This document shows positions 1-64,000 of a DNA stretch of 64,000 nt, in pieces. Each line of letters begins with the position of its first letter. Positions within the stretch are counted from its first letter, which is position 1. The notes under the pieces are model-generated. The model searched no databases. It saw only the letters and a program-made list of their open reading frames with translations, and was not told where the DNA came from. This stretch comes from Terriglobia bacterium (GTDB lineage: Bacteria; Acidobacteriota; Terriglobia; JAJPHL01), in contig JAJPHL010000045.1 of assembly GCA_021325275.1 (NCBI GenBank), positions 1 to 64,000 on the forward strand. Direction: 5' to 3'. The position numbers were made by a program, and so were the translations under genes.

Positions 1-2
1 CT

Positions 3-272
3 GGATTGACCGGATCTGAGTTGGTGAACGACTTCGAACCGGTTGTATTTGCGACATATCCGCAAATCGCGCGGCTCAAAAAGCAACTCATGCGGTTGGG
101 CGCTACCCCGGCTCTGCTGAGCGGCAGCGGTTCGGCGGTCTACGGGTTGTGTGACAGCAGGCAGAGAGCGGAAAAGATCGCTCGGGGGTTGCGGGCGCGA
201 TTTCCGGAGTACGGCGTTTGGGTGGTGCGAACGGTGGGGGCGAGTGAAAGCTTGAGGATGCAGGGCGAGTGA
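3..272 (+). CDS. ispE: 4-diphosphocytidyl-2-C-methyl-D-erythritol kinase, C-terminal part
   Basis: Only the last ~90 residues lie in the window; the open frame runs in from the left edge, so this is truncated by the window, not by mutation. IspE phosphorylates CDP-methylerythritol in the cytosolic MEP isoprenoid pathway. The fragment has the IspE-type stretch NDFEPVVFATYPQI followed by the GHMP-kinase motif LSGSGSAVYG, the glycine-rich phosphate loop near the C terminus of the family. Its TGA overlaps or abuts the start of prs, so the two are probably co-transcribed, as is common in Acidobacteria and other phyla. Family identity is clear from the motif; nothing can be said of the N-terminal half. 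Confidence 0.88.
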   Translation, partial: GLTGSELVNDFEPVVFATYPQIARLKKQLMRLGATPALLSGSGSAVYGLCDSRQRAEKIARGLRARFPEYGVWVVRTVGASESLRMQGE

Positions 273-274
273 GC

Positions 275-1219
275 ATGCAAACCGATCGGCTGAAAATCTT
301 CACCGGCAACGCCAACCGGCCTTTGGCCGAGGAGATTTGCGCGCACTTGAACGTCCCGCTGGGGCAATGCTTGGTGAAGCGCTTCAGCGACGGTGAAGTT
401 TATCTCCAGATTCTGGAGAATGTGCGCGGCGCGGACGTTTTCGTGGTGCAGCCGACTTCAAACCCCGGCGACCGCCACTTGATGGAGTTGCTGTTGATGG
501 TCGACGCGTTGAAACGCGCCTCGGCGGAGCGAATCACGGCGGTGATGCCGTATTACGGTTACGCCCGGCAAGACCGCAAGGATAAGCCGCGCGTTCCGAT
601 TTCCTCGAAGCTGGTGGCGGATTTGTTGACCGCGGCCGGTGCGAACCGCGCGTTGACGATGGACTTGCACGCGCCGCAGATCCAGGGGTTTTTCAATATC
701 CCGGTGGATCATTTGTTCGCGACGCCGGTGCTCGTCGAGTATTTCCAGCGGCTGGCGCTGCCGGATTTGACGGTCGTATCGCCCGACGCGGGCGGCGTGG
801 AGAGAGCGCGATTCTTCGCCAAGAATCTCGCGGCGCCTCTCGCGATTGTCGATAAGCGGCGCGAGGAAGTGAACGTTGCGGAAGTGATGCACGTGATCGG
901 CGACGTGTCCGGCCGTACGGTTTTGATTGTCGACGATATTGTCGACACCGCCGGAACGCTGGTGAAGAACGCCGAAGCGTTGTTGCATCGCGGCGCGAAG
1001 AAAGTTTGGGCTACGGCGTCGCACGCGGTGCTTTCCGGGCCGTCGGTGCAGCGCGTGACGGAGTCGAAGTTGGAAGAGTTGGTGGTAACGAATTCGATTT
1101 TGCTGTCGCCAGAGGCCCGGCAGTGCAAAAAGATCAAGGCCTTGTCGATCGCGGAGCTGATGGCTCGGGCGATCCAATCGATTCATGAGGAAACTTCCGT
1201 CAGCAGGCTGTTCCTGTAG
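275..1219 (+). CDS. prs: ribose-phosphate pyrophosphokinase
   Basis: Makes PRPP from ribose-5-phosphate and ATP for nucleotide, histidine and tryptophan synthesis; cytosolic, usually hexameric. The 314-residue length is normal. The catalytic flexible-loop region (YYGYARQDRKDKPRVPIS) is intact, and the PRPP-binding loop VLIVDDIVDTAGT lies near residue 220. The ATG at 275 is preferred because it begins the conserved LKIFTGNAN start and has AGGG about 10 nt upstream. A GTG at 269 overlaps the ispE stop as GTGA and is a real alternative that would add two residues. First full gene of a housekeeping run (ispE-prs-rplY-pth-rpsF-rpsR-rplI) read in one direction. Confidence 0.95.
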   Translation: MQTDRLKIFTGNANRPLAEEICAHLNVPLGQCLVKRFSDGEVYLQILENVRGADVFVVQPTSNPGDRHLMELLLMVDALKRASAERITAVMPYYGYARQDRKDKPRVPISSKLVADLLTAAGANRALTMDLHAPQIQGFFNIPVDHLFATPVLVEYFQRLALPDLTVVSPDAGGVERARFFAKNLAAPLAIVDKRREEVNVAEVMHVIGDVSGRTVLIVDDIVDTAGTLVKNAEALLHRGAKKVWATASHAVLSGPSVQRVTESKLEELVVTNSILLSPEARQCKKIKALSIAELMARAIQSIHEETSVSRLFL

Positions 1220-1276
1220 ACGGCGCCCCTGCGACGGCAGGAGCAGTAGAAAAGAAGAACGAAGGAGAGGCATTTT

Positions 1277-1993
1277 ATGTCGCAAGCTACGATCAATTTG
1301 ACCGCCGAAACGCGCACCCCCGGCACCAAGAACGATGCGCGCCGCGTGCGCGCCGCCGGGCACGTGCCCGCGGTGTTGTATGGATTCGAGAAGACGCCGA
1401 TTTCTCTGGCGTGCGATCCCAAGCCGTTGTTGGTGGTGGTACATTCGGAATCGGGCCACAACCGCATTTTGAATTTGGCGGTGAAGGGCGGCGAAACCGC
1501 TTCGTGCGTGGTGCAGGATTGGCAAGTCGATCCGGTCAGCGACAAATTGCTGCATGTCGATCTGCGCCGCATCGATCTGGCGAAGAAATTGCGCGTCCGC
1601 ATCGCCGTCCATGCCGTGGGTGAATCCAAGGGCGTGAAGGTGCAAGGCGGAATCCTCGAGTTTGTGCAGCGCGAAGTGGAAGTGGAATGCTTGCCGCTCG
1701 ACATTCCTGAATTCATCGCCGCGGATGTCACCGAACTCGTAGTCGGCAAGGCGCTTCGCGTGCGCGATCTCGTGGTGGACTCGAAGCTGAAGCTGGTCGG
1801 CAATCCCGACCAGGTTGTGGCGCACGTAATCACCATCAAGGAAGAGGAAGTCAAGGCGCCGGAAGAAGCGGCTGCCGCGGCTGCCACGCCGGCCGAGCCC
1901 GAAGTCATCAAGAAGGGCAAGAAGGAAGAGGAAGGCGAGGAAGCTGCTGCGCCTGCCAAGCCCGAAGGCGGCAAGGGCGAGAAGAAGAAGTAA
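1277..1993 (+). CDS. rplY: 50S ribosomal protein L25 / general stress protein Ctc
   Basis: Binds 5S rRNA in the large subunit. At 238 residues it is the long two-domain (TL5/Ctc) form: an N-terminal 5S-binding L25 domain (roughly 1-95, with the typical GHVPAVLYG segment) and a C-terminal beta domain (about 100-190). A low-complexity tail rich in Glu, Lys and Ala follows from about residue 190. A strong Shine-Dalgarno stretch (AAGGAGAGG) precedes the ATG. It sits 57 nt after prs and 9 nt before pth, the usual prs-rplY-pth order, which supports co-expression. Confidence 0.94.
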   Translation: MSQATINLTAETRTPGTKNDARRVRAAGHVPAVLYGFEKTPISLACDPKPLLVVVHSESGHNRILNLAVKGGETASCVVQDWQVDPVSDKLLHVDLRRIDLAKKLRVRIAVHAVGESKGVKVQGGILEFVQREVEVECLPLDIPEFIAADVTELVVGKALRVRDLVVDSKLKLVGNPDQVVAHVITIKEEEVKAPEEAAAAAATPAEPEVIKKGKKEEEGEEAAAPAKPEGGKGEKKK

Positions 1994-2002
1994 CGGAGCG
2001 CC

Positions 2003-2644
2003 ATGTCGGCTCCCGATACGTCTTCTCCGCCGCAAGAGCGCGTGGTGGCTCCGCCGCCATTGTGGATTGTGGTGGGGCTGGGCAATCCCGGCGAGCAGTA
2101 CGCGGAAACGCCGCACAACCTGGGCTTTCGCGTGATTGCGAAACTGGGCGAGTCGGCGGGGATTCGCGTGAATCGTCCGGAAGCGAAGTCGCTCGTGGGC
2201 GTGGGAGAGATCGAAGGCCGCAAAGTGGTGCTGGCCACGCCGCTCACGTACATGAATTTGAGCGGCGGCGCGGTGCGCGAGTTGCTTAAGAAGTACGAAG
2301 CGGGTCGCGAAGCGTTGTTGCTGGTGTTCGATGAGTTGAGTTTGCCGTTCGGGTCCATCCGCATCCGCGAGCGCGGAAGCGCGGGAGGACACAACGGCGT
2401 GGATTCGGTGATCGACGGCGTGGAATCGCAGGAGTTCACCCGAATCCGGTTAGGAATCGCGCCCGACCATCCGGTGGCGCCGGAGCACAAAGCGGCATTC
2501 GTGCTGAAGGCGTTTCCGAAGGCGGCGAAGCCGCTGGTGGAAGAACTGGTGGATCGCGGGGCGGATGCAGTGCGCATGTTGTTGCGGGACGGCGTGGCCA
2601 AGGCGATGAATGAATTTAATCGCAGAGAGGCTGCCGAAAAATAG
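2003..2644 (+). CDS. pth: peptidyl-tRNA hydrolase
   Basis: Releases tRNA from peptidyl-tRNAs that drop off ribosomes. The bacterial Pth fold is recognised by VVGLGNPGEQYAETPHNLGF near the start (catalytic Asn and His), MNLSGGAV, and the DELSLPFG segment carrying the catalytic Asp, followed by GGHNG. The product of 213 residues is slightly long because about 20 Pro/Ser-rich residues precede the WIVVGLGNPG core; a later start cannot be excluded, although no other good one is obvious. It follows rplY by 9 nt and is probably translated from the same message. Confidence 0.94.
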   Translation: MSAPDTSSPPQERVVAPPPLWIVVGLGNPGEQYAETPHNLGFRVIAKLGESAGIRVNRPEAKSLVGVGEIEGRKVVLATPLTYMNLSGGAVRELLKKYEAGREALLLVFDELSLPFGSIRIRERGSAGGHNGVDSVIDGVESQEFTRIRLGIAPDHPVAPEHKAAFVLKAFPKAAKPLVEELVDRGADAVRMLLRDGVAKAMNEFNRREAAEK

Positions 2645-2731
2645 AATTTCCGGACTACCTCGGGATTGTCCCGAGAATCCATCTCGATCCCTGCGGGGAA
2701 TCGGGGTCCGGAGAAAAGCGAAAGGGAGCAG

Positions 2732-3148
2732 ATGCGGATTTACGAGATCATGTTCATCGTTCGTCCAGACGTAGTGGAAGAAGATCTGGACAAACTGATC
2801 GCCCAGTTCGACGGCATTGTGACGTCGACGGGCGGCAAAGTTCAAAAGGCCGAAAAGTGGGGCCGTCGACGGTTGGCGTATGAGGTCAAGCGCTGCCGCG
2901 AAGGTCAATACGTTCTCTTCACCATTGAGTGCGATCCGGCGACGGTGCGCGAATTCGAGCGCCGTTTGAAGGTGGTCGATTCGGTGGTGAAATTCCTGAC
3001 CGTTCGCGTGGACGAGGAATTGAAGCGTCTGGCGAAGATCAAAAAGAAGCGCGAAGCACGCGCCGCGCGGCGCCGCAAACCGGCCGCCGCAGCTCCGGCG
3101 CCTGCGGCAGCGCCCAGTTTACCCGCGGAAGCGATGGCAAAGGAATAA
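2732..3148 (+). CDS. rpsF: 30S ribosomal protein S6
   Basis: Small-subunit protein that pairs with S18 on 16S rRNA. Start set at the ATG at 2732 (MRIYEIMFIVRPD), which has AGGGAG 4-9 nt upstream; the frame is open further upstream to 2666, but that part does not resemble S6. The core S6 fold occupies about residues 1-95. A basic linker and then an Ala/Pro-rich tail fill out the 138 residues; such C-terminal tails are common in the family. It lies 9 nt before rpsR. The ssb gene often found between rpsF and rpsR is absent here. Confidence 0.93.
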   Translation: MRIYEIMFIVRPDVVEEDLDKLIAQFDGIVTSTGGKVQKAEKWGRRRLAYEVKRCREGQYVLFTIECDPATVREFERRLKVVDSVVKFLTVRVDEELKRLAKIKKKREARAARRRKPAAAAPAPAAAPSLPAEAMAKE

Positions 3149-3157
3149 GGAGAACAT

Positions 3158-3526
3158 ATGCCTGAAGGAAATTTTGGCGGTGGTGGTGGCGGATATCGTG
3201 GTGGCGATCGCGGCGGTGACCGCGGAGGAGACCGTGGCGGCGATCGCGGACGGCGTGGTCCCGGAGGCCCTGGTGGTCCCGGCGGCCCGGGCGGTCCTGG
3301 CGGCAAGAAGCAATATTTCCGCCGCAAGAAAGTTTGCAAGTTCTGTATCGAGAAGATCGACGACGTGAATTACAAGGACGTGAAACTTGTTTCGTCGTTC
3401 ATCGCCGAGCGCGGGCGCATCATGCCGCGCCGGATTACCGGCGTGTGCGCGCCGCATCAACGCCGCATTTGCGACGCTATCAAAAAGGCGCGGAACATTG
3501 CGTTGCTGCCGTTCTCGATCGAATAA
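3158..3526 (+). CDS. rpsR: 30S ribosomal protein S18 with Gly/Arg/Asp-rich N-terminal extension
   Basis: S18 binds S6 and 16S rRNA on the small-subunit platform. The conserved S18 core starts near residue 50 (KKQYFRRKKVCKFC) and runs to the end, including RGRIMPRRITG. Before it lies a ~48-residue low-complexity extension: a poly-Gly run, four GGDRG-type repeats, then a run of GPG repeats. The whole is 122 residues versus about 75-90 usually. The extension looks like an RGG-type RNA-binding or disordered segment. The ATG follows a clear AAGGAG site, and no later start codon lies before the core, so the extension appears genuinely encoded. Confidence 0.93.
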   Translation: MPEGNFGGGGGGYRGGDRGGDRGGDRGGDRGRRGPGGPGGPGGPGGPGGKKQYFRRKKVCKFCIEKIDDVNYKDVKLVSSFIAERGRIMPRRITGVCAPHQRRICDAIKKARNIALLPFSIE

Positions 3527-3556
3527 CTTTCCGACATCAGAAACAGGAGATCTGCA

Positions 3557-4006
3557 ATGGAAGTTTTACTGCGTCAAGATGTACACAATGTCGGCCATCG
3601 CGGCGATTTGGTGAAGGTAGCCGATGGTTTTGCGCGCAACTTTCTGTTGCCGCGCAAGCTCGCGGTGGCGGCGACTGAAGGCAATCGCAAGGTGGTCGAG
3701 CAGGAGAAGGCCGCCGCGGTGCGCCGTGAAGCCGTGGAACGCGGCGACGCCGAGAAGCTCGCGCAAATGCTTACCGGCATCACGGTGACGGTGTCGCGCA
3801 AGGCGGGCGAGGGCGATCAACTTTTTGGTTCGGTTACCGCCATTGATGTCGCCGATGCGCTCGCGGCCAAGGGCTATCAAGTGGACCGCCGCAAGATCCA
3901 ACTGGAGGATCCGATCAAACAGTTGGGCGAATTCCACGTCGCGGCGAAGTTGCACAAGGATGTCACCGCGCAGGTGACGGTCCAGGTGGTCAAGGAAGCC
4001 GAGTAG
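3557..4006 (+). CDS. rplI: 50S ribosomal protein L9
   Basis: Elongated large-subunit protein that binds 23S rRNA and helps frame maintenance. At 149 residues it has the standard length. It begins with the conserved MEVLLRQDVHNVGHRGDLV and FARNFLLPRKLA; the central connecting helix and C-terminal domain follow. A purine-rich site (AGGAGA) precedes the ATG. It ends the rpsF-rpsR-rplI cluster and is followed at once by a long hairpin (4009-4102) that may end the operon's transcript. Confidence 0.95.
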   Translation: MEVLLRQDVHNVGHRGDLVKVADGFARNFLLPRKLAVAATEGNRKVVEQEKAAAVRREAVERGDAEKLAQMLTGITVTVSRKAGEGDQLFGSVTAIDVADALAAKGYQVDRRKIQLEDPIKQLGEFHVAAKLHKDVTAQVTVQVVKEAE

Positions 4007-4008
4007 GG

Positions 4009-4102
4009 TTTCTCTGCGTCTCTGCGTTCTATGCGTTAAGAAAAACGTTCGCGATAGGGCCGACGGTTTTTTCAACGCAGAGAACGCAGAGGCGCAGAGA
4101 AG
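4009..4102. repeat. long intergenic hairpin built of 9-bp tandem units (copy A)
   Basis: Arms at about 4011-4037 and 4074-4101 are complementary over 27 bp with two mismatches. Each arm is three tandem 9-bp units of the form TCTCTGCGT/CTCTGCGTT. The ~36-nt loop contains GATAGGGCCGACGGTTTTTT, which recurs almost unchanged in copy B at 6377-6476. It lies right after rplI, so it may work as a terminator or transcript-end protector; a dispersed repeat element is the other reading. Confidence 0.8.
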
Positions 4103-4149
4103 AACAAGGTCGTCGCGATTAAGCCGTGCGTGTCGCGGTTTTTCAGCGG

Positions 4150-4155
4150 TATAAT
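4150..4155 (+). promoter_or_regulatory. perfect -10 box TATAAT ahead of the beta-propeller gene
   Basis: TATAAT lies 36-41 nt before the ATG at 4191. A GGAGG ribosome-binding site (4182-4186) sits between them at normal spacing. No convincing -35 box is visible 17 nt upstream, so only the -10 is claimed. Confidence 0.45.
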
Positions 4156-4190
4156 TCCACCAGTGTAATGCCAAGTTGGGTGGAGGACGC

Positions 4191-6377
4191 ATGCGTCTCC
4201 GGCGGCCGCCGATTTATTCGCTAGCATTCCTTTTACTTTTCCATTTCTCTGCGTCTGCGGGACGCGTCACCGCGATCTTCCGGGCGCCCCAGTTCGTCAA
4301 CGTTCGGCAAATGCTTCAAGATGCTGCCGGCAATGTGTACCTCGCCGGCGCTTACGTGATCCTTCCGTCGACGATGCCTCTACCTGATCAGGCGGTGGTC
4401 AGCAAGTTGTCGCCGGATGGCAAAGTGGTTTTCACAACCGTTTTCGGCGGCCTGCAAGGTCTAACGGATGCTACGGCAATCGCGCTTGCGCCCGATGGAT
4501 CGATTGTAGTCGTCGGCACGACCAGTTCTGCCAACTTTCCCATCACCCCAGACGCCGCGCAGACGCAACTCGCCGGCACAACGCTTGGTCCTGGCACAGG
4601 GTTTTTCGTGCGCCTCGACGCGAACGGCAACATCAAGTACGCGAGCTATCTGAATTCCGGCTCGCAAGGATTATCGCCGGCCTTCTTGGTCCTCGACCCC
4701 GCCGGCAACGCGTACGTGTCCGGCTCGGGGAATTTCACATCCACGCCCGGCGCGTTGCCGTCTGGATCGACGAGTAATCGCTGGATGGCAAAGATCGATA
4801 CGAGCGGCAAGCTTGTTTTCGGCACTGGACTTATCGGTGGCGCAATTGCGCTCGACGCATCCGGATCGATTTACGTCGCCGGAAGCGCGACGCCCGATCA
4901 ACCGCCGCCGCTGACTTCCGGAGCGTTTCAAACCCAGGTGAATGCCTACTCGTGCACCGGTAATGCCTTTGTCGGTTTCGCTTGCGCGTATCAATACGTC
5001 GTCAAGTTGGATGCGACCGCCAGCCATGTGATCTACGCGACGTGGCTCTCCGGAAGGTTTGGAGCGACGCCAACCAGCATGGCCGTGGACGGCGCAGGAA
5101 ATGTGATCGTCGCCGGAACCACGTTTTCGGCGGATTATCCGGTGACGCCCGGAGCGTATCAGCAAACGAATTACTCGAACCTCACGCCCTACGACAAAAC
5201 ATCGGTATTCGGCGGCCTTCCCATCGAATTCCCGGTGACTGGATATGTTACGAAGCTCAACGCGACGGGAACCGCGCTCCTGTTCTCGACTTTTTTGGGC
5301 GGCTCGGGATCTGACACGATTGGCACGCTTGCGACCGACGCGTCCGGCAACATTTACTTGGGCGGCGCGACGACGTCACCGGATTTTCCGGGATTGGACG
5401 TAGTGCCGGCAGCGTGCCGTCCCAGTTTCGTCTATCCCACAGCGTACGCCACTCGCCTCAGCGCGGATGGAAGCGCGCTCTCGGTGACGCAGCTTGCGAA
5501 TCGCTTGGCTTCCCTCAGCTACACGCCGCCCGTGTCTCCCGGACCTCTGGCACAAATCGCGCTCGATGGCGCGGGAAAAGCGAGCGCCGTGGTTTCCGGC
5601 AACGTTGCCGCGATGGATTTGCTGGCGGCGCCGGCACCGCTTGTTTGCGCGACCGACGCCGGCGATTACGCGCCGCTGACCACCATCGCGCCAGGACAAC
5701 TCTTGTCGCTCTTCGGTGAAGGAATCGGTCCAGAGGTGCCTGCGGCCCCTCCGTCGACGGCCGATTCGGTGCCCGTGGCGCTTGGCGGTGTCTCGGTGAC
5801 TTTCAATGGAACGGCCGCGCCGATTCTTTACGCCGCATCGGGACAAGTGAATGTGCAGGTGCCGTATGAAGTTGCGGGCCAGTCGAGCGTGACGATGCAG
5901 ATCAACTACACAGTCAACGGTTCCGGCACGCTAGCCTTCACAACGATGACCAGCCAGCCGAGCGTTTTCGTTTCAACGCCGGCTTTCGCCACATGCGGGA
6001 GCACCGAGACAAGCGGCGTGCTGCCGCTCGCGATCAACGGCGACTTTACGGTGAACAGTTGCGCGAACGCGGCGGTGCGCGGCAGCTCAATCTATCTGTT
6101 GTTGGACGGCCTGGGTTTGGCCGGCGGCACTCCGGTGACCGGTCTGCTCGCCCGCGCGGCGACGCCGCTGCCCACGGACTTCATTGCCTCAGCGAGTACG
6201 TCGGATGGGCGCAATGTTTCCGCGAACATTTCGATCACCGCCGACACGGGACAAATCAGCGGCGTGTGGCTCGCGAAGATCGATCTGCCCTCCAACGTCG
6301 CGTCGCCGTACACCATGATCGGTTTGATCGTCCACGGCGTTTCGGTCCGCGAGAAAATGATCATCTGGACGAAGTAG
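4191..6377 (+). CDS. secreted beta-propeller (SBBP-type) protein with Solibacter-type C-terminal domain
   Basis: Exported protein of 728 residues, function unknown. The signal peptide (RLRRPPIYSLAFLLLFHFSA) is followed by six or seven blades marked by D-x-x-G-N-x-Y-x-x-G repeats (for example DPAGNAYVSGS, DASGSIYVAGS, DASGNIYLGGA), typical of SBBP beta-propellers. Residues from about 500 on form the TIGR03437-type domain (PGQLLSLFGEGIGP, then YAASGQVNVQVPYEV), characteristic of Solibacter relatives. The ATG at 4191 has GGAGG five nt upstream; an in-frame TTG at 4176 is less likely. The gene is bracketed by two copies of the same hairpin element (4009-4102 and 6377-6476), which is unusual. Probably a surface or extracellular binding protein. 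Confidence 0.85.
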   Translation: MRLRRPPIYSLAFLLLFHFSASAGRVTAIFRAPQFVNVRQMLQDAAGNVYLAGAYVILPSTMPLPDQAVVSKLSPDGKVVFTTVFGGLQGLTDATAIALAPDGSIVVVGTTSSANFPITPDAAQTQLAGTTLGPGTGFFVRLDANGNIKYASYLNSGSQGLSPAFLVLDPAGNAYVSGSGNFTSTPGALPSGSTSNRWMAKIDTSGKLVFGTGLIGGAIALDASGSIYVAGSATPDQPPPLTSGAFQTQVNAYSCTGNAFVGFACAYQYVVKLDATASHVIYATWLSGRFGATPTSMAVDGAGNVIVAGTTFSADYPVTPGAYQQTNYSNLTPYDKTSVFGGLPIEFPVTGYVTKLNATGTALLFSTFLGGSGSDTIGTLATDASGNIYLGGATTSPDFPGLDVVPAACRPSFVYPTAYATRLSADGSALSVTQLANRLASLSYTPPVSPGPLAQIALDGAGKASAVVSGNVAAMDLLAAPAPLVCATDAGDYAPLTTIAPGQLLSLFGEGIGPEVPAAPPSTADSVPVALGGVSVTFNGTAAPILYAASGQVNVQVPYEVAGQSSVTMQINYTVNGSGTLAFTTMTSQPSVFVSTPAFATCGSTETSGVLPLAINGDFTVNSCANAAVRGSSIYLLLDGLGLAGGTPVTGLLARAATPLPTDFIASASTSDGRNVSANISITADTGQISGVWLAKIDLPSNVASPYTMIGLIVHGVSVREKMIIWTK

Positions 6378-6476
6378 GTTTCTCTGCGCCTCTGCGTTCT
6401 CTGCGTTTAAAAAACCTTTTGTGATAGGGCCGACGGTTTTTTTAAACGCAGAGAACGCAGAGACGCAGAGAAAACC
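6377..6476. repeat. long intergenic hairpin built of 9-bp tandem units (copy B)
   Basis: Arms 6377-6408 and 6444-6476 are almost perfectly complementary over about 32 bp. They consist of tandem CTCTGCGTT-like 9-mers. The loop shares GATAGGGCCGACGGTTTTTT with copy A in the same orientation, so the two are direct copies flanking the 4191-6377 gene. The left arm begins at the last base of that gene's stop codon. Confidence 0.82.
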
Positions 6477-6509
6477 AGCGCGGCAAGGCGTTGTGCTACG
6501 CTCTTCTTT

Positions 6510-8744
6510 GTGACGCTTCACCGCTTGCGCGCTGTTCTCCTCCTTCTTTTTCTCCCTTGTGCGTCCCTTCGCGCACTCGATCTTTCCCACGCCACCGTTG
6601 TCGCGACGCCTTCGAAAGCCGCGACCATGCTCCTCGAGGAAGCGGAGAAGCGCACCGGCATTCGCTGGACCCTCGCGAATACGCCCGCGCCCGGCGTCGA
6701 CATCATCATCACGCGCACCGCGGGGCCCGCGGAGGGCTATCGCATTTCCGTCGAGGGCGAGCACGTGGTCGTCGCGGGTAACGATGCGCGCGGCATTCTG
6801 TTCGGCATCGGACGGCTGCTGCGCGAAATGCGACTCACTCCGGGTCACGCCAACATCGATAGCGATTTCACCGTGGTCACCGCGCCCGCATATCCGCTGC
6901 GCGGACATCAACTCGGATACCGGCCGAAGACCAATTCCTACGACGGCTGGTCGCTGCCGGTTTGGGAGCAATACATTCGTGACCTGGCAGTTTTCGGCAC
7001 GAATGCCGTGGAGTTGATCCCGCCGCGGTCCGACGACGCGCCGACCAGTCCGCTGTTTCCGCTGCCGCCGATGGACATGATGATCGGCATGTCTAAACTT
7101 CTGGACGATTACGGACTCGACGTGTGGATTTGGTATCCGGCCATGGATCCCGACTACACGAAACCGGAGCAGGTTCGCGCCGCCGTCGAAGAATGGGCCG
7201 ACGTTTTCCGCAAGCTGCCGCGCGTCGACGCCGTTTTCGTTCCGGGAGGCGATCCGGGACACACCGAGCCGAAAGTTTTGATGGCGTTGCTCGAGCAGCA
7301 AGCCGCGTCGCTGCGGAAATATCATCCGCACGCGCAAATGTGGGTGTCGCCGCAAGGATTCAACGACGAGTGGATGAAGCAATTCCTGGCGATCCTGAAC
7401 AAACAGCAGCCCGCTTGGCTGACGGGCATCGTTTACGGTCCACAGGTTCGCGGCACGATTCAGGAATTGCGCGCCGCCGTTCCCAAGCGCTACGCGCTGC
7501 GCCATTATCCCGACATCACGCACAGCAAGCAGTCGCAGTATCCGGCGCAGAACTGGGATACGGCGTACGCCATCACCGAAGGACGCGAGGGAATCAATCC
7601 GCGGCCGTATGACGAAGCCGCAATTTTCCGCCGCACGCAGCCAGGCACAAACGGATTCATTACGTATTCGGAAGGTTGCAACGACGACGTAAATAAAATC
7701 ATTTGGAGCTCGCTCGGTTGGGACCCGGAAGCGAACGTGCGCCAGATCGTTCAGCAATACGCACGATATTTCATCGGGGAATCGCTTGGACCGCTCTTTG
7801 CCGACGGAATTTTCGACCTGGAACAAAACTGGCGCGGACCTCTGGCGCAAAACGCCGGCGTCAACGCGACGCTCGACACGTTTCGCGAACTCGAAAAACG
7901 CGCGACTCCGCGCGATCTCGCGAATTGGCGGTTTCAGCAGGGGCTGTACCGCGCGTATTACGACGCCTACACTCGCGACCGGCTGAATTACGAGAATCTG
8001 CTGGAGAGCCAGGCGTTCGACGCATTGCGCTACGGCGACAAAGACCGCGCGATCCAAACCCTCGACCGCGCGGTGACCGATCCCGTCGCGCAGGAGTATC
8101 GAACGCGCGTTTTCGAGTTGGCCGAAGCGCTGTTCAAAAGCATCAAGATGCAACTCAGCGTGAAGCTGTATCAAGCGATCGCCGTCGATCGCGGCGCGAA
8201 CCTCGACACGATCGACGTGCCGCTGAACGATCGCTTGTGGCTGAAGAAACGAATCGCTGAGGCCAACGATCAAGCCGCCCTCGACGCATTGGTGCATCGC
8301 ACCGACCCCGGCTCCGGCGGATTCTACGACGATCTCGGCGTCTCCGATCGCCAACCGCATTTGGTGAACGATCCCGGAACGTACATCGGTTTTGCCTACA
8401 ACGCCGAGTGGCCGCGCGCCTGGTGGAATCACGCGGCGGCACTGTACGACGCGCCGCTGCGCATGCGCTACACGGGACTCGATGGGGAAGCGCATTATCG
8501 CTTGCGCGTGGTGTACGCGGGCGACAGTCCGCGCGTGAAAATGAAGCTTTCCGCCGGCGATTCCGAAATCGAAGTACATCCGTTCATCGACAAGCCAAGT
8601 CCGATGAAGCCGCTTGAGTTCGATATCCCTGCGGCAGCGATCAAGAACGGCGAGTTGCTGCTAACTTGGCGTCGCGAAGCGGGGCAGGGCGGCAACGGAC
8701 GCGGCAATCAAGTCGCCGAAGCGTGGTTAATTCGCGTGCGCTGA
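6510..8744 (+). CDS. secreted glycoside-hydrolase-like protein (GH20/GH67-type N domain)
   Basis: Product of 744 residues beginning with a signal peptide (RLRAVLLLLFLPCASLRA), hence periplasmic or secreted. Residues ~25-115 look like the small alpha/beta domain that precedes the catalytic barrel in GH20 hexosaminidases and GH67 glucuronidases (GYRISVEGEHVVVAGND, ILFGIGRLLREM). The next ~350 residues read as a TIM-barrel (RGHQLGYRPKTNSYDGWS, GLDVWIWYP, FVPGGDPGH); the C-terminal ~250 residues look helical then beta-rich. The substrate is unknown and I could not place it in one CAZy family. The start is a GTG at 6510 without an obvious Shine-Dalgarno site. Confidence 0.72.
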   Translation: MTLHRLRAVLLLLFLPCASLRALDLSHATVVATPSKAATMLLEEAEKRTGIRWTLANTPAPGVDIIITRTAGPAEGYRISVEGEHVVVAGNDARGILFGIGRLLREMRLTPGHANIDSDFTVVTAPAYPLRGHQLGYRPKTNSYDGWSLPVWEQYIRDLAVFGTNAVELIPPRSDDAPTSPLFPLPPMDMMIGMSKLLDDYGLDVWIWYPAMDPDYTKPEQVRAAVEEWADVFRKLPRVDAVFVPGGDPGHTEPKVLMALLEQQAASLRKYHPHAQMWVSPQGFNDEWMKQFLAILNKQQPAWLTGIVYGPQVRGTIQELRAAVPKRYALRHYPDITHSKQSQYPAQNWDTAYAITEGREGINPRPYDEAAIFRRTQPGTNGFITYSEGCNDDVNKIIWSSLGWDPEANVRQIVQQYARYFIGESLGPLFADGIFDLEQNWRGPLAQNAGVNATLDTFRELEKRATPRDLANWRFQQGLYRAYYDAYTRDRLNYENLLESQAFDALRYGDKDRAIQTLDRAVTDPVAQEYRTRVFELAEALFKSIKMQLSVKLYQAIAVDRGANLDTIDVPLNDRLWLKKRIAEANDQAALDALVHRTDPGSGGFYDDLGVSDRQPHLVNDPGTYIGFAYNAEWPRAWWNHAAALYDAPLRMRYTGLDGEAHYRLRVVYAGDSPRVKMKLSAGDSEIEVHPFIDKPSPMKPLEFDIPAAAIKNGELLLTWRREAGQGGNGRGNQVAEAWLIRVR

Positions 8745-9186
8745 GAAGATTCTCGGGAAATCGCTGTTTTTGTCCGTCCGTTTTCCCTGTCTTCACCGCC
8801 GGTCCAGCATTCCACGTCGTTTCGAGCCCATAACTGACTCAATCTCCCTCGCTACCTCCACGAAGTTGGACTGACTGGCCTCCGCTTTCCCCCTAACTCA
8901 TTGTACCGATTCCAGTTAGGTCCTCGGTAGGTTCGTTTTGTAATTTTAGTAATTTCGGCGCGGTTTGATTCTCCACTAACGGTGCCGCGCATCAAAACTA
9001 TTGTGACACAGTGCTGTATCGTGTTCGGGCACCGCGAGGCCTAACCGCCTGATTCAACTAACGAAAAAAACCGCAGTGCGAAAGTTCGCCTTGATTCATG
9101 GTTCGCGGGAATCTGTCTCCGGCAGCCTCCTGGGCTAAACGCTGTCGCCTTCTGCCGCAGGCTCGGCCGATCATGTCGATCTCTCG
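8745..9186. other. 442-nt gene-free interval
   Basis: No open frame with coding character, tRNA or strong hairpin is seen on either strand. Composition is more AT-rich than the flanking genes, especially around 8930-9070. It separates a plus-strand gene from the 3' end of a minus-strand gene, so it may hold terminators from both sides or decayed sequence. Confidence 0.5.
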
Positions 9187-9762
9187 CTACTTCACCGGCC
9201 AGCGCAGGATCGTTCGCAATTTCGCCGGCGCCACGCGCCGCGGATCGCTTAGGTAAATCTCGTGCGGGCGTCCCGCTCCTTTTTTTCCGTTCGCCGTCGC
9301 GAATGCCTCGAGCTGCATTTGCGTTTCACCCATCTTGTCGTAAGGACCCACGTGCAACATCTGCACGCATCCGCGCTCGTTCAGTCTTACAAGCTTCACT
9401 TGCTTGATCAGCGGACCCTTGGACTCAAGCTTCGCCGCGACCGCCGCTTTCAAATCCTTCGCGGTGATGAAATCAGGCGTGCGGATCATCAGTTCGTATC
9501 GCCATTGATCGCGCGGCGCGCGCAGATTTTCCCAGCGGCATTCGAGTTTGCACACGGTGTAATCTTTGCCGGCGAATTTGCGCGCCATCTTGATCGTGAA
9601 CGCCATGTTGTAGAGTGCGCCGATCGCGTCTTGGAATTCCGGACCGCCCGGCAGGCCCGTGCCGGAGATCGCCAAGTATTGCGCCGGCTTCGTTTTCACG
9701 AACGCCGGCTTACGCGGCGTAACGTACTCCGCCTTACAAGTTTTGTAGAGATCGAGTTTCAC
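9187..9762 (-). CDS. GyrI-like small-molecule-binding domain protein
   Basis: Cytosolic protein of 191 residues with the architecture of stand-alone GyrI-like/SOUL-type proteins (DUF-type relatives of the effector domain of multidrug regulators). Features typical of the family are YLAISGTGLPGGPEFQDAIGALYNMAFTIK near the start (quoted here only as its first part, YLAISGTGLPGG), the central ECRWENLRAPRDQWRYELMI type strand region, and HVGPYDKMGETQ near the end. No DNA-binding domain is present. The role is probably ligand or cyclopropanoid binding, which is inference. It stands alone, with no operon partner on its strand. Confidence 0.82.
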   Translation of the reverse strand: MKLDLYKTCKAEYVTPRKPAFVKTKPAQYLAISGTGLPGGPEFQDAIGALYNMAFTIKMARKFAGKDYTVCKLECRWENLRAPRDQWRYELMIRTPDFITAKDLKAAVAAKLESKGPLIKQVKLVRLNERGCVQMLHVGPYDKMGETQMQLEAFATANGKKGAGRPHEIYLSDPRRVAPAKLRTILRWPVK

Positions 9763-10007
9763 TTAGATCGCCTCCCACTTTTCCGCGCTGCCATTTTAGC
9801 GGTAGTTGTGTTGTGCTGCAAACTGTAGCGAAATTTTTTTGCTGAATTTTATCGCAAGCATAACCGGAACTCATTGACCGTGGCGCGCAACTCGTTGTAC
9901 CGTGAACCTCTTAAGCAAAATGGTGGATGTCCCTTCCGGGTTAGGGCTTACCGGAAGTGGGCTTTTGATTTCAGGTAGCGAGGCACACAATTCTAAGGAG
10001 TCAACCC

Positions 10008-13000
10008 ATGAAGGATTCCGTCCGTAGGACTTTTCGCGCAACTCTGCTGTGCGCAATCATGATCGCCATCGCGGCCGCGGGGGCTGCCGCGCAGGCGACT
10101 GGATCGGGCACGATTACGGGCCGCATTTTGGACCCACAAGGATTGCCGGTCGCGGGCGCGGCCGTCACGGTGCGCGGCACCGACACGCATGTTGAAACGC
10201 CGCTCGTGACGAACGACGCCGGTATCTACCAAGCGTTCTTCTTGCCGCCTGGTCCGTACGAAATCGCGGTGAGCAAGACGGGATTCGCCAACTTGGTGCG
10301 TAAGGAGCTCTCGTTGCAAGTCGGCCAAACGCTCACCATTGATCTGAGCTTGAGTGTGAAATCGACGCAGACCGAAGTGACGGTCACGGGCGAGGCTCCG
10401 GTTGTGGATACCGAGAAGACCGATGTCTCCCAAGTGGTCAGCCAGACGGCCAAGGACAACCTGCCGATGGCCGGACGCAATTGGGCGCAGTTTGTTTTCA
10501 CCACACCCAACGTCACCAACGACGGATCCACAGGCCTCTATTCGGCGCGCGGAATTTCCGGACTCTATAACCAAGCCAATGTCGACGGCGCGAACAACAA
10601 TCAGGCGTTCTTCTCGGAGATGAAGGGCCGCACCACGCTGCCCTATGTGTATTCCATGGACTCGATCCAGGAATATCAGGTCGCCACCAGCAACTATTCG
10701 GTGGAAATGGGACAAGCGGCGGGCGCGGTGATCAACGCCGTTACGAAATCGGGCAGCAACACGGTCCACGGCGATTTGTTCTATTACTTGCGCTATCCTA
10801 CGTGGAACGCGCTCGATCCTTACGGGAAGTCGCGCACGCCTCCCATCTTGACCCAGCCGATTCACCAGCAACAGCAATTCGGCGGCAGTGTCGGCGGCGC
10901 GATCGTGAGAGACAGACTCTTCTACTTCCTCACGTATGACGGATCCCGGAAAGTCGACCCGGTTCTGTACACGAGCAGCGCCACGTATCCGCAGGCTTGC
11001 GCCGCGCCGATCTCATCCACCGTTTGCGCGTCGGCGAACAGTTTCGTGTCCAGCCTGCTCGGCGGGTTCCCGCGCACGCAGAATCAGGACATCGCCTTCG
11101 GCAAGCTCGATTACGTGTTCAACTCGAACAACCGCATCAATGCGTCGTTCAACTTCGATAATTTCCGCGGGCCGAATTCCTACACCACAGCCACAACCGT
11201 GAACAACAGTTCGGTGAGCACCAACGGCAAGGCCGTCACGCATGAGCGTAACTTCGTGGCGAACTGGAGTTCGATCCTGACTTCTTCGTTAGTCAATAAC
11301 CTGCGCGCACAGTGGTCGCGCGATTTGGAGATCATCGCCGCCAACTACACCGCGCCCAGTGTCACCGTGACCAACTTCACGGCGTACGGCTTGCCCAACG
11401 CGCTGCCGCGTCCCGCGTTCCCCGACGAGCATCGTCTCCAGTTCACCGATGTGCTGGAAAAAGTGAAGGGCACCCATACGATCAAGGTTGGATACGACTT
11501 CAACATTATCCACGAGCTGCTCATCAACCTGTTTCAGGGCGGCGGCGTGTACACGTATGCCGGAGCGAACGCGTGGAACCAGTGGGTGGCCGACGTGACG
11601 GGCACGAGCTTGGGCGACGGCCTCACGGGCCGCCACTGGGCGACGTTCGTGCAAGTCAACGATCCTGTCACGCACGTCGGCAGGGACGATTTCTATAACA
11701 ACGACTACGCGTTTTTCGCCGAGGATACTTGGAAGGTCAAGCCGAACCTGACCATCAACTACGGCTTGCGCTATGACGTTTCCACGATTCCGCAGCCGCC
11801 GCTTCCCAATACGCTCACGTCGTTGACCACGCTCTACACGTCGACGATCAACATTCCCAAGGATCAGTTCGGGCCGCGCGTAGGTGCGGCGTGGAACTTG
11901 GGACACGGCAACGTGCTCCGCGTCGGCTACGGTTTGTTCTTCACCAAGACGTCGAACAGCCAGTATTACGCCACGCGCGTGGAAAACGGCGTGATCCAGC
12001 AGACGTTCAACTGCAACCCAACGACTTGCCCGGCGCTGACATTCCCCAACGTGATCTTCACGCCTCCGGGCGGCACGCCGGTTGCGCCGTTTGCCGGTGC
12101 GTTGACGCCGAAAGTGACGACGTTCTCGCCGCCCGCGCTGACCCAAACCACGCGCGGTCAAGTGCCCGACTTCGTGAATCCGCGCGTGCATGAAGGCGAT
12201 GTGACGTTCGAACATCAGATCGGTCAAGGTTCGAGCGTGACGGCCAGCTATGTGTTCAGCCGCGCCCAGCACCTGCCGGCGTTCATCGATCAGAACATCG
12301 CGCCGTCGACCACGACGAAGAGTTACGACGTCCTGTCGACGGGCGGCGCCACGCTGACCACCATCGCCAATGTGCCGTTCTACACTTCACGCCTGCAAAC
12401 CGCCACGGGCCCAATTCTCGTTGGGTTCAGCGACGTGAATTCCTGGTACAACTCGTTTGTGCTGACGTTCCGTCATCCCTTCCACCATGGATTGGAATTC
12501 GTTACCAACTACACGCTCAGCAAGGCGGTGGACGGCGGCGAAATCCAGGGCCAATTCGGAACCTTCAACGGCGGCGGCAGCAATTTCCCCGTCGACCCGT
12601 ACAATCGCCGATTGGAAAAGGCGGCCTCAGACCTCGATCAGCGCCAGCGCTTCAGCAATTCCTTGATCTGGCGGCCGGACTTCGGCAAGCACTTCGACAA
12701 TCCGGACCTGAAATGGATTTTCAGCGGATGGACCACCTCGACGATTTGGACGATCAACACCGGGCAGCCGCTTTCGCCGACCATCAACGGTGCGAATCCG
12801 GTGGCGGGCGGTGTTGACGGCGGTTTGACCGGCGGATCGAACAACAACTCCGGCACGGCGCTGAACGGCGCGCGTCCTTACGGGGAAGCTCGCAACAGTT
12901 TCCTGGGACCGGGCCTCGGCGACGTCGATTTGCGTCTCGCGCGCACGATCACGATCAAGGAGAAACTTAACTTCACGCTGTTGGGCGAAGCGTTCAATCT

Positions 13001-13208
13001 GTTCAACTTCACCAACTTCTACAGCTTCAACTCGACGCAGTACAACTACACGGCGCTCGGTTCGGGGAATTGCACGGCGGTTTTGGGACACACCAACAAT
13101 TGCTTGGTGCAGAACATTTCGCCCACCGGCTTCCTGACGCCGACGTCGACCTCGAGCAACCTGTCGGGTGCTCGCCAGTTGCAGGTGTCGTTGCGTTTGT
13201 CGTTCTAG
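10008..13208 (+). CDS. Oar-like TonB-dependent receptor with carboxypeptidase-regulatory-like domain
   Basis: Outer-membrane protein of 1066 residues. A signal peptide (to about residue 30, AAAGAAAQA) is followed by a CarboxypepD_reg-like beta-sandwich (about 35-115: GTITGRILDPQGLPVAGA). A TonB plug comes next (TDVSQVVSQTAKDNLPMAG) and then a long beta-barrel ending in the typical aromatic C terminus (QLQVSLRLSF). This composition is that of the many Oar/TonB-dependent receptors expanded in Acidobacteria and thought to take up oligosaccharides. The substrate cannot be read. A good AAGGAG site precedes the ATG. No TonB/ExbB genes are adjacent, and the only ExbD-like gene is 10 kb away. Confidence 0.9.
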   Translation: MKDSVRRTFRATLLCAIMIAIAAAGAAAQATGSGTITGRILDPQGLPVAGAAVTVRGTDTHVETPLVTNDAGIYQAFFLPPGPYEIAVSKTGFANLVRKELSLQVGQTLTIDLSLSVKSTQTEVTVTGEAPVVDTEKTDVSQVVSQTAKDNLPMAGRNWAQFVFTTPNVTNDGSTGLYSARGISGLYNQANVDGANNNQAFFSEMKGRTTLPYVYSMDSIQEYQVATSNYSVEMGQAAGAVINAVTKSGSNTVHGDLFYYLRYPTWNALDPYGKSRTPPILTQPIHQQQQFGGSVGGAIVRDRLFYFLTYDGSRKVDPVLYTSSATYPQACAAPISSTVCASANSFVSSLLGGFPRTQNQDIAFGKLDYVFNSNNRINASFNFDNFRGPNSYTTATTVNNSSVSTNGKAVTHERNFVANWSSILTSSLVNNLRAQWSRDLEIIAANYTAPSVTVTNFTAYGLPNALPRPAFPDEHRLQFTDVLEKVKGTHTIKVGYDFNIIHELLINLFQGGGVYTYAGANAWNQWVADVTGTSLGDGLTGRHWATFVQVNDPVTHVGRDDFYNNDYAFFAEDTWKVKPNLTINYGLRYDVSTIPQPPLPNTLTSLTTLYTSTINIPKDQFGPRVGAAWNLGHGNVLRVGYGLFFTKTSNSQYYATRVENGVIQQTFNCNPTTCPALTFPNVIFTPPGGTPVAPFAGALTPKVTTFSPPALTQTTRGQVPDFVNPRVHEGDVTFEHQIGQGSSVTASYVFSRAQHLPAFIDQNIAPSTTTKSYDVLSTGGATLTTIANVPFYTSRLQTATGPILVGFSDVNSWYNSFVLTFRHPFHHGLEFVTNYTLSKAVDGGEIQGQFGTFNGGGSNFPVDPYNRRLEKAASDLDQRQRFSNSLIWRPDFGKHFDNPDLKWIFSGWTTSTIWTINTGQPLSPTINGANPVAGGVDGGLTGGSNNNSGTALNGARPYGEARNSFLGPGLGDVDLRLARTITIKEKLNFTLLGEAFNLFNFTNFYSFNSTQYNYTALGSGNCTAVLGHTNNCLVQNISPTGFLTPTSTSSNLSGARQLQVSLRLSF

Positions 13209-13218
13209 CGGGAAACGG

Positions 13219-13275
13219 CTCTCCGCGCCTCTGTGTTGAAAACTGGCGGTTCTTTCAACGCAGAGACGCGGAGGC
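13219..13275. repeat. intergenic hairpin of the 9-bp-unit family (copy C)
   Basis: Arms 13219-13241 and 13253-13275 are complementary with two mismatches over 23 bp and have an 11-nt loop (ACTGGCGGTTC). The arms again contain CTCTGYGTT-like units; this copy is shorter than A and B. It lies 11 nt after the receptor stop codon, a plausible transcript end. Confidence 0.7.
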
Positions 13276-13297
13276 GCAGAGGAAAGCCTCCGCTCCG

Positions 13298-13600
13298 TCA
13301 TTCAGCAAATTTCTTGTAGACGCTGGCGTATTTCGCGTGACTCGCTCGATAAGCACTCATGACGTGCGCTTTCGGCCTGTTCGGAGCGGGGCCGGGGGTC
13401 GGCGCGCACTGCACGGACGGCACGGAAGCGATTGGGCTTGCGGAGGCCGGTCCATTCTTTTCAACAACGTCGGTTGCTTCGTTTTGTAATTCTCGTAGTT
13501 TCCGCTCCCGGTCCCTCATTGTTCGTTCTTTCTTCCTTCGCTGTCTCTTCAATGCCAACGTCACGGTTAAGCCCTCCATGGGGGGGCGCGGGTTATTCAT
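13298..13600 (-). CDS. possible small hypothetical protein downstream of the permease
   Basis: A 100-codon minus-strand frame whose ATG overlaps the stop codon of the ADOP permease (ATGAATAA). The product is basic in its first half (RQRRKKERTMRDRERKLREL, possibly a short helix) and Ala/Pro/Ser-rich in its second half. An internal ATG at 13522 with a GAAGGAAG stretch upstream is an alternative start. I recognise no family. The overlap suggests translational coupling, but the biased sequence could equally be a chance open frame. Confidence 0.3.
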   Translation of the reverse strand: MNNPRPPMEGLTVTLALKRQRRKKERTMRDRERKLRELQNEATDVVEKNGPASASPIASVPSVQCAPTPGPAPNRPKAHVMSAYRASHAKYASVYKKFAE

Positions 13601-16025
13601 AGCGCAACGCCGTGGTCGGTTCGATACGCGTGGCTTTTCGCGCCGGGAAATAGCACGCTGCCAATCCCGTGACTCCCAATAGCGCGACGACCGCGGCCAG
13701 CGTGAGCGGATCGTGTGTGGACACATCGCGCAGCATACTCGCCAGTACCCGCGTTGCCGCGAGGCTCGCGGCGAGGCCCACGGCCACGCCTATGCCGATC
13801 AGCACGCCGCCGCGCATCATCACCATTCCCAGCACGTCCCACGACGTTGCGCCGAGCGCCATACGGATGCCGATTTCGCGCGTTTGCCGCGCTACGTTGT
13901 AGGCGATCACGCTGTACACGCCTAAAGCCACCAGCGTCAGACCGACGCCCGCGAAAATCCCGAAGAGCATCACGCCCAAGCGAGGTTCGGCGTAGGAAAA
14001 TCGCTTGATCCAATTCTTCAGAGTGTCGGTAAGGGTTAGTGCGACATTCCGGTCCACGCCCCAGATTTCGCCGCGCACGCTGTTCAGCAACGGCACCGGA
14101 TCGCCCGAGGTGCGCACCAGAATGCCGCGCTCGAATGCTCCCGTGATCGTATAGGGCAAGAACGCTTCAGGCATCGTCGGCTCCTCGATGCCTTGATTCG
14201 CCACATCGCCGACCACGCCGACGATTTCGAAGACCGGGTTGTCGACCTTGCTGTCCGGCATGGTCTCGAGCAACTCGAACTTGATCGTTCGGCCGATGGG
14301 ATCTTCGTTGGCGAAATACCTGGCCACCAAAGTTTGATTCACCACCGCGACTTTGCGCGCATCGTTCACTTCCGCTGCCGTGAATACGCGCCCGCGCACC
14401 AGTTTCAAACCGAGCGTGGGAAAATATCCTTCGCTGACGAGTTGGAAAATCGAGTTCCAAGTCTCGCTGTGCGTCTTCCCGGCGATTTGAATGTCGCTGC
14501 GAATTCCGCCGTAAGGGGGCAAGGTGCTCGTTTCCGTCGCGGCGACCACGCCGGGCAGCGCGTAGAGCTTCGGCAAGAGCACGCGAAAGAAACTTTGTTT
14601 CTCTTGCGCCGTTTTGTATTGGCCTCGCGGCAAGGGCAGTCGCGCCGAAAGAACATGATCCACTTCGATTCCCAAATCTTTGTAGATCATCTTGAAGAAG
14701 CTGCGCATCACCAGGCCCGCGCCCGACAAGAGCACCAGCGACATAGCTACCTCCACCACCACCAGCGTGCTGCGCAAACGGCCTTGCCGCGAGCCCGTGC
14801 CCGAGCCTTTGCCGGAATCCTTGAGCGGTTCCACGAGTTCCTGCTTGGTGGTTTGCAGCGCCGGCACGAGTCCAAAGATCACTGAGGTCAGCGCCGCCAA
14901 GCCGATGCTGAACAACAGCACGGGAATGTTCATGTGAATCCGCGCTTCGCCGGGAATCAAACCGTCGGGCATCATGGTGACGATCGCGCGCATGCCGAAA
15001 AATGAAAACAACACGCCGATCGCCATACCGCCGAACGCCAGCGCCAGGCTCTCGATCAGCAATTGGCGAATCAGCCTGTTGCGGTTCGCTCCCAGCGCCG
15101 AGCGGATCGCCATTTCTCGTTCGCGCACCGACGCGCGCGCCAGCAGCAGGTTCGCGACGTTCGCGCAAGCGATCAGCAGCAGCAAGCCCACCGCTGCCGC
15201 CAAGGTGAAAAGCGTTTTCTTGAACGGACCCACAATGCTATCCACCCAGCTTTGGACTTCCACGGTGAAATTCTTCGGATAATTCTTCGGATACGCCACG
15301 GCCAAGCGATGCGCGATGGCGTTTAGTTCCACCTGTGCTCGTTGCATCGTGACGCCCGGTTTCAGTTTCGCCTGAAACTGGAAGTAATGCTTGTTCCAGT
15401 CGGGATCGGCGCGGTCGAGTCGCGCGGGCCGATAGAGGTCGGCGCCCAGTTTGTTGAATCGCGCCGGCATGATTCCCACGAGCGTGGTGGGCGTGCCGTT
15501 GATGATGAACGTGCGCCCCAGAATCTTGGGGTCCTGATTGTAGTACTTGGTCCACATCTTGTAATGCATCACAAACACGGGTGGCGCGCCGGGCTTGGCG
15601 TCTTCCGGCATTAGGACTCGCCCGATCAGGGCCGGGACGCCCAGAAATCGAAACATATTTTCGGAAGTGTAGCCGCCTTGATACTGCTCCGTGCCTTCGG
15701 CGGTAGAAATCAGCGCGTCTTCGCCTCCTCCGCCGATGACGTCTTCAAACACCGTCGACTGTTCCTTGTAGTCGAGGAATTCGGCCACCTGAAACGCGCC
15801 GCGCCCGCCGGGACGGCTGCTGGTAGTGTCGTGGATGTAGAACGCCACCACACGATCCGCACCGGAATACGGGAAGGGGTCCAGCAGGACATTCTGGATC
15901 ACGCTGAAGATCGTGGTGGCTGCGCCAATGCCCAGGCCCAGGGCCAGCAGGGCCAAGCCGGTAAACAGGGGTTGATTCCGCAGACCGCGCAGACCGTATC
16001 GGAAGTCCTGCCAAATGGAATGCAT
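13593..16025 (-). CDS. ADOP-type ABC transporter permease (MacB/FtsX-like)
   Basis: An inner-membrane protein of 810 residues belonging to the acidobacterial duplicated orphan permease group. It starts with the group's usual IWQDFRYGLRGL and a first transmembrane helix (LALLALGLGIGAATTIFSVI). A MacB-type periplasmic domain (about 50-240), an FtsX core with three helices (about 265-400), a second periplasmic domain, and a second FtsX core (about 690-800) ending TRIEPTTALRYE follow. No ATPase gene is adjacent, as expected of 'orphan' permeases. It is divergent from the ECF sigma factor gene, with 105 nt between them. The cargo is unknown; MacB relatives move peptides, antibiotics or lipoproteins. 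Confidence 0.9.
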   Translation of the reverse strand: MHSIWQDFRYGLRGLRNQPLFTGLALLALGLGIGAATTIFSVIQNVLLDPFPYSGADRVVAFYIHDTTSSRPGGRGAFQVAEFLDYKEQSTVFEDVIGGGGEDALISTAEGTEQYQGGYTSENMFRFLGVPALIGRVLMPEDAKPGAPPVFVMHYKMWTKYYNQDPKILGRTFIINGTPTTLVGIMPARFNKLGADLYRPARLDRADPDWNKHYFQFQAKLKPGVTMQRAQVELNAIAHRLAVAYPKNYPKNFTVEVQSWVDSIVGPFKKTLFTLAAAVGLLLLIACANVANLLLARASVREREMAIRSALGANRNRLIRQLLIESLALAFGGMAIGVLFSFFGMRAIVTMMPDGLIPGEARIHMNIPVLLFSIGLAALTSVIFGLVPALQTTKQELVEPLKDSGKGSGTGSRQGRLRSTLVVVEVAMSLVLLSGAGLVMRSFFKMIYKDLGIEVDHVLSARLPLPRGQYKTAQEKQSFFRVLLPKLYALPGVVAATETSTLPPYGGIRSDIQIAGKTHSETWNSIFQLVSEGYFPTLGLKLVRGRVFTAAEVNDARKVAVVNQTLVARYFANEDPIGRTIKFELLETMPDSKVDNPVFEIVGVVGDVANQGIEEPTMPEAFLPYTITGAFERGILVRTSGDPVPLLNSVRGEIWGVDRNVALTLTDTLKNWIKRFSYAEPRLGVMLFGIFAGVGLTLVALGVYSVIAYNVARQTREIGIRMALGATSWDVLGMVMMRGGVLIGIGVAVGLAASLAATRVLASMLRDVSTHDPLTLAAVVALLGVTGLAACYFPARKATRIEPTTALRYE

Positions 16026-16130
16026 GCAAGTACAGACGCTTGGAACGGGTTGGCGTTCCCGGAATCTTCATGGGTCGCGTCTGCCTTTTTCGACCTAACC
16101 GCTGCCACTTGAGGCAGTCTAAGTAGACAG

Positions 16131-16706
16131 ATGGAGCAGAGTTACGCGGTTGCGGTGGCCCAAGCCAGGGCCGGTGACCCGATGGCATTCCGGCAACTGG
16201 TGGAACGCCACAGCCGTGGCGTGTTCCGTCTGGCGTTCCGTATTACAGGCAACGAACAGGACGCCGAAGACGTGGTTCAGGACACTTTTTTGAAACTACA
16301 TCGCAATTTCGAGAAGTTCGAAGATCGCTCGGCGCTGGGCACCTGGCTGTATCGAATCGCGACGAACTGCGCGCTTGACCTGATCCGCGGCCGCAAGCGT
16401 CATTTGCAAAATCGCGAGCCCGAGGACGAGCAAGGTATGGCGGCCGTCGACAAGCTCTCGAGCGAAGCGCCGTCGCCGGATCGCTTGACGCTCTCCGCCG
16501 AGTTGCGCGAGCGCGTGGCGGCGGCGCTGGGACGCCTGAGTCCCGCCGAGCGAGCCGCGTTCGTGCTGCGGCATTTCGAAGGGCAGGGCATTGAGACCAT
16601 CGCCGCCACGCTGGGATTGCGGCCCGGAGCGGCCAAGAACACGATTTTCCGTGCGGTACAAAAGTTACGAGGAGAACTTGAAGTTTATGCAGCGGCATCT
16701 GAGTGA
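16131..16706 (+). CDS. ECF-family RNA polymerase sigma factor
   Basis: A 191-residue sigma-70 family factor of the extracytoplasmic-function type. Region 2 is clear at about residues 20-90 (RLAFRITGNEQDAEDVVQDT, LGTWLYRIATNCALDLIRGR), and region 4 at about 125-180 (LSPAERAAFVLRHFEGQGIE, then TLGLRPGAAKNTIFRAVQKL). The linker is charged. Its 3' end overlaps the anti-sigma gene by 20 nt, so the two are translationally coupled. The following HEAT-repeat genes are probably in the same operon and may be its targets. Confidence 0.93.
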   Translation: MEQSYAVAVAQARAGDPMAFRQLVERHSRGVFRLAFRITGNEQDAEDVVQDTFLKLHRNFEKFEDRSALGTWLYRIATNCALDLIRGRKRHLQNREPEDEQGMAAVDKLSSEAPSPDRLTLSAELRERVAAALGRLSPAERAAFVLRHFEGQGIETIAATLGLRPGAAKNTIFRAVQKLRGELEVYAAASE

Positions 16707-17532
16707 AGAACAACTAGTGGAGCTTTACTACGGCGATCTCGCCGAAGGCCGGGAAGCAACGGCGCATCTCGATTCCTGCAAGGCGTGCGGCGACGACTAC
16801 CGTCAACTGCGCGCCATGCTCGAGATGGTGAAGGAAGCGCCGGTTCCCGAGCGCGGTCCCGAGTACGGACGCGAAGTTTACGTCCGCTTGCTGCCGATGC
16901 TCGAAGAAAACGCGGCCGAGGAAGTCGAGCACAGTTGGAGCGTGCTGGACGCGTGGAAGAATTTCGTGCGCGGCTGGAGCTGGACCGGCGCCACGGCGAT
17001 GGCGGCGTTGCTGGTCGTCGCGTTCATGGCCGGACGCATGTTGCCGCGCGGCGGATCACCGCCAACGGGCGGCGACCTAGGGAAAAATCAAGCGCCGATC
17101 CAGCAAAGCGTGCTGCTGGTCGCGCTCGGCGACCACTTGGATCGCTCGGAGTTGGTGCTGCTTGAAATGCAGCACGCGCAAGCAATCCCCGAGGGTCGCG
17201 TGAATTCGGCGGACATCTCGACGCAACAGCAGTACGCGGAAGATCTGATCGCGGACAACCGGCTCTATCGCACGGTGGCCGCGCAAGAAGGCGACGCCAG
17301 CACCGCGGGTGTGCTCGAAGATCTCGAGCGCATCCTGATGGAGATCGCCAACAGCCCCTCGAAACTCGACGAGAAGGAGCTGGAGAGTCTACAGAAACGC
17401 ATCGAGGACAAAGGGATTTTATTCAAAGTTCGGGTGATCGGTTCGGCTGTGCGCGACAAGGAACAATCGTCGCTGCCCGCTATTTCGGGCGGTGGCGCAT
17501 CGCGCTCGGCGTCGGGTCGGGGAAAACTCTAA
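16687..17532 (+). CDS. anti-sigma factor with zinc-binding motif
   Basis: A membrane protein of 281 residues. The N-terminal cytoplasmic domain carries the zinc anti-sigma motif H-x3-C-x2-C (His27, Cys31, Cys34 in HLDSCKACGDDY), which in the ZAS family clamps the cognate ECF factor. A transmembrane helix follows at about residues 101-120 (GATAMAALLVVAFMAGRML), then an extracytoplasmic helical part and a Ser/Gly-rich tail. The start is placed at the ATG at 16687 because the upstream frame is the shadow of sigma region 4. It overlaps the sigma gene, confirming the pair. Confidence 0.87.
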   Translation: MQRHLSEEQLVELYYGDLAEGREATAHLDSCKACGDDYRQLRAMLEMVKEAPVPERGPEYGREVYVRLLPMLEENAAEEVEHSWSVLDAWKNFVRGWSWTGATAMAALLVVAFMAGRMLPRGGSPPTGGDLGKNQAPIQQSVLLVALGDHLDRSELVLLEMQHAQAIPEGRVNSADISTQQQYAEDLIADNRLYRTVAAQEGDASTAGVLEDLERILMEIANSPSKLDEKELESLQKRIEDKGILFKVRVIGSAVRDKEQSSLPAISGGGASRSASGRGKL

Positions 17533-17553
17533 GGGCTCAAAGGACAAACTGAA

Positions 17554-19437
17554 ATGAAAACAACTACGATTTGGGGAATGGCAATCTTGGCGGCGGTCAT
17601 GACGGTCGCCGCACAAACACCCGCACCGGCTCCCGTACCTGCGGTTCCGGCCGTCGCGCCGGTGGCTCCTGTTTACGCGGCGGCTCCTGTTTACGCGGCG
17701 GCTCCTGTTTACGCCGCGGCTCCGAAAGCGCCCGCCTATCAAGCGGCTCCGGCAGTGCCCGCGTATCAGGCACGGCCCTTAGTGGCTCCTGTGGCTCCCG
17801 CGCCGATGCCGGCGATTCCGGCCATTGCGCCTGTCGCGCCGTCGGTCGCCTGGGACGACGCGTTCGGCTTTGACTTTGGCGACAAGTTCGGTTTCGACTT
17901 CGGCGACAAGATCACTGGAAAGATCAACGCCGAAATCAAGGCCGCGATTGACGGCAAGATCGACACCAAGATGGCGAAGTTCGACAAGTTCACGCTCGAC
18001 AAGATTCAGGACGCCATGGACAAGGCGACCCTCAAGATGGGCACGATCGATGACAAGATCGACATGGCCATGGCCGCGCCGCTCGCCAAGCTCGCCGGAA
18101 TCGACGCCGGCATCGAAGGTGGCATTTTGGGCGGTATCGCCGGCGGCATTGAAGCTGGTGTTTGGGGCGGCATCATGCAGGATCCCGATCGCTCCGCCGA
18201 GATGGCGCGCCGCGCGCAAGAGATGTCGCAACGCCAGCAGGAAATGGCGCAGCGGGCGCAAGAGCGCGCGCAGGAGAACGCCCAGCGTGCGCAAGAGCGC
18301 GCCGGTGAGCGCTTCCTGAGGAGCGGCAACGAAGAGACGCTCTATCATCGTGGCACGTCGCTGCTCGACGATTCGCAGTGGTCTAAGGCCGTGGAAGCAT
18401 TCGATGCCGTGATCCAAAAGAACGGCACGCGTGCCGACGGCGCCACCTATTGGAAAGCGTGGGCGTTGTACAAGGAAGGGCAGAAGGATCCGTCGCTCAC
18501 CACCCTGAACGCGCTCGAGACGAACTTCCCGAAGAGCCGTTGGATCAATGACGCCAAGGCGCTGGCCGTGGAAGTGAAGCAGAGCAACGGCCAAGCCGTG
18601 GCTCCTGGCTCGGGCGACGACGAGGAAATCAAGCTGCTGGCACTGCAAGGCCTGATGCACAGCAATCCGGACGCCGCGTTGCCGGCGCTCGACAGAATCC
18701 TGAAGGGCTCCGGCGGTCCGCGGTTGAAGGAACGCGCGCTCTTCGTGCTCTCCACGCAAGCCAACGGCACCAAGGCGCGCGAAGTGCTGGCGCAAATCGC
18801 CCGCGGCGCGTCGAATCCCGACTTGCAGATGAAAGCGATCAGCTACTACGCGCACACCGGTCCCGACGCGCGGCCGCTGCTGGGTGAAGTCTACAATTCC
18901 TCGCAAGACGAAGCGCTGAAGCGCCGCGTACTGCAAGCGATGATGGAATGCGGCGACAAGGACCACTTGCTGGCGATCGCCAAGGGCGACCAGAACGTCG
19001 ATTTCCGTCAGGAAGCGATCCGCGAGCTGTCGAACATGAACGCCCGCGACGAAGTGTGGGCGCTCTACGGCTCGGAAAGCAATCCCACGGTGCGGAAGCA
19101 AATCATCGCCGGCTTGTACAGCGAAGGCTTCAGCCCCAAGGTTGCGGAGATCGCGCGCACCGAGAAGGATCCTGAAGTGCGCCGCACGGCGATCCGCACG
19201 CTCAGCCACTTCCGTAATACCACCGACCAACTCGCGGGCCTCTACGACGGTGAGAAGGACGATCAGAACAAGCGCGAGATCATCAACGCGCTACGCAGCC
19301 GCAACGACGCGGCGGCGCTGGTCGCCATCGCGCGCAAGGAAACGAATCCGGAACTGAAACGTCTACTCGTCAGCGTGCTTTCGACGATGAAGCAAAAGGA
19401 AGCCACCGACTACATGGTGGAACTCCTGAGCAAGTAG
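17554..19437 (+). CDS. exported HEAT-repeat protein with Pro/Ala-rich N terminus
   Basis: A 627-residue protein with a signal peptide (MKTTTIWGMAILAAVMTVAA). A Pro/Ala/Val-rich stretch to about residue 95 follows, including three tandem APVYAA units. Next come a Gly/Asp/Lys region (FDFGDKFGFDFGDKITGK), a charged coiled-coil segment rich in QEMAQRAQERAQ repeats (about 215-250) and a TPR-like part (about 260-345). The C-terminal ~270 residues form HEAT-like repeats. It comes 21 nt after the anti-sigma gene and 12 nt before a related HEAT protein. Function is unknown; a periplasmic scaffold is a guess based on the repeats and operon. Confidence 0.78.
   Translation: MKTTTIWGMAILAAVMTVAAQTPAPAPVPAVPAVAPVAPVYAAAPVYAAAPVYAAAPKAPAYQAAPAVPAYQARPLVAPVAPAPMPAIPAIAPVAPSVAWDDAFGFDFGDKFGFDFGDKITGKINAEIKAAIDGKIDTKMAKFDKFTLDKIQDAMDKATLKMGTIDDKIDMAMAAPLAKLAGIDAGIEGGILGGIAGGIEAGVWGGIMQDPDRSAEMARRAQEMSQRQQEMAQRAQERAQENAQRAQERAGERFLRSGNEETLYHRGTSLLDDSQWSKAVEAFDAVIQKNGTRADGATYWKAWALYKEGQKDPSLTTLNALETNFPKSRWINDAKALAVEVKQSNGQAVAPGSGDDEEIKLLALQGLMHSNPDAALPALDRILKGSGGPRLKERALFVLSTQANGTKAREVLAQIARGASNPDLQMKAISYYAHTGPDARPLLGEVYNSSQDEALKRRVLQAMMECGDKDHLLAIAKGDQNVDFRQEAIRELSNMNARDEVWALYGSESNPTVRKQIIAGLYSEGFSPKVAEIARTEKDPEVRRTAIRTLSHFRNTTDQLAGLYDGEKDDQNKREIINALRSRNDAAALVAIARKETNPELKRLLVSVLSTMKQKEATDYMVELLSK
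17661..17714 (+). repeat. three tandem 18-bp repeats inside the HEAT-protein gene
   Basis: Three near-identical copies of an 18-bp unit (GCGGCTCCTGTTTACGCG; the first and last units differ at single bases) encode the repeated APVYAA motif. Such exact in-frame repeats are prone to copy-number change by slippage, so the N terminus may vary in length between strains. Confidence 0.85.
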
Positions 19438-19449
19438 GCGAGTACGCCC

Positions 19450-20547
19450 ATGAAAACCTCAACGAGAATCTTCGTTCTCTTCCTGAGCACTCTGGCCGCC
19501 GCGGCGTGGACCCAAACCCCCACGCCCGGCACTGGAGTGAATAGCAGGATCACCAACGCGCAGATTGACACGCGCCCAGCCGGTGGATCCCTGGTGCGGA
19601 GCTTTCAATCGTTCGTAGCGAATCAGAACGACGCGGCGTGGGTTGGTTATCGCGTGGCGATCGTGCCCGGCCAGCACAACATGTGCTGCTGGAATTGCAA
19701 CAACGGCAATTGCTGCTCGGGATGCACGCTGGAAGGCAATCGCGATGGATCCTTCGGTGTCAGCGGTGGCGCCGATCCGGTGAAACTGGAAGGCGCGCGC
19801 GAGTTACTGGTGCTGTTCCGGGTGAGTCTGCGCGGCGTGGACAACATTCGCACGTTCACCGAAGATTGCCCGATCGACGCCGGCGGATTGCACTTGACGC
19901 TTTTCGAGGGCGCGACGCCCGACGAAAGCGTGGCGCTGCTCTCCACGTTTGTCACGTCGCCGAGCGAGCGCGAGCAACGCAATCGTATGCAACGCGCCAT
20001 CGACGCGATCGGCATGACGCCGGGCCCGGCGGCCGATCAGGCGCTCGAGAACTTCGCATCGCCCTCGCAATCCGAAGCGGTTCGCGACAAGGCCGTCTTC
20101 TGGATGGGGCAGACGCGCGGTGCGCGCGGCTACCAATTCTTGAAGCGCATGGCCGAGCAGGAAACCAACGACAACGTACGCTATCAAGTCGCCTCCGGAC
20201 TCGCGCAGAGCAAAGAACCCGGAGCGATCGACACGCTGCTGAAGATGGCCCAGAGCGACACGAGCACGCGCGTGCGCGGTCAAGCGCTCTTCTGGCTGGC
20301 GCAAAAAGCCGGCAACCGCGCGATTGCGGCGATCGACAATTCCATCGCCAACGATCCCGACACGCAGGTGAAGAAGAAAGCGGTCTTCGCGCTGAGTCAG
20401 CTTCCCAAGGACGACGGCGTGCCGAAGTTGATTTCAGTGGCGCGCACGAACTCCAACGCCGTGGTTCGTAAGGAAGCGATGTTCTGGCTCGGGCAGTCGA
20501 AGGATCCGCGGGCGGTAGCGTTTTTCCAGGAAATCCTGTCCAAGTAA
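19450..20547 (+). CDS. exported HEAT-repeat protein
   Basis: A 365-residue protein with a signal peptide (FVLFLSTLAAAAWTQ). The N-terminal domain (about 25-175) holds a cysteine-rich cluster, MCCWNCNNGNCCSGC, at about residues 78-92, which could bind metal or form disulfides. The second half (about 190-365) is a run of HEAT repeats with the motif A-x-F-W-L-G/A-Q repeated (VFWMGQTRGARG, LFWLAQKAGNRA, MFWLGQSKDPRA). It follows the other HEAT protein by 12 nt. Likely a partner in the same sigma-controlled operon; biochemical function unknown. Confidence 0.78.
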   Translation: MKTSTRIFVLFLSTLAAAAWTQTPTPGTGVNSRITNAQIDTRPAGGSLVRSFQSFVANQNDAAWVGYRVAIVPGQHNMCCWNCNNGNCCSGCTLEGNRDGSFGVSGGADPVKLEGARELLVLFRVSLRGVDNIRTFTEDCPIDAGGLHLTLFEGATPDESVALLSTFVTSPSEREQRNRMQRAIDAIGMTPGPAADQALENFASPSQSEAVRDKAVFWMGQTRGARGYQFLKRMAEQETNDNVRYQVASGLAQSKEPGAIDTLLKMAQSDTSTRVRGQALFWLAQKAGNRAIAAIDNSIANDPDTQVKKKAVFALSQLPKDDGVPKLISVARTNSNAVVRKEAMFWLGQSKDPRAVAFFQEILSK

Positions 20548-20553
20548 GATTCT

Positions 20554-20635
20554 TTAGCCACCGAGACACCGAGAACACCGAGAAAGACAAGAATTGGGTT
20601 TTTGTTCTCGGTGTTCTCGGTGCCTCGGTGGCTAA
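20554..20635. repeat. intergenic hairpin of the 9-bp-unit family (copy D)
   Basis: Arms 20554-20584 and 20605-20635 pair over 31 bp with one mismatch around a 20-nt loop. Each arm is three tandem units of TTCTCGGTG type. The unit sequence differs from copies A-C but has the same 9-bp period and layout. It lies between the HEAT gene and the ABC-F promoter. Confidence 0.85.
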
Positions 20636-20649
20636 TTCCCCTCCTCGGA

Positions 20650-20655
20650 TATAAT
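20650..20655 (+). promoter_or_regulatory. perfect -10 box TATAAT just before the ABC-F gene
   Basis: TATAAT ends 13 nt before the ATG at 20668, so a transcript starting 6-8 nt downstream would have a leader of only a few bases. There is no Shine-Dalgarno site in CTCTCTGTACCC. This points to near-leaderless translation. No -35 consensus is visible. Confidence 0.5.
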
Positions 20656-20667
20656 CTCTCTGTACCC

Positions 20668-22620
20668 ATGATCCAGATTTCGGGCGGAGGCAAACGCTTT
20701 GGCCCCAAGCTGCTGTTTGAAAACCTTGATTGGACGATCGGTCCGCGCGAACGTGTCGGCATTGTCGGCGCCAACGGCACCGGCAAGTCCACCCTGCTGA
20801 AGATTCTCGGCGGCATCGAGTCGCTCGACTACGGATCGTTGAGCGCCGCCAAGGGAATCACCTTCGGATATCTTCCGCAAGACGGATTGGAACTTTCCGG
20901 ACGCACTGTCCACGAAGAGTGCATGACCGTTTTCTCCGGGCTCGTTGAGATGGAGCGCGAAATGGAAGCGCTCACGCACAAGATGGCCGAGGCGGATCAC
21001 GAGAGCGCCGAGTTCGCCGAAATCGCGGACCGCTATCATCACCTGCAAAGCGAATTCACCACGCGCGACGGTTATTCGCTCGACGCGAAGGTCTCCACGG
21101 TGCTCGCGGGCTTGGGATTCTCCAAAGAAGATTGGCAGCGGCGTACGGAAGAATTCTCGGGCGGCTGGCAAATGCGCATCTCGCTGGCCAAACTTCTCTT
21201 GCAGCAACCCAACTTGTTGCTGCTCGACGAGCCGACGAACCATTTGGATCTGGAAACGCGCAACTGGCTCGAGGAGTATCTCCACGACTATCCGCACGCC
21301 TTCCTGGTGATTTCGCACGATCGTTACTTTCTCGACGTCACCGTGAATCGTACCGTGGAAATCTGGAACAAGAAGGTCCATTTCTACTCGGGAAATTACG
21401 AAAAGTACCTGAAGACCAAGGGTGAGCAGCGCGAGCAAATCGAAGCAGCGTATCGCAATCAGAAAGCGCGCATCGATCAACTGGAAGCATTCATCAATCG
21501 CTTTCGCTATCAAGCGACCAAGGCGCGGCAGGTGCAGAGCCGCATCAAGGAACTGGAGAAGATCGAACGGATCGAAGTGCCCGAGGAAGAGAAGACCATC
21601 CACTTCCATTTTCCGCAGCCGAAACCGAGCGGCCGTAACGTCGCGGAGTTTCAGAATGTCGCCAAGAGCTATGGACCGAAGCGCGTCTTCTCGGGCGTGC
21701 GCTTCGTCATCGAGCGTGGCGACCGGGTGGCGCTGGTGGGCGTGAACGGCGCGGGAAAATCCACGCTGATCAAGCTGCTGGGCGGCATCGAGCCGACCAC
21801 CGAAGGAAAATATGAACTCGGGTACAACGCGGAGCCGGCGTACTACGCGCAGGATCAATACAAGGAACTCGATCCCAACGCGCGGCTTCTTGACGACCTC
21901 CATGATGCCTGGCCGCGCGGCACCGAAACCGAATTGCGCGGCTTGCTGGGATGTTTTCTGTTCTCCGACGACGACGTTTTCAAACGGCTCGGCGTGCTGA
22001 GCGGCGGTGAACGCAATCGCTACGCCCTGGCGCGCCTGATGATGTCGCCGTCGAACTTTCTGCTGCTCGACGAACCGACGAATCACTTGGACCTTCGGGC
22101 CAAAGACGTGCTGCTCACCGCGTTGCAAGACTACAACGGCACCGTGGTCTTCGTGTCGCACGATCGCTACTTCATCGACAAGCTTGCCACGCGCGTCTTC
22201 GAGATCGGCGACGGCCGGGTGGAAGTTTATCCCGGCAACTACGAGGATTATTTGTGGCGCAAGTCGGGCGGCGCGCAAGCGTTGCACGAAGCCACCGAGG
22301 CCAAACGTTTGTCGGAAGAGCGAGCAGCCGCTAAGCCCATAGCCGCGCCGGCGCTTCCGCCTCCGCCAGCCGAGCCCAAGCCGCCGGGCAAGCGGATCAA
22401 TCCGATCAAGCTGCAAAAGATGCGCGACCGTGTGAAAGAGTTGGAGAAGGAAATCGCCTGCCACGAAGCGCAGATCGCCGTCCACGAAACCGAACTGACA
22501 CGATTTGTGAACGCGGCGGAAACCGAGCGCGTCTCGCGTCTGCTGGCGCAGAGTCGCAGGGACTTAGAGAAACTCGTCGCGGAGTGGGAATCGCTTTCGG
22601 CGGAGTTGGAAGGGCAGTAA
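20668..22620 (+). CDS. ABC-F family ATPase (Uup/EttA-like)
   Basis: A soluble protein of 650 residues with two ABC cassettes and no membrane domain; ABC-F proteins act on ribosomes or rRNA. Cassette 1 has Walker A GANGTGKST (about residues 33-41), signature SGGWQMR and LLLDEPTNHLDL. Cassette 2 has VNGAGKST, signature SGGERNR and again LLLDEPTNHLDL. A charged linker lies between them (about 230-310). A Pro-rich stretch and a C-terminal coiled coil (about 575-650) resemble the Uup tail. The ATG at 20668 is chosen because the core begins MIQISGGGKRFG; upstream codons are the hairpin repeat. Confidence 0.9.
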   Translation: MIQISGGGKRFGPKLLFENLDWTIGPRERVGIVGANGTGKSTLLKILGGIESLDYGSLSAAKGITFGYLPQDGLELSGRTVHEECMTVFSGLVEMEREMEALTHKMAEADHESAEFAEIADRYHHLQSEFTTRDGYSLDAKVSTVLAGLGFSKEDWQRRTEEFSGGWQMRISLAKLLLQQPNLLLLDEPTNHLDLETRNWLEEYLHDYPHAFLVISHDRYFLDVTVNRTVEIWNKKVHFYSGNYEKYLKTKGEQREQIEAAYRNQKARIDQLEAFINRFRYQATKARQVQSRIKELEKIERIEVPEEEKTIHFHFPQPKPSGRNVAEFQNVAKSYGPKRVFSGVRFVIERGDRVALVGVNGAGKSTLIKLLGGIEPTTEGKYELGYNAEPAYYAQDQYKELDPNARLLDDLHDAWPRGTETELRGLLGCFLFSDDDVFKRLGVLSGGERNRYALARLMMSPSNFLLLDEPTNHLDLRAKDVLLTALQDYNGTVVFVSHDRYFIDKLATRVFEIGDGRVEVYPGNYEDYLWRKSGGAQALHEATEAKRLSEERAAAKPIAAPALPPPPAEPKPPGKRINPIKLQKMRDRVKELEKEIACHEAQIAVHETELTRFVNAAETERVSRLLAQSRRDLEKLVAEWESLSAELEGQ

Positions 22621-22716
22621 CGGCGGCGTTCGCCGGGGCGCATATTCATGCACTGGTCGTTCTGGGCAGCCCGTGGGAGCATACAACGGTCGATTAAACC
22701 TTAGGAGGCCGTTGGT

Positions 22717-23481
22717 ATGCTGATTACACGTGTTTGTCGCTCTCTGATGTTGTCTGTACTCGCATCCGTCGCGTTTTTCGCAACACCTTCCCGCGCCGAC
22801 GCGATTAACTGCGCTAGCTATACCTATTGTGAAACGTTCGATAGCGGAAAATCCCTAAACACGGACTCTCTCGTCAACTTTGCGTCGATTGATTCCTACT
22901 GGACCAGCACTGTCACCGACCAAAACGGTAACGTTGTCCAGAGCACCAATAGCGTTGGCAGTTTCGGCAACGCCATCGCTGCTGATGCCAGCGGCAGCGG
23001 GTACTTCCTATTTGAGGGCACCGCCGCCGATTCTTCCAGCAGGAACTTGTTTGACAGCTCGTCGTTTGCGGTGACCCCCAATACGGACTACACCATCACG
23101 TTCGAGCTCGTGAACGCGACAAGCTGCAATCAGGAACCCTACGGTTTCGCCAACTGCTCGGCACAGATTCAGCTTTTGATCAATGGTGTGGATGTTGCGT
23201 CGGCGGTGTCGGCGGACAACGACACGCCGGCCCAGCTTCCCGAGCCATGGCAGCAGTTTACGTTTTCCTGGAATTCCGGAGTGAACACCACGGCGTCTCT
23301 CGGCCTTCAGGACTTGTTCACCGGCGTCGACGGCTTCGGCAGCGGCACCGGCAACGATTTCGGCGTCGATAACATCCTGGTGGCTCCGACGCAGCAGTCC
23401 ACGGCGCCCGAGCCGGGAACGATCGGCCTTACCTTGCTGGCTCTCCCCTACGTTTTTCGCGCGCTGAAGAAGAAACGCTAG
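22717..23481 (+). CDS. PEP-CTERM sorting-domain protein
   Basis: A 254-residue exported protein. A signal peptide (LSVLASVAFFATPSRA) precedes an Asn/Ser/Thr-rich beta domain of about 180 residues. The C terminus is a PEP-CTERM signal: the Pro-Glu-Pro motif in APEPGTIGLT, a short hydrophobic helix, then RALKKKR. Such signals are cleaved by exosortase, which is itself linked to exopolysaccharide production. No exosortase gene is in the window, but an exopolysaccharide operon of the associated type begins at 34687. AGGAGG lies 8 nt before the ATG. The beta domain is not recognised; a secreted matrix or lectin-like role is inferred. Confidence 0.82.
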   Translation: MLITRVCRSLMLSVLASVAFFATPSRADAINCASYTYCETFDSGKSLNTDSLVNFASIDSYWTSTVTDQNGNVVQSTNSVGSFGNAIAADASGSGYFLFEGTAADSSSRNLFDSSSFAVTPNTDYTITFELVNATSCNQEPYGFANCSAQIQLLINGVDVASAVSADNDTPAQLPEPWQQFTFSWNSGVNTTASLGLQDLFTGVDGFGSGTGNDFGVDNILVAPTQQSTAPEPGTIGLTLLALPYVFRALKKKR

Positions 23482-23693
23482 GACGCCGGGACATCCGGCA
23501 ATTCTCGCTCCTCGCGACTGGGTGGATCTCCACCTACATCGGTAACGCGCCCGGCGATGTGGTGCTCTGGGCGCTACCGCTGTCCTTCGACTACGGAATG
23601 TATCAGGTTATTACCGACGCGCGCGTGGGATTCACCGTGCTCCTCGAAGTTTGCGTTTCCGTATCAAGTGTTGAGTTTTGAAAAAACCCACCG

Positions 23694-24140
23694 TCACAGG
23701 AGGATCGGAGGCAAGTTGAGGTTTGCGTCAAGGCAGCCTCCGGGGGCTGATGCCCCGCTCTCCACGTCTGGCGTGATCAGCGACACGTAGTCGGCGTGCT
23801 TCGTGGCTATGTCAATCACGGCGATGACTTCGCCTGATTCAAGATTATCGTTGCTTGATACGAACACGACTCGCTCCGCGCGCGTGCTCATGATCTGTTC
23901 TAGTTGCCGATCGAGTTCGTTGAGCGTCAGTGTCGTGGAATTGAGCTGGGCGAGACCGCCGGACATGACCCGAACCACAACCAACCTTGCGTCACCGTCG
24001 CATGCAACGCCGGTCGCGGCGCGCGCGATCTTGACCCGCAAGCCTACCGATGGCGGTGGCTGATCGAGTGCGCGCACGTACACCACTGCGATCAGGAACA
24101 GCGTCCAGCAAAACGCGGCGACGAGCGGATATCTCCGCAT
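23694..24140 (-). CDS. ExbD/TolR-like protein
   Basis: A 148-residue protein with one N-terminal transmembrane helix (LVAAFCWTLFLIAVVYV). The periplasmic domain is of ExbD/TolR type: LTLNELDRQLEQIMSTRAER is followed by VVFVSSNDNLESGEVIAVID, matching the family's usual pattern. The conserved membrane-embedded Asp of ExbD/TolR is not obvious, because the helix is hydrophobic without Asp. It therefore may not couple to a proton channel. No ExbB/TolQ gene adjoins. Ordinary homologues transduce proton-motive force to TonB or TolA; this lone, Asp-lacking version may be a paralogue with another use. Confidence 0.55.
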   Translation of the reverse strand: MRRYPLVAAFCWTLFLIAVVYVRALDQPPPSVGLRVKIARAATGVACDGDARLVVVRVMSGGLAQLNSTTLTLNELDRQLEQIMSTRAERVVFVSSNDNLESGEVIAVIDIATKHADYVSLITPDVESGASAPGGCLDANLNLPPILL

Positions 24141-24233
24141 GCAGAATCAGACACCGAGAGATTGCAGAGCGTTCCCGTAGGATGAAGTTTTCGATGGCTG
24201 ATCCGTTTCTCAGTTTGCCGGATCGGTGAACAA

Positions 24234-24614
24234 TCAAAGGTGTCGCACGCGGATCGTAACTACATGGCCGCGCCGCACCGCTACGAGCAGGAACGGAGTC
24301 GTCAGGTCGAGTTCGGCTGACAAAATGGCTTTCAGCGACGCGATCGTGAACTGAGCCTCAATATGGCCGGGACGAAGGTAGACGATTCCGTGAATAGGTT
24401 GACCGCCCGCCATGGCGAGCGTGCCGCAATCCGAATCATGAGTCAGAACAACTCGGGCGGCTTCGAACGCCACCCTCAGAATCTCGGTGTCTGCAGTGCC
24501 AGCCAAGCCCATCGCGCTCGCCGACACGACATCCAGTGCTCGCAGCCGTAAGAAGGTAACAACCTCCGGGTGGATGTTCTCGTCCGCGAGAAACGCGAAT
24601 TGCGAGAGCTTCAA
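24234..24614 (-). CDS. DUF5615/Mut7-C PIN-like protein, likely toxin
   Basis: A 126-residue protein with the PIN-like acidic signature LADENIHPEVV at residues 8-18 and VVLTHDSDCGTLA about 50 residues later, as in DUF5615 (Mut7-C RNase-like) proteins. These are paired with DUF433 proteins as type II toxin-antitoxin modules. The ATG overlaps the TGA of the DUF433 gene by four bases (24611-24614), so the two are translationally coupled. RNase activity is expected from family membership but not shown here. Confidence 0.82.
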   Translation of the reverse strand: MKLSQFAFLADENIHPEVVTFLRLRALDVVSASAMGLAGTADTEILRVAFEAARVVLTHDSDCGTLAMAGGQPIHGIVYLRPGHIEAQFTIASLKAILSAELDLTTPFLLVAVRRGHVVTIRVRHL

Positions 24615-24841
24615 TGAGTAATCTCAACCTCGAGTTGCGAAGAGCCGTGAAGGTAGCGGGCAGCGTACTGGACAGCAGCGGACACGTCGTCTTGGGAAAC
24701 CTGCGGATAGGTCGCGGCGATACTCTGCGTGGTTGCACCACTGGCTAGCAGTTCGAGGATGAATTCTACGCTCAGGCGAGTTCCGCGGATGCACGGTTTC
24801 CCGCCCATGATCGCCGGGTCCGTCGTGATTCTAGACTCCAT
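24611..24841 (-). CDS. DUF433 domain protein, likely antitoxin
   Basis: A protein of 76 residues. The start at 24841 (MESRITTDPAIMGGKPCIRG) is chosen because it begins the conserved DUF433 motif and has AGGGGG upstream; the longer frame would run into the tRNA. The family has a winged-helix-like fold (LSVEFILELLASGATTQSI, DDVSAAVQYA) and normally acts as antitoxin and autorepressor for a PIN-like toxin. It precedes the DUF5615 gene with a 4-nt overlap and starts only ~30 nt from the tRNA-Met 3' end. Confidence 0.82.
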   Translation of the reverse strand: MESRITTDPAIMGGKPCIRGTRLSVEFILELLASGATTQSIAATYPQVSQDDVSAAVQYAARYLHGSSQLEVEITH

Positions 24842-24869
24842 CGCAAAACCCCCTAGGTGCCAGATTAGT

Positions 24870-24943
24870 TGGTGGCGGCAGGTGGAATCGAACCACCGCA
24901 CGGGGATTATGAGACCCCTGCTCTACCCCTGAGCTATGCCGCC
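24870..24943 (-). tRNA. tRNA-Met (anticodon CAT)
   Basis: Read on the minus strand it folds as a cloverleaf: acceptor GGCGGCA/TGCCGCC, D arm GCTC...GAGC, anticodon loop CTCATAA (anticodon CAT), and T arm GGTGG-TTCGATT-CCACC. The discriminator A is followed by a genomically encoded CCA. The length is 71 nt plus CCA, with a short D loop and a 4-nt variable loop. The pair closing the anticodon loop is T-T, a small irregularity. An elongator Met tRNA is the simplest reading; a tRNA-Ile2 (CAT modified to lysidine) cannot be excluded. Confidence 0.9.
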
Positions 24944-24978
24944 ATGAGGGAAACAACTCTTTCCATGATAACTCGAAA

Positions 24979-27108
24979 TCACTGGGATACGGCGGGCGAC
25001 ATCGTCAGCCAGCCTTCGGTCGGCGCCATGTCCACCGGCAGGCCGTCTTCCACCAGCACGACTTGAAACGTCACACAGAACGCGCCGCGCAATCCGACCG
25101 ACGCAAACGAGACACGCATTTCGAAAATGCGGCCCACGCAAACGTCCACGGTGCCGTGCTTCCGCGCGCCTTGCTGAAGGTGCGCCACTAACTCCACCGG
25201 CTCGGCGTTGCCCCCGCCGATTCGCACGTGAATCTCGCTGTTTGTTTTGCCGAGCGAGTCGAGCACGCCGGGAAGAAAATCGAGTCGCAGGTAAAAATTG
25301 TCGTCGTCCGCGCCGTAATGAAGCTGGTCGATGTAGAAACGGCGGCCGTGCATCGACGAAGTGGTGTGATCCGGAGAATAGAGTCCCGCGCCGAGCCATT
25401 CGAAATACGTTGTGACACGCCCGTCAATCACCGGCGAGACGAAAGCGCGCGGCGGCGCATGAAAAACGCGTTCCGCTTGTCTGGTCAGCGGCGCGGCCAG
25501 CTCAAGCGGCGCGGGTTCGCCGAGCGCGCGGTAGACGTTCGAGAGATGCGAGCGATACAAGCGATCGAAATCCGCGTCGTTGTGCGAATGATGCTCAGGA
25601 CCATACCACCAGCACCAATCGCTACCCTCGGCGATCAGCAATTCCTCCATTGCCAACTCTCGTTGCGTATCGCTGAACTCGCGACGGCCCTCGCGCTCCT
25701 CGCTGATGCGCGATTCGTAGAAGTCGCGCGCGTCGCTCAGCAAGTTCCATGCGCGGTGATCGTCGGGCGAGCCAATCCAAATGTCGAAGTTCGCGTTGAT
25801 CCACGACCCCGGCACAATGTGCGTCAGCGTGCCGCGCGCCGGCAGGGCGGCGGCCCCGCTGCCTGTGACCATTTGCATGCGCGGATGGCGTGTCACGGCG
25901 CGATAGAACGATCGCAGAAATTCGCGGCCGCTCTCCGAATAGTATTCCCAGGCGTTTTCGCCGTCCAGAATCACCGGTACCAAGGCATCTTCGCCGCCAC
26001 TTGCGGCGGCGCGCTCGATGCGTGCGACGATATCGCGCGCGGCGTCGTGCGGATCCATTTTCGAATAGACGAAACCGACGAGATCGGAGAACTGGTGGTC
26101 GCGGAAAAACAAGCGCATCGGCCCGCCGGCCGTCGCGAGATCATAGCCGGCGTACAAGCGCGACGCATCTTCCGGCACGCCGTGCGAATCGCGCGCAAAA
26201 CCCAGGCGCAGGCTGCGGCCGAGCACGCCTTCGTCGGTGGCGGCCCACCGGAATCCCGCTTCGGCGGCGAGCGCCAACGCTTGATCGGACACGGAACCTT
26301 CCGACGGCCACAATCCCAGGGGACGCACACCGAAGACTTCCTCGTGCAGTTTCACCGCGCGATCGAGATGCATTCGCGCGTCATCGGGATGATGAAAGCG
26401 GCGCGGCAGCGACGCGCCGGGATGCGATTCACTGTTGGAATCGGTGTCGCAGATGAGCGGCAAGATCGGATGATAAAACGGCGAGGTGGTCAGTTCCGCC
26501 TGGCCGCGATCTTGCGCTTCGCGATGCGCCTTGAGGATTTTCCCCAGCAATTCCTGCTGCTTGTTCCACAGCGACACCTGATCGTCGCGCGTGAAGCCGC
26601 GTTCTTTTGCCGCCAGCGCGCGAATCACCGGATCGTTTTGTTGATAGATCTCATCGACCCACGCCAGTTGTGAGAGGACTTGCAAATCGGCGATGTCTTG
26701 CGTCGTGAAGAGCGCCAGGGCGCGCTCCGGTTGCGCGCCCGCACCCGCGAAGATGCCGTGTAGTTGCTTGTAGCGCGGATAGCGCGCGATCAAATGTTCG
26801 TAGTTCGCTTGGAAAAGCCAGGTGAGCGCGAAAATGCGCTCGTCGCGCGTGAGCGCGTCGGCGGTCTTGAACGCTACTTGCATCACCGGATCGCGCGCCT
26901 CACCCGAGGCGTACTCGAGAATCTGCTTCACCAGCGACGGCACCAAGTTGATCGTGACGCGCGCTTCCGGCACTTCTTCGAGCATCGCGGCCATGCCGTA
27001 GTAGTCCTTCAGGCCGTGCATGCGCGTCCACGGCAGGCGATATTCGCCGGTGATCAAATCTTTGTAGAAGGGCTGATGCTGATGCCACAGCACGAGGACG
27101 GAAATCAT
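24979..27108 (-). CDS. glycoside hydrolase family 57 protein
   Basis: A 709-residue enzyme of the GH57 family (alpha-amylase, amylopullulanase and branching-enzyme relatives). The family's first motif, HQHQPFY, is at residues 9-15. LWPSEGSVSD holds the likely nucleophile Glu and VILDGENAWEYY the likely acid Asp. No signal peptide is seen, so a cytosolic role in glycogen or alpha-glucan turnover is likely. The C-terminal ~170 residues form a beta-rich accessory domain. The ATG at 27108 begins the conserved MISVLVLWHQHQ; upstream codons lack similarity. It is minus-strand, next to the tRNA and downstream of a secretin gene. Confidence 0.88.
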   Translation of the reverse strand: MISVLVLWHQHQPFYKDLITGEYRLPWTRMHGLKDYYGMAAMLEEVPEARVTINLVPSLVKQILEYASGEARDPVMQVAFKTADALTRDERIFALTWLFQANYEHLIARYPRYKQLHGIFAGAGAQPERALALFTTQDIADLQVLSQLAWVDEIYQQNDPVIRALAAKERGFTRDDQVSLWNKQQELLGKILKAHREAQDRGQAELTTSPFYHPILPLICDTDSNSESHPGASLPRRFHHPDDARMHLDRAVKLHEEVFGVRPLGLWPSEGSVSDQALALAAEAGFRWAATDEGVLGRSLRLGFARDSHGVPEDASRLYAGYDLATAGGPMRLFFRDHQFSDLVGFVYSKMDPHDAARDIVARIERAAASGGEDALVPVILDGENAWEYYSESGREFLRSFYRAVTRHPRMQMVTGSGAAALPARGTLTHIVPGSWINANFDIWIGSPDDHRAWNLLSDARDFYESRISEEREGRREFSDTQRELAMEELLIAEGSDWCWWYGPEHHSHNDADFDRLYRSHLSNVYRALGEPAPLELAAPLTRQAERVFHAPPRAFVSPVIDGRVTTYFEWLGAGLYSPDHTTSSMHGRRFYIDQLHYGADDDNFYLRLDFLPGVLDSLGKTNSEIHVRIGGGNAEPVELVAHLQQGARKHGTVDVCVGRIFEMRVSFASVGLRGAFCVTFQVVLVEDGLPVDMAPTEGWLTMSPAVSQ

Positions 27109-27216
27109 TCCGTAACAGTGTATCGCGGGATTTCCAGAAGCGTGCCAGGCAAGCCTCGCACATCCAAGGCGGCGGCCAGCCACCGCACTCCGTGTGGTGC
27201 GTGGCCTTGGGTGTTG

Positions 27217-28944
27217 TTACTTCAGAACAGGAATGGTGTGCTCGGGCGCGAAAATGGTGTTCGACGTGGAAGTTTGCCCCGCGCCCCAGCGTACGATGTG
27301 CGGCGTCACGACCATCAGCAGATCGTCGTCCGAGTCGGTGTTCACTCGCTGGCCGAAGAGCAGTCCTAGCGCTGGAATGTTCGCGAGTCCCGGAAGGCCC
27401 GAGGTCGTCACGCTGTTCGATTGCTGGCGCATTCCGGAGATCACCACGGATTCACCATCGGCGATGCGCATTTGCGTTTCGAATTCGCGATTCTCGATGG
27501 TGGGATTGCCGTTTACGCTCGTCGCGCCGAGCGCCGTGCTCGTGGATTTCAACGCCAGCGTGATTTCGCCGTCCGGGTGCACGTGCGGCGTGACTTCCAC
27601 CTTCAGTCCGATATCGGCGTAGTTGAAGCTGGGCACAGAATTCGCGGGAATGCCGCCGCTGGTCGCCGAACCCGCGCTGGCCGCGGCGTAGGTCACCACC
27701 GCCGTCACGATCGGATAGCGCTGGCCGATGTTGTACTTCGCGGTTTGACCGTCGGAGGCGCGCGCCAAAATCGAATCGAGCGATCGCGTCTTGCCGTCGG
27801 AGAACACGGCTTCGGCCGAGGCGCTCGGAATGGTCAGCGCCATCAGCGTGCCGCCACCGCCAAAGGTAGCCGCGGCCGTGGGAGTCGTGTTTGTGGCCGT
27901 GCCCGTTGTCGTGTTGTTGGTCGCCGATACCAGCCTGAATGGCCCGAGTTTCGTGCCAAGCGGCGTCACGCTGTACGTTTGCGTGGGAAGAATGCCCAAT
28001 TGACGCATTCGCGCTCTCGAAACTTGGATCAGTTGGAACTCGACAACGGTTTGTGCCTGACCGAGCGAGAGCCAGCGCATGATTTCAGACGCTTCGTTGA
28101 CCCGCGCGATTTCGTCGCGTACCAAAATTTCCTTGCGCGCCAAATTTACCTGCACCCATTTCATCTCCAGCAGATTGCGCAGCACGTTGGCGACGTCGTT
28201 GATCGCCGCGTCCGCGCCCATTTCGGTGGCGTCGAAGACGCGTACGCATTGCCGCTCGTATTGCTGGTGCTTCACACTAGTGTCGGCCGCGACCAGCGCG
28301 ACGGTCGAGGTAAGCGGCGCGGCAAAAGTTTTGGTGAGAATGCCGGCGGCGCGCACGGCGTCGGCGAAATCGCTGTCGCCGATTTCGAGATGGATCCGCT
28401 GCGGCTGCAACTCGTCCTCGAAATCGAAGTGGATGCCGTAGAACGTGCCGATCGCGAGGTATACCGCTTTGGTATCGCCGCGCAAATCCCACGACCGGCG
28501 CGCCCTGCGAGGCACCAACACCAAAGGCGGCGTAGTGTCCTCGCTCGGCGGGCGCGACCGCGAGCTCAGGGGCAAAGGTTCGGCCGGCGCCACGGGATTT
28601 TCCTTGCGCGCTTGCTGCTGGCGCGCGAATTCATTGCTGGGATCGACCTGATACGCCTCGGTGTACTTGCCCTCGCGAATCAACTGCGCGGCGTAGGCTT
28701 GTCGCGCCAGCTCGCGGCGCACGATGTAGTGAGAGTTGCTGGGGTCTTTCGCGGCGGCGGTTTGATAGCCGGCGAACGCGGCGGCGAGATCGTTCTTGCG
28801 CTCGGCTTTTTCGGCCGCTCTGAAGGCGGCGCGCGCGGCGCGGGCGTTGGGGGCGGGGAGGTCGTGACCGAGTCCCGGCGGTTGGGCGAAACAAAGCCCC
28901 GCGCACGCCAGACACACGACCAGTGGCAACGCGCGAAGGCTCAT
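27217..28944 (-). CDS. secretin-family outer-membrane protein (GspD/PilQ-like)
   Basis: A 575-residue exported protein with a signal peptide (PLVVCLACAGLCFAQ). An N-terminal TPR-like region (about 35-105) is followed by a Pro/Ser linker and N-domain-like modules (about 150-290). The secretin domain occupies about 400-555; it has the family's final stretch GLPGLANIPALGLLFGQ then DDDLLMVVTPHIVR. Secretins form multimeric gates for type II/IV pili or secretion systems. No other secretion or pilus genes are adjacent, so it is an orphan whose partners must lie elsewhere. It follows the 1546-aa repeat-protein gene across a long hairpin. Confidence 0.85.
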   Translation of the reverse strand: MSLRALPLVVCLACAGLCFAQPPGLGHDLPAPNARAARAAFRAAEKAERKNDLAAAFAGYQTAAAKDPSNSHYIVRRELARQAYAAQLIREGKYTEAYQVDPSNEFARQQQARKENPVAPAEPLPLSSRSRPPSEDTTPPLVLVPRRARRSWDLRGDTKAVYLAIGTFYGIHFDFEDELQPQRIHLEIGDSDFADAVRAAGILTKTFAAPLTSTVALVAADTSVKHQQYERQCVRVFDATEMGADAAINDVANVLRNLLEMKWVQVNLARKEILVRDEIARVNEASEIMRWLSLGQAQTVVEFQLIQVSRARMRQLGILPTQTYSVTPLGTKLGPFRLVSATNNTTTGTATNTTPTAAATFGGGGTLMALTIPSASAEAVFSDGKTRSLDSILARASDGQTAKYNIGQRYPIVTAVVTYAAASAGSATSGGIPANSVPSFNYADIGLKVEVTPHVHPDGEITLALKSTSTALGATSVNGNPTIENREFETQMRIADGESVVISGMRQQSNSVTTSGLPGLANIPALGLLFGQRVNTDSDDDLLMVVTPHIVRWGAGQTSTSNTIFAPEHTIPVLK

Positions 28945-28989
28945 AGAAGAAGAGACGTATAGAGCCGTGTCCAGCGTTGATCCAGTCCA

Positions 28990-29110
28990 CAGAAAAACTT
29001 TCCACAGATTGCACAGATGACACAGATTGGGTTTGCGCGATGGCTACCGTGCAGGCCATCCTCAGGCTCTTAATCTGTGTAATCTGTGTAATCTGTGGAT
29101 TGCTTTTCTG
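28990..29110. repeat. intergenic hairpin of the 9-bp-unit family (copy E)
   Basis: Arms 28990-29028 and 29072-29110 are complementary over 39 nt with some mismatches. The right arm is three tandem AATCTGTGT/G 9-mers followed by ATTGCTTTTCTG; the loop is 43 nt. It lies between two minus-strand genes (the secretin start at 28944 and the repeat-protein stop at 29115), so it could separate their transcripts. Confidence 0.82.
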
Positions 29111-29114
29111 AAAA

Positions 29115-32100
29115 TCAGTGGACTGCGATTGTCGCCGAGTTGCTCGAAATGCCGTTCTGCGTGATCACCACCGCGACCGCTGGCCCCGCCGGGACGCCCG
29201 TGGGCACGACTGCGTTCACTTGATACAGGCCCACAAATCCCGGCGCGAGTCCCGCGAACTGCACGGTGGCGTTCATGCCTCCTACCATCACGGTCGCCGG
29301 CGTGGTCACGATCGCTTTGGCCGGCGACGGCTGTCCCGTGGTCACGGTGGGCGCCGTGGGTCCCAAGCCGGTGCAGAAAATCACGATCACGTCGCCGGCG
29401 GTGGCGGGCGCGTTGGAATCCACGAGTACGTTCTTCGCGTTGAGGATCGCTCCTTGCGATGCGGTACCGGTCAGGAAGATTCCCGGCTGCGCGGCGCCGA
29501 GCGTTACGCCGATCGGCGCCGAATCGAGCTCCGACGTGCTGTTAACCGCGCGCGCCACCAGCGACGCGCGCTCGTTCACCGGGAGATCGAACGGAACTTG
29601 CGCGTTCACTTGGCCTGTGCCCGAGTAGAACAGCGGCAGGTCCTCGCCGCCCATCGAAAGTTTGATGCCGCCGAGCACCGTCGGCAGCGGGAAACTCGCC
29701 AGATTGCCGTTCGACGTCGCGAGATTGCCGCCGAAAACGGAAATGATGCTTCCCGGCGCGACGTCCTGAAGCGGCGCGAAGCTCGCACCGTTCACTGCGC
29801 CGCCTACGCCGATGAAGGGCGGCGGAGTGGTGGCGGAATTCGCGGTGACCACGCCGTTGACGGTGGTATTGGCGCTGGTCAGCGGCGATTGTACGGCTTG
29901 AATCGTGACGGCGGTTGCGGCGTTGGCGGTTACCGGATTCCATGTCGCCGAGTAAATGCCATTGCCGAGATTTGTGAGCGTCAATCCCGGATCGCCGTTC
30001 GAGAAAGTAGCCGTGACCGTGGCGTTCGTGGCGGCCTTTCCGCAATTGTCGAGCAGTTGCACTTCCAGACCTGCGGGTTGCCCGGTGACGTAATTGAAAT
30101 TCGCGGGAAGCTGGCGCATGCCCATCACCAAACTCGTTGCGGTGCATGTGGAAACCAGCACGCCCGTCGTCGGCGGCACAATGTAGGTGATCTGCACGTC
30201 TTGCGCGAGCGAGGAGTATCCTTGCGGCGCGATGGTCACAACGCTGTGATAGACGCCCGCGGCGAGAGTGAGCGACGCGTTAGTGAGGCCGATGGTGACG
30301 TTGCCGGTGAGGGCCGAAAAACTTGTCGGCTGCGCCGTGAGCCACGGCGTGTTCACGCCCACGGTGACAGATTCGGACACCGTGGAATTGCCGACCAGTA
30401 CGCTCACGGTCTGCGCGGGACTCGGTCCGCCTTCCACGAACATCAAGCTCAGCGGATAGATCGCATTCAGCGGCGGACCACTCGGCAGAACAGTTAACAC
30501 AACGGTTAAGTATTGCATCGCTTGGGTCGTGTTCTGCTGCGTTACGCCAACCAATCCGTAGTACGTGCCCGCCGCGAGCGATCCGGCGTTCACCACGACC
30601 ACCATCGTTCCCGGCGCTGTGGCGGTGGCGGTGCCGATTGCGGTGAATCCGGTTGCGCCGCCGGCTGCCGCGACCAACAACCAATTCGGACCAGTCGACA
30701 CTTGCGGAAGCGGTTGAACCACGTTGGCCGTCCAGTTGAGCGTGCCAGTTCCGGTATTGGCCACGGGAACGCCTTGCGTCACGAAACTATTCGATCCTGC
30801 GAAGGCGGAAAGCTGCACGGCCGATTGACCCAACGCGAGCACAGGACCCGCGGGCGTCATGGTCAACTGCACGTTTATCACTTGCGGCGCTTGCGAGGAC
30901 GATGCGCCGAACTGCACGGCGATTTGTCCCGCGTACACGCCCGCCGTCAAGCTACCGCTGGTGATCAACAATTGCGGGACGGCCGGCGATGTCAGGCTGA
31001 CGTTACCGCTCGACGCGGTCAGCCCCAGCCAGTTGCCGCCGTTGCTTGTTGTGATGGCCGCGCTCCAGGTTTGTGCCGTGCTCGCGGTGCTGGAGATCGT
31101 GATCGACGGAGTCGCCGTGGGATTTACGCCCACCACGCCTTGCAAATTGAGCGATAGCGGCGTCACCGAAAGCGTTCCGTTAGCCACGGGATTTACGGTG
31201 AGCGTCACCGGCACGGTGAGTAAGGGCGGATTCGCTTGCGCATCGGCGATGGTGATGGCGCCCATGTACGATCCCGGCGCCAGCCCCGAGGTGTTCGCGT
31301 TCGCAAAGAACGCGGCCGGCAGTTGACCTGCCGAAGGCGCCACGCTGAGCCAATTTCCTCCCGTCGTGGTGCTGGCCGACGCTTGCCAGGTGGTGCCTGG
31401 CGCAATCGACGAGCTCAACGTCAACACTTGCGTCGCGGCAGGAGCCCCGGCGTTCGCGGTGAATGCGAGCGCAGTAGGCATGACGGAAATTCCCGTGGTC
31501 GCGACGTTGAAGGTCACGGTGAACGAGGCGCTTTCCGCGCCCGCGGTCACCAGCACTTGTCCCACGTACTGTCCCACCAGCGTGCCGACGTTCGCGGAAA
31601 CCACAATCGTTCCGTTGCCGACACCCGTCGACGGCGTGATGGTGAGCCAATTTCCTCCCGACGTCGTTACGGCGGCCGCGGTCCAATTCGGCAGCGACGG
31701 ATCCACCGTGACGTTGACGATCTGCGTGGCGGGATTCGCCATCGTGGCCGTCGCGGTGAACGCGAGTGACGTGGGCGACACCGAGAGCGTTTGCAGCGTG
31801 GCCGTGAGCGTCACCGGCACAATGACCGACGCGATGGGCGCGTTTGGAAACGTGATGATGACTTGGCCGTTGTAAACGCCCGGCGTGAGTCCCGCCACGT
31901 TGACCCCAATCGTGATCGTGCCGTCGCCGTTTCCTGTGTTGGGCGACGAGCTGAGCCAGTTAAAGGCGCCGTTCAGCGTGAGAGTGGAGACGACATACAC
32001 AGCGTTAGCGGCCGACGAAGGCAAGGTCAGCGCGAAGGTCTGCGCCGCGGGATTCGACGTGCCGGGTGCGGAGAAATTGAGTTGCGAGGGGGCCGCGGTG

Positions 32101-33755
32101 GCGGTGGCCGTCGTGCCGATGTTCAGGAACACAGGAATCGAGATCGGTGTGACGGTCGAGCCGGAGGGCGCGCCGGAAAATCCGATAAAGACCGCGCCCG
32201 CGTAGCTGCCGGTGGGGAGTCCGCCGATCGATACGCCCACCGTGATCGTTCCGTTTCCGGTGCCCGATCCCGGGGTGACCGCGATCCATTGTCCACCGCC
32301 GGCGGTGGCGGCCGTCAGACTCCAGTTCAGATTTCCGAGCGACGCGGGAATCGTGAGCTGCACGGTCTGCGTCGGCGGATTCGATGTCGCGTTGGCGGCG
32401 GCGGTGAACGTCAGTTGCGTGGGCGAAACGCTCGGCACCGTGATAGTGCCCACGCTGAACGAAACGATTGTTTGCACGGAAGTCGGCGTCGGCGATCCGC
32501 CCGTGAAACTCACCGTGATCGTTCCGTTGTAGAGTCCCGCAGGTAACCCAGTTGGTGACGCGGAAACTGTGATCGTGCCCGTGGCTGTTCCCGATGTCGG
32601 TGTCACGGTGAGCCAGTTGCCGCCGCCTGTGGTGGCGGCGGTGGCGGTCCAACCGGTGATCGATGCCGCGGAGGGAATCGTGAGCTGCAAAGTTTGTGAC
32701 GCAGGCGCCGCGGTGCCCGGCGCGGTGAAGGCCAATTGCGATGGCGCGAGCGTGGGCTGCGACGGATTCGTGAGCGTCAACGTTACCGGCACGGTGATCG
32801 CCGGCGCGGCGCTGCTCGTGCCGGAAGCGCCCGGAAACGTGATCGTCACGGTTCCGGCGTAATTTCCTGCCGCGAGACCAGTGGCGTTAGCGGTTACGGT
32901 GATCGTGCCGCCAGCCGATCCCGACGTGGGTGTCGCTGAAAGCCAACTTCCGCCCGTTGTCGTGGTCGAAGCGACGGTCCAACTCGTGGCCGCCGATCCT
33001 GACGGGATTGTCAACGTAAGTGTTTGCGCTGCCGGACTCACGCCAAGCGTCGAGGAAAACGCCAGCGATGCCGGCGACACGCTTGGTCCCGGCGCGGTGA
33101 CGTTGAATTGCACCGGAGTCTGCGGCGGATTCGCACCGTTCACCGTGACATATCCAAAATACGTGCCGACAGCCAGTCCTGTGGCGTTCACCGACACTGA
33201 GAGCGACGTGCCCGAGCCTGATGTGGGAGAAACGCTGAGCCAATTTGCGCCATCGTATGTGAAAACCGAGGCGGTCCAACTGGCTTTCACCGATCCTGTG
33301 TTGGCGAGCGTGAGTTGCAATGTTTGCGGCGCGGGATTCGTTCCACCCGCTCCGGTTTGAAACGTCATGATCGAGGCCGCGACGTTAAACGTCACCGGAA
33401 CGATGATCGGGCTGTCGGTGCCGATCGTCACCGTCACGTGACCTTGATACGTTCCCACCGGCAGATTGCCGGCGTTTGCGTAAACCACTACGCTGCTCGT
33501 GCCGATCCCCGTCTGCGGTTGGACTCCGAGCCAGTTTCCGCCACTCTGAGTGCTTGGTATGGCCGTCCACGACGCGCCGGCATTGAAACCAGCGGTGGTA
33601 ATGGTGAGTGCTTGGCCGCCCGTGTTTCCTCCGCCGACGATGCCGAGCAGATTGATCGAGGAAGGCGAGACGCCGGACGAGGCTTGGCCGGATGCCAAGC
33701 AAGCAGGCAAAATAATACACAATAAGGCGGCAATCCGCGGAAGACTCAGTCGCAA
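29115..33755 (-). CDS. giant exported repeat protein (BACON/Ig-like modules) with Solibacter-type C-terminal domain
   Basis: A protein of 1546 residues, translated from a TTG with AGGAG six nt upstream. A signal peptide (IAALLCIILPACLASGQ) is followed by about 11 beta-sandwich modules of ~85-100 residues. Each is marked by a W-containing motif (GGNWLSV-, GGSWLSA-, NTPWLTA-) followed by P-x-S/T-G and then G-x-Y-x-G. These resemble BACON/abundant acidobacterial Ig-like repeats. A further Ig-like module (VTATFSNGDPG) and a TIGR03437-type domain (FIGVGGAVNGASF, YSGTGQVNAQVPFDL) end the protein. Likely an extracellular adhesin or scaffold; no catalytic motif is seen. Recombination between modules could change the copy number. 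Confidence 0.85.
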   Translation of the reverse strand: MRLSLPRIAALLCIILPACLASGQASSGVSPSSINLLGIVGGGNTGGQALTITTAGFNAGASWTAIPSTQSGGNWLGVQPQTGIGTSSVVVYANAGNLPVGTYQGHVTVTIGTDSPIIVPVTFNVAASIMTFQTGAGGTNPAPQTLQLTLANTGSVKASWTASVFTYDGANWLSVSPTSGSGTSLSVSVNATGLAVGTYFGYVTVNGANPPQTPVQFNVTAPGPSVSPASLAFSSTLGVSPAAQTLTLTIPSGSAATSWTVASTTTTGGSWLSATPTSGSAGGTITVTANATGLAAGNYAGTVTITFPGASGTSSAAPAITVPVTLTLTNPSQPTLAPSQLAFTAPGTAAPASQTLQLTIPSAASITGWTATAATTGGGNWLTVTPTSGTATGTITVSASPTGLPAGLYNGTITVSFTGGSPTPTSVQTIVSFSVGTITVPSVSPTQLTFTAAANATSNPPTQTVQLTIPASLGNLNWSLTAATAGGGQWIAVTPGSGTGNGTITVGVSIGGLPTGSYAGAVFIGFSGAPSGSTVTPISIPVFLNIGTTATATAAPSQLNFSAPGTSNPAAQTFALTLPSSAANAVYVVSTLTLNGAFNWLSSSPNTGNGDGTITIGVNVAGLTPGVYNGQVIITFPNAPIASVIVPVTLTATLQTLSVSPTSLAFTATATMANPATQIVNVTVDPSLPNWTAAAVTTSGGNWLTITPSTGVGNGTIVVSANVGTLVGQYVGQVLVTAGAESASFTVTFNVATTGISVMPTALAFTANAGAPAATQVLTLSSSIAPGTTWQASASTTTGGNWLSVAPSAGQLPAAFFANANTSGLAPGSYMGAITIADAQANPPLLTVPVTLTVNPVANGTLSVTPLSLNLQGVVGVNPTATPSITISSTASTAQTWSAAITTSNGGNWLGLTASSGNVSLTSPAVPQLLITSGSLTAGVYAGQIAVQFGASSSQAPQVINVQLTMTPAGPVLALGQSAVQLSAFAGSNSFVTQGVPVANTGTGTLNWTANVVQPLPQVSTGPNWLLVAAAGGATGFTAIGTATATAPGTMVVVVNAGSLAAGTYYGLVGVTQQNTTQAMQYLTVVLTVLPSGPPLNAIYPLSLMFVEGGPSPAQTVSVLVGNSTVSESVTVGVNTPWLTAQPTSFSALTGNVTIGLTNASLTLAAGVYHSVVTIAPQGYSSLAQDVQITYIVPPTTGVLVSTCTATSLVMGMRQLPANFNYVTGQPAGLEVQLLDNCGKAATNATVTATFSNGDPGLTLTNLGNGIYSATWNPVTANAATAVTIQAVQSPLTSANTTVNGVVTANSATTPPPFIGVGGAVNGASFAPLQDVAPGSIISVFGGNLATSNGNLASFPLPTVLGGIKLSMGGEDLPLFYSGTGQVNAQVPFDLPVNERASLVARAVNSTSELDSAPIGVTLGAAQPGIFLTGTASQGAILNAKNVLVDSNAPATAGDVIVIFCTGLGPTAPTVTTGQPSPAKAIVTTPATVMVGGMNATVQFAGLAPGFVGLYQVNAVVPTGVPAGPAVAVVITQNGISSNSATIAVH

Positions 33756-33975
33756 ACGGAACTCCTAGGCAACGTACCTCTCAATTATTATGCATGTCCT
33801 CGCGATTTGGTCCATAGATCGCGCGTAATGGCCCAATCTAGGCAATGAGTAGCGGGTCGGGTTGGTTCGCTTCTACCAGCAATTTTGCGGCTTTCTTGAG
33901 CATGCATGTTGCGATAGACTCTTTGAACGCATCGGCGGTCCATTTAAACGCGAGCCGAGGGGAAGGGGAGATCTC

Positions 33976-34359
33976 GTGGTTCTCAGCTTAAGCAAGGGGC
34001 ACGAAGCGGGCGACGTGGTGAATGCCACGGCGCCGGTGACCGGCGAGCCGGTGGACATTTCGAATCTCGGGGCCAACTGGGAAATCGCGCTGCACATCTT
34101 GTTTCTCTCCGAACGGCAGCGCGCGTTGTTTCAGATTCAAGAGAGCGTCGACGGATTCGCGACCTCCTTGCCGGGGCCGGCGTTCAATCCTTCGGGCGAG
34201 GTCAAGACCAGCGCGCCGCGCAAGTTCATCGCCCGTAGCGCGGACTTTCCGTCGTTGCGATTCGGACAGCCGGGCGCGCAGGTGCGGCTCAGTTTGATCG
34301 CTATCGATTCGGGTGCGCATGTCCGGTACACGGCCTTCTTGCGGACCATTGAAGGATAA
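33976..34359 (+). CDS. hypothetical protein
   Basis: A 127-codon frame from a GTG at 33976 with GGGGAG six nt upstream; the frame is open back to 33862, but that part looks non-coding. The product has no signal peptide or membrane segment, and alternates short beta-like stretches (ATAPVTGEPVDISNLGANWE, AQVRLSLIAIDSGAHVRYTA). The base composition is like neighbouring genes. I recognise no family. It stands alone, convergent with nothing, ahead of the exopolysaccharide promoter region. Confidence 0.5.
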   Translation: MVLSLSKGHEAGDVVNATAPVTGEPVDISNLGANWEIALHILFLSERQRALFQIQESVDGFATSLPGPAFNPSGEVKTSAPRKFIARSADFPSLRFGQPGAQVRLSLIAIDSGAHVRYTAFLRTIEG

Positions 34360-34562
34360 GCCGCGTCAGTAATGGAGCAGCGGAACCTTTTATTGTCGCG
34401 GCCCATGGCAGCGATTTAGCCCAAGAGGTAACACTTTACTTGGCAGTCCCGCTTGCCCTTTTGTACCATAACTTCTCGCAACAAATTGTTGGAACATTCC
34501 TAGCCGTTTGGGGATATGATTGCATTTGTTTGCGCATCATGGGGCAAGCTCTTGGTACGACA

Positions 34563-34584
34563 GGTTTTTCATTCGTGAAAAACC
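34563..34584. promoter_or_regulatory. inverted repeat with TTCG loop, candidate activator site or RNA hairpin
   Basis: GGTTTTTCA (34563-34571), TTCG, TGAAAAACC (34576-34584): a perfect 9-bp palindrome around a TTCG loop. It lies about 65 nt upstream of the sigma-54-like element, so a binding site for an enhancer protein is plausible. As RNA it would make a stable UUCG tetraloop. Confidence 0.4.
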
Positions 34585-34628
34585 GCGACTTGTCAACGAG
34601 TTGGAGGGGCCGTGGGGTGCCCTGCTTT

Positions 34629-34644
34629 TGGTCAATGGATTGCA
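34629..34644 (+). promoter_or_regulatory. sigma-54-like -24/-12 element
   Basis: TGGTCAATGGATTGCA has GG and GC separated by exactly 10 nt and a full TTGCA at -12, but only the GG of the -24 consensus TGGCAC. It is 43 nt before the ATG of the chain-length determinant. PEP-CTERM/exopolysaccharide loci in other bacteria are controlled by the sigma-54 activator PrsR, which makes the match more interesting. Confidence 0.33.
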
Positions 34645-34686
34645 CTATAGAGCTTGGATTGCCGATAGTACTAGGAGAATCTGTTA

Positions 34687-36405
34687 ATGGACGACCATAG
34701 ACAAGCAATGGAACGGATGGGCTCGGACCCAGCCGACGAGCAGGAATTATTTAGCCCTTACGACATATTGTCGATGCTGGCGCGCCGGTTTTACTGGCTG
34801 CTGATCACCACGACGGTTATTTTTGGCGTCGCTTGTGTCGTGGCGCTCCAGTGGCCGGACGAATTCATCGCCGACACGCTGATTCTCGTCGACCCGCAGA
34901 AAGTTCCCGAGCGCTACGTCAACACCACGGTCAGCATGGACGTGAGCGGACGCTTGAGCACCATCAACCAACAGTTGATGAGCAGCACACGCCTGCAACG
35001 CATCATCGACACCTACGATCTCTATAAGCCCTTGAAGGGACACCGCACGCAGGAAGAAATCATCGAGCAGATGCGCAGCGATATCGACGTGAAGGTGGTC
35101 CGCAACTTTGAAGGCGGCAATCGCAACAGCCTCGGGGCGTTCCGCATCACCTACGTCGGGCGTCAAGCGGCGCTGGTGGCGCAGGTTTGCAATCAGCTCG
35201 CGTCGCTATTCATTGAAGAAAACTTGAAGGTCCGCGAACAGCAAGCGCAAGGCACGTCTGAATTCATCGATACGCGCCTCGACTTGGCCAAAAAGAAACT
35301 GGATGAAGAAGAAACGCGCCTCCGCGACTTCAAGATGAAGAACATGGGCCAGCTTCCTGAGCAGGCGCAGCAGAACATCGCGCAGTTGAACGGCCTGGAA
35401 CAGCAGTTGCGCTCGGAAACCGAGACCGTCAATCACTTGCGCCAGCAGCAGACCTTCATTACGGCGCAGATCAGCAGCATGCAGCAGATGCGGGAATTGA
35501 GCGCCACCGCGACACCGGTAACGTTGGGCGAAGGCCCTGCGGGACTGGCGGGTCCACCCGCGCCTTCGTCAGAAACCCTGACGCGCCTGAAGGCGCGCCG
35601 CGCGGATACGCAAACATCGCTCGAACAAGCGCAACTCCGCTACACGCCGCAACATCCCGACGTGCAGAAAGCCAAGGCGTTGATCTCGCAAATCGATAAA
35701 GAGATCGAGGCGGAAGAAAAGAAACTCGCTGCCGCGCCTCCTCCGCCGATGATCACCAGTGCGGACGTGACCGGCAAGGGCGGGGAAGCCGAAGCCGCCA
35801 ATACCAAAGATCCGGTGGCGGTGTACCGCAATTCGTTGAAGGTGATCGACGCGGAAATCGAACAGCGCCAGAAGAACGAGAAGACGCTGGAGGGCCAAGT
35901 GAAAATCCTGCAGGAGCGCATCGAAAGCATGCCGATGCGCGAGCAGGAAATGGCCCAAACCGATCGCGACGTCGGCTTGTTGCGCACCGACTACAGTTCG
36001 CTGCTCGAGAAGAAAATGTCCGCCGACATGGCCGCCGACTTGGAAAAGCGCCAAAAGAGCGAACGTTTCACGATTCTCGATCCGGCGCGCATTCCCGAGC
36101 GTCCGTTCCGTCCCAAGCGCGGCCAGTTGTTGGGCGGCGCGTTCGCCGCGGGACTCGGCCTGGGATTGTTCATGATCATCGTCACCGAACTTCGCGACAA
36201 GAGCGTGAAGAAGGAAGACGAACTGATCCGTATCGGCCTGCGCATTTTGGGCCGCATCCCCATGGTGGTGACCTCCGAGGAAGGGCAGATGAAGCGCCGG
36301 CGCATCATGCGCAACTGGGCGCTTGGCACCGCCGCCACGCTCACCACGCTCGGCGTATTCGGGATCGTGGCGTACTTCGTCACGCGAAGGATGTTCTTGG
36401 TCTAA
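34687..36405 (+). CDS. Wzz/GumC-type polysaccharide chain-length determinant (XrtA/PEP-CTERM-associated type)
   Basis: An inner-membrane protein of 572 residues. An N-terminal Wzz domain contains the first transmembrane helix (about 39-57, WLLITTTVIFGVACVVALQW). A long periplasmic coiled coil (about 175-450) and a second transmembrane helix near the C terminus (TAATLTTLGVFGIVAYFVT) follow. The order chain-length determinant, AAA ATPase, tyrosine kinase matches the set described with exosortase A. It controls exopolysaccharide length and export, working with the kinase at 37518. AGGAGA lies 8 nt before the ATG. First gene of the operon. Confidence 0.88.
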   Translation: MDDHRQAMERMGSDPADEQELFSPYDILSMLARRFYWLLITTTVIFGVACVVALQWPDEFIADTLILVDPQKVPERYVNTTVSMDVSGRLSTINQQLMSSTRLQRIIDTYDLYKPLKGHRTQEEIIEQMRSDIDVKVVRNFEGGNRNSLGAFRITYVGRQAALVAQVCNQLASLFIEENLKVREQQAQGTSEFIDTRLDLAKKKLDEEETRLRDFKMKNMGQLPEQAQQNIAQLNGLEQQLRSETETVNHLRQQQTFITAQISSMQQMRELSATATPVTLGEGPAGLAGPPAPSSETLTRLKARRADTQTSLEQAQLRYTPQHPDVQKAKALISQIDKEIEAEEKKLAAAPPPPMITSADVTGKGGEAEAANTKDPVAVYRNSLKVIDAEIEQRQKNEKTLEGQVKILQERIESMPMREQEMAQTDRDVGLLRTDYSSLLEKKMSADMAADLEKRQKSERFTILDPARIPERPFRPKRGQLLGGAFAAGLGLGLFMIIVTELRDKSVKKEDELIRIGLRILGRIPMVVTSEEGQMKRRRIMRNWALGTAATLTTLGVFGIVAYFVTRRMFLV

Positions 36406-36433
36406 CCGGGCGCACCTGCCGGCGGGAAAAACC

Positions 36434-37480
36434 ATGTACGAAGAGTATTTCCATCTTTCGGAGACGCCCTTCCGGCTCACACCGGATCCGCGCTTCCTTT
36501 ACATCACGCCGAAACATCGCGAGTCGCTCTCGGCGCTCGTCTACGGTGTGATGGCCCGCAAGGGATTCCTGGTGGTGTCGGGCGACGCCGGCACCGGCAA
36601 GACCACGCTGATCCATGCGGTGTTGGGAATGCTCACCGAACGCAAAGTGGATTGCGCGTTCATCTTCCATCCTTTGCTCGAGCCCGAGGATTTTCTCGAA
36701 CACGTGCTGCTCGACCTGGGAATTCCGCCGCCTTCGCGCAAGAAGGGCGACATGCTGCGCGCCCTGCACTTGTTCTTGCTGAAGCGCCACGAAGGCGGAT
36801 CGACGACCGCACTAATTGTCGACGAAGCCCACAGGTTGTCGCAGTCGTTGCTCGAGGAGATTCGCCTGTTCTCGAATCTCGAAACGTCCACCGATAAATT
36901 GCTGCAAATCGTGCTGGCCGGACAGAGTGAATTGGACGATCTGCTGCGCCAGGAGAATCTGCGGCAGTTGAAGCAGCGCATCAGCATCCGCACGCGGCTG
37001 CTGCCGTTCACGCTGCAACAGACTTCAGAGTACATAACGCATCGCCTGGGAACCGTGGGACGCAAGGCTAACGAATTGTTTCCGCCGGAGACTTTGCCGC
37101 TCATTTATAAGATGTCTCGCGGCATTCCACGTTTGGTCAATTCGATATGCGACAACGCCTTGTTGCTGGCGTTCGCCCAGCAAGCCGAGTGCGTTACCGT
37201 GCCGATGTTGCGCGAAGTTTGCGCGGATTTGGACTTGGGCGACGCTTTCGAGCCGGTGGCCGCCGTGCACGCGCGCGGCGCGAGCACGTCCAACGGTCCG
37301 GTCGCCGTACTGCCCGCGGCGAGCGAGGAATCAAAGAGACTCGCCGAGGAGGAAGCGGAACTGGCCGCGGTTCAAGAAGCGCACCGGGCCGGTTCGTCGC
37401 TGCACGTTTTCGATTCCTATGCTGAGCGCAAGGGAACGATGAGCTTGTTGAGCAAGTGGGCGAATCGTTTTCGCCGGTAA
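36434..37480 (+). CDS. AAA ATPase of the XrtA/PEP-CTERM-associated (ExeA-like) type
   Basis: A 348-residue ATPase starting MYEEYFHLSETPFRLTPDPR, typical of ExeA/GspA-related and PEP-CTERM-linked ATPases. Walker A is SGDAGTGKTT (Lys near residue 56) and Walker B TALIVDEAHRL (about 130-140). A sensor-2/arginine-finger region, RGIPRLVNSICDNALLLAF, follows at about 230-250. The last ~80 residues are low-complexity. The ATG at 36434 lies 28 nt after the previous stop; upstream codons are the shadow of the chain-length gene. Its place between chain-length protein and kinase supports a role in exopolysaccharide assembly or export. Confidence 0.87.
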   Translation: MYEEYFHLSETPFRLTPDPRFLYITPKHRESLSALVYGVMARKGFLVVSGDAGTGKTTLIHAVLGMLTERKVDCAFIFHPLLEPEDFLEHVLLDLGIPPPSRKKGDMLRALHLFLLKRHEGGSTTALIVDEAHRLSQSLLEEIRLFSNLETSTDKLLQIVLAGQSELDDLLRQENLRQLKQRISIRTRLLPFTLQQTSEYITHRLGTVGRKANELFPPETLPLIYKMSRGIPRLVNSICDNALLLAFAQQAECVTVPMLREVCADLDLGDAFEPVAAVHARGASTSNGPVAVLPAASEESKRLAEEEAELAAVQEAHRAGSSLHVFDSYAERKGTMSLLSKWANRFRR

Positions 37481-37517
37481 GAGAAGATAAGAAGAATGGA
37501 GAGCAAGACTTTCTAGC

Positions 37518-38924
37518 ATGAGCAAAATATTTGAAGCCCTACAACGTGCGCAACAGCAGTTGAGTCCCGAAGTGAATCCAGGGGCCGCCAAAGGCGTCGC
37601 GCTGGAGACTCCCGCGGAAGCATCTTTGACGCCGTCCGCGGTTGATTCGGACCCGCCGGCTCCGCTCTGGCAGCCGACGCCGTCGATTCCCGCGGCTCCG
37701 CAAGGATTGTTTTACTCCGACGCTCCGGCGATTCCGCCGCCTCCCGCGCCGGCCCCCACCGACGCGCTATTCTCTTCTCCCGGCGTATCCGCATTCCCCA
37801 GCGCCGTGCCGCCGTTTCCGTCGTCGGCGCCGTATTCCGCGCCGTTGCCGCCGTCTCCTTTTCCTGGCACGCCGTTGCCGCCTCCACCGGCGTTTGGGAG
37901 CGCGCCCTATGCGGCTCCGCCGTTTCAATCCGCTTACCCGCCGGCCGGATTTCCGGGACCTTCGGCGTTTGCGGCTCCGCCGGCGCCGTCGTACGCGGCT
38001 CCCGCTCCGCCGGCATTTACTGCTGTGACTCCGGCGTACGATGCGCCTATGCACGACGCGGAGCTTTCCGGATATGGCTCGCCGATTCCCGCACCGAGTC
38101 TTCCGATGCCGCAGCAAGGCGAGGTGGCGCCCGCCGTTTGGGAGCCGCCCTCGATTGTGCGCTTCGCGCCGCGTTCCAAAGTTGTGGTGGCGCAGAATCC
38201 CACGTCGCTCGCCGCGGAACAGTATCGCGTCTTGCGCACCAACATCATCAAGCTGAGCCAGACGCAGGCGTTGAAAGTGATCTTGATCACCAGCCCCGGC
38301 CCCGGCGATGGAAAAACCTTGACCACCATGAATCTGGCGCTCAGTTTTTGCCAGAAGCCCGACACGCGCGTGCTATTGATCGAAGCCGACTTGCGCAAAC
38401 CGTCGGTAGGCGCGCTGGTGGCGATGGATCCCGGCCCGGGATTGGCGGATTATCTCGCCGGCGAAGCGAGTCTGGAACAAGTGGTGCGTCCCACCAGCAT
38501 TCCGAACTTCCACCTGCTGGATAGCGGCAAGCAATCACAGACGCCCGCGGATTTGCTGCATAGTCCGCGCCTGGGCAGCATGATGGAAGTGTTGCGCTCG
38601 CACTTCAACTGGATTGTGCTCGATGGCCCGCCGACGAATCCGGTCGCCGACTATGAATTGCTCACGCCGATCTGCGACGGCGTCGTGCTGGTGGTGCGTC
38701 CTTTCTACACGCAGCGCGACTTGTTGCGCCTGACCACGGAAGCGTTGCGCGGCCGCAAAGTTTTGGGCTGCGTCGTGAACGGATCGAAGCACTTCGAACG
38801 TTACGGCAGCGCGTATGGATACGGCTACGGCTACGGTCCTGGAAATAACGCTGAGCCGAGCGCGCCGCAGAAGAAAAAGATGAAACGCGGTAAGAAGTCA
38901 AAGTTCAGTGGATACGCAGGCTAA
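37518..38924 (+). CDS. BY-type tyrosine kinase (CpsD/CapB-like) with long Pro-rich N terminus
   Basis: A protein of 468 residues. Residues ~25-210 are Pro/Ala-rich low complexity, which is unusual: typical CpsD proteins start close to the kinase core. The kinase core begins near residue 230 (NPTSLAAEQYRVLRTNIIKL). It has Walker A SPGPGDGKT (Lys266), Walker A' VLLIEADLRKPS and Walker B WIVLDGPP. The C terminus carries the expected tyrosine cluster (Tyr429, 433, 435, 437, 439; YGSAYGYGYGYG), then a Lys-rich tail. Autophosphorylation of this cluster normally sets polymer export through the chain-length partner at 34687. It starts 37 nt after the ATPase gene. Confidence 0.88.
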   Translation: MSKIFEALQRAQQQLSPEVNPGAAKGVALETPAEASLTPSAVDSDPPAPLWQPTPSIPAAPQGLFYSDAPAIPPPPAPAPTDALFSSPGVSAFPSAVPPFPSSAPYSAPLPPSPFPGTPLPPPPAFGSAPYAAPPFQSAYPPAGFPGPSAFAAPPAPSYAAPAPPAFTAVTPAYDAPMHDAELSGYGSPIPAPSLPMPQQGEVAPAVWEPPSIVRFAPRSKVVVAQNPTSLAAEQYRVLRTNIIKLSQTQALKVILITSPGPGDGKTLTTMNLALSFCQKPDTRVLLIEADLRKPSVGALVAMDPGPGLADYLAGEASLEQVVRPTSIPNFHLLDSGKQSQTPADLLHSPRLGSMMEVLRSHFNWIVLDGPPTNPVADYELLTPICDGVVLVVRPFYTQRDLLRLTTEALRGRKVLGCVVNGSKHFERYGSAYGYGYGYGPGNNAEPSAPQKKKMKRGKKSKFSGYAG

Positions 38925-38939
38925 CGGTATTGAACGGCC

Positions 38940-39227
38940 ATGTACCTCAACCTAAAAGTCGCGATTTGGCAAACGGGCCTGCGGCAGAACCGCTTGGCGC
39001 AAACGCTCAACATGGATGAAGCGCTGCTGAGCCGCATCATCAACGGCTTTCGCGAGCCGACGCCGGAACAGCGCACGCGCATCGCGCAGGTTCTGCAAAA
39101 AGACGAACAGTGGCTGTTCGCGCGCGAGCCCGAAGCGGCGCAAGAAACCCCCAGCGTCGGTGCGTCTGCCGCCGAAGCAATCGCCGTCGGCATCGATTCG
39201 TCGCCGGCTGAGCCGAATCCCGCGTAA
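38940..39227 (+). CDS. small HTH (Cro/CI-like) protein
   Basis: A 95-residue protein with a single helix-turn-helix at about residues 8-55: LRQNRLAQTLNMDEALLSRI then INGFREPTPEQR, the XRE pattern. A Glu/Ala/Pro-rich tail has no recognised domain. It lies 15 nt after the kinase gene and 11 nt before the deacetylase-like gene, so it is an internal member of the operon. It may set expression of the locus, but its targets are unknown. Confidence 0.75.
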   Translation: MYLNLKVAIWQTGLRQNRLAQTLNMDEALLSRIINGFREPTPEQRTRIAQVLQKDEQWLFAREPEAAQETPSVGASAAEAIAVGIDSSPAEPNPA

Positions 39228-39238
39228 CGCTCGCCCTC

Positions 39239-40258
39239 TTGATCGGGATCCCCCGTAACGCGCACTTGTGGTTCCCCGCGTACTGGCGCTGGCGCCGGTC
39301 CCGGCCCGCCACGCCTCCAGCGCGCTTGTGGATCGCCCTCGCCGATCACTTCGAACCGTACTGGCATCGCGCCGACGAAGCAACCGCGCGCGCCCGAGTT
39401 GCCGTGTGGCGGGAACGCTGGCCGCAAATCGCGTCGCGTCACCGGGATACCGTGGGCAACAAGCCGCGCTACACGTTTTTCTATCCGCAGGAACAATACA
39501 CGGCCGCTGCTCTCGATCCACTGGCGGAAATGGCCGCGCAGGGAATCGCCGATGTGGAAGTGCACATTCATCACGACGGCGAGGGACAGCAGGATTTTCT
39601 TGATCGCATGGGCGGATTCATCGACGTGCTGGCAACGCGCCACGGACTCCTACATCGAGACGAAACAGGCCTGCGCTTCGGATTCATTCACGGCAATTGG
39701 GCGCTCGATAATTCACGTCCCGACGGCCGATACTGCGGACTGAACAACGAAATCACGCTGCTGCGTGACCTCGGCTGCTACGCCGACTTCACGATGCCCG
39801 CGGTGCCCGAACCGTCGCAAGGTGGTCCGGTGAACGAAATTTACGGGGCCACCGACGATCCCGCGGGTCCGCGATCGTACGAATCGGGGCGTCCCGTGCG
39901 GCGCGGCGACAATTTTCGCGGCGATTTGCTGATGGTGCCGGGTCCGCTGCATTTGAACTGGCGCGGTCGTCCCTGGTGGAAGCCGCGTATCGAAACCGGC
40001 GAGCTCGCCGCCAACGATCGCGTGCGTCCGGAGCGTTTCGCGTTGTGGATCGACGCCGCGCCGCGCATCGGCGGCGACGCTTTTCTAAAACTCTACACGC
40101 ACGGCGCGCCGGAAAAGAACGCGAGTTGTCTCCTAGGTGAAGACTTGGACAAACTTTGCTGTGGCATCATAGAGGAGTGCGCGCGCCAAAAAATGGAATT
40201 GCGTTTCGCCACCGCGTGGGAAATGTATGGCGCGATCGAGTCGGCGCTACGGGCGTGA
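39239..40258 (+). CDS. polysaccharide-deacetylase-like (NodB-type barrel) protein
   Basis: A 339-residue protein without signal peptide. Asp/His-rich motifs resemble metal-binding sites of carbohydrate deacetylases: IALADHFEPYWHRAD (about 30-45), VEVHIHHDGEGQQDF (about 100-115) and FGFIHGNWALDNSRPDG (about 140-156). The exact NodB signature is not obvious, so the assignment is by overall motif order and context. It overlaps nothing and is followed after 3 nt by the CapK-like gene. It probably modifies the exopolysaccharide or a lipid-linked sugar. Confidence 0.55.
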   Translation: MIGIPRNAHLWFPAYWRWRRSRPATPPARLWIALADHFEPYWHRADEATARARVAVWRERWPQIASRHRDTVGNKPRYTFFYPQEQYTAAALDPLAEMAAQGIADVEVHIHHDGEGQQDFLDRMGGFIDVLATRHGLLHRDETGLRFGFIHGNWALDNSRPDGRYCGLNNEITLLRDLGCYADFTMPAVPEPSQGGPVNEIYGATDDPAGPRSYESGRPVRRGDNFRGDLLMVPGPLHLNWRGRPWWKPRIETGELAANDRVRPERFALWIDAAPRIGGDAFLKLYTHGAPEKNASCLLGEDLDKLCCGIIEECARQKMELRFATAWEMYGAIESALRA

Positions 40259-40261
40259 CGT

Positions 40262-41596
40262 ATGCCTAGCCTCTACAGTCGAGCTCTTGAAAACTTGCTG
40301 TTGCCCGCGCACAACGTGGCGCGTGGCCGCGACTTCGTGCGTCATCGCAAGTTCTTGGAGACGAGCCAATGGTGGCCGCCGGAAAAACTGCGTGAGTTTC
40401 GCTGGAAGGAAACTCGCGCGCTCGTCGAACACGCGTTTCGCACCGTTCCTTACTATCAAAAAAAGTATGCCGGGATTCGCCTCGAAGATATTCGCACGCC
40501 CGAGGATTACGCCCGCCTTCCTGTGCTGCGCCGCGAGGACGTCAACGCCCATCGCGCCGAACTGCGCTCGACGGCGTATCGCGGCAAATTGATTTCGCAC
40601 GCCACTGGCGGATCGTCCGGCGTGCCGACGCGTTTCTACATCACCATCGAAAGCTACGACTGGCGCACCGCGTGCACCGAGCGCGTCTATGCGTACACCG
40701 GTTGTCGTTTGGGCGAGCGTACGCTGTTTCTCTGGGGTGCGCCCGTTGGCAAATTGCCCGAGTGGAAAAAATGGAAGGTGAAAGCGTTCGAAACGTTTCG
40801 TCGCCAGCTGGTCATCAATACGTTCTCCCAAAGTGAAGAGAAATGGCGCGAGATTCTCACGCGCGCCGTGCGCTACAAACCGAAACTCGTGGTGGGTTAC
40901 ATTTCGAGTCTCGAAGGATTCGCGCGGTTCTTAGCAGACAGCAAGCACAAGCTGCCCGGCGTTCGCGCGGTGATCGCTGCCGCCGAGCCATTGTTTCCGC
41001 CGACGCGAGCGCTGGTGGAAAAGGCCTTCGGCGCGCCGTTGTTCAATACCTACGGCTCGCGCGAATTCATGTCGATTGCCGGTGAGTGCGAGAACCACTC
41101 CGGCATGCACGTGAATTCGGAAAACATTCTGCTGGAAACCGCGCTGCCGGCGCCGGCGGGCGCGAGCGACATCCTGGTTACCGATCTGCACAACTACGGC
41201 ATGCCGTTCTTGCGCTACGCGATTGGCGACGTCGGCGTGCTCGACGATTCCCCATGCGCGTGCGGCCGTGGACTTCCGCGCATTGTCTCGATCGAAGGCC
41301 GTGTGCTCGACGTCTTGCGATCCGCCAGCGGCCGCGTCGTGCCGGGCGAGTTGATTCCGCACGTGATGAAAGATATTCCCGAGGTGCTCGAGTATCGCGT
41401 GACGCAAACGTCACTGGAGCGCCTGGAGATGGAAGCGGTACTTTCCACCGAGCTTTCGGAAAAGTCGCGCAAGATTCTCGATTCGGAAATTCACAAGGCC
41501 TTTGGCTCCGGCACGCACCTGGAAATCCGCCGCGTGAGCGAGATTCCGCGTCTGGCTTCCGGCAAGCGCCGCGTGACCATCGGTTTGCCCGCGTAA
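40262..41596 (+). CDS. CapK/phenylacetate-CoA-ligase-like adenylate-forming enzyme
   Basis: A 444-residue protein of the CapK family, adenylate-forming relatives of PaaK found in capsule and exopolysaccharide clusters. Motifs include SHATGGSSGVPTRFY (about 113-127, the phosphate-binding loop) and FNTYGSREFMSIAGEC (adenine-binding), and a C-terminal sub-domain near 350-440 (GRVVPGELIPHVMKDI). It may activate an acyl or amino acid group that is attached to the polymer, but the substrate is not known. It sits 3 nt after the deacetylase-like gene and 6 nt before the glycosyltransferase. Confidence 0.83.
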   Translation: MPSLYSRALENLLLPAHNVARGRDFVRHRKFLETSQWWPPEKLREFRWKETRALVEHAFRTVPYYQKKYAGIRLEDIRTPEDYARLPVLRREDVNAHRAELRSTAYRGKLISHATGGSSGVPTRFYITIESYDWRTACTERVYAYTGCRLGERTLFLWGAPVGKLPEWKKWKVKAFETFRRQLVINTFSQSEEKWREILTRAVRYKPKLVVGYISSLEGFARFLADSKHKLPGVRAVIAAAEPLFPPTRALVEKAFGAPLFNTYGSREFMSIAGECENHSGMHVNSENILLETALPAPAGASDILVTDLHNYGMPFLRYAIGDVGVLDDSPCACGRGLPRIVSIEGRVLDVLRSASGRVVPGELIPHVMKDIPEVLEYRVTQTSLERLEMEAVLSTELSEKSRKILDSEIHKAFGSGTHLEIRRVSEIPRLASGKRRVTIGLPA

Positions 41597-41602
41597 CCTC
41601 CT

Positions 41603-42757
41603 ATGCGCATCGCGGTCGTCACGCCGTCGTATCCGAACAGCGCCGAGCCGTATCGCGGAATCTTCAACTATCGCCGCGCGCGGGCGTTGGCGCGCCACGC
41701 GGAGGTCGAAGTATTTTGCACGGTTTCGACGTATCCGAAATGGCTGAAGCCGCGCGTGCGCATGTACTCGGAAGTCGATCCGGCGTACACGACGCCCGGC
41801 ATGATGGCGCATTACATCGCCTATCCCGCAATTCCCGGCGTCACGCGTCCCTTGAACGCATGGACCTGCGCGCGGCATTTGTTGCCGGCGCTCCGCGAGT
41901 TTCGCCCCGACGCGATCGTGGCGTATTGGATTTTCCCCGATGGTCTCGCGGCGGTGATCGGCGGAAAGAAGCTCGACATTCCGGTAGTCGTGCAGACGAT
42001 GGGCTCGGACTTGCGCACGCTGCCCGACGCAATTTCCTCGCGACTCGCCGCGCGAACTGTGCGCGCCGCCGATTTTGTGCTCGCGGTTAGCAACGACCTG
42101 CGGGATTTGGCCGTGCGCATGGGCGCGTCGCGGGAGTGTACGCGGACCATCCACAACGGTTGCGACCCGAGCGTCTTCTATTTGTCCGATCGAGCGGCGG
42201 CGCGCGCCGAGTTGGGTGTTGCGGCCGATGCCCAGCTTGTCTTGTTCGTCGGACGTCTGGCCGATGTGAAAGGCATTGGCGAGTTGATCGCCGCGGCCGG
42301 GCAGCTTGCACCTTCGCATCCGAAATTGCGCGTCGTTTGCATCGGGGAAGGCGTGATGGAGGCGGAACTTCGCGCGAAAATCACGAATCCTGCGCTGATC
42401 GACTTTGCCGGACGCAAGACGCCCGAGGAAATCGCGCGCTGGATGGCGGCATGCGATGTGCTGTGTCTGCCGAGCTACTCGGAAGGCTGCCCGAATGTCT
42501 TGCTCGAAGCGCTCTTCTGTGGACGTCCGGTCGTTGCTTCGAATGTCGGCGGAATTCCGGAACTTGTCGACGAGAACTGCGCGATCCTGGTTCCACCGCG
42601 CGATTCCGCCGCGCTGGCGCGCGGGCTCTCTGATGCGTTGGCGCGTGGGTGGGATGCCCCGGCAATCGCGACCCACTACGGCCGCACGTGGGACGATGTG
42701 GGGCGCGAAACGTTTGAAGTTTGCGAGAGTGTCATCACCGCGCGGGCGAATCGTTAG
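41603..42757 (+). CDS. family 4 glycosyltransferase
   Basis: A 384-residue GT-B enzyme. The N-terminal Rossmann half begins MRIAVVTPSYPNSAEPYRGI. The C-terminal half carries the GT4 donor-binding region (LVLFVGRLADVKGIGELIAA, then LPSYSEGCPNVLLEALFCGR), with the E-x7-E-like motif at SEGCPNVLLEAL. Typical role: transfer of a nucleotide sugar onto the growing exopolysaccharide repeat. It is the last gene of the operon; its stop overlaps that of the opposite-strand Uma2 gene by four bases. Confidence 0.88.
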   Translation: MRIAVVTPSYPNSAEPYRGIFNYRRARALARHAEVEVFCTVSTYPKWLKPRVRMYSEVDPAYTTPGMMAHYIAYPAIPGVTRPLNAWTCARHLLPALREFRPDAIVAYWIFPDGLAAVIGGKKLDIPVVVQTMGSDLRTLPDAISSRLAARTVRAADFVLAVSNDLRDLAVRMGASRECTRTIHNGCDPSVFYLSDRAAARAELGVAADAQLVLFVGRLADVKGIGELIAAAGQLAPSHPKLRVVCIGEGVMEAELRAKITNPALIDFAGRKTPEEIARWMAACDVLCLPSYSEGCPNVLLEALFCGRPVVASNVGGIPELVDENCAILVPPRDSAALARGLSDALARGWDAPAIATHYGRTWDDVGRETFEVCESVITARANR

Positions 42758-43386
42758 AAGTCCGGCTTCCAGATGCGCGCGAGATCGAGGACGAAGCCGG
42801 GCAATTCTGGATCGCCTTTGACGCGTTTGGGATGTTTCAGGATTTCGACGCGCCGGCCAGGGCGATAGATGTGAACCTTGCGCGTCGCAGGATCGATCAG
42901 CCATCCGAGCGCGGCGCCGTTTTCGCGGTATTCTTCCATTTTCTTCTGCAACTGCGGCAGGCGGTCGGAATGCGAACGCACTTCAATCACGAAGTCCGGG
43001 CAGAGGGGCGCGAATTTTCGCTTCTTGTCGGCGGACAGCGCGGCGAGCCGCGGCAATTTTACCCATGCGGCGTCGGGCGAGCGCGTCGCGCCGTTCGGCA
43101 GAATGAATCCGGCATTGGAACCAAACGCGCGTCCTCTGCCGTCTCGTTCCGCCCATACATCGAGTTGCGTGGACGTCTTTAATTCGCGATAGCCACTCTC
43201 TGTTCCCGCTGGAGCCATAACCAGAATCTCTCCTTCGGCGGTGCGCTCGAGCCGTATGTCGCGATTCATCTGGCAGAAGTCGAAAAACCAGTCGGAGCCG
43301 TTGCGCGGACGCGGCTCGGGCAGTTCGAGCTTCAGCGGATCAATCGGGCTGCCCAGGATTCGGAATACCAGCGCCGTTGTTGCCAT
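42754..43386 (-). CDS. Uma2-family (PD-(D/E)XK-like) endonuclease domain protein
   Basis: A 210-residue protein of the DUF820/Uma2 family. Conserved features are RLERTAEGEILVMAPAGTES, SNAGFILPNGATRSPDAAWV with the acidic SPDAAW, and the metal-binding DFVIEVRSHSD (Glu-x-Arg/Lys-Ser core). Uma2 genes are abundant in Cyanobacteria, Acidobacteria and others, and their function is unclear; a mobile or defence-related nuclease has been suggested. It is convergent with the glycosyltransferase (4-nt overlap at the ends) and divergent from the GbsR-type regulator. Confidence 0.82.
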   Translation of the reverse strand: MATTALVFRILGSPIDPLKLELPEPRPRNGSDWFFDFCQMNRDIRLERTAEGEILVMAPAGTESGYRELKTSTQLDVWAERDGRGRAFGSNAGFILPNGATRSPDAAWVKLPRLAALSADKKRKFAPLCPDFVIEVRSHSDRLPQLQKKMEEYRENGAALGWLIDPATRKVHIYRPGRRVEILKHPKRVKGDPELPGFVLDLARIWKPDF

Positions 43387-43421
43387 GGGACGATCTTACC
43401 ACCGCGACTTGCAAAAACCAC

Positions 43422-43451
43422 TTGACAAGCGCTCTCCATTTCTGATATTTC
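43422..43451 (+). promoter_or_regulatory. promoter of the GbsR-type regulator gene
   Basis: TTGACA at 43422-43427, then an 18-nt spacer with TG placed as an extended -10, then TATTTC at 43446-43451. The operator palindrome begins at 43448, overlapping the -10, which is where a repressor would block initiation. Confidence 0.5.
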
Positions 43452-43465
43452 TGTCTTGACAGAAA
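43448..43465. promoter_or_regulatory. operator palindrome 1 (regulator promoter)
   Basis: TTTCTGTCTTGACAGAAA: perfect 8-bp arms with a 2-nt centre, ending 7 nt before the regulator ATG. A second, imperfect copy precedes the next gene (44025-44042). The shared half-site TGACAGAAA suggests both bind the regulator encoded between them. Confidence 0.65.
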
Positions 43466-43472
43466 GAACTGT

Positions 43473-44000
43473 ATGGAACTAACCGCCACCTCGAAGAAGT
43501 TCATCCTCCACTGGGGCGAAATGGGCGCCCGCTGGGGGATCAACCGCACCGTGGCGCAGATCCACGCCCTGCTTTATCTCTCCCCACGGCCGCTGCACGC
43601 TGAGGAGATCGCGCAAACGCTGTCGGTGGCGCGCTCCAACGTCAGCTCCAGCCTGCGCGAGTTGCAGGGATGGGGCATTGTGCGCGTCACGCACCAACTC
43701 GGCGATCGCCGCGATCACTTCGAGTCGATGAAAGACGTGTGGGAGATGTTCCGCGTGATCATCGAGGAGCGCAAGCGCCGCGAGATCGATCCCACGCTCG
43801 ACCTCTTGCGCGGCTGCCTGGCGGATCTCGAGAAAGCCGGCGCCGCGGAGGCGTATTCGCGCGAGCGCATCAAGGAAATGCTCGAGTTCATGGAGCGCAT
43901 GACTGCGCTGTACAAGGAAGCGGGCGCGCTCTCGTCCGGAACGATTCGCCGGCTCGCCGGCATGCAAGGGAAATTGACGCGTTTGCTAGGGCGGAGATAG
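43473..44000 (+). CDS. GbsR/MarR-type transcriptional regulator
   Basis: A 175-residue winged-helix regulator. The HTH is at about residues 20-70 (NRTVAQIHALLYLSPRPLHA, AEEIAQTLSVARSNVSSSLR) with the wing (VRVTHQLGDRRDHFES); a helical dimerisation/effector part of GbsR type follows (about 85-175). Its promoter carries a perfect 18-bp palindrome, and a near-copy sits before the next gene. Autorepression together with control of the epimerase operon is the simplest model. The inducer is unknown. Confidence 0.87.
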   Translation: MELTATSKKFILHWGEMGARWGINRTVAQIHALLYLSPRPLHAEEIAQTLSVARSNVSSSLRELQGWGIVRVTHQLGDRRDHFESMKDVWEMFRVIIEERKRREIDPTLDLLRGCLADLEKAGAAEAYSRERIKEMLEFMERMTALYKEAGALSSGTIRRLAGMQGKLTRLLGRR

Positions 44001-44024
44001 GCCGTCCCTTTTTTTGATCCATGA

Positions 44025-44042
44025 TTTCAGTTATGACAGAAA
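44025..44042. promoter_or_regulatory. operator palindrome 2 (epimerase operon)
   Basis: TTTCAGTTATGACAGAAA matches operator 1 at most positions; the TGACAGAAA half is identical and the left half is degenerate. It lies 31 nt before the ATG at 44074 and downstream of the regulator stop codon. Confidence 0.55.
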
Positions 44043-44073
44043 TAACCGACGTAACAGAATGGAGGAAACGAAT

Positions 44074-44952
44074 ATGAAAATCGCCATCACGGGTTCTCAC
44101 GGATTGATCGGCAGCGCGCTGGTTCCGCTGCTGGAGGGCGCGGGGCACGATCTCGTTCGTCTGGGGCGCTGGCCCTACACGCCGGAAATGATCGCGGGCG
44201 CGGACGCGGTGGTGCATCTGGCAGGCGAAAACATCGGCGGACGGTGGACCGAAACGCGCAAGACCGCGATTCGCGAAAGCCGCGTGTTAGGCACCAGGTC
44301 GCTGGCCAAGGCCATCGCCGCGCTGGAAAATCCTCCGCGAGTTTTGGTGAGCGCGTCGGCGATCGGCTACTACGGAGATCGCGGCTCGGAAACGATGATC
44401 GAAGAGCATGGCCCCGGCACCGGGTTTCTGGCGAACGTCTGCGAGTCCTGGGAAAATGCGACGCGCCCGGCCGAGCGCGCGCACGTCCGCGTGGTGCATT
44501 TGCGATTCGGCGTCGTGCTGAGCACGGCGGGCGGGGCATTGGCAAAGATGTTGCCGGCGTTTTGTGCGGGACTCGGTGGTCCGCTCGGCGGCGGCCATCA
44601 ATACATGAGCTGGATCGCGCTGGCCGACGCCGTCGGGATCATCATGCGCGCAATCGTGACGAAAACCATGGTGGGTCCCGTAAACGCAGTCGCACCGTAT
44701 CCGGTGACCAACGAGGAATTCACGCACGTGCTCGCGCGCGTGCTCGATCGCAAGGCGCCGTTCCGCATGCCGAGGTTCATGGCTTATCTTGCCTTCGGCG
44801 AAATGGGCAAGGAACTATTGCTCGCCTCGACGCGCGTGGAACCGATCCGCCTGATCGCCACCGGATATCGCTTCAAGTATCCGGTGCTCGAAGGCGCACT
44901 GCGGAATCTGCTGGAGCCGGCGCCCGCGGCGATGAAAGAGGTCCATGTATGA
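44074..44952 (+). CDS. TIGR01777-type NAD(P)-binding epimerase (YfcH-like)
   Basis: A 292-residue short-chain-dehydrogenase-type protein. It starts with the Rossmann motif MKIAITGSHGLIGSALVPLL and has the family's HLAGENIGGRWTETRK and SASAIGYYGDRGSE segments. A C-terminal ~60-residue DUF1731-like part follows (PFRMPRFMAYLAFGEMGKEL). Substrate unknown; usually called 'epimerase'. The start at 44074 has GGAGG 9 nt upstream; upstream codons in frame are not conserved. Its last bases overlap the next gene as ATGA, so the two are translationally coupled. Confidence 0.88.
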   Translation: MKIAITGSHGLIGSALVPLLEGAGHDLVRLGRWPYTPEMIAGADAVVHLAGENIGGRWTETRKTAIRESRVLGTRSLAKAIAALENPPRVLVSASAIGYYGDRGSETMIEEHGPGTGFLANVCESWENATRPAERAHVRVVHLRFGVVLSTAGGALAKMLPAFCAGLGGPLGGGHQYMSWIALADAVGIIMRAIVTKTMVGPVNAVAPYPVTNEEFTHVLARVLDRKAPFRMPRFMAYLAFGEMGKELLLASTRVEPIRLIATGYRFKYPVLEGALRNLLEPAPAAMKEVHV

Positions 44953-46229
44953 AGCGCCCGCAATATGCATCCGCCGTGATCGCGGTCATGGCGGTCGCTT
45001 ATACGGTCTTTCGTTTGGCGAAGGGCTTTCCGCGCTTGGATGGCTGGGGCGTGCCGTTCCAAATGATGGCGCCGGGAGATCTCGTCCTGTTGTCGTGGAT
45101 GAGTTGGCTGGTGACGGCGCCCTTCTTGCTTGTTGGAATCTGGCTCACCGCACGGCGCCTCCGCGATCTCGGCTGGCCGATTTCGCTGGCGATTCTCTAC
45201 GCCGTGCCGTGGTTCAGTTTGCCGTTGATCGTCATCTTGATGCTGGTACCGGCGCGCGGCGAAGAATTTCTGGACGCGTCGACGACGTCGGACATGTTCA
45301 ACAGCGCGGTGATGGCCGCAGTCTTGATTTCGATTCCGGGCGCCGTCCTGTGCGCAGTGGCCATTTGGCTGGGAGTGCAATATGGATGGGCATTGTTTGT
45401 CGGTCTCCCGTTTTTGCTTGGAATGGCCTCTGCCGGTATTTACGGGCACGAGGAAAGCCGCCGGTGGAGTCAATCGATAGGCGTGGCCTGTCTTTCCCTG
45501 ACCATTACAGGCGTTGTGCTGTTGCTGGCTGCGGTGGAAGGCGCGATTTGCTTGGCGATGGCCGCACCGATCGCTTATCCGCTTGCCATTCTTGGCGGGA
45601 CTGTCGGCTATTTTGTCCAGCGAGGCGTCAAAACACCTGATCCAGCCACAACGCTGCTTCTTTTTCTGTTCATCGTGCCCATGACGATGGGCGCGGAATC
45701 CGCCGCGCATCTCGCGCCGCCGGAATGGATCGTCTACTCGACCATCGAGATCGACGCGCCGCCGGAAGAAGTGTGGAAACACGTGATCGAATTTCCCGCC
45801 GCGCCGCCGCCGCACGAACTGGCGTTTCGTGCCGGCATCGCCTATCCGATTCGCGCTGCCCTACACGGATCGGGCGTGGGCGCGATGCGGTCGTGCGATT
45901 TTTCTACGGGATCGTTCATCGAAACCATCGACGTCTGGGAGCCGGGACGCCGCATGGAGTTTTCCATCGTCGCCGGCGCCGACCCAATGACCGAGATGAC
46001 GCCGTACCCCGCCATTCATCCGCCGCACCTCGACGGTTACTTGCATCCGCGTCACGCGATCTTCGAACTGACGCCGTTGCCGGGCGGCCGGACACGGTTG
46101 GACGGAACGAGCTACTATCGCGACAACATTTGGCCGGCACTGTATTGGCGCTTTTGGTCGGACGCGATCATTCACACGATCCACGCGCGCGTATTCGAGC
46201 ACATCAAGCGCTTGTCGGAAGCGCGCTAG
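44949..46229 (+). CDS. DUF805-type membrane protein fused to an SRPBCC domain
   Basis: A 426-residue protein. The first ~250 residues hold several hydrophobic helices; the segment ARRLRDLGWPISLAILYAVP (about 60-80) is the hallmark of DUF805 integral membrane proteins. Residues ~265-426 read as an SRPBCC (START/Bet v1-like) ligand-binding domain (VYSTIEIDAPPEEVWKHVIE, LTPLPGGRTRLDGTSYY). The frame is continuous with no sign of a frameshift, so this appears to be a true fusion. It starts with a 4-nt overlap (ATGA) at the end of the epimerase gene and is presumably under the same operator. Confidence 0.75.
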   Translation: MKRPQYASAVIAVMAVAYTVFRLAKGFPRLDGWGVPFQMMAPGDLVLLSWMSWLVTAPFLLVGIWLTARRLRDLGWPISLAILYAVPWFSLPLIVILMLVPARGEEFLDASTTSDMFNSAVMAAVLISIPGAVLCAVAIWLGVQYGWALFVGLPFLLGMASAGIYGHEESRRWSQSIGVACLSLTITGVVLLLAAVEGAICLAMAAPIAYPLAILGGTVGYFVQRGVKTPDPATTLLLFLFIVPMTMGAESAAHLAPPEWIVYSTIEIDAPPEEVWKHVIEFPAAPPPHELAFRAGIAYPIRAALHGSGVGAMRSCDFSTGSFIETIDVWEPGRRMEFSIVAGADPMTEMTPYPAIHPPHLDGYLHPRHAIFELTPLPGGRTRLDGTSYYRDNIWPALYWRFWSDAIIHTIHARVFEHIKRLSEAR

Positions 46230-48868
46230 GGCGCCGTCCTGATCACATTGCGATTGATGTCGAGCAGCGTCAGCGCCAAACATCCCGCGCCCGCGCCACC
46301 GTTGGTGGGACCCGTCAGTTGCAGCGTGACGTTTTGCGATTGCGGCACAAAGAATGCGCCGTAGCCGAGCGTGCCTTGCTCCACATAGCCGCCCGCGTTC
46401 ACGCCGCCGTCGACGCTGGGAGTAATCACGCTCGCTTGAAACGCGACGGCGGGTGAGTTCGCGGCGGTGTGAACTTCCAGGATGTAGAATCCCGCCGGAA
46501 GCGAGTTCGTGACCGTCAGCGAGCCGGAACCCGACACTTCCGCGCCGACAAGTTGGCGATTCGCGTCCAGCAATCGCGCGTAAATCGACGGCGCTCCGCC
46601 CGCGAGTGCTTGCGCCGCCACGCTCACTGTCACGTTTTGCGCGACGGGAATGGAGAACGCCGTGTAGCCGGGGAAATTGTCATTGCCCAAAATCGCCCCA
46701 CCCACGTTGAAGCCTCCCGCGATATTTCCCAGCGGCACGATGGCTTGCAATCCCCAATATCCGTTGCGCGACCCCGAAGGATTCTGCACCTCGGCGATGT
46801 AGAATCCCGCGTTGAGCGGCAGTGTCACCACCGGTTCGGCCGCGCCGGTGCAACTCGGACCAACCACGCGGCGAATGCGCAGATTCCCTGTGTCGGCGAT
46901 CAGGAGAAATCCGTTCGAATCCACAAAGAGCCCGCTCGGGCCCGCCAACTCCGCGGACAACGCGGGACCGCCGTCGCCTGAAAATCCGTACGCGTTTGAA
47001 CCCGCGACGTGTACGACGGAGCCGTCCGCGTTCACGCGGAAGATTTCGCCCAGCGTTGCATCCCACGCGTAGACCGTACCGCTCGCATCGGCGGCAAGAG
47101 TGGTCGCGTTCAGGCCTTGGGCCAGCAACGTAACCGCGCCGCCCGGTGTCACGCGCGCGATTCCTGCATACGCGCTGGGCCCGCTGCCGCCCCAACTCAC
47201 GTACAAGTTGTTCGTGCCGTCGATCGCCACCGCGACGGGCCCGCGCCCGCCCGGAATCTGTGGCGTGCCGGTGAAACTCACATACGTCGTGATGTTCCCG
47301 CTCGCGTCTACCTTGCGCACGGAAAAATTCGTCCGATCGGTAATGTACAAACTGCCGTTGGAATCGACGGCCACGCCGGTGGGCGCCGCGATCACCGCGC
47401 TCGTCGCCGGACAATTGTCGCAACCTGTACCGCTCCCGCCGCCCGCCACGGTCGTGACCATTCCTTTTGTATCGATGCGGCGCACGCGATTATTCCTGGC
47501 ATCGGCCACATAGAGATTGCCGGCGGAATCCATGGCGATTCCCCAGAGGTTCCCGCCGAACTGCGCTTGCGTCGCGGGGCCACCGTCGCCGGAAAATCCC
47601 GGCGTGCTGCCGCCGAAAATCGAAATCTGGCCGCTCGAAGAAATCTTTCGGATGCGGCCAATGGCCTCGGTGGTGAAGATATTTCCGTTGGAATCTTCCA
47701 ACACGCCCAACGGAAACCATACCGTCGCCTGGAGCGCGGGACCGCCGTCGCCGGAAACGGCCCACAATCCATTGCCTGCGAATTCCGAAATCACGCCCGA
47801 CGTGTTGATCTTGCGGATGCGCCAATTGTTGCTGTCGCCGACGTACACATTGCCGGACGCATCGACCGCCAGTCCTTGGGGCGAGGAAAACTGCGCGCCC
47901 GACGCCGGACCGCCGTCGCCGGAGAGTCCCGCAGTGGAAGTTCCCGCGAACGTTGTGATGATTCCCGCCGGACTGATCGCGCGAATGCGATTGTTGCCGG
48001 TGTCCGCGACGTAAAGATTGCCCGCGGCGTCGAAAGCCAACTGGGTCGGATTGTTCAGGCTCGCTTGCGCGGCGGGTCCGCCGTCGCCGGAGAATCCGTT
48101 GACTCCATTGCCGGCGATCACCGAGATCGCGCCGCTTGTCGTCGCTTTCAGAATTCGTCCGGCCACTTGCGTGTTGGTGTTGGGGACTTGACCACCTTGC
48201 GAAAAATAGAAATTTCCCGCGTTGTCGCGCGCCATACCGTTCACGAACGCGTTACCGTAAGTACCCAGCGCCGCCGCGAGCACCGTTTGGGTTCCGCCGG
48301 GCGCGACTTGCACCACTCTCCCCGAGTTGTTGATGAAATAAAAATTGTTGGCGGCGTCGGTGGTGAAACCGGTGGGAGTTGAGCAGCAACCCAGTTGCAC
48401 GGGCACGGACGATGACGTGCCGGAAGGCGATATCTTGACGAGGAAATCGAAAACGCCGATCAAGCCAGTATCGATTTCGTAGAATATGTAAACGTTCCCC
48501 GCGGGATCGGCGGCGATTGAACCACCGACGACCCCACAAAAGAGTTCGGCAACCGACACTACCGAGTAAGGACAGCCGCTTCCGCCTTCCCAGACGGTCG
48601 AGATCGCTCCGCTGGGTGTGATTTTGTACACGGCTTCGTTCGAGGTATCGGAAGCGTAGACGTTGCCCGCCGCGTCCGACGCCAACATGAGGATGTTGCC
48701 GAGGGGAAAGCCGGTTGCAGGCGAGCCGCTCGGCGGATACGTGATGCGCGCGCCGCCGGCAATTGTGGAAATGGTTCCTTGCGAAAAAAGCAGAGGAGCT
48801 ACGAAGAGGCAGAGAAGCGCAAGCCGGATCCGGAGCATGAGACAAACCTTTCCAGGCGGGCGCGACAC
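46226..48868 (-). CDS. secreted NHL-repeat beta-propeller protein
   Basis: An 880-residue protein with a signal peptide (RIRLALLCLFVAPLLFSQG). About ten NHL-type blades follow, each with G-x-G-F-S-G-D-G-G-P-A and D-A-A/S-G-N-x-Y-V-A-D (for example FSGDGGPAAQASLNNPTQLA, YVADTGNNRIRAISP). The C-terminal ~200 residues form two beta domains of pre-peptidase type (GFYIAEVQNPSG, GFYILEVHTAAN). Likely extracellular, with binding roles unknown. The stop codon overlaps the DUF805-SRPBCC gene end by four bases; the start is only about 30 nt from the CRISPR array. Confidence 0.84.
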   Translation of the reverse strand: MSRPPGKVCLMLRIRLALLCLFVAPLLFSQGTISTIAGGARITYPPSGSPATGFPLGNILMLASDAAGNVYASDTSNEAVYKITPSGAISTVWEGGSGCPYSVVSVAELFCGVVGGSIAADPAGNVYIFYEIDTGLIGVFDFLVKISPSGTSSSVPVQLGCCSTPTGFTTDAANNFYFINNSGRVVQVAPGGTQTVLAAALGTYGNAFVNGMARDNAGNFYFSQGGQVPNTNTQVAGRILKATTSGAISVIAGNGVNGFSGDGGPAAQASLNNPTQLAFDAAGNLYVADTGNNRIRAISPAGIITTFAGTSTAGLSGDGGPASGAQFSSPQGLAVDASGNVYVGDSNNWRIRKINTSGVISEFAGNGLWAVSGDGGPALQATVWFPLGVLEDSNGNIFTTEAIGRIRKISSSGQISIFGGSTPGFSGDGGPATQAQFGGNLWGIAMDSAGNLYVADARNNRVRRIDTKGMVTTVAGGGSGTGCDNCPATSAVIAAPTGVAVDSNGSLYITDRTNFSVRKVDASGNITTYVSFTGTPQIPGGRGPVAVAIDGTNNLYVSWGGSGPSAYAGIARVTPGGAVTLLAQGLNATTLAADASGTVYAWDATLGEIFRVNADGSVVHVAGSNAYGFSGDGGPALSAELAGPSGLFVDSNGFLLIADTGNLRIRRVVGPSCTGAAEPVVTLPLNAGFYIAEVQNPSGSRNGYWGLQAIVPLGNIAGGFNVGGAILGNDNFPGYTAFSIPVAQNVTVSVAAQALAGGAPSIYARLLDANRQLVGAEVSGSGSLTVTNSLPAGFYILEVHTAANSPAVAFQASVITPSVDGGVNAGGYVEQGTLGYGAFFVPQSQNVTLQLTGPTNGGAGAGCLALTLLDINRNVIRTAP

Positions 48869-48899
48869 CTTTCCGTGATCATACCACTTTAAATCCCGC

Positions 48900-48921
48900 T
48901 CTGGGGTAGGCCGAGAATCAG
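48900..48921 (+). repeat. degenerate, truncated CRISPR repeat at the array's 5' end
   Basis: TCTGGGGTAGGCCGAGAATC matches the first 20 bases of the 36-bp repeat except at positions 1 and 9. The 3' part (GGTCCTGCGC...) has diverged, and the spacing to the first intact repeat is 62 nt instead of 66. Degenerate repeats usually mark the oldest, leader-distal end. It has lost the TACACT box. Confidence 0.75.
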
Positions 48922-48961
48922 GTCCTGCGCTAAATCCGCAACGGTGGCGGCTACGCTTCGC

Positions 48962-49854
48962 GCTGGGGTTGGCCGAGAATCACCGCTCATGTACACTGCA
49001 GGCCGTCGACGGGCGCGGAGATCCGCCGCTGGGGTTGGCCGAGAATCACCGCTCATGTACACTGTTTTGATCTGTCCGGTGACACACGCAAGCGCTGGGG
49101 TTGGCCGAGAATCACCGCTCATGTACACTTTAGATGCTCAGATAGTTCGTATAGGCATGCTGGGGTTGGCCGAGAATCACCGCTCATGTACACTCCGCGC
49201 CTTCGCTGCCCTTGAGCCAAACGCGCTGGGGTTGGCCGAGAATCACCGCTCATGTACACTACAATTCCCGTTGTTACCGACATAAATCCCGCTGGGGTTG
49301 GCCGAGAATCACCGCTCATGTACACTCTTACGTTTGGCTGGCCGGATGCACGCCGCGCTGGGGTTGGCCGAGAATCACCGCTCATGTACACTCCCTCGAT
49401 GAAATTGGCTATCCCGCCCGACGCTGGGGTTGGCCGAGAATCACCGCTCATGTACACTAACGGCGACACGGCCGCCGTTCTCGCGGCGGCTGGGGTTGGC
49501 CGAGAATCACCGCTCATGTACACTCGATGTCGATTCCGATGTTGACCGCGGCCGGCTGGGGTTGGCCGAGAATCACCGCTCATGTACACTCGAAGAGCAG
49601 TTCAATACAGACTGGTTGCGGCTGGGGTTGGCCGAGAATCACCGCTCATGTACACTCGATCCCGTCATTCCCTCCCGTCACCGTGCGCTGGGGTTGGCCG
49701 AGAATCACCGCTCATGTACACTACACAGGAGATCGTGGTCTGCATCGACAAGGCTGGGGTTGGCCGAGAATCACCGCTCATGTACACTGCCTGCGATGCG
49801 GGAAGCTCCGTACGCTTGGCTGGGGTTGGCCGAGAATCACCGCTCATGTACACT
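48962..49854 (+). CRISPR. type II-C CRISPR array, 14 identical 36-bp repeats and 13 spacers
   Basis: Repeats start at 48962, 49028, 49094, 49159, 49225, 49291, 49357, 49423, 49489, 49555, 49621, 49687, 49753 and 49819; all are 36 bp and identical as read. The repeat begins GCTGGGGTTGGCCGAG and ends CTCATGTACACT. Spacers are 30 nt (48998-49027 and so on), except that at 49130-49158, which is 29 nt. The anti-repeat in the tracrRNA (54447-54482) shows that crRNA sense is the plus strand, opposite to the cas genes. TTGGCC (repeat positions 8-13) and TACACT (31-36) are 17 nt apart, a possible promoter in each repeat. I could not match any spacer to a target. Frames read through this region are artefacts. 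Confidence 0.98.
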
Positions 49855-49856
49855 AG

Positions 49857-49897
49857 GCCGCGCGCAAAGCTCGGTAGTTTCGAGCTTTGCGCGCGGC
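49857..49897. terminator. perfect 17-bp palindrome between array and cas2
   Basis: Arms 49857-49873 (GCCGCGCGCAAAGCTCG) and 49881-49897 are exact reverse complements around the loop GTAGTTT. It starts 2 nt after the last repeat and ends 7 nt before the cas2 stop. Transcripts of the array (plus) and of the cas operon (minus) would meet here, so a bidirectional terminator is likely even though there is no proper T-tract. The alternative is that it forms the leader. Confidence 0.6.
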
Positions 49898-49904
49898 GCG
49901 TTCT

Positions 49905-50243
49905 CTAAAAGAGCAGTAATTGCATCGGCGGATCTTCCGCCGGGCGCGGTTTTCGGCCATAAAAGACTTCCATTTTCCCGAACTGATGATCCGTCAGCGC
50001 AACGATTCGCACCTGCCCAAGCGGTGGAATCACAGCTCGCACCACTCTCCTATGCGTAGCGGCGGCTTCTTCGCTGGGTATGAATCGCGCATAGACAGAG
50101 TATTGTAGCATCATGAATCCATCCTTCAAGAGAGCCTTGCGAAATCGCGTATAGTTGCGACGGTTTTCGGCGGTCTCGACGGGCAAATCGAACATTGCGA
50201 GCATCCACATGGATCGATACGCCGACAGCGGAGCCGGCTTCAC
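49905..50243 (-). CDS. cas2: CRISPR-associated endonuclease Cas2
   Basis: A 112-residue protein; with Cas1 it forms the integrase that inserts new spacers. The beta-1 strand ends in the conserved Asp (MWMLAMFDLP, Asp19), followed by the II-C-type RKALLKDGFMMLQYSVYARF. The GTG at 50243 is chosen because it overlaps the cas1 stop (GTGA, 50240-50243), has GGGGAA upstream, and gives the leader residues before MWM seen in type II Cas2. ATG at 50210 is the alternative. Third and last gene of the cas9-cas1-cas2 operon, 50 nt from the array. Confidence 0.93.
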   Translation of the reverse strand: MKPAPLSAYRSMWMLAMFDLPVETAENRRNYTRFRKALLKDGFMMLQYSVYARFIPSEEAAATHRRVVRAVIPPLGQVRIVALTDHQFGKMEVFYGRKPRPAEDPPMQLLLF

Positions 50244-51142
50244 AAATGGTTCCCCGGTTCCGGCACCTCTAGTTCCTTCGCACCCGACATGATCGCTCGC
50301 ATAACGCTCGCGGCCAGTTGCCCGGCGCAGTCGAAGAGAGTCCGTTCCTCGCCATCGACCTCGAATCTGCAAACGAGCCGCTCGAGTATCCAACGCTTCG
50401 TCTCACCATCCAGCGGTTCGGAGGGGTCGTTTTTTTCGACCCATTGCGCGACGGCGAGATCGACGATGGGACGGAAAGGCTCCATGAGGTCGTCGGCGAG
50501 ACAAAATGGATTGTAACGGTTGTGGTGATTGAGTCCAAACGACGGGTGCAAGCCTGCCGCGCACGTCGCGCGTGCCATCACGCCGCGAAGGATGGCATAA
50601 CCGTAATTGAGGTGATTGTTTTGGTTGGGGCCTTCATTCCCGCGGCGAAAGTGAGGATCGTTGAAAAGGAGCGGCCAGTATCGCCGGGCGGCCTGCGCTT
50701 CGAGGTTGTCCACATCGCCGGAGCGGACTCGTTCAGCCATCGGTTTGAGGCCGCCATCGCTGCCCGCGACCGCCTCCAACGCGCGCGCCTGCGCTCGAAT
50801 CTTTGCTTGAACAAGTTGTTGCCACAGGCGTTTTCGCAGTGGCTCGGTTACTTGCGCCTGCTTCGCATAACGCTCAGTTTGTACAAAGTTGGCCTGCAAG
50901 GGGAGCAGCATAGCGGCGGGCAGATATTTGTGATCGCACACCACGACTGTTCCGCCACAGGCGGAGAGTCCGGCGATGACCGATTGAGTGAGTTGTACTC
51001 GGGGGTGCGTTAGCACCAGCACCGCGATCTCGGAGAGAGGCGTCGTGAAAGTGTCCAATCCCTCGCGGTCGACCGCTAACTGGTTGTTCCTGACGTGAAG
51101 GAGCGCCGGGCCCTCGGCAAATTCAACGATGCGGTGAGACAT
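50240..51142 (-). CDS. cas1: CRISPR-associated endonuclease Cas1
   Basis: A 300-residue spacer integrase of the type II group. Metal ligands are in place: Glu148 (VDNLEAQAARRYW), the His in GLHPSFGLNHHNRYN (206/207), and the acidic pair in ADDLMEPFRP (Asp218/Glu221). GAGGAA lies 7 nt before the ATG, inside the cas9-cas1 gap of 9 nt. The 3' end overlaps cas2. No csn2 or cas4 is present, which together with the Cas9 size fits subtype II-C. Confidence 0.97.
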   Translation of the reverse strand: MSHRIVEFAEGPALLHVRNNQLAVDREGLDTFTTPLSEIAVLVLTHPRVQLTQSVIAGLSACGGTVVVCDHKYLPAAMLLPLQANFVQTERYAKQAQVTEPLRKRLWQQLVQAKIRAQARALEAVAGSDGGLKPMAERVRSGDVDNLEAQAARRYWPLLFNDPHFRRGNEGPNQNNHLNYGYAILRGVMARATCAAGLHPSFGLNHHNRYNPFCLADDLMEPFRPIVDLAVAQWVEKNDPSEPLDGETKRWILERLVCRFEVDGEERTLFDCAGQLAASVMRAIMSGAKELEVPEPGNHL

Positions 51143-51151
51143 CGAAGTTCC

Positions 51152-54100
51152 TCAATCGGACGCGGGATGAACCCGCCCCAGCGGATCGACCGATACCTTC
51201 CGGCAACCCAATTGCCGAAGTACATTTGGACGGGGCCGCCAGAAATCGTCGCCCATCTCCTTGACGATGCGAGCGTCGTTGATCCTTACCAGAGCAATCT
51301 GCTCGTTGCTGGCGATCGTCCGGACGCGATACAGTCCCGGCCGATCCCCACCGGAAATTTCCACTATATCGCCGCCCATCAGCGAAAACTTGAATTGATG
51401 CTGGCCATCTTCTCCATATCGGCGGCAAACGACTGGTTGCTTTTGGCGGCGCCGCTGGATCGCATCCAGCAGCGAAACAGGAAGGCCTTCCCATGCGACC
51501 TCCCGGCCCTGGCCGTCTAACCTCGCGAAAATCTCCACATGATGATTGTTGCCGGGCTGAACGTATCGCTCCCTGGGCCCCTGTCCCACCGATACCGGTT
51601 TCATCGGTTTGCGTACGCGCACCTTGCGAATGGGGATCTTTCGTCCGTCGCGCGCGAGCAAGTGGGGCAAACGTTCCCAATCTTCCGCCGGAAGCGAGGA
51701 AAGGGCGTTCAATTGGCCCAGATCCCCGCCCAGTTCCGCAAGCTTTTTCTCCACAGCCGCGCGGACCGCGGGATCGACAATGGCGGGAATGTCCTTGGCG
51801 CTCAACTTGCCGAGCGGCTTCCGGATGCTCACGTAGTCTTTGTTGCCGAGGCCATATTTATAAGGCTTGCTGTAGAGCGTCTCTTCATGGAGGGGCCCGC
51901 TCAGTTTATGGCTGGGACGGTGGGAGACGTTGAGGTTTTCAATGTGCGGGCGAACGGAATCGATAAAATCGCTCCACGGCCCTGGCAATCCCTTGAAAGG
52001 GCGATACGGCCTGCCGTCGGGCGGAACCTTCAAGCGAGCGGCCGCGTCGCTCATTGCCTTGATCACGGAGTTCGACGTAAGACCGACCACCACCGCGTCC
52101 ACGGAGTGGTGACGATGATCGTCGCGGCCCTTTCCTTCGCCATGACCAAGAATCGCTTCGAGACCCCAAACCTTGCGCAGCGTGGCGGTGACCGATCCAC
52201 TGCTCGCGAACACGCGCTGTCTTCCGTTGACGACCCGTCCGCCGTAAAGCTGCGCCAAGTAGTCGCCGGCAATCTTACTGGTACAGCGCGTATCGTTTAA
52301 CTGGCGGGCGGTGAATTCGCCGAGGAGCTTGTCGGCCAATGTTTCTTCCGGTGTCAGCAGGAAACGACGCAGTTTTTCCGGATTGTTGAACGAGCGCACA
52401 CGCGTTACGATTTCCGTCCACCGTTCCTCACCTGGATCGTAAAACGCCTCATACGGCGTCTGATTGTGCTTTCGGGCGTTCGCTTCATAGTGACAAAGCG
52501 TCTTGTTATTGAAGGAATCGTCGGGAAAGCGGCCGAGCGGCAGAATGTGTTCGACCTGAAACTCCGGCGCCTCAAAGAGTGTCTTGTGGCTGATGGGCTT
52601 TCCGGTATAAGGGCAAATCCAGCGACATTCGTCTGCCAGCATGATCTTCTCGATATCCGCTCGGCTGGGATGGGGATCGTTGGTTTCCTTTCGCAGCGCT
52701 ATCGCCGCGGCTTGGCGCCGCTGTTCGAGTTTCCGATTCCGAACCCAGATATCTTGCCGCTGTTTCCGATTCTTCTTCAGGTCGCGGGCCAGCTCGATCC
52801 GAACGGAATCCGGTTTGCCGTACGCGCGCACGATTGCGTTGACCACTTTTCGCAGTTCGCTCATGGCCCTTTGTACGGCGGGATTGCGCACGCTTCCACA
52901 CGGCGGCAAGCGATCTTTGGGCGCCTCTTTCTGTTTCGGATACGCCAGTTGGATTGCCTCGGTCAGGGAAAGCCCTTCCTCCAATAACGGAAGTAATCTC
53001 GCCAGGGCTCGCAAAGAGAACGCACAGTATCCCGGCTCCGCCGTCGATTCGCTCCAGGCGCGGGCGTGATCTTCATCCATGCCCCACTTTTCCCGCGCCT
53101 GTCGAAAAGCGTTCTCCCGGTCCTCTTCGCGGCGCCAATCCTCGACTGCTTCGACTTGCGCGGTGGGTGACACGCCTTCCCAACGGTCACTGAAGGCCGC
53201 GCGCATGTGCGAAGCGGTGCGGTTTCCGCGGCAGTTCTTTTCGCCGCCGCGCTCGAGATTAAACGCCACGCCTTTTTCCTTCGCTCCAATGAGTTTTCTG
53301 AGCGCCGAGAACTTCTGATCTCCATCGGTTTCCAGTTTGGCTAGGATTTGAGCGCGCTCCTCCGCCGACAATGGACGCTCAAAGCCCGAGAGGTCCCCCA
53401 GCCTCATGTTGTTCACGCGGTCCAAGACGCGAAATCGCTGAGCCGCAAGCGTGGCCCAGGGCGCTCGCTTCTGGGAGGGTTCAAGTTCGCACAAACCGAC
53501 CATTTTTTCGCCGTCCTGAATGGGGCGCTGGTCGAACAGCAATGTTTCGATACGCGTCCGAAGTTCGGCGGTGAGCAGGTCAGGCCGGTTTGCCGCTTGC
53601 TTCTCCCAAATCGCGGAAAATTCGGCCGTAAACATGCGGCGATCCGTCCAGCGCCCGCGGATACGGCGTACGTTGGGATTGAGGCGCGAAAAGTACTCAC
53701 CCAAACTGCGAGCGCCTCCCTCGGCGATCGCTTGTTGCAGTTCGGCGATTCCTTGCTTGACAGTGCCTTCGTCCTCATCCTTCTTTGGCGCCGCCTTTCG
53801 ATTGCTCTTGAAGCCGCGCCTTTGACAGAGATGAAAGATTACTCGACCGAGTTCGCGAGGGTCGACCGCCGTGTCCAGGCACCTGCGGCGGAGGAAATAG
53901 ACCAGAACATGTTCTTTGGCCAGAACGGCCGGGTCCGCAGCCATCGTCTTTTGCCATTCAGCCCAAAGCTCTCGGTCCAGTTGGTTGATGGTTTCATGAA
54001 TGGCGACGCTCTTATTTACGGGCTGCGAGCCGGGCGTCGGTGGCAATAGTCCATGCGACTGTAGGAGGGAAAAAAGGTCGCGTCGCCGCGCCGCGCGCCG

Positions 54101-54316
54101 GCGGGCTTGGCGACGCTGCAAGCGCGCCTCTCGCCGAACCTTGTTTCGAGATTCCTCCTGGCCGCGATCCATTTTGCCGTCTACGCCGGGATCGAAAACG
54201 CGAACGCCGGCCGACAAAATTCCATGCGGTCCACCGTCGACATGCTGAATCAAAGCCCAGCCAATCGAGGCAGAGCCGATATCGAGTCCCAAAACATAAT
54301 CTTTCGTGTCGATCAT
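51152..54316 (-). CDS. cas9: CRISPR-associated endonuclease Cas9, type II-C
   Basis: A 1054-residue RNA-guided DNA nuclease, the size of compact II-C enzymes. RuvC-I is YVLGLDIGSASIGWAL (Asp12). The Arg-rich bridge helix is RRQARRRAARRR (about 72-83). RuvC-II is VRIELARDLKKNRKQR (Glu508). HNH is QVEHILPLGRFPDDSFNN (His590), preceded by CPYTGKPI. RuvC-III is HHSVDAVVVGL (His736/737, Asp740). All catalytic residues are present. The start is the ATG at 54316 (MIDTKDYVLGLDIG) with GAGGAG upstream. The frame stays open to 54502, but that extension runs through the tracrRNA anti-repeat. A PAM-interacting C-terminal region follows RuvC-III; its specificity is not readable. Upstream CATAAT (54347-54352) is a possible -10. 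Confidence 0.97.
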   Translation of the reverse strand: MIDTKDYVLGLDIGSASIGWALIQHVDGGPHGILSAGVRVFDPGVDGKMDRGQEESRNKVRREARLQRRQARRRAARRRDLFSLLQSHGLLPPTPGSQPVNKSVAIHETINQLDRELWAEWQKTMAADPAVLAKEHVLVYFLRRRCLDTAVDPRELGRVIFHLCQRRGFKSNRKAAPKKDEDEGTVKQGIAELQQAIAEGGARSLGEYFSRLNPNVRRIRGRWTDRRMFTAEFSAIWEKQAANRPDLLTAELRTRIETLLFDQRPIQDGEKMVGLCELEPSQKRAPWATLAAQRFRVLDRVNNMRLGDLSGFERPLSAEERAQILAKLETDGDQKFSALRKLIGAKEKGVAFNLERGGEKNCRGNRTASHMRAAFSDRWEGVSPTAQVEAVEDWRREEDRENAFRQAREKWGMDEDHARAWSESTAEPGYCAFSLRALARLLPLLEEGLSLTEAIQLAYPKQKEAPKDRLPPCGSVRNPAVQRAMSELRKVVNAIVRAYGKPDSVRIELARDLKKNRKQRQDIWVRNRKLEQRRQAAAIALRKETNDPHPSRADIEKIMLADECRWICPYTGKPISHKTLFEAPEFQVEHILPLGRFPDDSFNNKTLCHYEANARKHNQTPYEAFYDPGEERWTEIVTRVRSFNNPEKLRRFLLTPEETLADKLLGEFTARQLNDTRCTSKIAGDYLAQLYGGRVVNGRQRVFASSGSVTATLRKVWGLEAILGHGEGKGRDDHRHHSVDAVVVGLTSNSVIKAMSDAAARLKVPPDGRPYRPFKGLPGPWSDFIDSVRPHIENLNVSHRPSHKLSGPLHEETLYSKPYKYGLGNKDYVSIRKPLGKLSAKDIPAIVDPAVRAAVEKKLAELGGDLGQLNALSSLPAEDWERLPHLLARDGRKIPIRKVRVRKPMKPVSVGQGPRERYVQPGNNHHVEIFARLDGQGREVAWEGLPVSLLDAIQRRRQKQPVVCRRYGEDGQHQFKFSLMGGDIVEISGGDRPGLYRVRTIASNEQIALVRINDARIVKEMGDDFWRPRPNVLRQLGCRKVSVDPLGRVHPASD

Positions 54317-54410
54317 TTGCTCCTCGTCGGCGTTGGAATGCCGCATATTATGGCACATTGACGTGAAGCGTTCGGTGCAAATTTCCCAGACCTTCGCCAG
54401 CGATTTCTTG

Positions 54411-54439
54411 TTGACACGTTGGTGGCGTTTCGCTAGAGT
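54411..54439 (+). promoter_or_regulatory. tracrRNA promoter
   Basis: Perfect -35 TTGACA (54411-54416), 17-nt spacer, -10 TAGAGT (54434-54439, 4 of 6 consensus). It reads away from cas9 and places the start at about 54446, right at the anti-repeat. Confidence 0.75.
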
Positions 54440-54445
54440 GAGCAG

Positions 54446-54556
54446 CGTGTACATGAGCGGCGATTGCTCGGCTAATCTCAGTAAGCTTTCGTCGTAAGGC
54501 AACGCTCAATGAGCGACCGCACGAAATGCCTCCTGAAAAGGAGGCATTTTTATTTG
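54446..54556 (+). ncRNA. tracrRNA
   Basis: Predicted ~110-nt RNA, plus strand, divergent from cas9. The anti-repeat (54447-54482) matches the reverse complement of the repeat, with one bulged G (54466), one A-C mismatch, and four C-to-T changes that leave G-U pairs. A nexus-like hairpin follows: GCTTT (54485-54489) with AAGGC (54496-54500). A small hairpin CGCTC-AAT-GAGCG (54503-54515) comes next. The 3' end is the intrinsic terminator at 54524-54555. This is the RNA that pairs with each crRNA repeat, recruits RNase III where needed, and loads Cas9. No ORF track can show it; the call rests on anti-repeat, promoter and terminator together. Confidence 0.9.
54524..54555 (+). terminator. intrinsic terminator of the tracrRNA
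   Basis: An 11-bp perfect stem (AAATGCCTCCT, 54524-54534, with 54539-54549), a GAAA tetraloop and a T-rich tail TTATTT (54550-54555) on the plus strand. On the minus strand the tail is weak, so it mainly ends the tracrRNA, although it could also serve the TPP-enzyme gene that ends at 54592. Confidence 0.85.
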
Positions 54557-54591
54557 ATTTAGAAAAGCGAGAACGACGCCCGAACGCCCGG

Positions 54592-56385
54592 TTATGCTCC
54601 GGCTTGTTTGCGGATTTCTTCGAAGCTCGCAGCAATCGGCGGATTCATTTCTTCGAGTGAATTCGAACGCATCTTGCCATCGGGCAAAAGTCGCGACGCG
54701 ACGACGGGCAAGATGCGCTGGTCGATCTGGCCCATCACTTCGCAGACCACCGGTCCCTTGATCGCCAGAATCTCCTGAATCCGCTGCTTGGCGACGCCAC
54801 GATTTTCCACGCGCGCGAAGCGCAATCCATAAGCCGCGGCGATTTTTTCGGTTTCCGGCAGGGTGACACCCGATCCCGGCGTCGAGCCGACGTAGAATCC
54901 CTTGAAGAAAGTCTCCTGTGTGCGTCTGATCGACCCGTAGCCGTCGTTGTTGATCACAAACAGCTTCACGTTGAACTGATGATGCGCCAGCGTCTGCAAT
55001 TCTTGAATATTGGTTTGCAGTGAGCCGTCGCCGATCACGGCGATCACATTTGTTTCGGGATGGGCCGCCGCCACGCCGAACGACGCCGGCAATGCCCAGC
55101 CCATTTCCGCGAACGATCCGGGATTCAAGTAGCGCTGCGTGCCCTTCACGCGAAACGCCTGGCCCAAGATCGGGTGCGGCTGTCCGGCGTCGGTGAGAAT
55201 CGTTTCGCCACCCGATAGAACGTCGGACATTACGTCGATGAATTCGTACAAGTTGACGCGGTCGCCCGGTTCGCCAAAAAGATGGCCGTCCTTCATCACG
55301 TTGTATTCGATTTTCCACTGGCGGCAGAGGTTGCGCCACGATTCGGGCACCGCGCCCGCGTAGCTTGCGCACATCGAAGCGAGGCGCGGCAGGTAATCGT
55401 GGATGTCCCAAGCATGTTTGAAATGCACACCGATTTTTTCGCGCTGCAACAGCGGGCGCTCCAAATCGATTTGGATTTTTTCGGCGCGCGGCGCGAACAT
55501 GTCGCCTTCGTACCCCACGGTTTGCACGTGCAAGCTGCATCCCATCGTGACAATCAAGTCCGCAGTCTGGACGGCGAAGTTTGCGGCCCGATGTGCCCGC
55601 GGTCCCGGATGGCCGACCCACAAGGGATGATCGAACGGCATCAGGTCTTTCGCCATTAAAGACGTCAGCACGGGAATTCCGAGGGTCTCGACAAATTTCA
55701 AGAACGCCGGTGTCTGCGACGCGCAACGCACGCCATGACCGGCGAGAATCAGTGGACGTTCCGCGCGTCCAATGCGATTGAGCAGCGCTGCCAATTCCTC
55801 TTCGTCCGCGCGTTTCGCCGACGGCGCGGGCGGAACGAACGCCTCGCTGTCCTCGGGATAGGCCGCGCCTTGCACGTCGAGCGGAATGTCGAGCAGCACG
55901 GGACCGGGACGTCCTTCGCGCGCCAGGTACAAGGCCTTCTCGAGGTGAAAACGCATGCGTTCCGGACTCTCGACAAACGCGGCATACTTGGTGACCGATT
56001 CAACAATCGGCACGATGTCCACTTCGAGAAATCCGTTTTGCCGCAATCCTTCGATGCCGCTAGCGCGCGCGGTGTCTTCGCGCTTGCATTGGCCCGTGAT
56101 GAAAAGAATCGGTACGGAATCCTGATACGCGCCGGCCAGTCCCGTGACGAGATTCGTTGAGCCGGGGCCGCTTGTCGCGAGGCACACGCCAAGTTTTTCA
56201 CTGCGGCGCGCGTATCCGTCGGCGCCCATCGCGCACGCCTGCTCGTGATGATTGCAGTAATAGCGCATGCGCGGCAGACGGCCGAAGGCGTCCATCAGAT
56301 GCATCATCATTCCGCCGGAAAGCATGAAGTAGCATTCCGCGCCGGTTTGCTCCACGGTTTGCGCGACGTAGTCGGCGATTCTCAT
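54592..56385 (-). CDS. thiamine-diphosphate-dependent enzyme, acetolactate-synthase-like
   Basis: A 597-residue protein of the AHAS/POX family. The N-terminal Pyr domain has the catalytic Glu in CNHHEQACAMGADGYAR (about 44-60) and SGPGSTNLVTGLAGAYQDSVP in two pieces around residue 75. The central domain is TPP_enzyme_M type. The C-terminal PP domain has the TPP motif GDGSLQTN, then NNDGYGSIRR (about 455-505). It lacks an adjacent small subunit (ilvN), so a carboligase or decarboxylase other than biosynthetic acetolactate synthase is possible. The start overlaps the stop of the pseudokinase gene as ATGA (56382-56385), implying coupled translation. Confidence 0.82.
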   Translation of the reverse strand: MRIADYVAQTVEQTGAECYFMLSGGMMMHLMDAFGRLPRMRYYCNHHEQACAMGADGYARRSEKLGVCLATSGPGSTNLVTGLAGAYQDSVPILFITGQCKREDTARASGIEGLRQNGFLEVDIVPIVESVTKYAAFVESPERMRFHLEKALYLAREGRPGPVLLDIPLDVQGAAYPEDSEAFVPPAPSAKRADEEELAALLNRIGRAERPLILAGHGVRCASQTPAFLKFVETLGIPVLTSLMAKDLMPFDHPLWVGHPGPRAHRAANFAVQTADLIVTMGCSLHVQTVGYEGDMFAPRAEKIQIDLERPLLQREKIGVHFKHAWDIHDYLPRLASMCASYAGAVPESWRNLCRQWKIEYNVMKDGHLFGEPGDRVNLYEFIDVMSDVLSGGETILTDAGQPHPILGQAFRVKGTQRYLNPGSFAEMGWALPASFGVAAAHPETNVIAVIGDGSLQTNIQELQTLAHHQFNVKLFVINNDGYGSIRRTQETFFKGFYVGSTPGSGVTLPETEKIAAAYGLRFARVENRGVAKQRIQEILAIKGPVVCEVMGQIDQRILPVVASRLLPDGKMRSNSLEEMNPPIAASFEEIRKQAGA

Positions 56386-58886
56386 AGGTGAACGGTTCCG
56401 GACTTGCTGGGCTTCGCGGTGGGTTCGGCCATGCCCAGCTTCTCGCGGATCAAACGCTGGCGGAACGGCGACGGCCAATCGAGCGGCGGAGGAAGGAACA
56501 ACGCGCGTCCCGTGATCAGCGCGCGCCGCAGGGCCGGACTATCGCCGGCGAGACCGCGCGCATACAGCAACCACGGCGCAGCTTCGCTCGGCATGTTCTT
56601 CAGCGCTTCGTTGGCGGCGGCATTGTCGTGGCGCAGCAGCGCCGAGTAGACGCGAACCATGCCGGTGAGCAGATCGCGCCGCGGTTGGCTGATCCAGGGA
56701 CGCAAGGCGAAATACTGCCGCAAGCTCTCTCTCGCGCCCGCATCGTCGTGCAGCGCGCCTTGCAGCCACGCCTGCGCGGGCAATTCGTCGCCGAGAAGTT
56801 TTTGCGTCTTCACCATCGCCAGCGCCCGCGCGACGTTGCCCGCGCCGTCGCTCTTATTGTCGATCGCGCTCAAAATCGCCACGTTCGCCAGACTCATCAA
56901 CATGCCGCCCGCGGCGATCGTGTTTCCGCCCAAGCCCAAGGCGTTCGCGCCGCGCAAATATCCTTCCATGGCCGCGGGGGCGTTGCCCATCGCTTCGGCC
57001 AAACGCGCTTGATAGAGCGGCGCGACGCGCTGTTCCTCGGCGGAAGCATGCGCCTCGTACTCGTTGAGCGCGGCGGCCGCGTCTTCGTACGATCCTTGAT
57101 CGGCGAGAATCAGCGCGATCTTTTGATACGAAGAATAGCCGCCGAAATCGGGTTTTTCCTCGAGAAGTTTGCGGAACACCGTCAGCGCTTCTTCGTTGCG
57201 GCCCAGGATGAAAAGCGTTTCCCCGCGCGTGTCGAACGCGTTGGTATCGCCCGGCTGAAGTTTGATGTAGCGATCGCTGGCGTTCTTACAGGCCGCCTCG
57301 TCGCCGGCCATCGCGGTGGCGTAGACCATTTGATTCAACAGCGAAAAATCGTCGGGATCGAGTTCCAAGCCTTGCTGGACGAGTTTCACGGCGTCCGATG
57401 GATTGTTCGACAGCGAGAGCAACAGCGACAACTCGTTGCGCGCCTCGGTGTCGCGCGGAAATGCGGCCAGCAAATTTTCGAGCGCATGGCGGCGTGCCAC
57501 GGGATCGCCGCCGAGCGCGGCGAAATCCAGCGGCAGGCGCAAGCGTTCGCGGCGCGGCAGATGATCTTGCAGTTTGGCGGTGATTGTCAGGTACTCGTAA
57601 CACTGGCGTGGTCCACCGGCGCGGCAGTACAACTCGGCCAAACGGAATTTCGCCAGTGCGAACGATGGATCGAGAATCGCCGCTTGCTCGTATTCCTTCA
57701 CCGCCGGTTGCACCGCGCCGTAGATCGCTTCCTCCGCGACCAAGTAATGATGCAGCGCTTCGGGATTTGAAGTGGCGAATTGCGACGTAACGGGCCATTG
57801 CGAGGGCGCGCGCGACCCGAGAATCGACCCGGCCACTTCTTTCACCGCCGCGTCCGCGAGTCGTGCGATGTCGTTGGCGTTCTCCGCGTACAGTTTGAAC
57901 TCAGAGCGCGTGCGGCCGCCCGCGGTGTCTTGAACGCGCAAATCCAACCTCAGGCGCGAGGGACCGTCGCGCAGCAACGCGCCGGTTACCGCGAGATCGG
58001 CGCCTGACTCTCGCGCGATATCCAGCGCGACGTGGTAATTCGCGAGTTGCCCGAGTTTTTGGTTGTTATGGATCAGCGCTTCCACTTGGCGTTCGAGCGA
58101 AATCACTTCGACGCCTTGGACCTGTTCTAACCCGGTGGTAATAATGTCAGGCAACCCGCGGGATAGCCATCCAAGCGAACGATCTTGCGAAAGATTGTTG
58201 ATCCACACCACCGTTACGGCGTGCCGCGACGCTCGCGCGCCTCCCGATCGCGCGCGACTCCACCACGCGGCGACGGCGGCGATCAAGAGAATCGCTGCGA
58301 CCACCAGCAAGTAGTTGCGATGTTCAGGCGGCGGATGTACAGCGACCGGAGCGTGCGCGCCGATTGCGTACAAGTCCGCGGAAAGCTCGCGCGCCGATTG
58401 GTAACTGCCGGCGAGTGCTCGCGAAACCACCGGGCGCAGCTCCTCGGGCAAGCGCGAAATGTCGGCGCCCTCGGCTGCGGTGTCGGCGGGCGACGGCGCG
58501 ACGGGCGCGGCGTGTCCTGTGGCGAGTTCGTACAGGATGCGGCCAACGGCCGCGAGGTCGGCTTGCGGATCGAATGTTTCCGACGGCTCCTGCGCGAATC
58601 CTACAATCAGCGCTTCGCCTTGTGGCGTGATTACGATGCTATCGGGCGTCAGCGATCCATGCGTGAGTCCTTGCTCGTGGTGCTCGGCGAGCGACGTCGC
58701 AAGGTCGATGGCGATGCGGCGGAATTGCGTGGCGCTGATGCCGGAGCCCGCGATGATTTCACGCAGTGTGCGGCAACCGGCCGGCAGTTGCAGCGGCAGC
58801 GGCGCCGGTTCGGGCGACGGCGTGATGTCCGCGGGCGTGTCGGCGTGCTCCGGAGTGTTTTCTGGGAGAGGCGTTTCGTCGCTCAT
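56382..58886 (-). CDS. membrane pseudokinase with TolB-like and TPR domains
   Basis: An 834-residue protein. Residues 35-125 resemble only the C-lobe of a Ser/Thr kinase. The HRDLKPEN position reads HGSLTPDSI (76-84) and DFG reads GFA (96-98), so catalytic Asp residues are missing; Gly-loop and Lys are absent too. A transmembrane helix follows at about 191-208 (YLLVVAAILLIAAVAAW). Next comes a TolB-N-like domain (about 225-360: SRGLPDIITTGLEQVQGVEV) and a long TPR array (about 385-780). Such kinase-TPR proteins are typical of Acidobacteria, but this one should not phosphorylate. It is translationally coupled to the TPP enzyme downstream. Confidence 0.8.
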   Translation of the reverse strand: MSDETPLPENTPEHADTPADITPSPEPAPLPLQLPAGCRTLREIIAGSGISATQFRRIAIDLATSLAEHHEQGLTHGSLTPDSIVITPQGEALIVGFAQEPSETFDPQADLAAVGRILYELATGHAAPVAPSPADTAAEGADISRLPEELRPVVSRALAGSYQSARELSADLYAIGAHAPVAVHPPPEHRNYLLVVAAILLIAAVAAWWSRARSGGARASRHAVTVVWINNLSQDRSLGWLSRGLPDIITTGLEQVQGVEVISLERQVEALIHNNQKLGQLANYHVALDIARESGADLAVTGALLRDGPSRLRLDLRVQDTAGGRTRSEFKLYAENANDIARLADAAVKEVAGSILGSRAPSQWPVTSQFATSNPEALHHYLVAEEAIYGAVQPAVKEYEQAAILDPSFALAKFRLAELYCRAGGPRQCYEYLTITAKLQDHLPRRERLRLPLDFAALGGDPVARRHALENLLAAFPRDTEARNELSLLLSLSNNPSDAVKLVQQGLELDPDDFSLLNQMVYATAMAGDEAACKNASDRYIKLQPGDTNAFDTRGETLFILGRNEEALTVFRKLLEEKPDFGGYSSYQKIALILADQGSYEDAAAALNEYEAHASAEEQRVAPLYQARLAEAMGNAPAAMEGYLRGANALGLGGNTIAAGGMLMSLANVAILSAIDNKSDGAGNVARALAMVKTQKLLGDELPAQAWLQGALHDDAGARESLRQYFALRPWISQPRRDLLTGMVRVYSALLRHDNAAANEALKNMPSEAAPWLLYARGLAGDSPALRRALITGRALFLPPPLDWPSPFRQRLIREKLGMAEPTAKPSKSGTVHL

Positions 58887-58947
58887 AGATGGGAGCGGTG
58901 GAAAAGTCCATCATATCATTCGGAGCAGGGAGCGACGGTGAGGGGAA

Positions 58948-59370
58948 CTACTTCAGGGCTTCGAATAAATCGGCATACTCCGCCGGGACGGATTCGTCTT
59001 TCTTCGCGACCGGTGGCTCGAGAGCCATTTCCAACTCGCGGCATTCGTGACAAATCAGACGGTGCGTCAACAGCCAACGCCCGATCAGCAGGTTTTCCCG
59101 CGACGCACAGACATTGCAGCGCAATTCGCTGAACAATTCGCGCACCGCCAGCGCGACGATTCCGGCGAGCAGCCAGATTTGCCAGTGTCCCCAGGGATCG
59201 GGGAGCAATCCGCTTACCGAAAAGCGTCGCGGGGTGAGATCGGTGTCGCAGGCCAGCAAATAGGCGCACACTCCCCACAGCGACAAGGCACCACGGAGCG
59301 CCCAGCGATTGATGCTGGCCACCAACTCGGTTCCCGAAATCCCTTTGCTTGGTACGACTATGATTCTCAT
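58948..59370 (-). CDS. membrane protein with C-terminal zinc-ribbon-like motif
   Basis: A 140-residue protein of unknown family. The start is the ATG at 59370; a TTG at 59388 in frame is an alternative. Two hydrophobic segments are seen (LRGALSLWGVCAYLLACD, WQIWLLAGIVALAVRELF). A Cys cluster (RCNVCASRENLL and LICHECRELE) could bind zinc in C-x2-C plus C-x2-C fashion. It is minus-strand, upstream of the pseudokinase gene with a 61-nt gap, possibly in the same transcription unit. Confidence 0.6.
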   Translation of the reverse strand: MRIIVVPSKGISGTELVASINRWALRGALSLWGVCAYLLACDTDLTPRRFSVSGLLPDPWGHWQIWLLAGIVALAVRELFSELRCNVCASRENLLIGRWLLTHRLICHECRELEMALEPPVAKKDESVPAEYADLFEALK

Positions 59371-59433
59371 CCTGAGCCCACTACTCAATTTGACGTACGA
59401 GACTGCCGGCAGGATTCATTGGCATAAGGCCCA

Positions 59434-60234
59434 TCAATATAAAGCCTTGGCAGCATCCGACCCGGCGCCACCGCGTAGGACCTTCAAACTATCTTTCAGT
59501 TGCCGGCTCAGCATGGCCATGTCCGAGGAAAAATTCAGCAGGCGGTAGCCCATCGCCGCGCATTCCAGCAGGCGTTTTTCGTCGCCCAAGTGAATGCCCG
59601 CGGCTACCGGACTTCCCGCACACGCCTGGGCGATTCGCTCCAGCGCTTCGCGGAATTTCGGACTCCCGAATTCTCCTGCTAGTCCTAGCGAAATCGAGAG
59701 GTCGTTGGGGCCAACCATGGTCGCGTCGATGCCGGGCACGCGCACCGTGTTCGGCAAATCGTCGATGGCCGCGCCGCTTTCCACTTGCACAATGACAATG
59801 GACTCCGCGTCGATGCGCGCCATCGCTTCGGGCGGCGAAAGCGTTTGGAAATCGGTGAGGATTCCGCGAATGCCAAAGCCGCGCTGTCCCGCGGGCGGAT
59901 ATTTTACCGCGTCCACCACGCGCCGCGCTTCCGCGGCCGAGTGAACGCGCGGGGCAACGATGCCCGCCGCGCCGCAATCGAGCGCGCGCGCGATCAGGTA
60001 ATACTCGTTCTGAGTCACGCGCACCAACGGCGCGAGATTCGCGCCGCGGCCCGCGCGGCACAGCGCTTCGATCTCGAGATATCCGGCCGGCGAATGCTCG
60101 GTGTCGATAATAAAGAAGTCCAGGCCCGCCACGGCCATCATCGGCACGAGTTCCGGCGAGAGACACTCCGTCAACATCGTTCCGAAGATCCGCTCTCCGG
60201 CGCGCAGTTTTTCTTTCACGCGGAATTGGGGCAT
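59434..60234 (-). CDS. HpcH/HpaI-family class II aldolase
   Basis: A 266-residue protein of the HpcH/HpaI aldolase/citrate lyase superfamily, which cleaves 2-keto-3-deoxy acids with divalent metal. Family motifs: FFIIDTEHSPAGY (about 40-52, base His), RGFGIRG, VIVQVESGAAIDDL (metal-ligand Glu) and MVGPNDLSISLGL (Asp). The substrate cannot be chosen between 4-hydroxy-2-oxo acids and rhamnonate-type sugars acids. The ATG overlaps the stop of the small secreted gene by one base (TAATG), implying coupling. Confidence 0.86.
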   Translation of the reverse strand: MPQFRVKEKLRAGERIFGTMLTECLSPELVPMMAVAGLDFFIIDTEHSPAGYLEIEALCRAGRGANLAPLVRVTQNEYYLIARALDCGAAGIVAPRVHSAAEARRVVDAVKYPPAGQRGFGIRGILTDFQTLSPPEAMARIDAESIVIVQVESGAAIDDLPNTVRVPGIDATMVGPNDLSISLGLAGEFGSPKFREALERIAQACAGSPVAAGIHLGDEKRLLECAAMGYRLLNFSSDMAMLSRQLKDSLKVLRGGAGSDAAKALY

Positions 60235-60596
60235 TATTTGTCCGCTCGCTTGCCGGTGAACGTTCCTTCGCCCATCTCACCGAGTTTCACTTTGCCCTTC
60301 ACGGAATTGTCGTCGGTGAATTCGCCGGAATACACCACCTCGCCGACCTGGTCGATGGTGAACTTGATCTCGAACTTGCCGTCTTTGTTCGTGCCTGCGA
60401 CTTTGTTCGAACCGAGTTGACCTTGATAATCTCCCGTGACTTTTTCGCCGTCTTGCTTCAGCGTGAACGTGGGAGTGCCGGACCCCGCCGACGTTTCCAC
60501 GTTGAAAGTCCACTTGCCGGTGAGATCTTTTCCGGCGGGAACCGCGGCCAAAGCCAAGCTGGCAGCCAGCACCAGACAGAGAGTCAATTTCTTCAT
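60234..60596 (-). CDS. small secreted beta-rich protein
   Basis: A 120-residue protein. A signal peptide (KKLTLCLVLAASLALAAVPA) is followed by about 95 residues in a repeated beta pattern (LTGKWTFNVETSAGSG, KQDGEKVTGDYQGQLG, GEFTDDNSVKGKVKLG). This looks like the small 'G-x-W-x-F/T' secreted proteins common in Acidobacteria and Bacteroidota. GAGGAGG lies 7 nt before the ATG at 60596; the longer open frame upstream overlaps the opposite-strand nitroreductase and is not credible. It is coupled to the aldolase gene; why an aldolase follows a secreted protein is unclear. Confidence 0.8.
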   Translation of the reverse strand: MKKLTLCLVLAASLALAAVPAGKDLTGKWTFNVETSAGSGTPTFTLKQDGEKVTGDYQGQLGSNKVAGTNKDGKFEIKFTIDQVGEVVYSGEFTDDNSVKGKVKLGEMGEGTFTGKRADK

Positions 60597-60731
60597 GCGC
60601 GCCTCCTCTTTGGGAACCAAAATCATATCATTGACCGGTTGCCGGTTGCTTGTGCCGGTTGCCGGTTTCCTTCTGTTCTTGATTTTTGATTTCTTCTGCA
60701 ACCCGCCTGCCCTTCGCGCCATCGTATTGTT

Positions 60732-61334
60732 ATGCACACCCCACTTTTGGCCGACGCACTGAACACCCTGTTCCGCGACGCGCGCACGCATCGCGCGTGG
60801 CTCGATAAACCGGTTTCCGACGATCTCTTGCACGAGCTTTACGATCTCTTCAAGTTGGGGCCGACCAGCGCGAACTGTTCTCCGGCCCGAGTGATCTTTG
60901 TGAAGAGCGACGAAGCCCGCGCGCGATTGCTTCCCACGCTCGCGGGAACGAATACCGACAAAGTAAAAGCGGCGCCGGTCACCGCGATCATCGCCAACGA
61001 CATGGAATTCTACGAGAAACTTCCGGAACTTTGTCCGGGAATGGATGCGCGATCGTGGTTCGTGGGCAATCAGCCGTTGATCGAAGAAACCGCCATGCGC
61101 AACGGCACGCTGCAAGGTGCTTATTTGATGCTGGCCGCACGCGCCCTGGGACTCGATTGTGGTCCGATGTCGGGATTCGACAAAGCGAAAGTCGACGCCG
61201 AGTTTTTTCGGGAAGGAACGACGGAAGGAAAATGGCGCTCGAATTTCCTCTGTAATTTGGGTTACGGCGACGCGTCGAAGCTTCATCCGCGCCAGCCGAG
61301 GCTCTCGTTCGACGAAGCTTGCCGCCTGATTTAG
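60732..61334 (+). CDS. RutE-like nitroreductase (malonic semialdehyde reductase family)
   Basis: A 200-residue flavin-binding protein of the nitroreductase superfamily, RutE/HadB subgroup. Motifs: [20 protein letters not shown] near the start, [17 protein letters not shown] (FMN-binding loop), and [19 protein letters not shown] toward the C terminus. Usual substrates are malonic semialdehyde or nitro/quinone compounds with NAD(P)H and FMN. No rut genes adjoin, so a specific pyrimidine-degradation role is unproven. It is divergent from the minus-strand genes and 35 nt before the RND adaptor gene. Confidence 0.85.
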
Positions 61335-61369
61335 GGGACGCCGCGCGGCGAATGATACGATAGAAGTTT

Positions 61370-62515
61370 ATGGTTCGTGCACGAGACGGGCTCGCCGTAC
61401 TTCTGCTTTTCCTCCTGTCCGCATGTGAAAATCGCCAGCCGCTCGCGGCGCCGGAGCGCCCGCCCGCGCCGGTGAACGTGGCGGAAGCGCAGGCGCACAA
61501 CGTTCCCATTTATCTCGACGAAGTAGGTCGCTGCGTGGCGCGCGAAGTGGTGTCGGTGCAGCCGCAGGTTTCCGGCCGCATCACCGATATTCTGTTCGCC
61601 GACGGCGCAGACCTGAAGAAAGGCGATCCGCTTTTCACCATCGATCCGCGGCCGTTCCAGGCGGCGTTGCATCTGGCGGAAGCGAACGTCGCGCAAGCGA
61701 AAGCCGCGCTCGATCTCGCCAAGACGCAGTACGCGCGCGTCGCCGATCTTGTGGATTCCCGCGCCATCGCCAAGCAGGATTACGATACCCGCAAGAACAC
61801 CGTGGCCGTCGACGAAGCGCAAGTGGCGCAAGCCGAAGCCGCGCTGGAGACGGCGCGCCTGAATCTCGACTACACGTCGATTCGCTCACCCATCGATGGA
61901 CGCGCCGGACGGCGCTTGGTCGATCTAGGCAACATCGTCACCGCGAATCAAGGATCGCTCCTCAGCATTCAGCGGCTCGATCCCATCTACACCGACTTCA
62001 CCGTGGCCGAAAACGATTTGGGCAACGTGCAGCACAGCATGTCGCAAGGCGGACTCAAGGTGAACGTATCGCTGCCCGACGATTCCGGGCCGCCGCTCAC
62101 CGGCGACGTGACGTTTGTCGACAACGCGGTGCAGGAAGGCACCGGCACGGTCACGTTGCGCGCGACAATTCCCAATGGCGCGCATCGCTTGTGGCCGGGA
62201 CGCTTCGTCAAAATCCGCTTGATCCTCAGCAACAAGCCGGGCGCCGTGTTGATCCCCGCAGCCGCGCCGCAAATGTCGGCGCGCGGGCCGTTTGTCTACG
62301 TGATTCACGACGATTCCACGGCGGAGCTTCGACTCATCACCACGGGACAGCGCCAAGGCGATTTGCTCGTGGTGGAATCGGGACTCGCGGCCGGTGAACG
62401 CGTGGTTGTGAATGGTCAGTTGGGCGTGGCGCCGAACGCGAAAGTGAAAGTTGTGCCGGCCCCTGGGGCCACGGGAAGCAGCGGCGCCGCGGCTACCACG
62501 GGAGCGAGCAAGTGA
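61370..62515 (+). CDS. RND efflux periplasmic adaptor subunit (MdtA-like lipoprotein)
   Basis: A 381-residue membrane-fusion protein. The lipobox LLSAC ends a short lipoprotein signal (cleavage before Cys19). The lipoyl-like half-motif SVQPQVSGRITDILFADGAD is followed by an alpha-hairpin (about 95-165, EANVAQAKAALDLAKTQYAR) and a beta-barrel. A Ser/Gly/Ala-rich tail ends the protein. It joins the inner-membrane pump to an outer-membrane channel; the channel gene is not in view. Its TGA overlaps the pump's GTG (62512-62515), as in MdtA/MdtB-type operons. Confidence 0.93.
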   Translation: MVRARDGLAVLLLFLLSACENRQPLAAPERPPAPVNVAEAQAHNVPIYLDEVGRCVAREVVSVQPQVSGRITDILFADGADLKKGDPLFTIDPRPFQAALHLAEANVAQAKAALDLAKTQYARVADLVDSRAIAKQDYDTRKNTVAVDEAQVAQAEAALETARLNLDYTSIRSPIDGRAGRRLVDLGNIVTANQGSLLSIQRLDPIYTDFTVAENDLGNVQHSMSQGGLKVNVSLPDDSGPPLTGDVTFVDNAVQEGTGTVTLRATIPNGAHRLWPGRFVKIRLILSNKPGAVLIPAAAPQMSARGPFVYVIHDDSTAELRLITTGQRQGDLLVVESGLAAGERVVVNGQLGVAPNAKVKVVPAPGATGSSGAAATTGASK

Positions 62516-64000
62516 ATCTCTCCGAACCATTTATTCGCCGGCCCGTGATGACGGCGGTGCTGACGCTCTCGGTGATTCTCTTCGGAGTGCTCGCCTACTT
62601 GCAGCTTCCGGTGAACGATCTTCCGGCCGTCGACTATCCGGTGATCAGCGTTTCGGCGTCGTATCCGGGCGCGAATCCCGAGACGATGGCGAACAACGTC
62701 GCCACGCCGCTCGAGCGCCAGTTCATGCAGATCAACGGCCTGGACCTGGTCACATCGACGAGCGTGCAGGGTCAAACCAATTTCACGCTGCAATTCGCGC
62801 TGGAAAAAAGCATCGACGCCGCGGCCACCGACGTGCAAACGGCGATCACGCAGGCCACCGGACAGTTGCCGCTCGACATGCCCGCGCCGCCCAGCTACAC
62901 GAAGACGAATCCCAACGATCAGCCGGTGTTGTACATCTCGCTCACCAGCGATTCGGTCACGCAAGGGCAACTTTACGACTACGCCGCCACGCAAATCGGG
63001 CAGCGCATCAGCATTCTCGAAGGCGTGAGCCGCGTGAACGTGTTCGGCGCGAAGGCCGCGGTGCGCATCAAGGCCGATCCTTCCAAGATGTGGGCGCGGG
63101 GAATTTCCATTGACGATCTCTCGGCCGCCATTCGCAATGGAACCAGCTACGCCGGCGCGGGACAATTTGACGGATCGAGTGGAACGTACTTGTTGCGGCC
63201 GCGCGGTCAGTTGGACACCGCGGCGTCCTACAACGATTTGATCGTGGGAGCGCAGAACGGCGCGCCGGTTTTCCTGCACGATGTCGCACGCGCCGTGGAT
63301 TCGCTGCAAGACGAGCGCATCCGCATGCAATTCTGGTTGCGCGGCTATCCGGTGCCCACCGCCACCACAACGCTCGGCGTTTTTCGCCGCGCCGGCGCGA
63401 ACGCCGTGGAAGTGGCGCAACGAGTGCGAGCCATTCTTCCGATTGTCGCGCGTGAAATTCCCGCGTCGGTGACCATCACGCCGTCCTACGACCGCTCGAA
63501 GACCATCGTCAACTCCATCGACGAAGTGCAGCAAACGCTGCTCATCGCGTTCGTGCTGGTCGTCATCGTGATTTACGTGTTCCTCGGCCGCGCCACGGAC
63601 ACGTTGATCCCCGCGGTGGCGCTGCCGCTCTCCTTGCTGCTGACGTTCGTCGTCATGAAGATTCTCGGCTACAGCCTGGACAATCTCTCGTTGATGGCGC
63701 TGACGCTGGCGATCGGATTCCTGGTGGACGACGCGATCGTGTTTTTGGAAAACACGGTCCGCCGTATGGAGCGCGGCGAAAAAGCGCTCGACGCCGCTTT
63801 GAACAGCGCGCGGGAAATCAGTTTCACGATTGTTTCGATGACGGTTTCGCTGGCGGCGGTGTTTCTTCCGCTCGTCTTCATGCCGGGACTTGTGGGGCGC
63901 ATTTTCCGCGAGTTCGCCATCACCATCGTCGTATCGATTTTCGCATCCGGCATCGTTTCCCTCACGCTGACGCCACTCATGTGCGCACGGCTACTGAAGG
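62512..64000 (+). CDS. RND efflux transporter permease (partial, cut by window end)
   Basis: The open frame starts at GTG 62512 and runs off the right edge (496 residues seen of about 1020-1050). It begins NLSEPFIRRPVMTAVLTLSV with the first transmembrane helix and shows the porter-domain signatures YPGANPETMANNVATPLERQ (first 20 residues given) and INGLDLVTSTSVQG. Transmembrane helices 2-4 follow, with the conserved GFLVDDAIVFLENTVRR (Asp-Asp proton relay of RND pumps). It is of the MdtB/MdtC or HAE1 type. It forms an operon with the adaptor gene. Drug or metabolite specificity is not readable. Confidence 0.93.
   Translation, partial: MNLSEPFIRRPVMTAVLTLSVILFGVLAYLQLPVNDLPAVDYPVISVSASYPGANPETMANNVATPLERQFMQINGLDLVTSTSVQGQTNFTLQFALEKSIDAAATDVQTAITQATGQLPLDMPAPPSYTKTNPNDQPVLYISLTSDSVTQGQLYDYAATQIGQRISILEGVSRVNVFGAKAAVRIKADPSKMWARGISIDDLSAAIRNGTSYAGAGQFDGSSGTYLLRPRGQLDTAASYNDLIVGAQNGAPVFLHDVARAVDSLQDERIRMQFWLRGYPVPTATTTLGVFRRAGANAVEVAQRVRAILPIVAREIPASVTITPSYDRSKTIVNSIDEVQQTLLIAFVLVVIVIYVFLGRATDTLIPAVALPLSLLLTFVVMKILGYSLDNLSLMALTLAIGFLVDDAIVFLENTVRRMERGEKALDAALNSAREISFTIVSMTVSLAAVFLPLVFMPGLVGRIFREFAITIVVSIFASGIVSLTLTPLMCARLLK

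Follow-up and report, generated by a model that had tools for sequence, protein, structure and literature searches.

The window analysed here is the whole 64,000-nucleotide stretch of DNA from a Terriglobia bacterium, and its segment at 48900–54556 holds the following features.

48900–48935, plus strand: decayed oldest ('extra') repeat, matching the intact repeat at 23 of 36 positions
48962–49854, plus strand: CRISPR array of 14 exact 36-nt repeats and 13 spacers, with the plus strand as crRNA strand
49855–49904, plus strand: probable downstream leader, 50 nt from the last repeat to the cas2 stop, with CAA at +11 to +13
49857–49897, plus strand: leader hairpin with a perfect 17-bp stem (arms 49857–49873 and 49881–49897), a 7-nt loop and a weak T-rich tail after it
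49905–50243, minus strand: cas2, 112 aa, GTG start
50240–51142, minus strand: cas1, 300 aa, type II (NMENI) family, overlapping cas2 by 4 nt
51152–54316, minus strand: cas9, 1054 aa, with RuvC and HNH motifs
54411–54439, plus strand: sigma-70-like tracrRNA promoter, TTGACA-17-TAGAGT
54445–54556, plus strand: tracrRNA, with the anti-repeat at about 54446–54483, internal stem-loops and a terminator stem at 54523–54550

The locus is a further case of the known II-C kind with its own repeat, tracrRNA and spacers, and we consider it very probable that 48900–54556 is a complete acidobacterial type II-C CRISPR-Cas9 locus of an ordinary sort. A sequence-only reading had claimed a complete set of tracrRNA, cas9, cas1, cas2 and array, and our analysis reproduced this set nearly base for base. 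The tight packing that it described is present, with a gap of 9 nt between cas9 and cas1 and an overlap of 4 nt between cas1 and cas2. It had also stated that csn2 and cas4 are missing, which agrees with an array-to-tracrRNA interval that leaves no room for a further ORF. For csn2 the absence at the locus is judged solely from the missing ORF there, and CRISPR-type Cas4 is absent genome-wide. The single Cas4-family match in the genome (G000:C16) is marginal, lies within an ORF of about 1116 aa and looks more like a RecB-type nuclease than a CRISPR Cas4, and was rejected. The genome carries one copy of Cas1.

All three proteins score well above the NCBIfam cut-offs (cas_Csn1, 665 bits; cas1_NMENI, 251 bits; cas2, 70 bits). 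The length of 1054 aa given earlier for Cas9 was confirmed, and the claim that every catalytic residue is there is matched by RuvC and HNH motifs, found as GLDIGSASIGWA, IELARDL, VEHILPLGR..N and HHSVDAVV. Against solved structures, Cas9 scores 264 bits with the best PDB entries, which we take to be Nme-type Cas9, compared to 119 bits with St1 and about 41 bits with SpyCas9, and these bit scores favour a II-C assignment. Gene content, the Cas1 family, the solved relatives and the promoter-bearing repeats all support the type II-C reading made earlier; because the Cas9 tree described below contained no II-A or II-B references, the subtype call is based on the genes present, the HMM families and the PDB matches. 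A compact, uncharacterised Cas9 with a repeat and tracrRNA of its own is useful stock, although unsurprising.

The tracrRNA was said to have its own promoter and terminator, and both are borne out by sequence signals together with the anti-repeat pairing. The terminator comprises a 12-pair stem followed by a T-rich tail, and the tracrRNA fold has a z-score of −4.5. The repeat:tracrRNA duplex reaches −60.6 kcal/mol; about 2000 random 60-nt pieces taken from the window average −23.7, and the best of them reaches −42.0. In the array itself, the 13 spacers (30 nt long except for a single one of 29 nt) and the 14 identical copies of the 36-nt repeat, GCTGGGGTTGGCCGAGAATCACCGCTCATGTACACT, are as previously counted, and the identity of the repeats is at most suggestive of recent activity. 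The ORFs that cross the array on either strand are translations of repeats and were rejected as genes.

Two features of the repeats had been overlooked. One is the 15th, decayed repeat, in which the 5′ two thirds are recognisable, the 3′ third with its −10-like TACACT is gone, and the duplex with the tracrRNA is weakened to −32 kcal/mol. The other is a promoter-like pair, TTGGCC-17-TACACT, in every intact repeat, with TACACT at the repeat end; 40 of 52 full-length related repeats carry such a pair, where chance would give 13%. These predicted promoters, with crRNA transcription running toward cas2, fit type II-C. We also see signs of polarity in 36 related arrays that have both ends inside their contig, where the far-end repeat deviates from the last repeat in 12 and the second-newest repeat deviates in none, a pattern of far-end decay that would match spacer insertion at the cas2 end. 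The repeat:anti-repeat pairing and the polarity signals, like the gene content, can be read directly from the DNA.

Polarity, one promoter per repeat, insertion via the last repeat and a mutated first repeat have already been published for II-C arrays (Feussner et al. 2025, PMC12080349), and in R. anatipestifer new spacers are acquired between cas2 and the adjoining repeat (PMC6008519). Insertion on the cas2 side, as in R. anatipestifer, would place the site in the window at 49855. The II-C systems of Neisseria meningitidis and Campylobacter jejuni share with the window the three cas genes, promoters in the repeats, a tracrRNA, a decayed first repeat and acquisition at the last repeat, which for the window is a prediction (PMC12080349; PMC3936727). 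The window differs from them in that its Cas9 is distant from any studied, and in its own repeat, tracrRNA and spacers.

From the studied II-C systems we infer how crRNA synthesis, cutting and acquisition would proceed here. With a promoter in each repeat, short crRNA precursors would begin inside each spacer and extend through the next repeat. The repeat portion of the crRNA would pair with tracrRNA transcribed from 54446, and the pair would guide Cas9 to cut DNA. Cas1-Cas2 would add new spacers next to the leader at 49855–49904, on the cas2-proximal (3′) side of the array; the oldest repeat, at the far end, is decayed. To our knowledge, spacer acquisition has been demonstrated in few II-C systems only.

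A Cas9 search of 121 relatives gave any match in 29 genomes, of which about 17 have a real Cas9 and the remainder HNH-only matches; a wider sample of the phylum added further Cas9 matches. The closest Cas9 relative is about 50% identical. A single-sequence query of genome contigs returned no close Cas9 relatives, and a scan of genome contigs gave 80 Cas9 relatives from many phyla. A FastTree tree of 95 Cas9s places the window in a nine-member clade (SH support 100) made up exclusively of same-class genomes and named Acidobacteria. This supports the acidobacterial context claimed by the sequence-only reading, which had proposed such a phylogeny.

The II-C loci of other Acidobacteriota (G009, G402, G090, Terriglobus albidus and others) resemble the window in the TACACT at the 3′ end of the repeat and, where adaptation genes are present, in gene order and leader layout. 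Their Cas9s are 44–50% identical to that of the window, and the repeat and hairpin sequences are particular to each locus. In Terriglobus albidus (L059, genome G379) neither cas1 nor cas2 was found beside cas9, and no array was detected in the surrounding 13.5 kb either; the HNH motif of this Cas9 is VHIIP, in contrast to the EHIIP or EHILP of most relatives. Another related locus (L082, genome G003; oriented 5082–8669) has a fragmented cas9, a second CRISPR-like array (7493–8394) between the fragments and a shortened cas1, and is in decay or rearranged.

A spacer search for protospacers and a PAM had also been proposed, and it was run on phages, plasmids, viral contigs and 399 genomes of the class without finding a protospacer. 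A blastn search of phage and plasmid records with the array produced sub-spacer chance matches alone, eight scans of viral contigs with the exact 19–20-nt 3′ ends of eight spacers gave no match, and the 399 class genomes gave related arrays and short matches that cover no spacer. The genome itself contains no spacer-sized second match that would indicate self-targeting. As no protospacer was matched, no PAM was derived. The missing protospacers are what could be said for the locus being a silent relic, which we regard as very improbable: viruses of soil acidobacteria are thinly sampled, so the missing matches are weak evidence, and against it the three ORFs, the repeats, the tracrRNA and its promoter are intact and the Cas9 motifs are conserved.

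In this ordinary locus, the conservation of the probable leader is worth an experiment. The interval 49855–49904, which had been overlooked, is probably a downstream leader and spacer insertion site that partly overlaps the end of cas2, as judged from a comparison of 65 non-redundant loci from many phyla, in which repeat ends were aligned on TANNNT. These loci were gathered by similarity to the window Cas9 and share ancestry, so the p-values given below, which assume independence, are optimistic. In 55 of 68 loci, 48–53 nt separate the last repeat from the cas2 stop, with 50 as the commonest value, and the leader is otherwise nearly saturated in sequence. Two positions stand out, with A at +13 in 95% of the 65 leaders compared to 23% of 946 spacers, and A at +12 in 75% compared to 25%. 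A test for sites like the IHF consensus, WATCAANNNNTTR, gave a relaxed core, YAANNNNYTR, phased at +11; the WAT part is not conserved across leaders. Starting at +11, this core is found in 25 of the 65 leaders compared to 0.3% of spacers, and at any other phase in at most five. The window leader has CAA at +11, yet CGG instead of YTR at +18. The core resembles the IHF consensus, and of the three HU/IHF-family proteins in the genome one scores 114.9 against an IHF beta cut-off of 115.

IHF sites with upstream motifs reportedly occur in a subset of II-C leaders, and the core may already have been described in the literature. For the fixed spacing into cas2 and the leader hairpin we found no description in the II-C literature searched, where a tight 50-nt hairpin leader is likewise undiscussed for Neisseria/Campylobacter-type systems. 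Like the family of the window, the IHF-dependent leaders of type I-E, which are said to include counterparts in a subset of II-C, combine a bend-site-like core phased from the repeat with an outer second element. Unlike in those leaders, the outer element here would fall in the end of cas2, and the core often lies inside the hairpin.

The codons at the end of cas2 were examined for traces of such an element. The penultimate codon shows a strong synonymous bias: it ends in T at 42 of 63 loci, where codon use in cas9 of the same locus predicts 14.7, and the other 24 codons tested show far weaker bias (next smallest p, 0.0014). Read on the plus strand, the bias makes the bases around +53 to +58 rich in A. 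In the window the penultimate codon is CTC, not CTT, and the family trend is not followed. Taken with the fixed spacing, the codon bias suggests that the outer element of the leader is located in the cas2 end. In our main reading, Cas1-Cas2 would land on this leader, with the IHF-like YAANNNNYTR core at +11 and an anchor that extends into the cas2 end.

In the window, the leader hairpin has a predicted energy of −38.8 kcal/mol (z = −7.7), and its tail is too T-poor for a terminator scan to call. Across the family, 30 of 65 leaders contain an inverted repeat at p ≤0.02, and the 5′ arm nearly always begins within 10 nt of the repeat. In these 30 the hairpin symmetry falls into two classes, with arm sums of 36–38 and 45–48. 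The symmetry centres thus form two clusters separated by about half a helical turn, which displaces the second arm by about one turn. Within significant stems, G.T mismatches outnumber A.C mismatches by 8 to 2, and the T fraction is 0.45 after the stem compared to 0.26 in the leader, with A at 25% before the stem. The G.T excess and T-rich tails, which are small counts, favour an RNA structure on the crRNA (plus) strand. For eight leaders with a symmetry centre at +23, standard pairs make up 93% of positions, compared to 57% with shuffled partners and 35–43% when slid; these eight were chosen for their stem, so the 93% is partly built in, and the prevalence of 30 in 65 is unaffected. Nearly every position in this class shows two to four pair types, with A12:T34 and A13:T33 invariant. 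Transcripts from a promoter in the last repeat would begin some 7 nt beyond it, within the 5′ arm, and the stem could then halt them before they read antisense through cas2 and cas1. Acting as RNA on the crRNA strand, the hairpin would probably limit antisense transcription into cas2, a claim that is weaker for the window than for the family because of the T-poor tail.

The convergent layout of the cas operon and the crRNA array, the strong hairpin in 30 of 65 leaders, the T-rich tails and the preponderance of G.T over A.C mismatches could all be accounted for if the array–cas2 interval were a mere terminator between the two units, with no role in acquisition. We think this unlikely, as about half of the leaders have no significant hairpin, and these still keep the 48–50 nt spacing and the A at +13. 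For termination, neither the distance to the cas2 stop nor the base at +13 would have to be constant.

It is somewhat less doubtful, although still on the improbable side, that the inverted repeat serves as a DNA dyad for a dimeric protein, either Cas1-Cas2 or an HU/IHF-type protein, and that the RNA hairpin is incidental. The two clusters of symmetry centres, separated by about half a helical turn, speak for such a dyad, as does the centre-+23 class, in which A12, A13 and their partners T34 and T33 are invariant while the flanking pairs vary freely. Against this, the arms have almost fully diverged in sequence but still pair, as would be expected of a structure more than of a sequence-specific dyad, and the G.T/A.C asymmetry and T-rich tails, again as small counts, point to plus-strand RNA.

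A broader reading, in which such a leader has two roles across the family, is put forward tentatively, at a little under even confidence as a whole. In this region of the Cas9 tree, most II-C loci would share a leader of constant length, about 50 nt or about five helical turns, bounded on one side by the last repeat and on the other by an A-rich anchor formed by the last cas2 codons. It would be the landing site for insertion and, where folded into a hairpin, also a brake on transcripts from the repeat promoters. The end of cas2 would then be under selection at the level of DNA as well as protein. If the leader reading is true, it provides a testable map of insertion-site choice (+11 to +20, the 50-nt spacing and the cas2 end) and bears on II-C systems without csn2 or cas4.

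A further published parallel is the set of extraneous-crRNA hairpins and terminators of Feussner et al. 2025 (PMC12080349), where, as in the window, RNA hairpins flank a II-C array and the extra repeat is decayed. Those hairpins lie upstream of the first repeat; the window has its hairpin past the last repeat, at the end where spacers would be acquired.

Three Bryobacter-type loci (L066, L090 and L132) have leaders of 92–102 nt, not 50. In L066 and L090 the hairpin and the AA at +12/+13 are retained, as if about 42 nt, or four helical turns, had been inserted before cas2.

Around the locus, an Rfam scan of the window gave one tRNA and nothing else, and the ten neighbouring ORFs showed no PADLOC family that would mark a defence island, apart from a weak PD-T4-6 domain match in a TPR ORF. 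The latter encodes an 834-aa protein (56382–58886, minus strand) with TPR repeats and an apparently kinase-like N-terminal stretch, to which the weak match belongs. Elsewhere in the window, at 29115–33755 on the minus strand, lies a 1546-aa ORF with BACON_2 domains.
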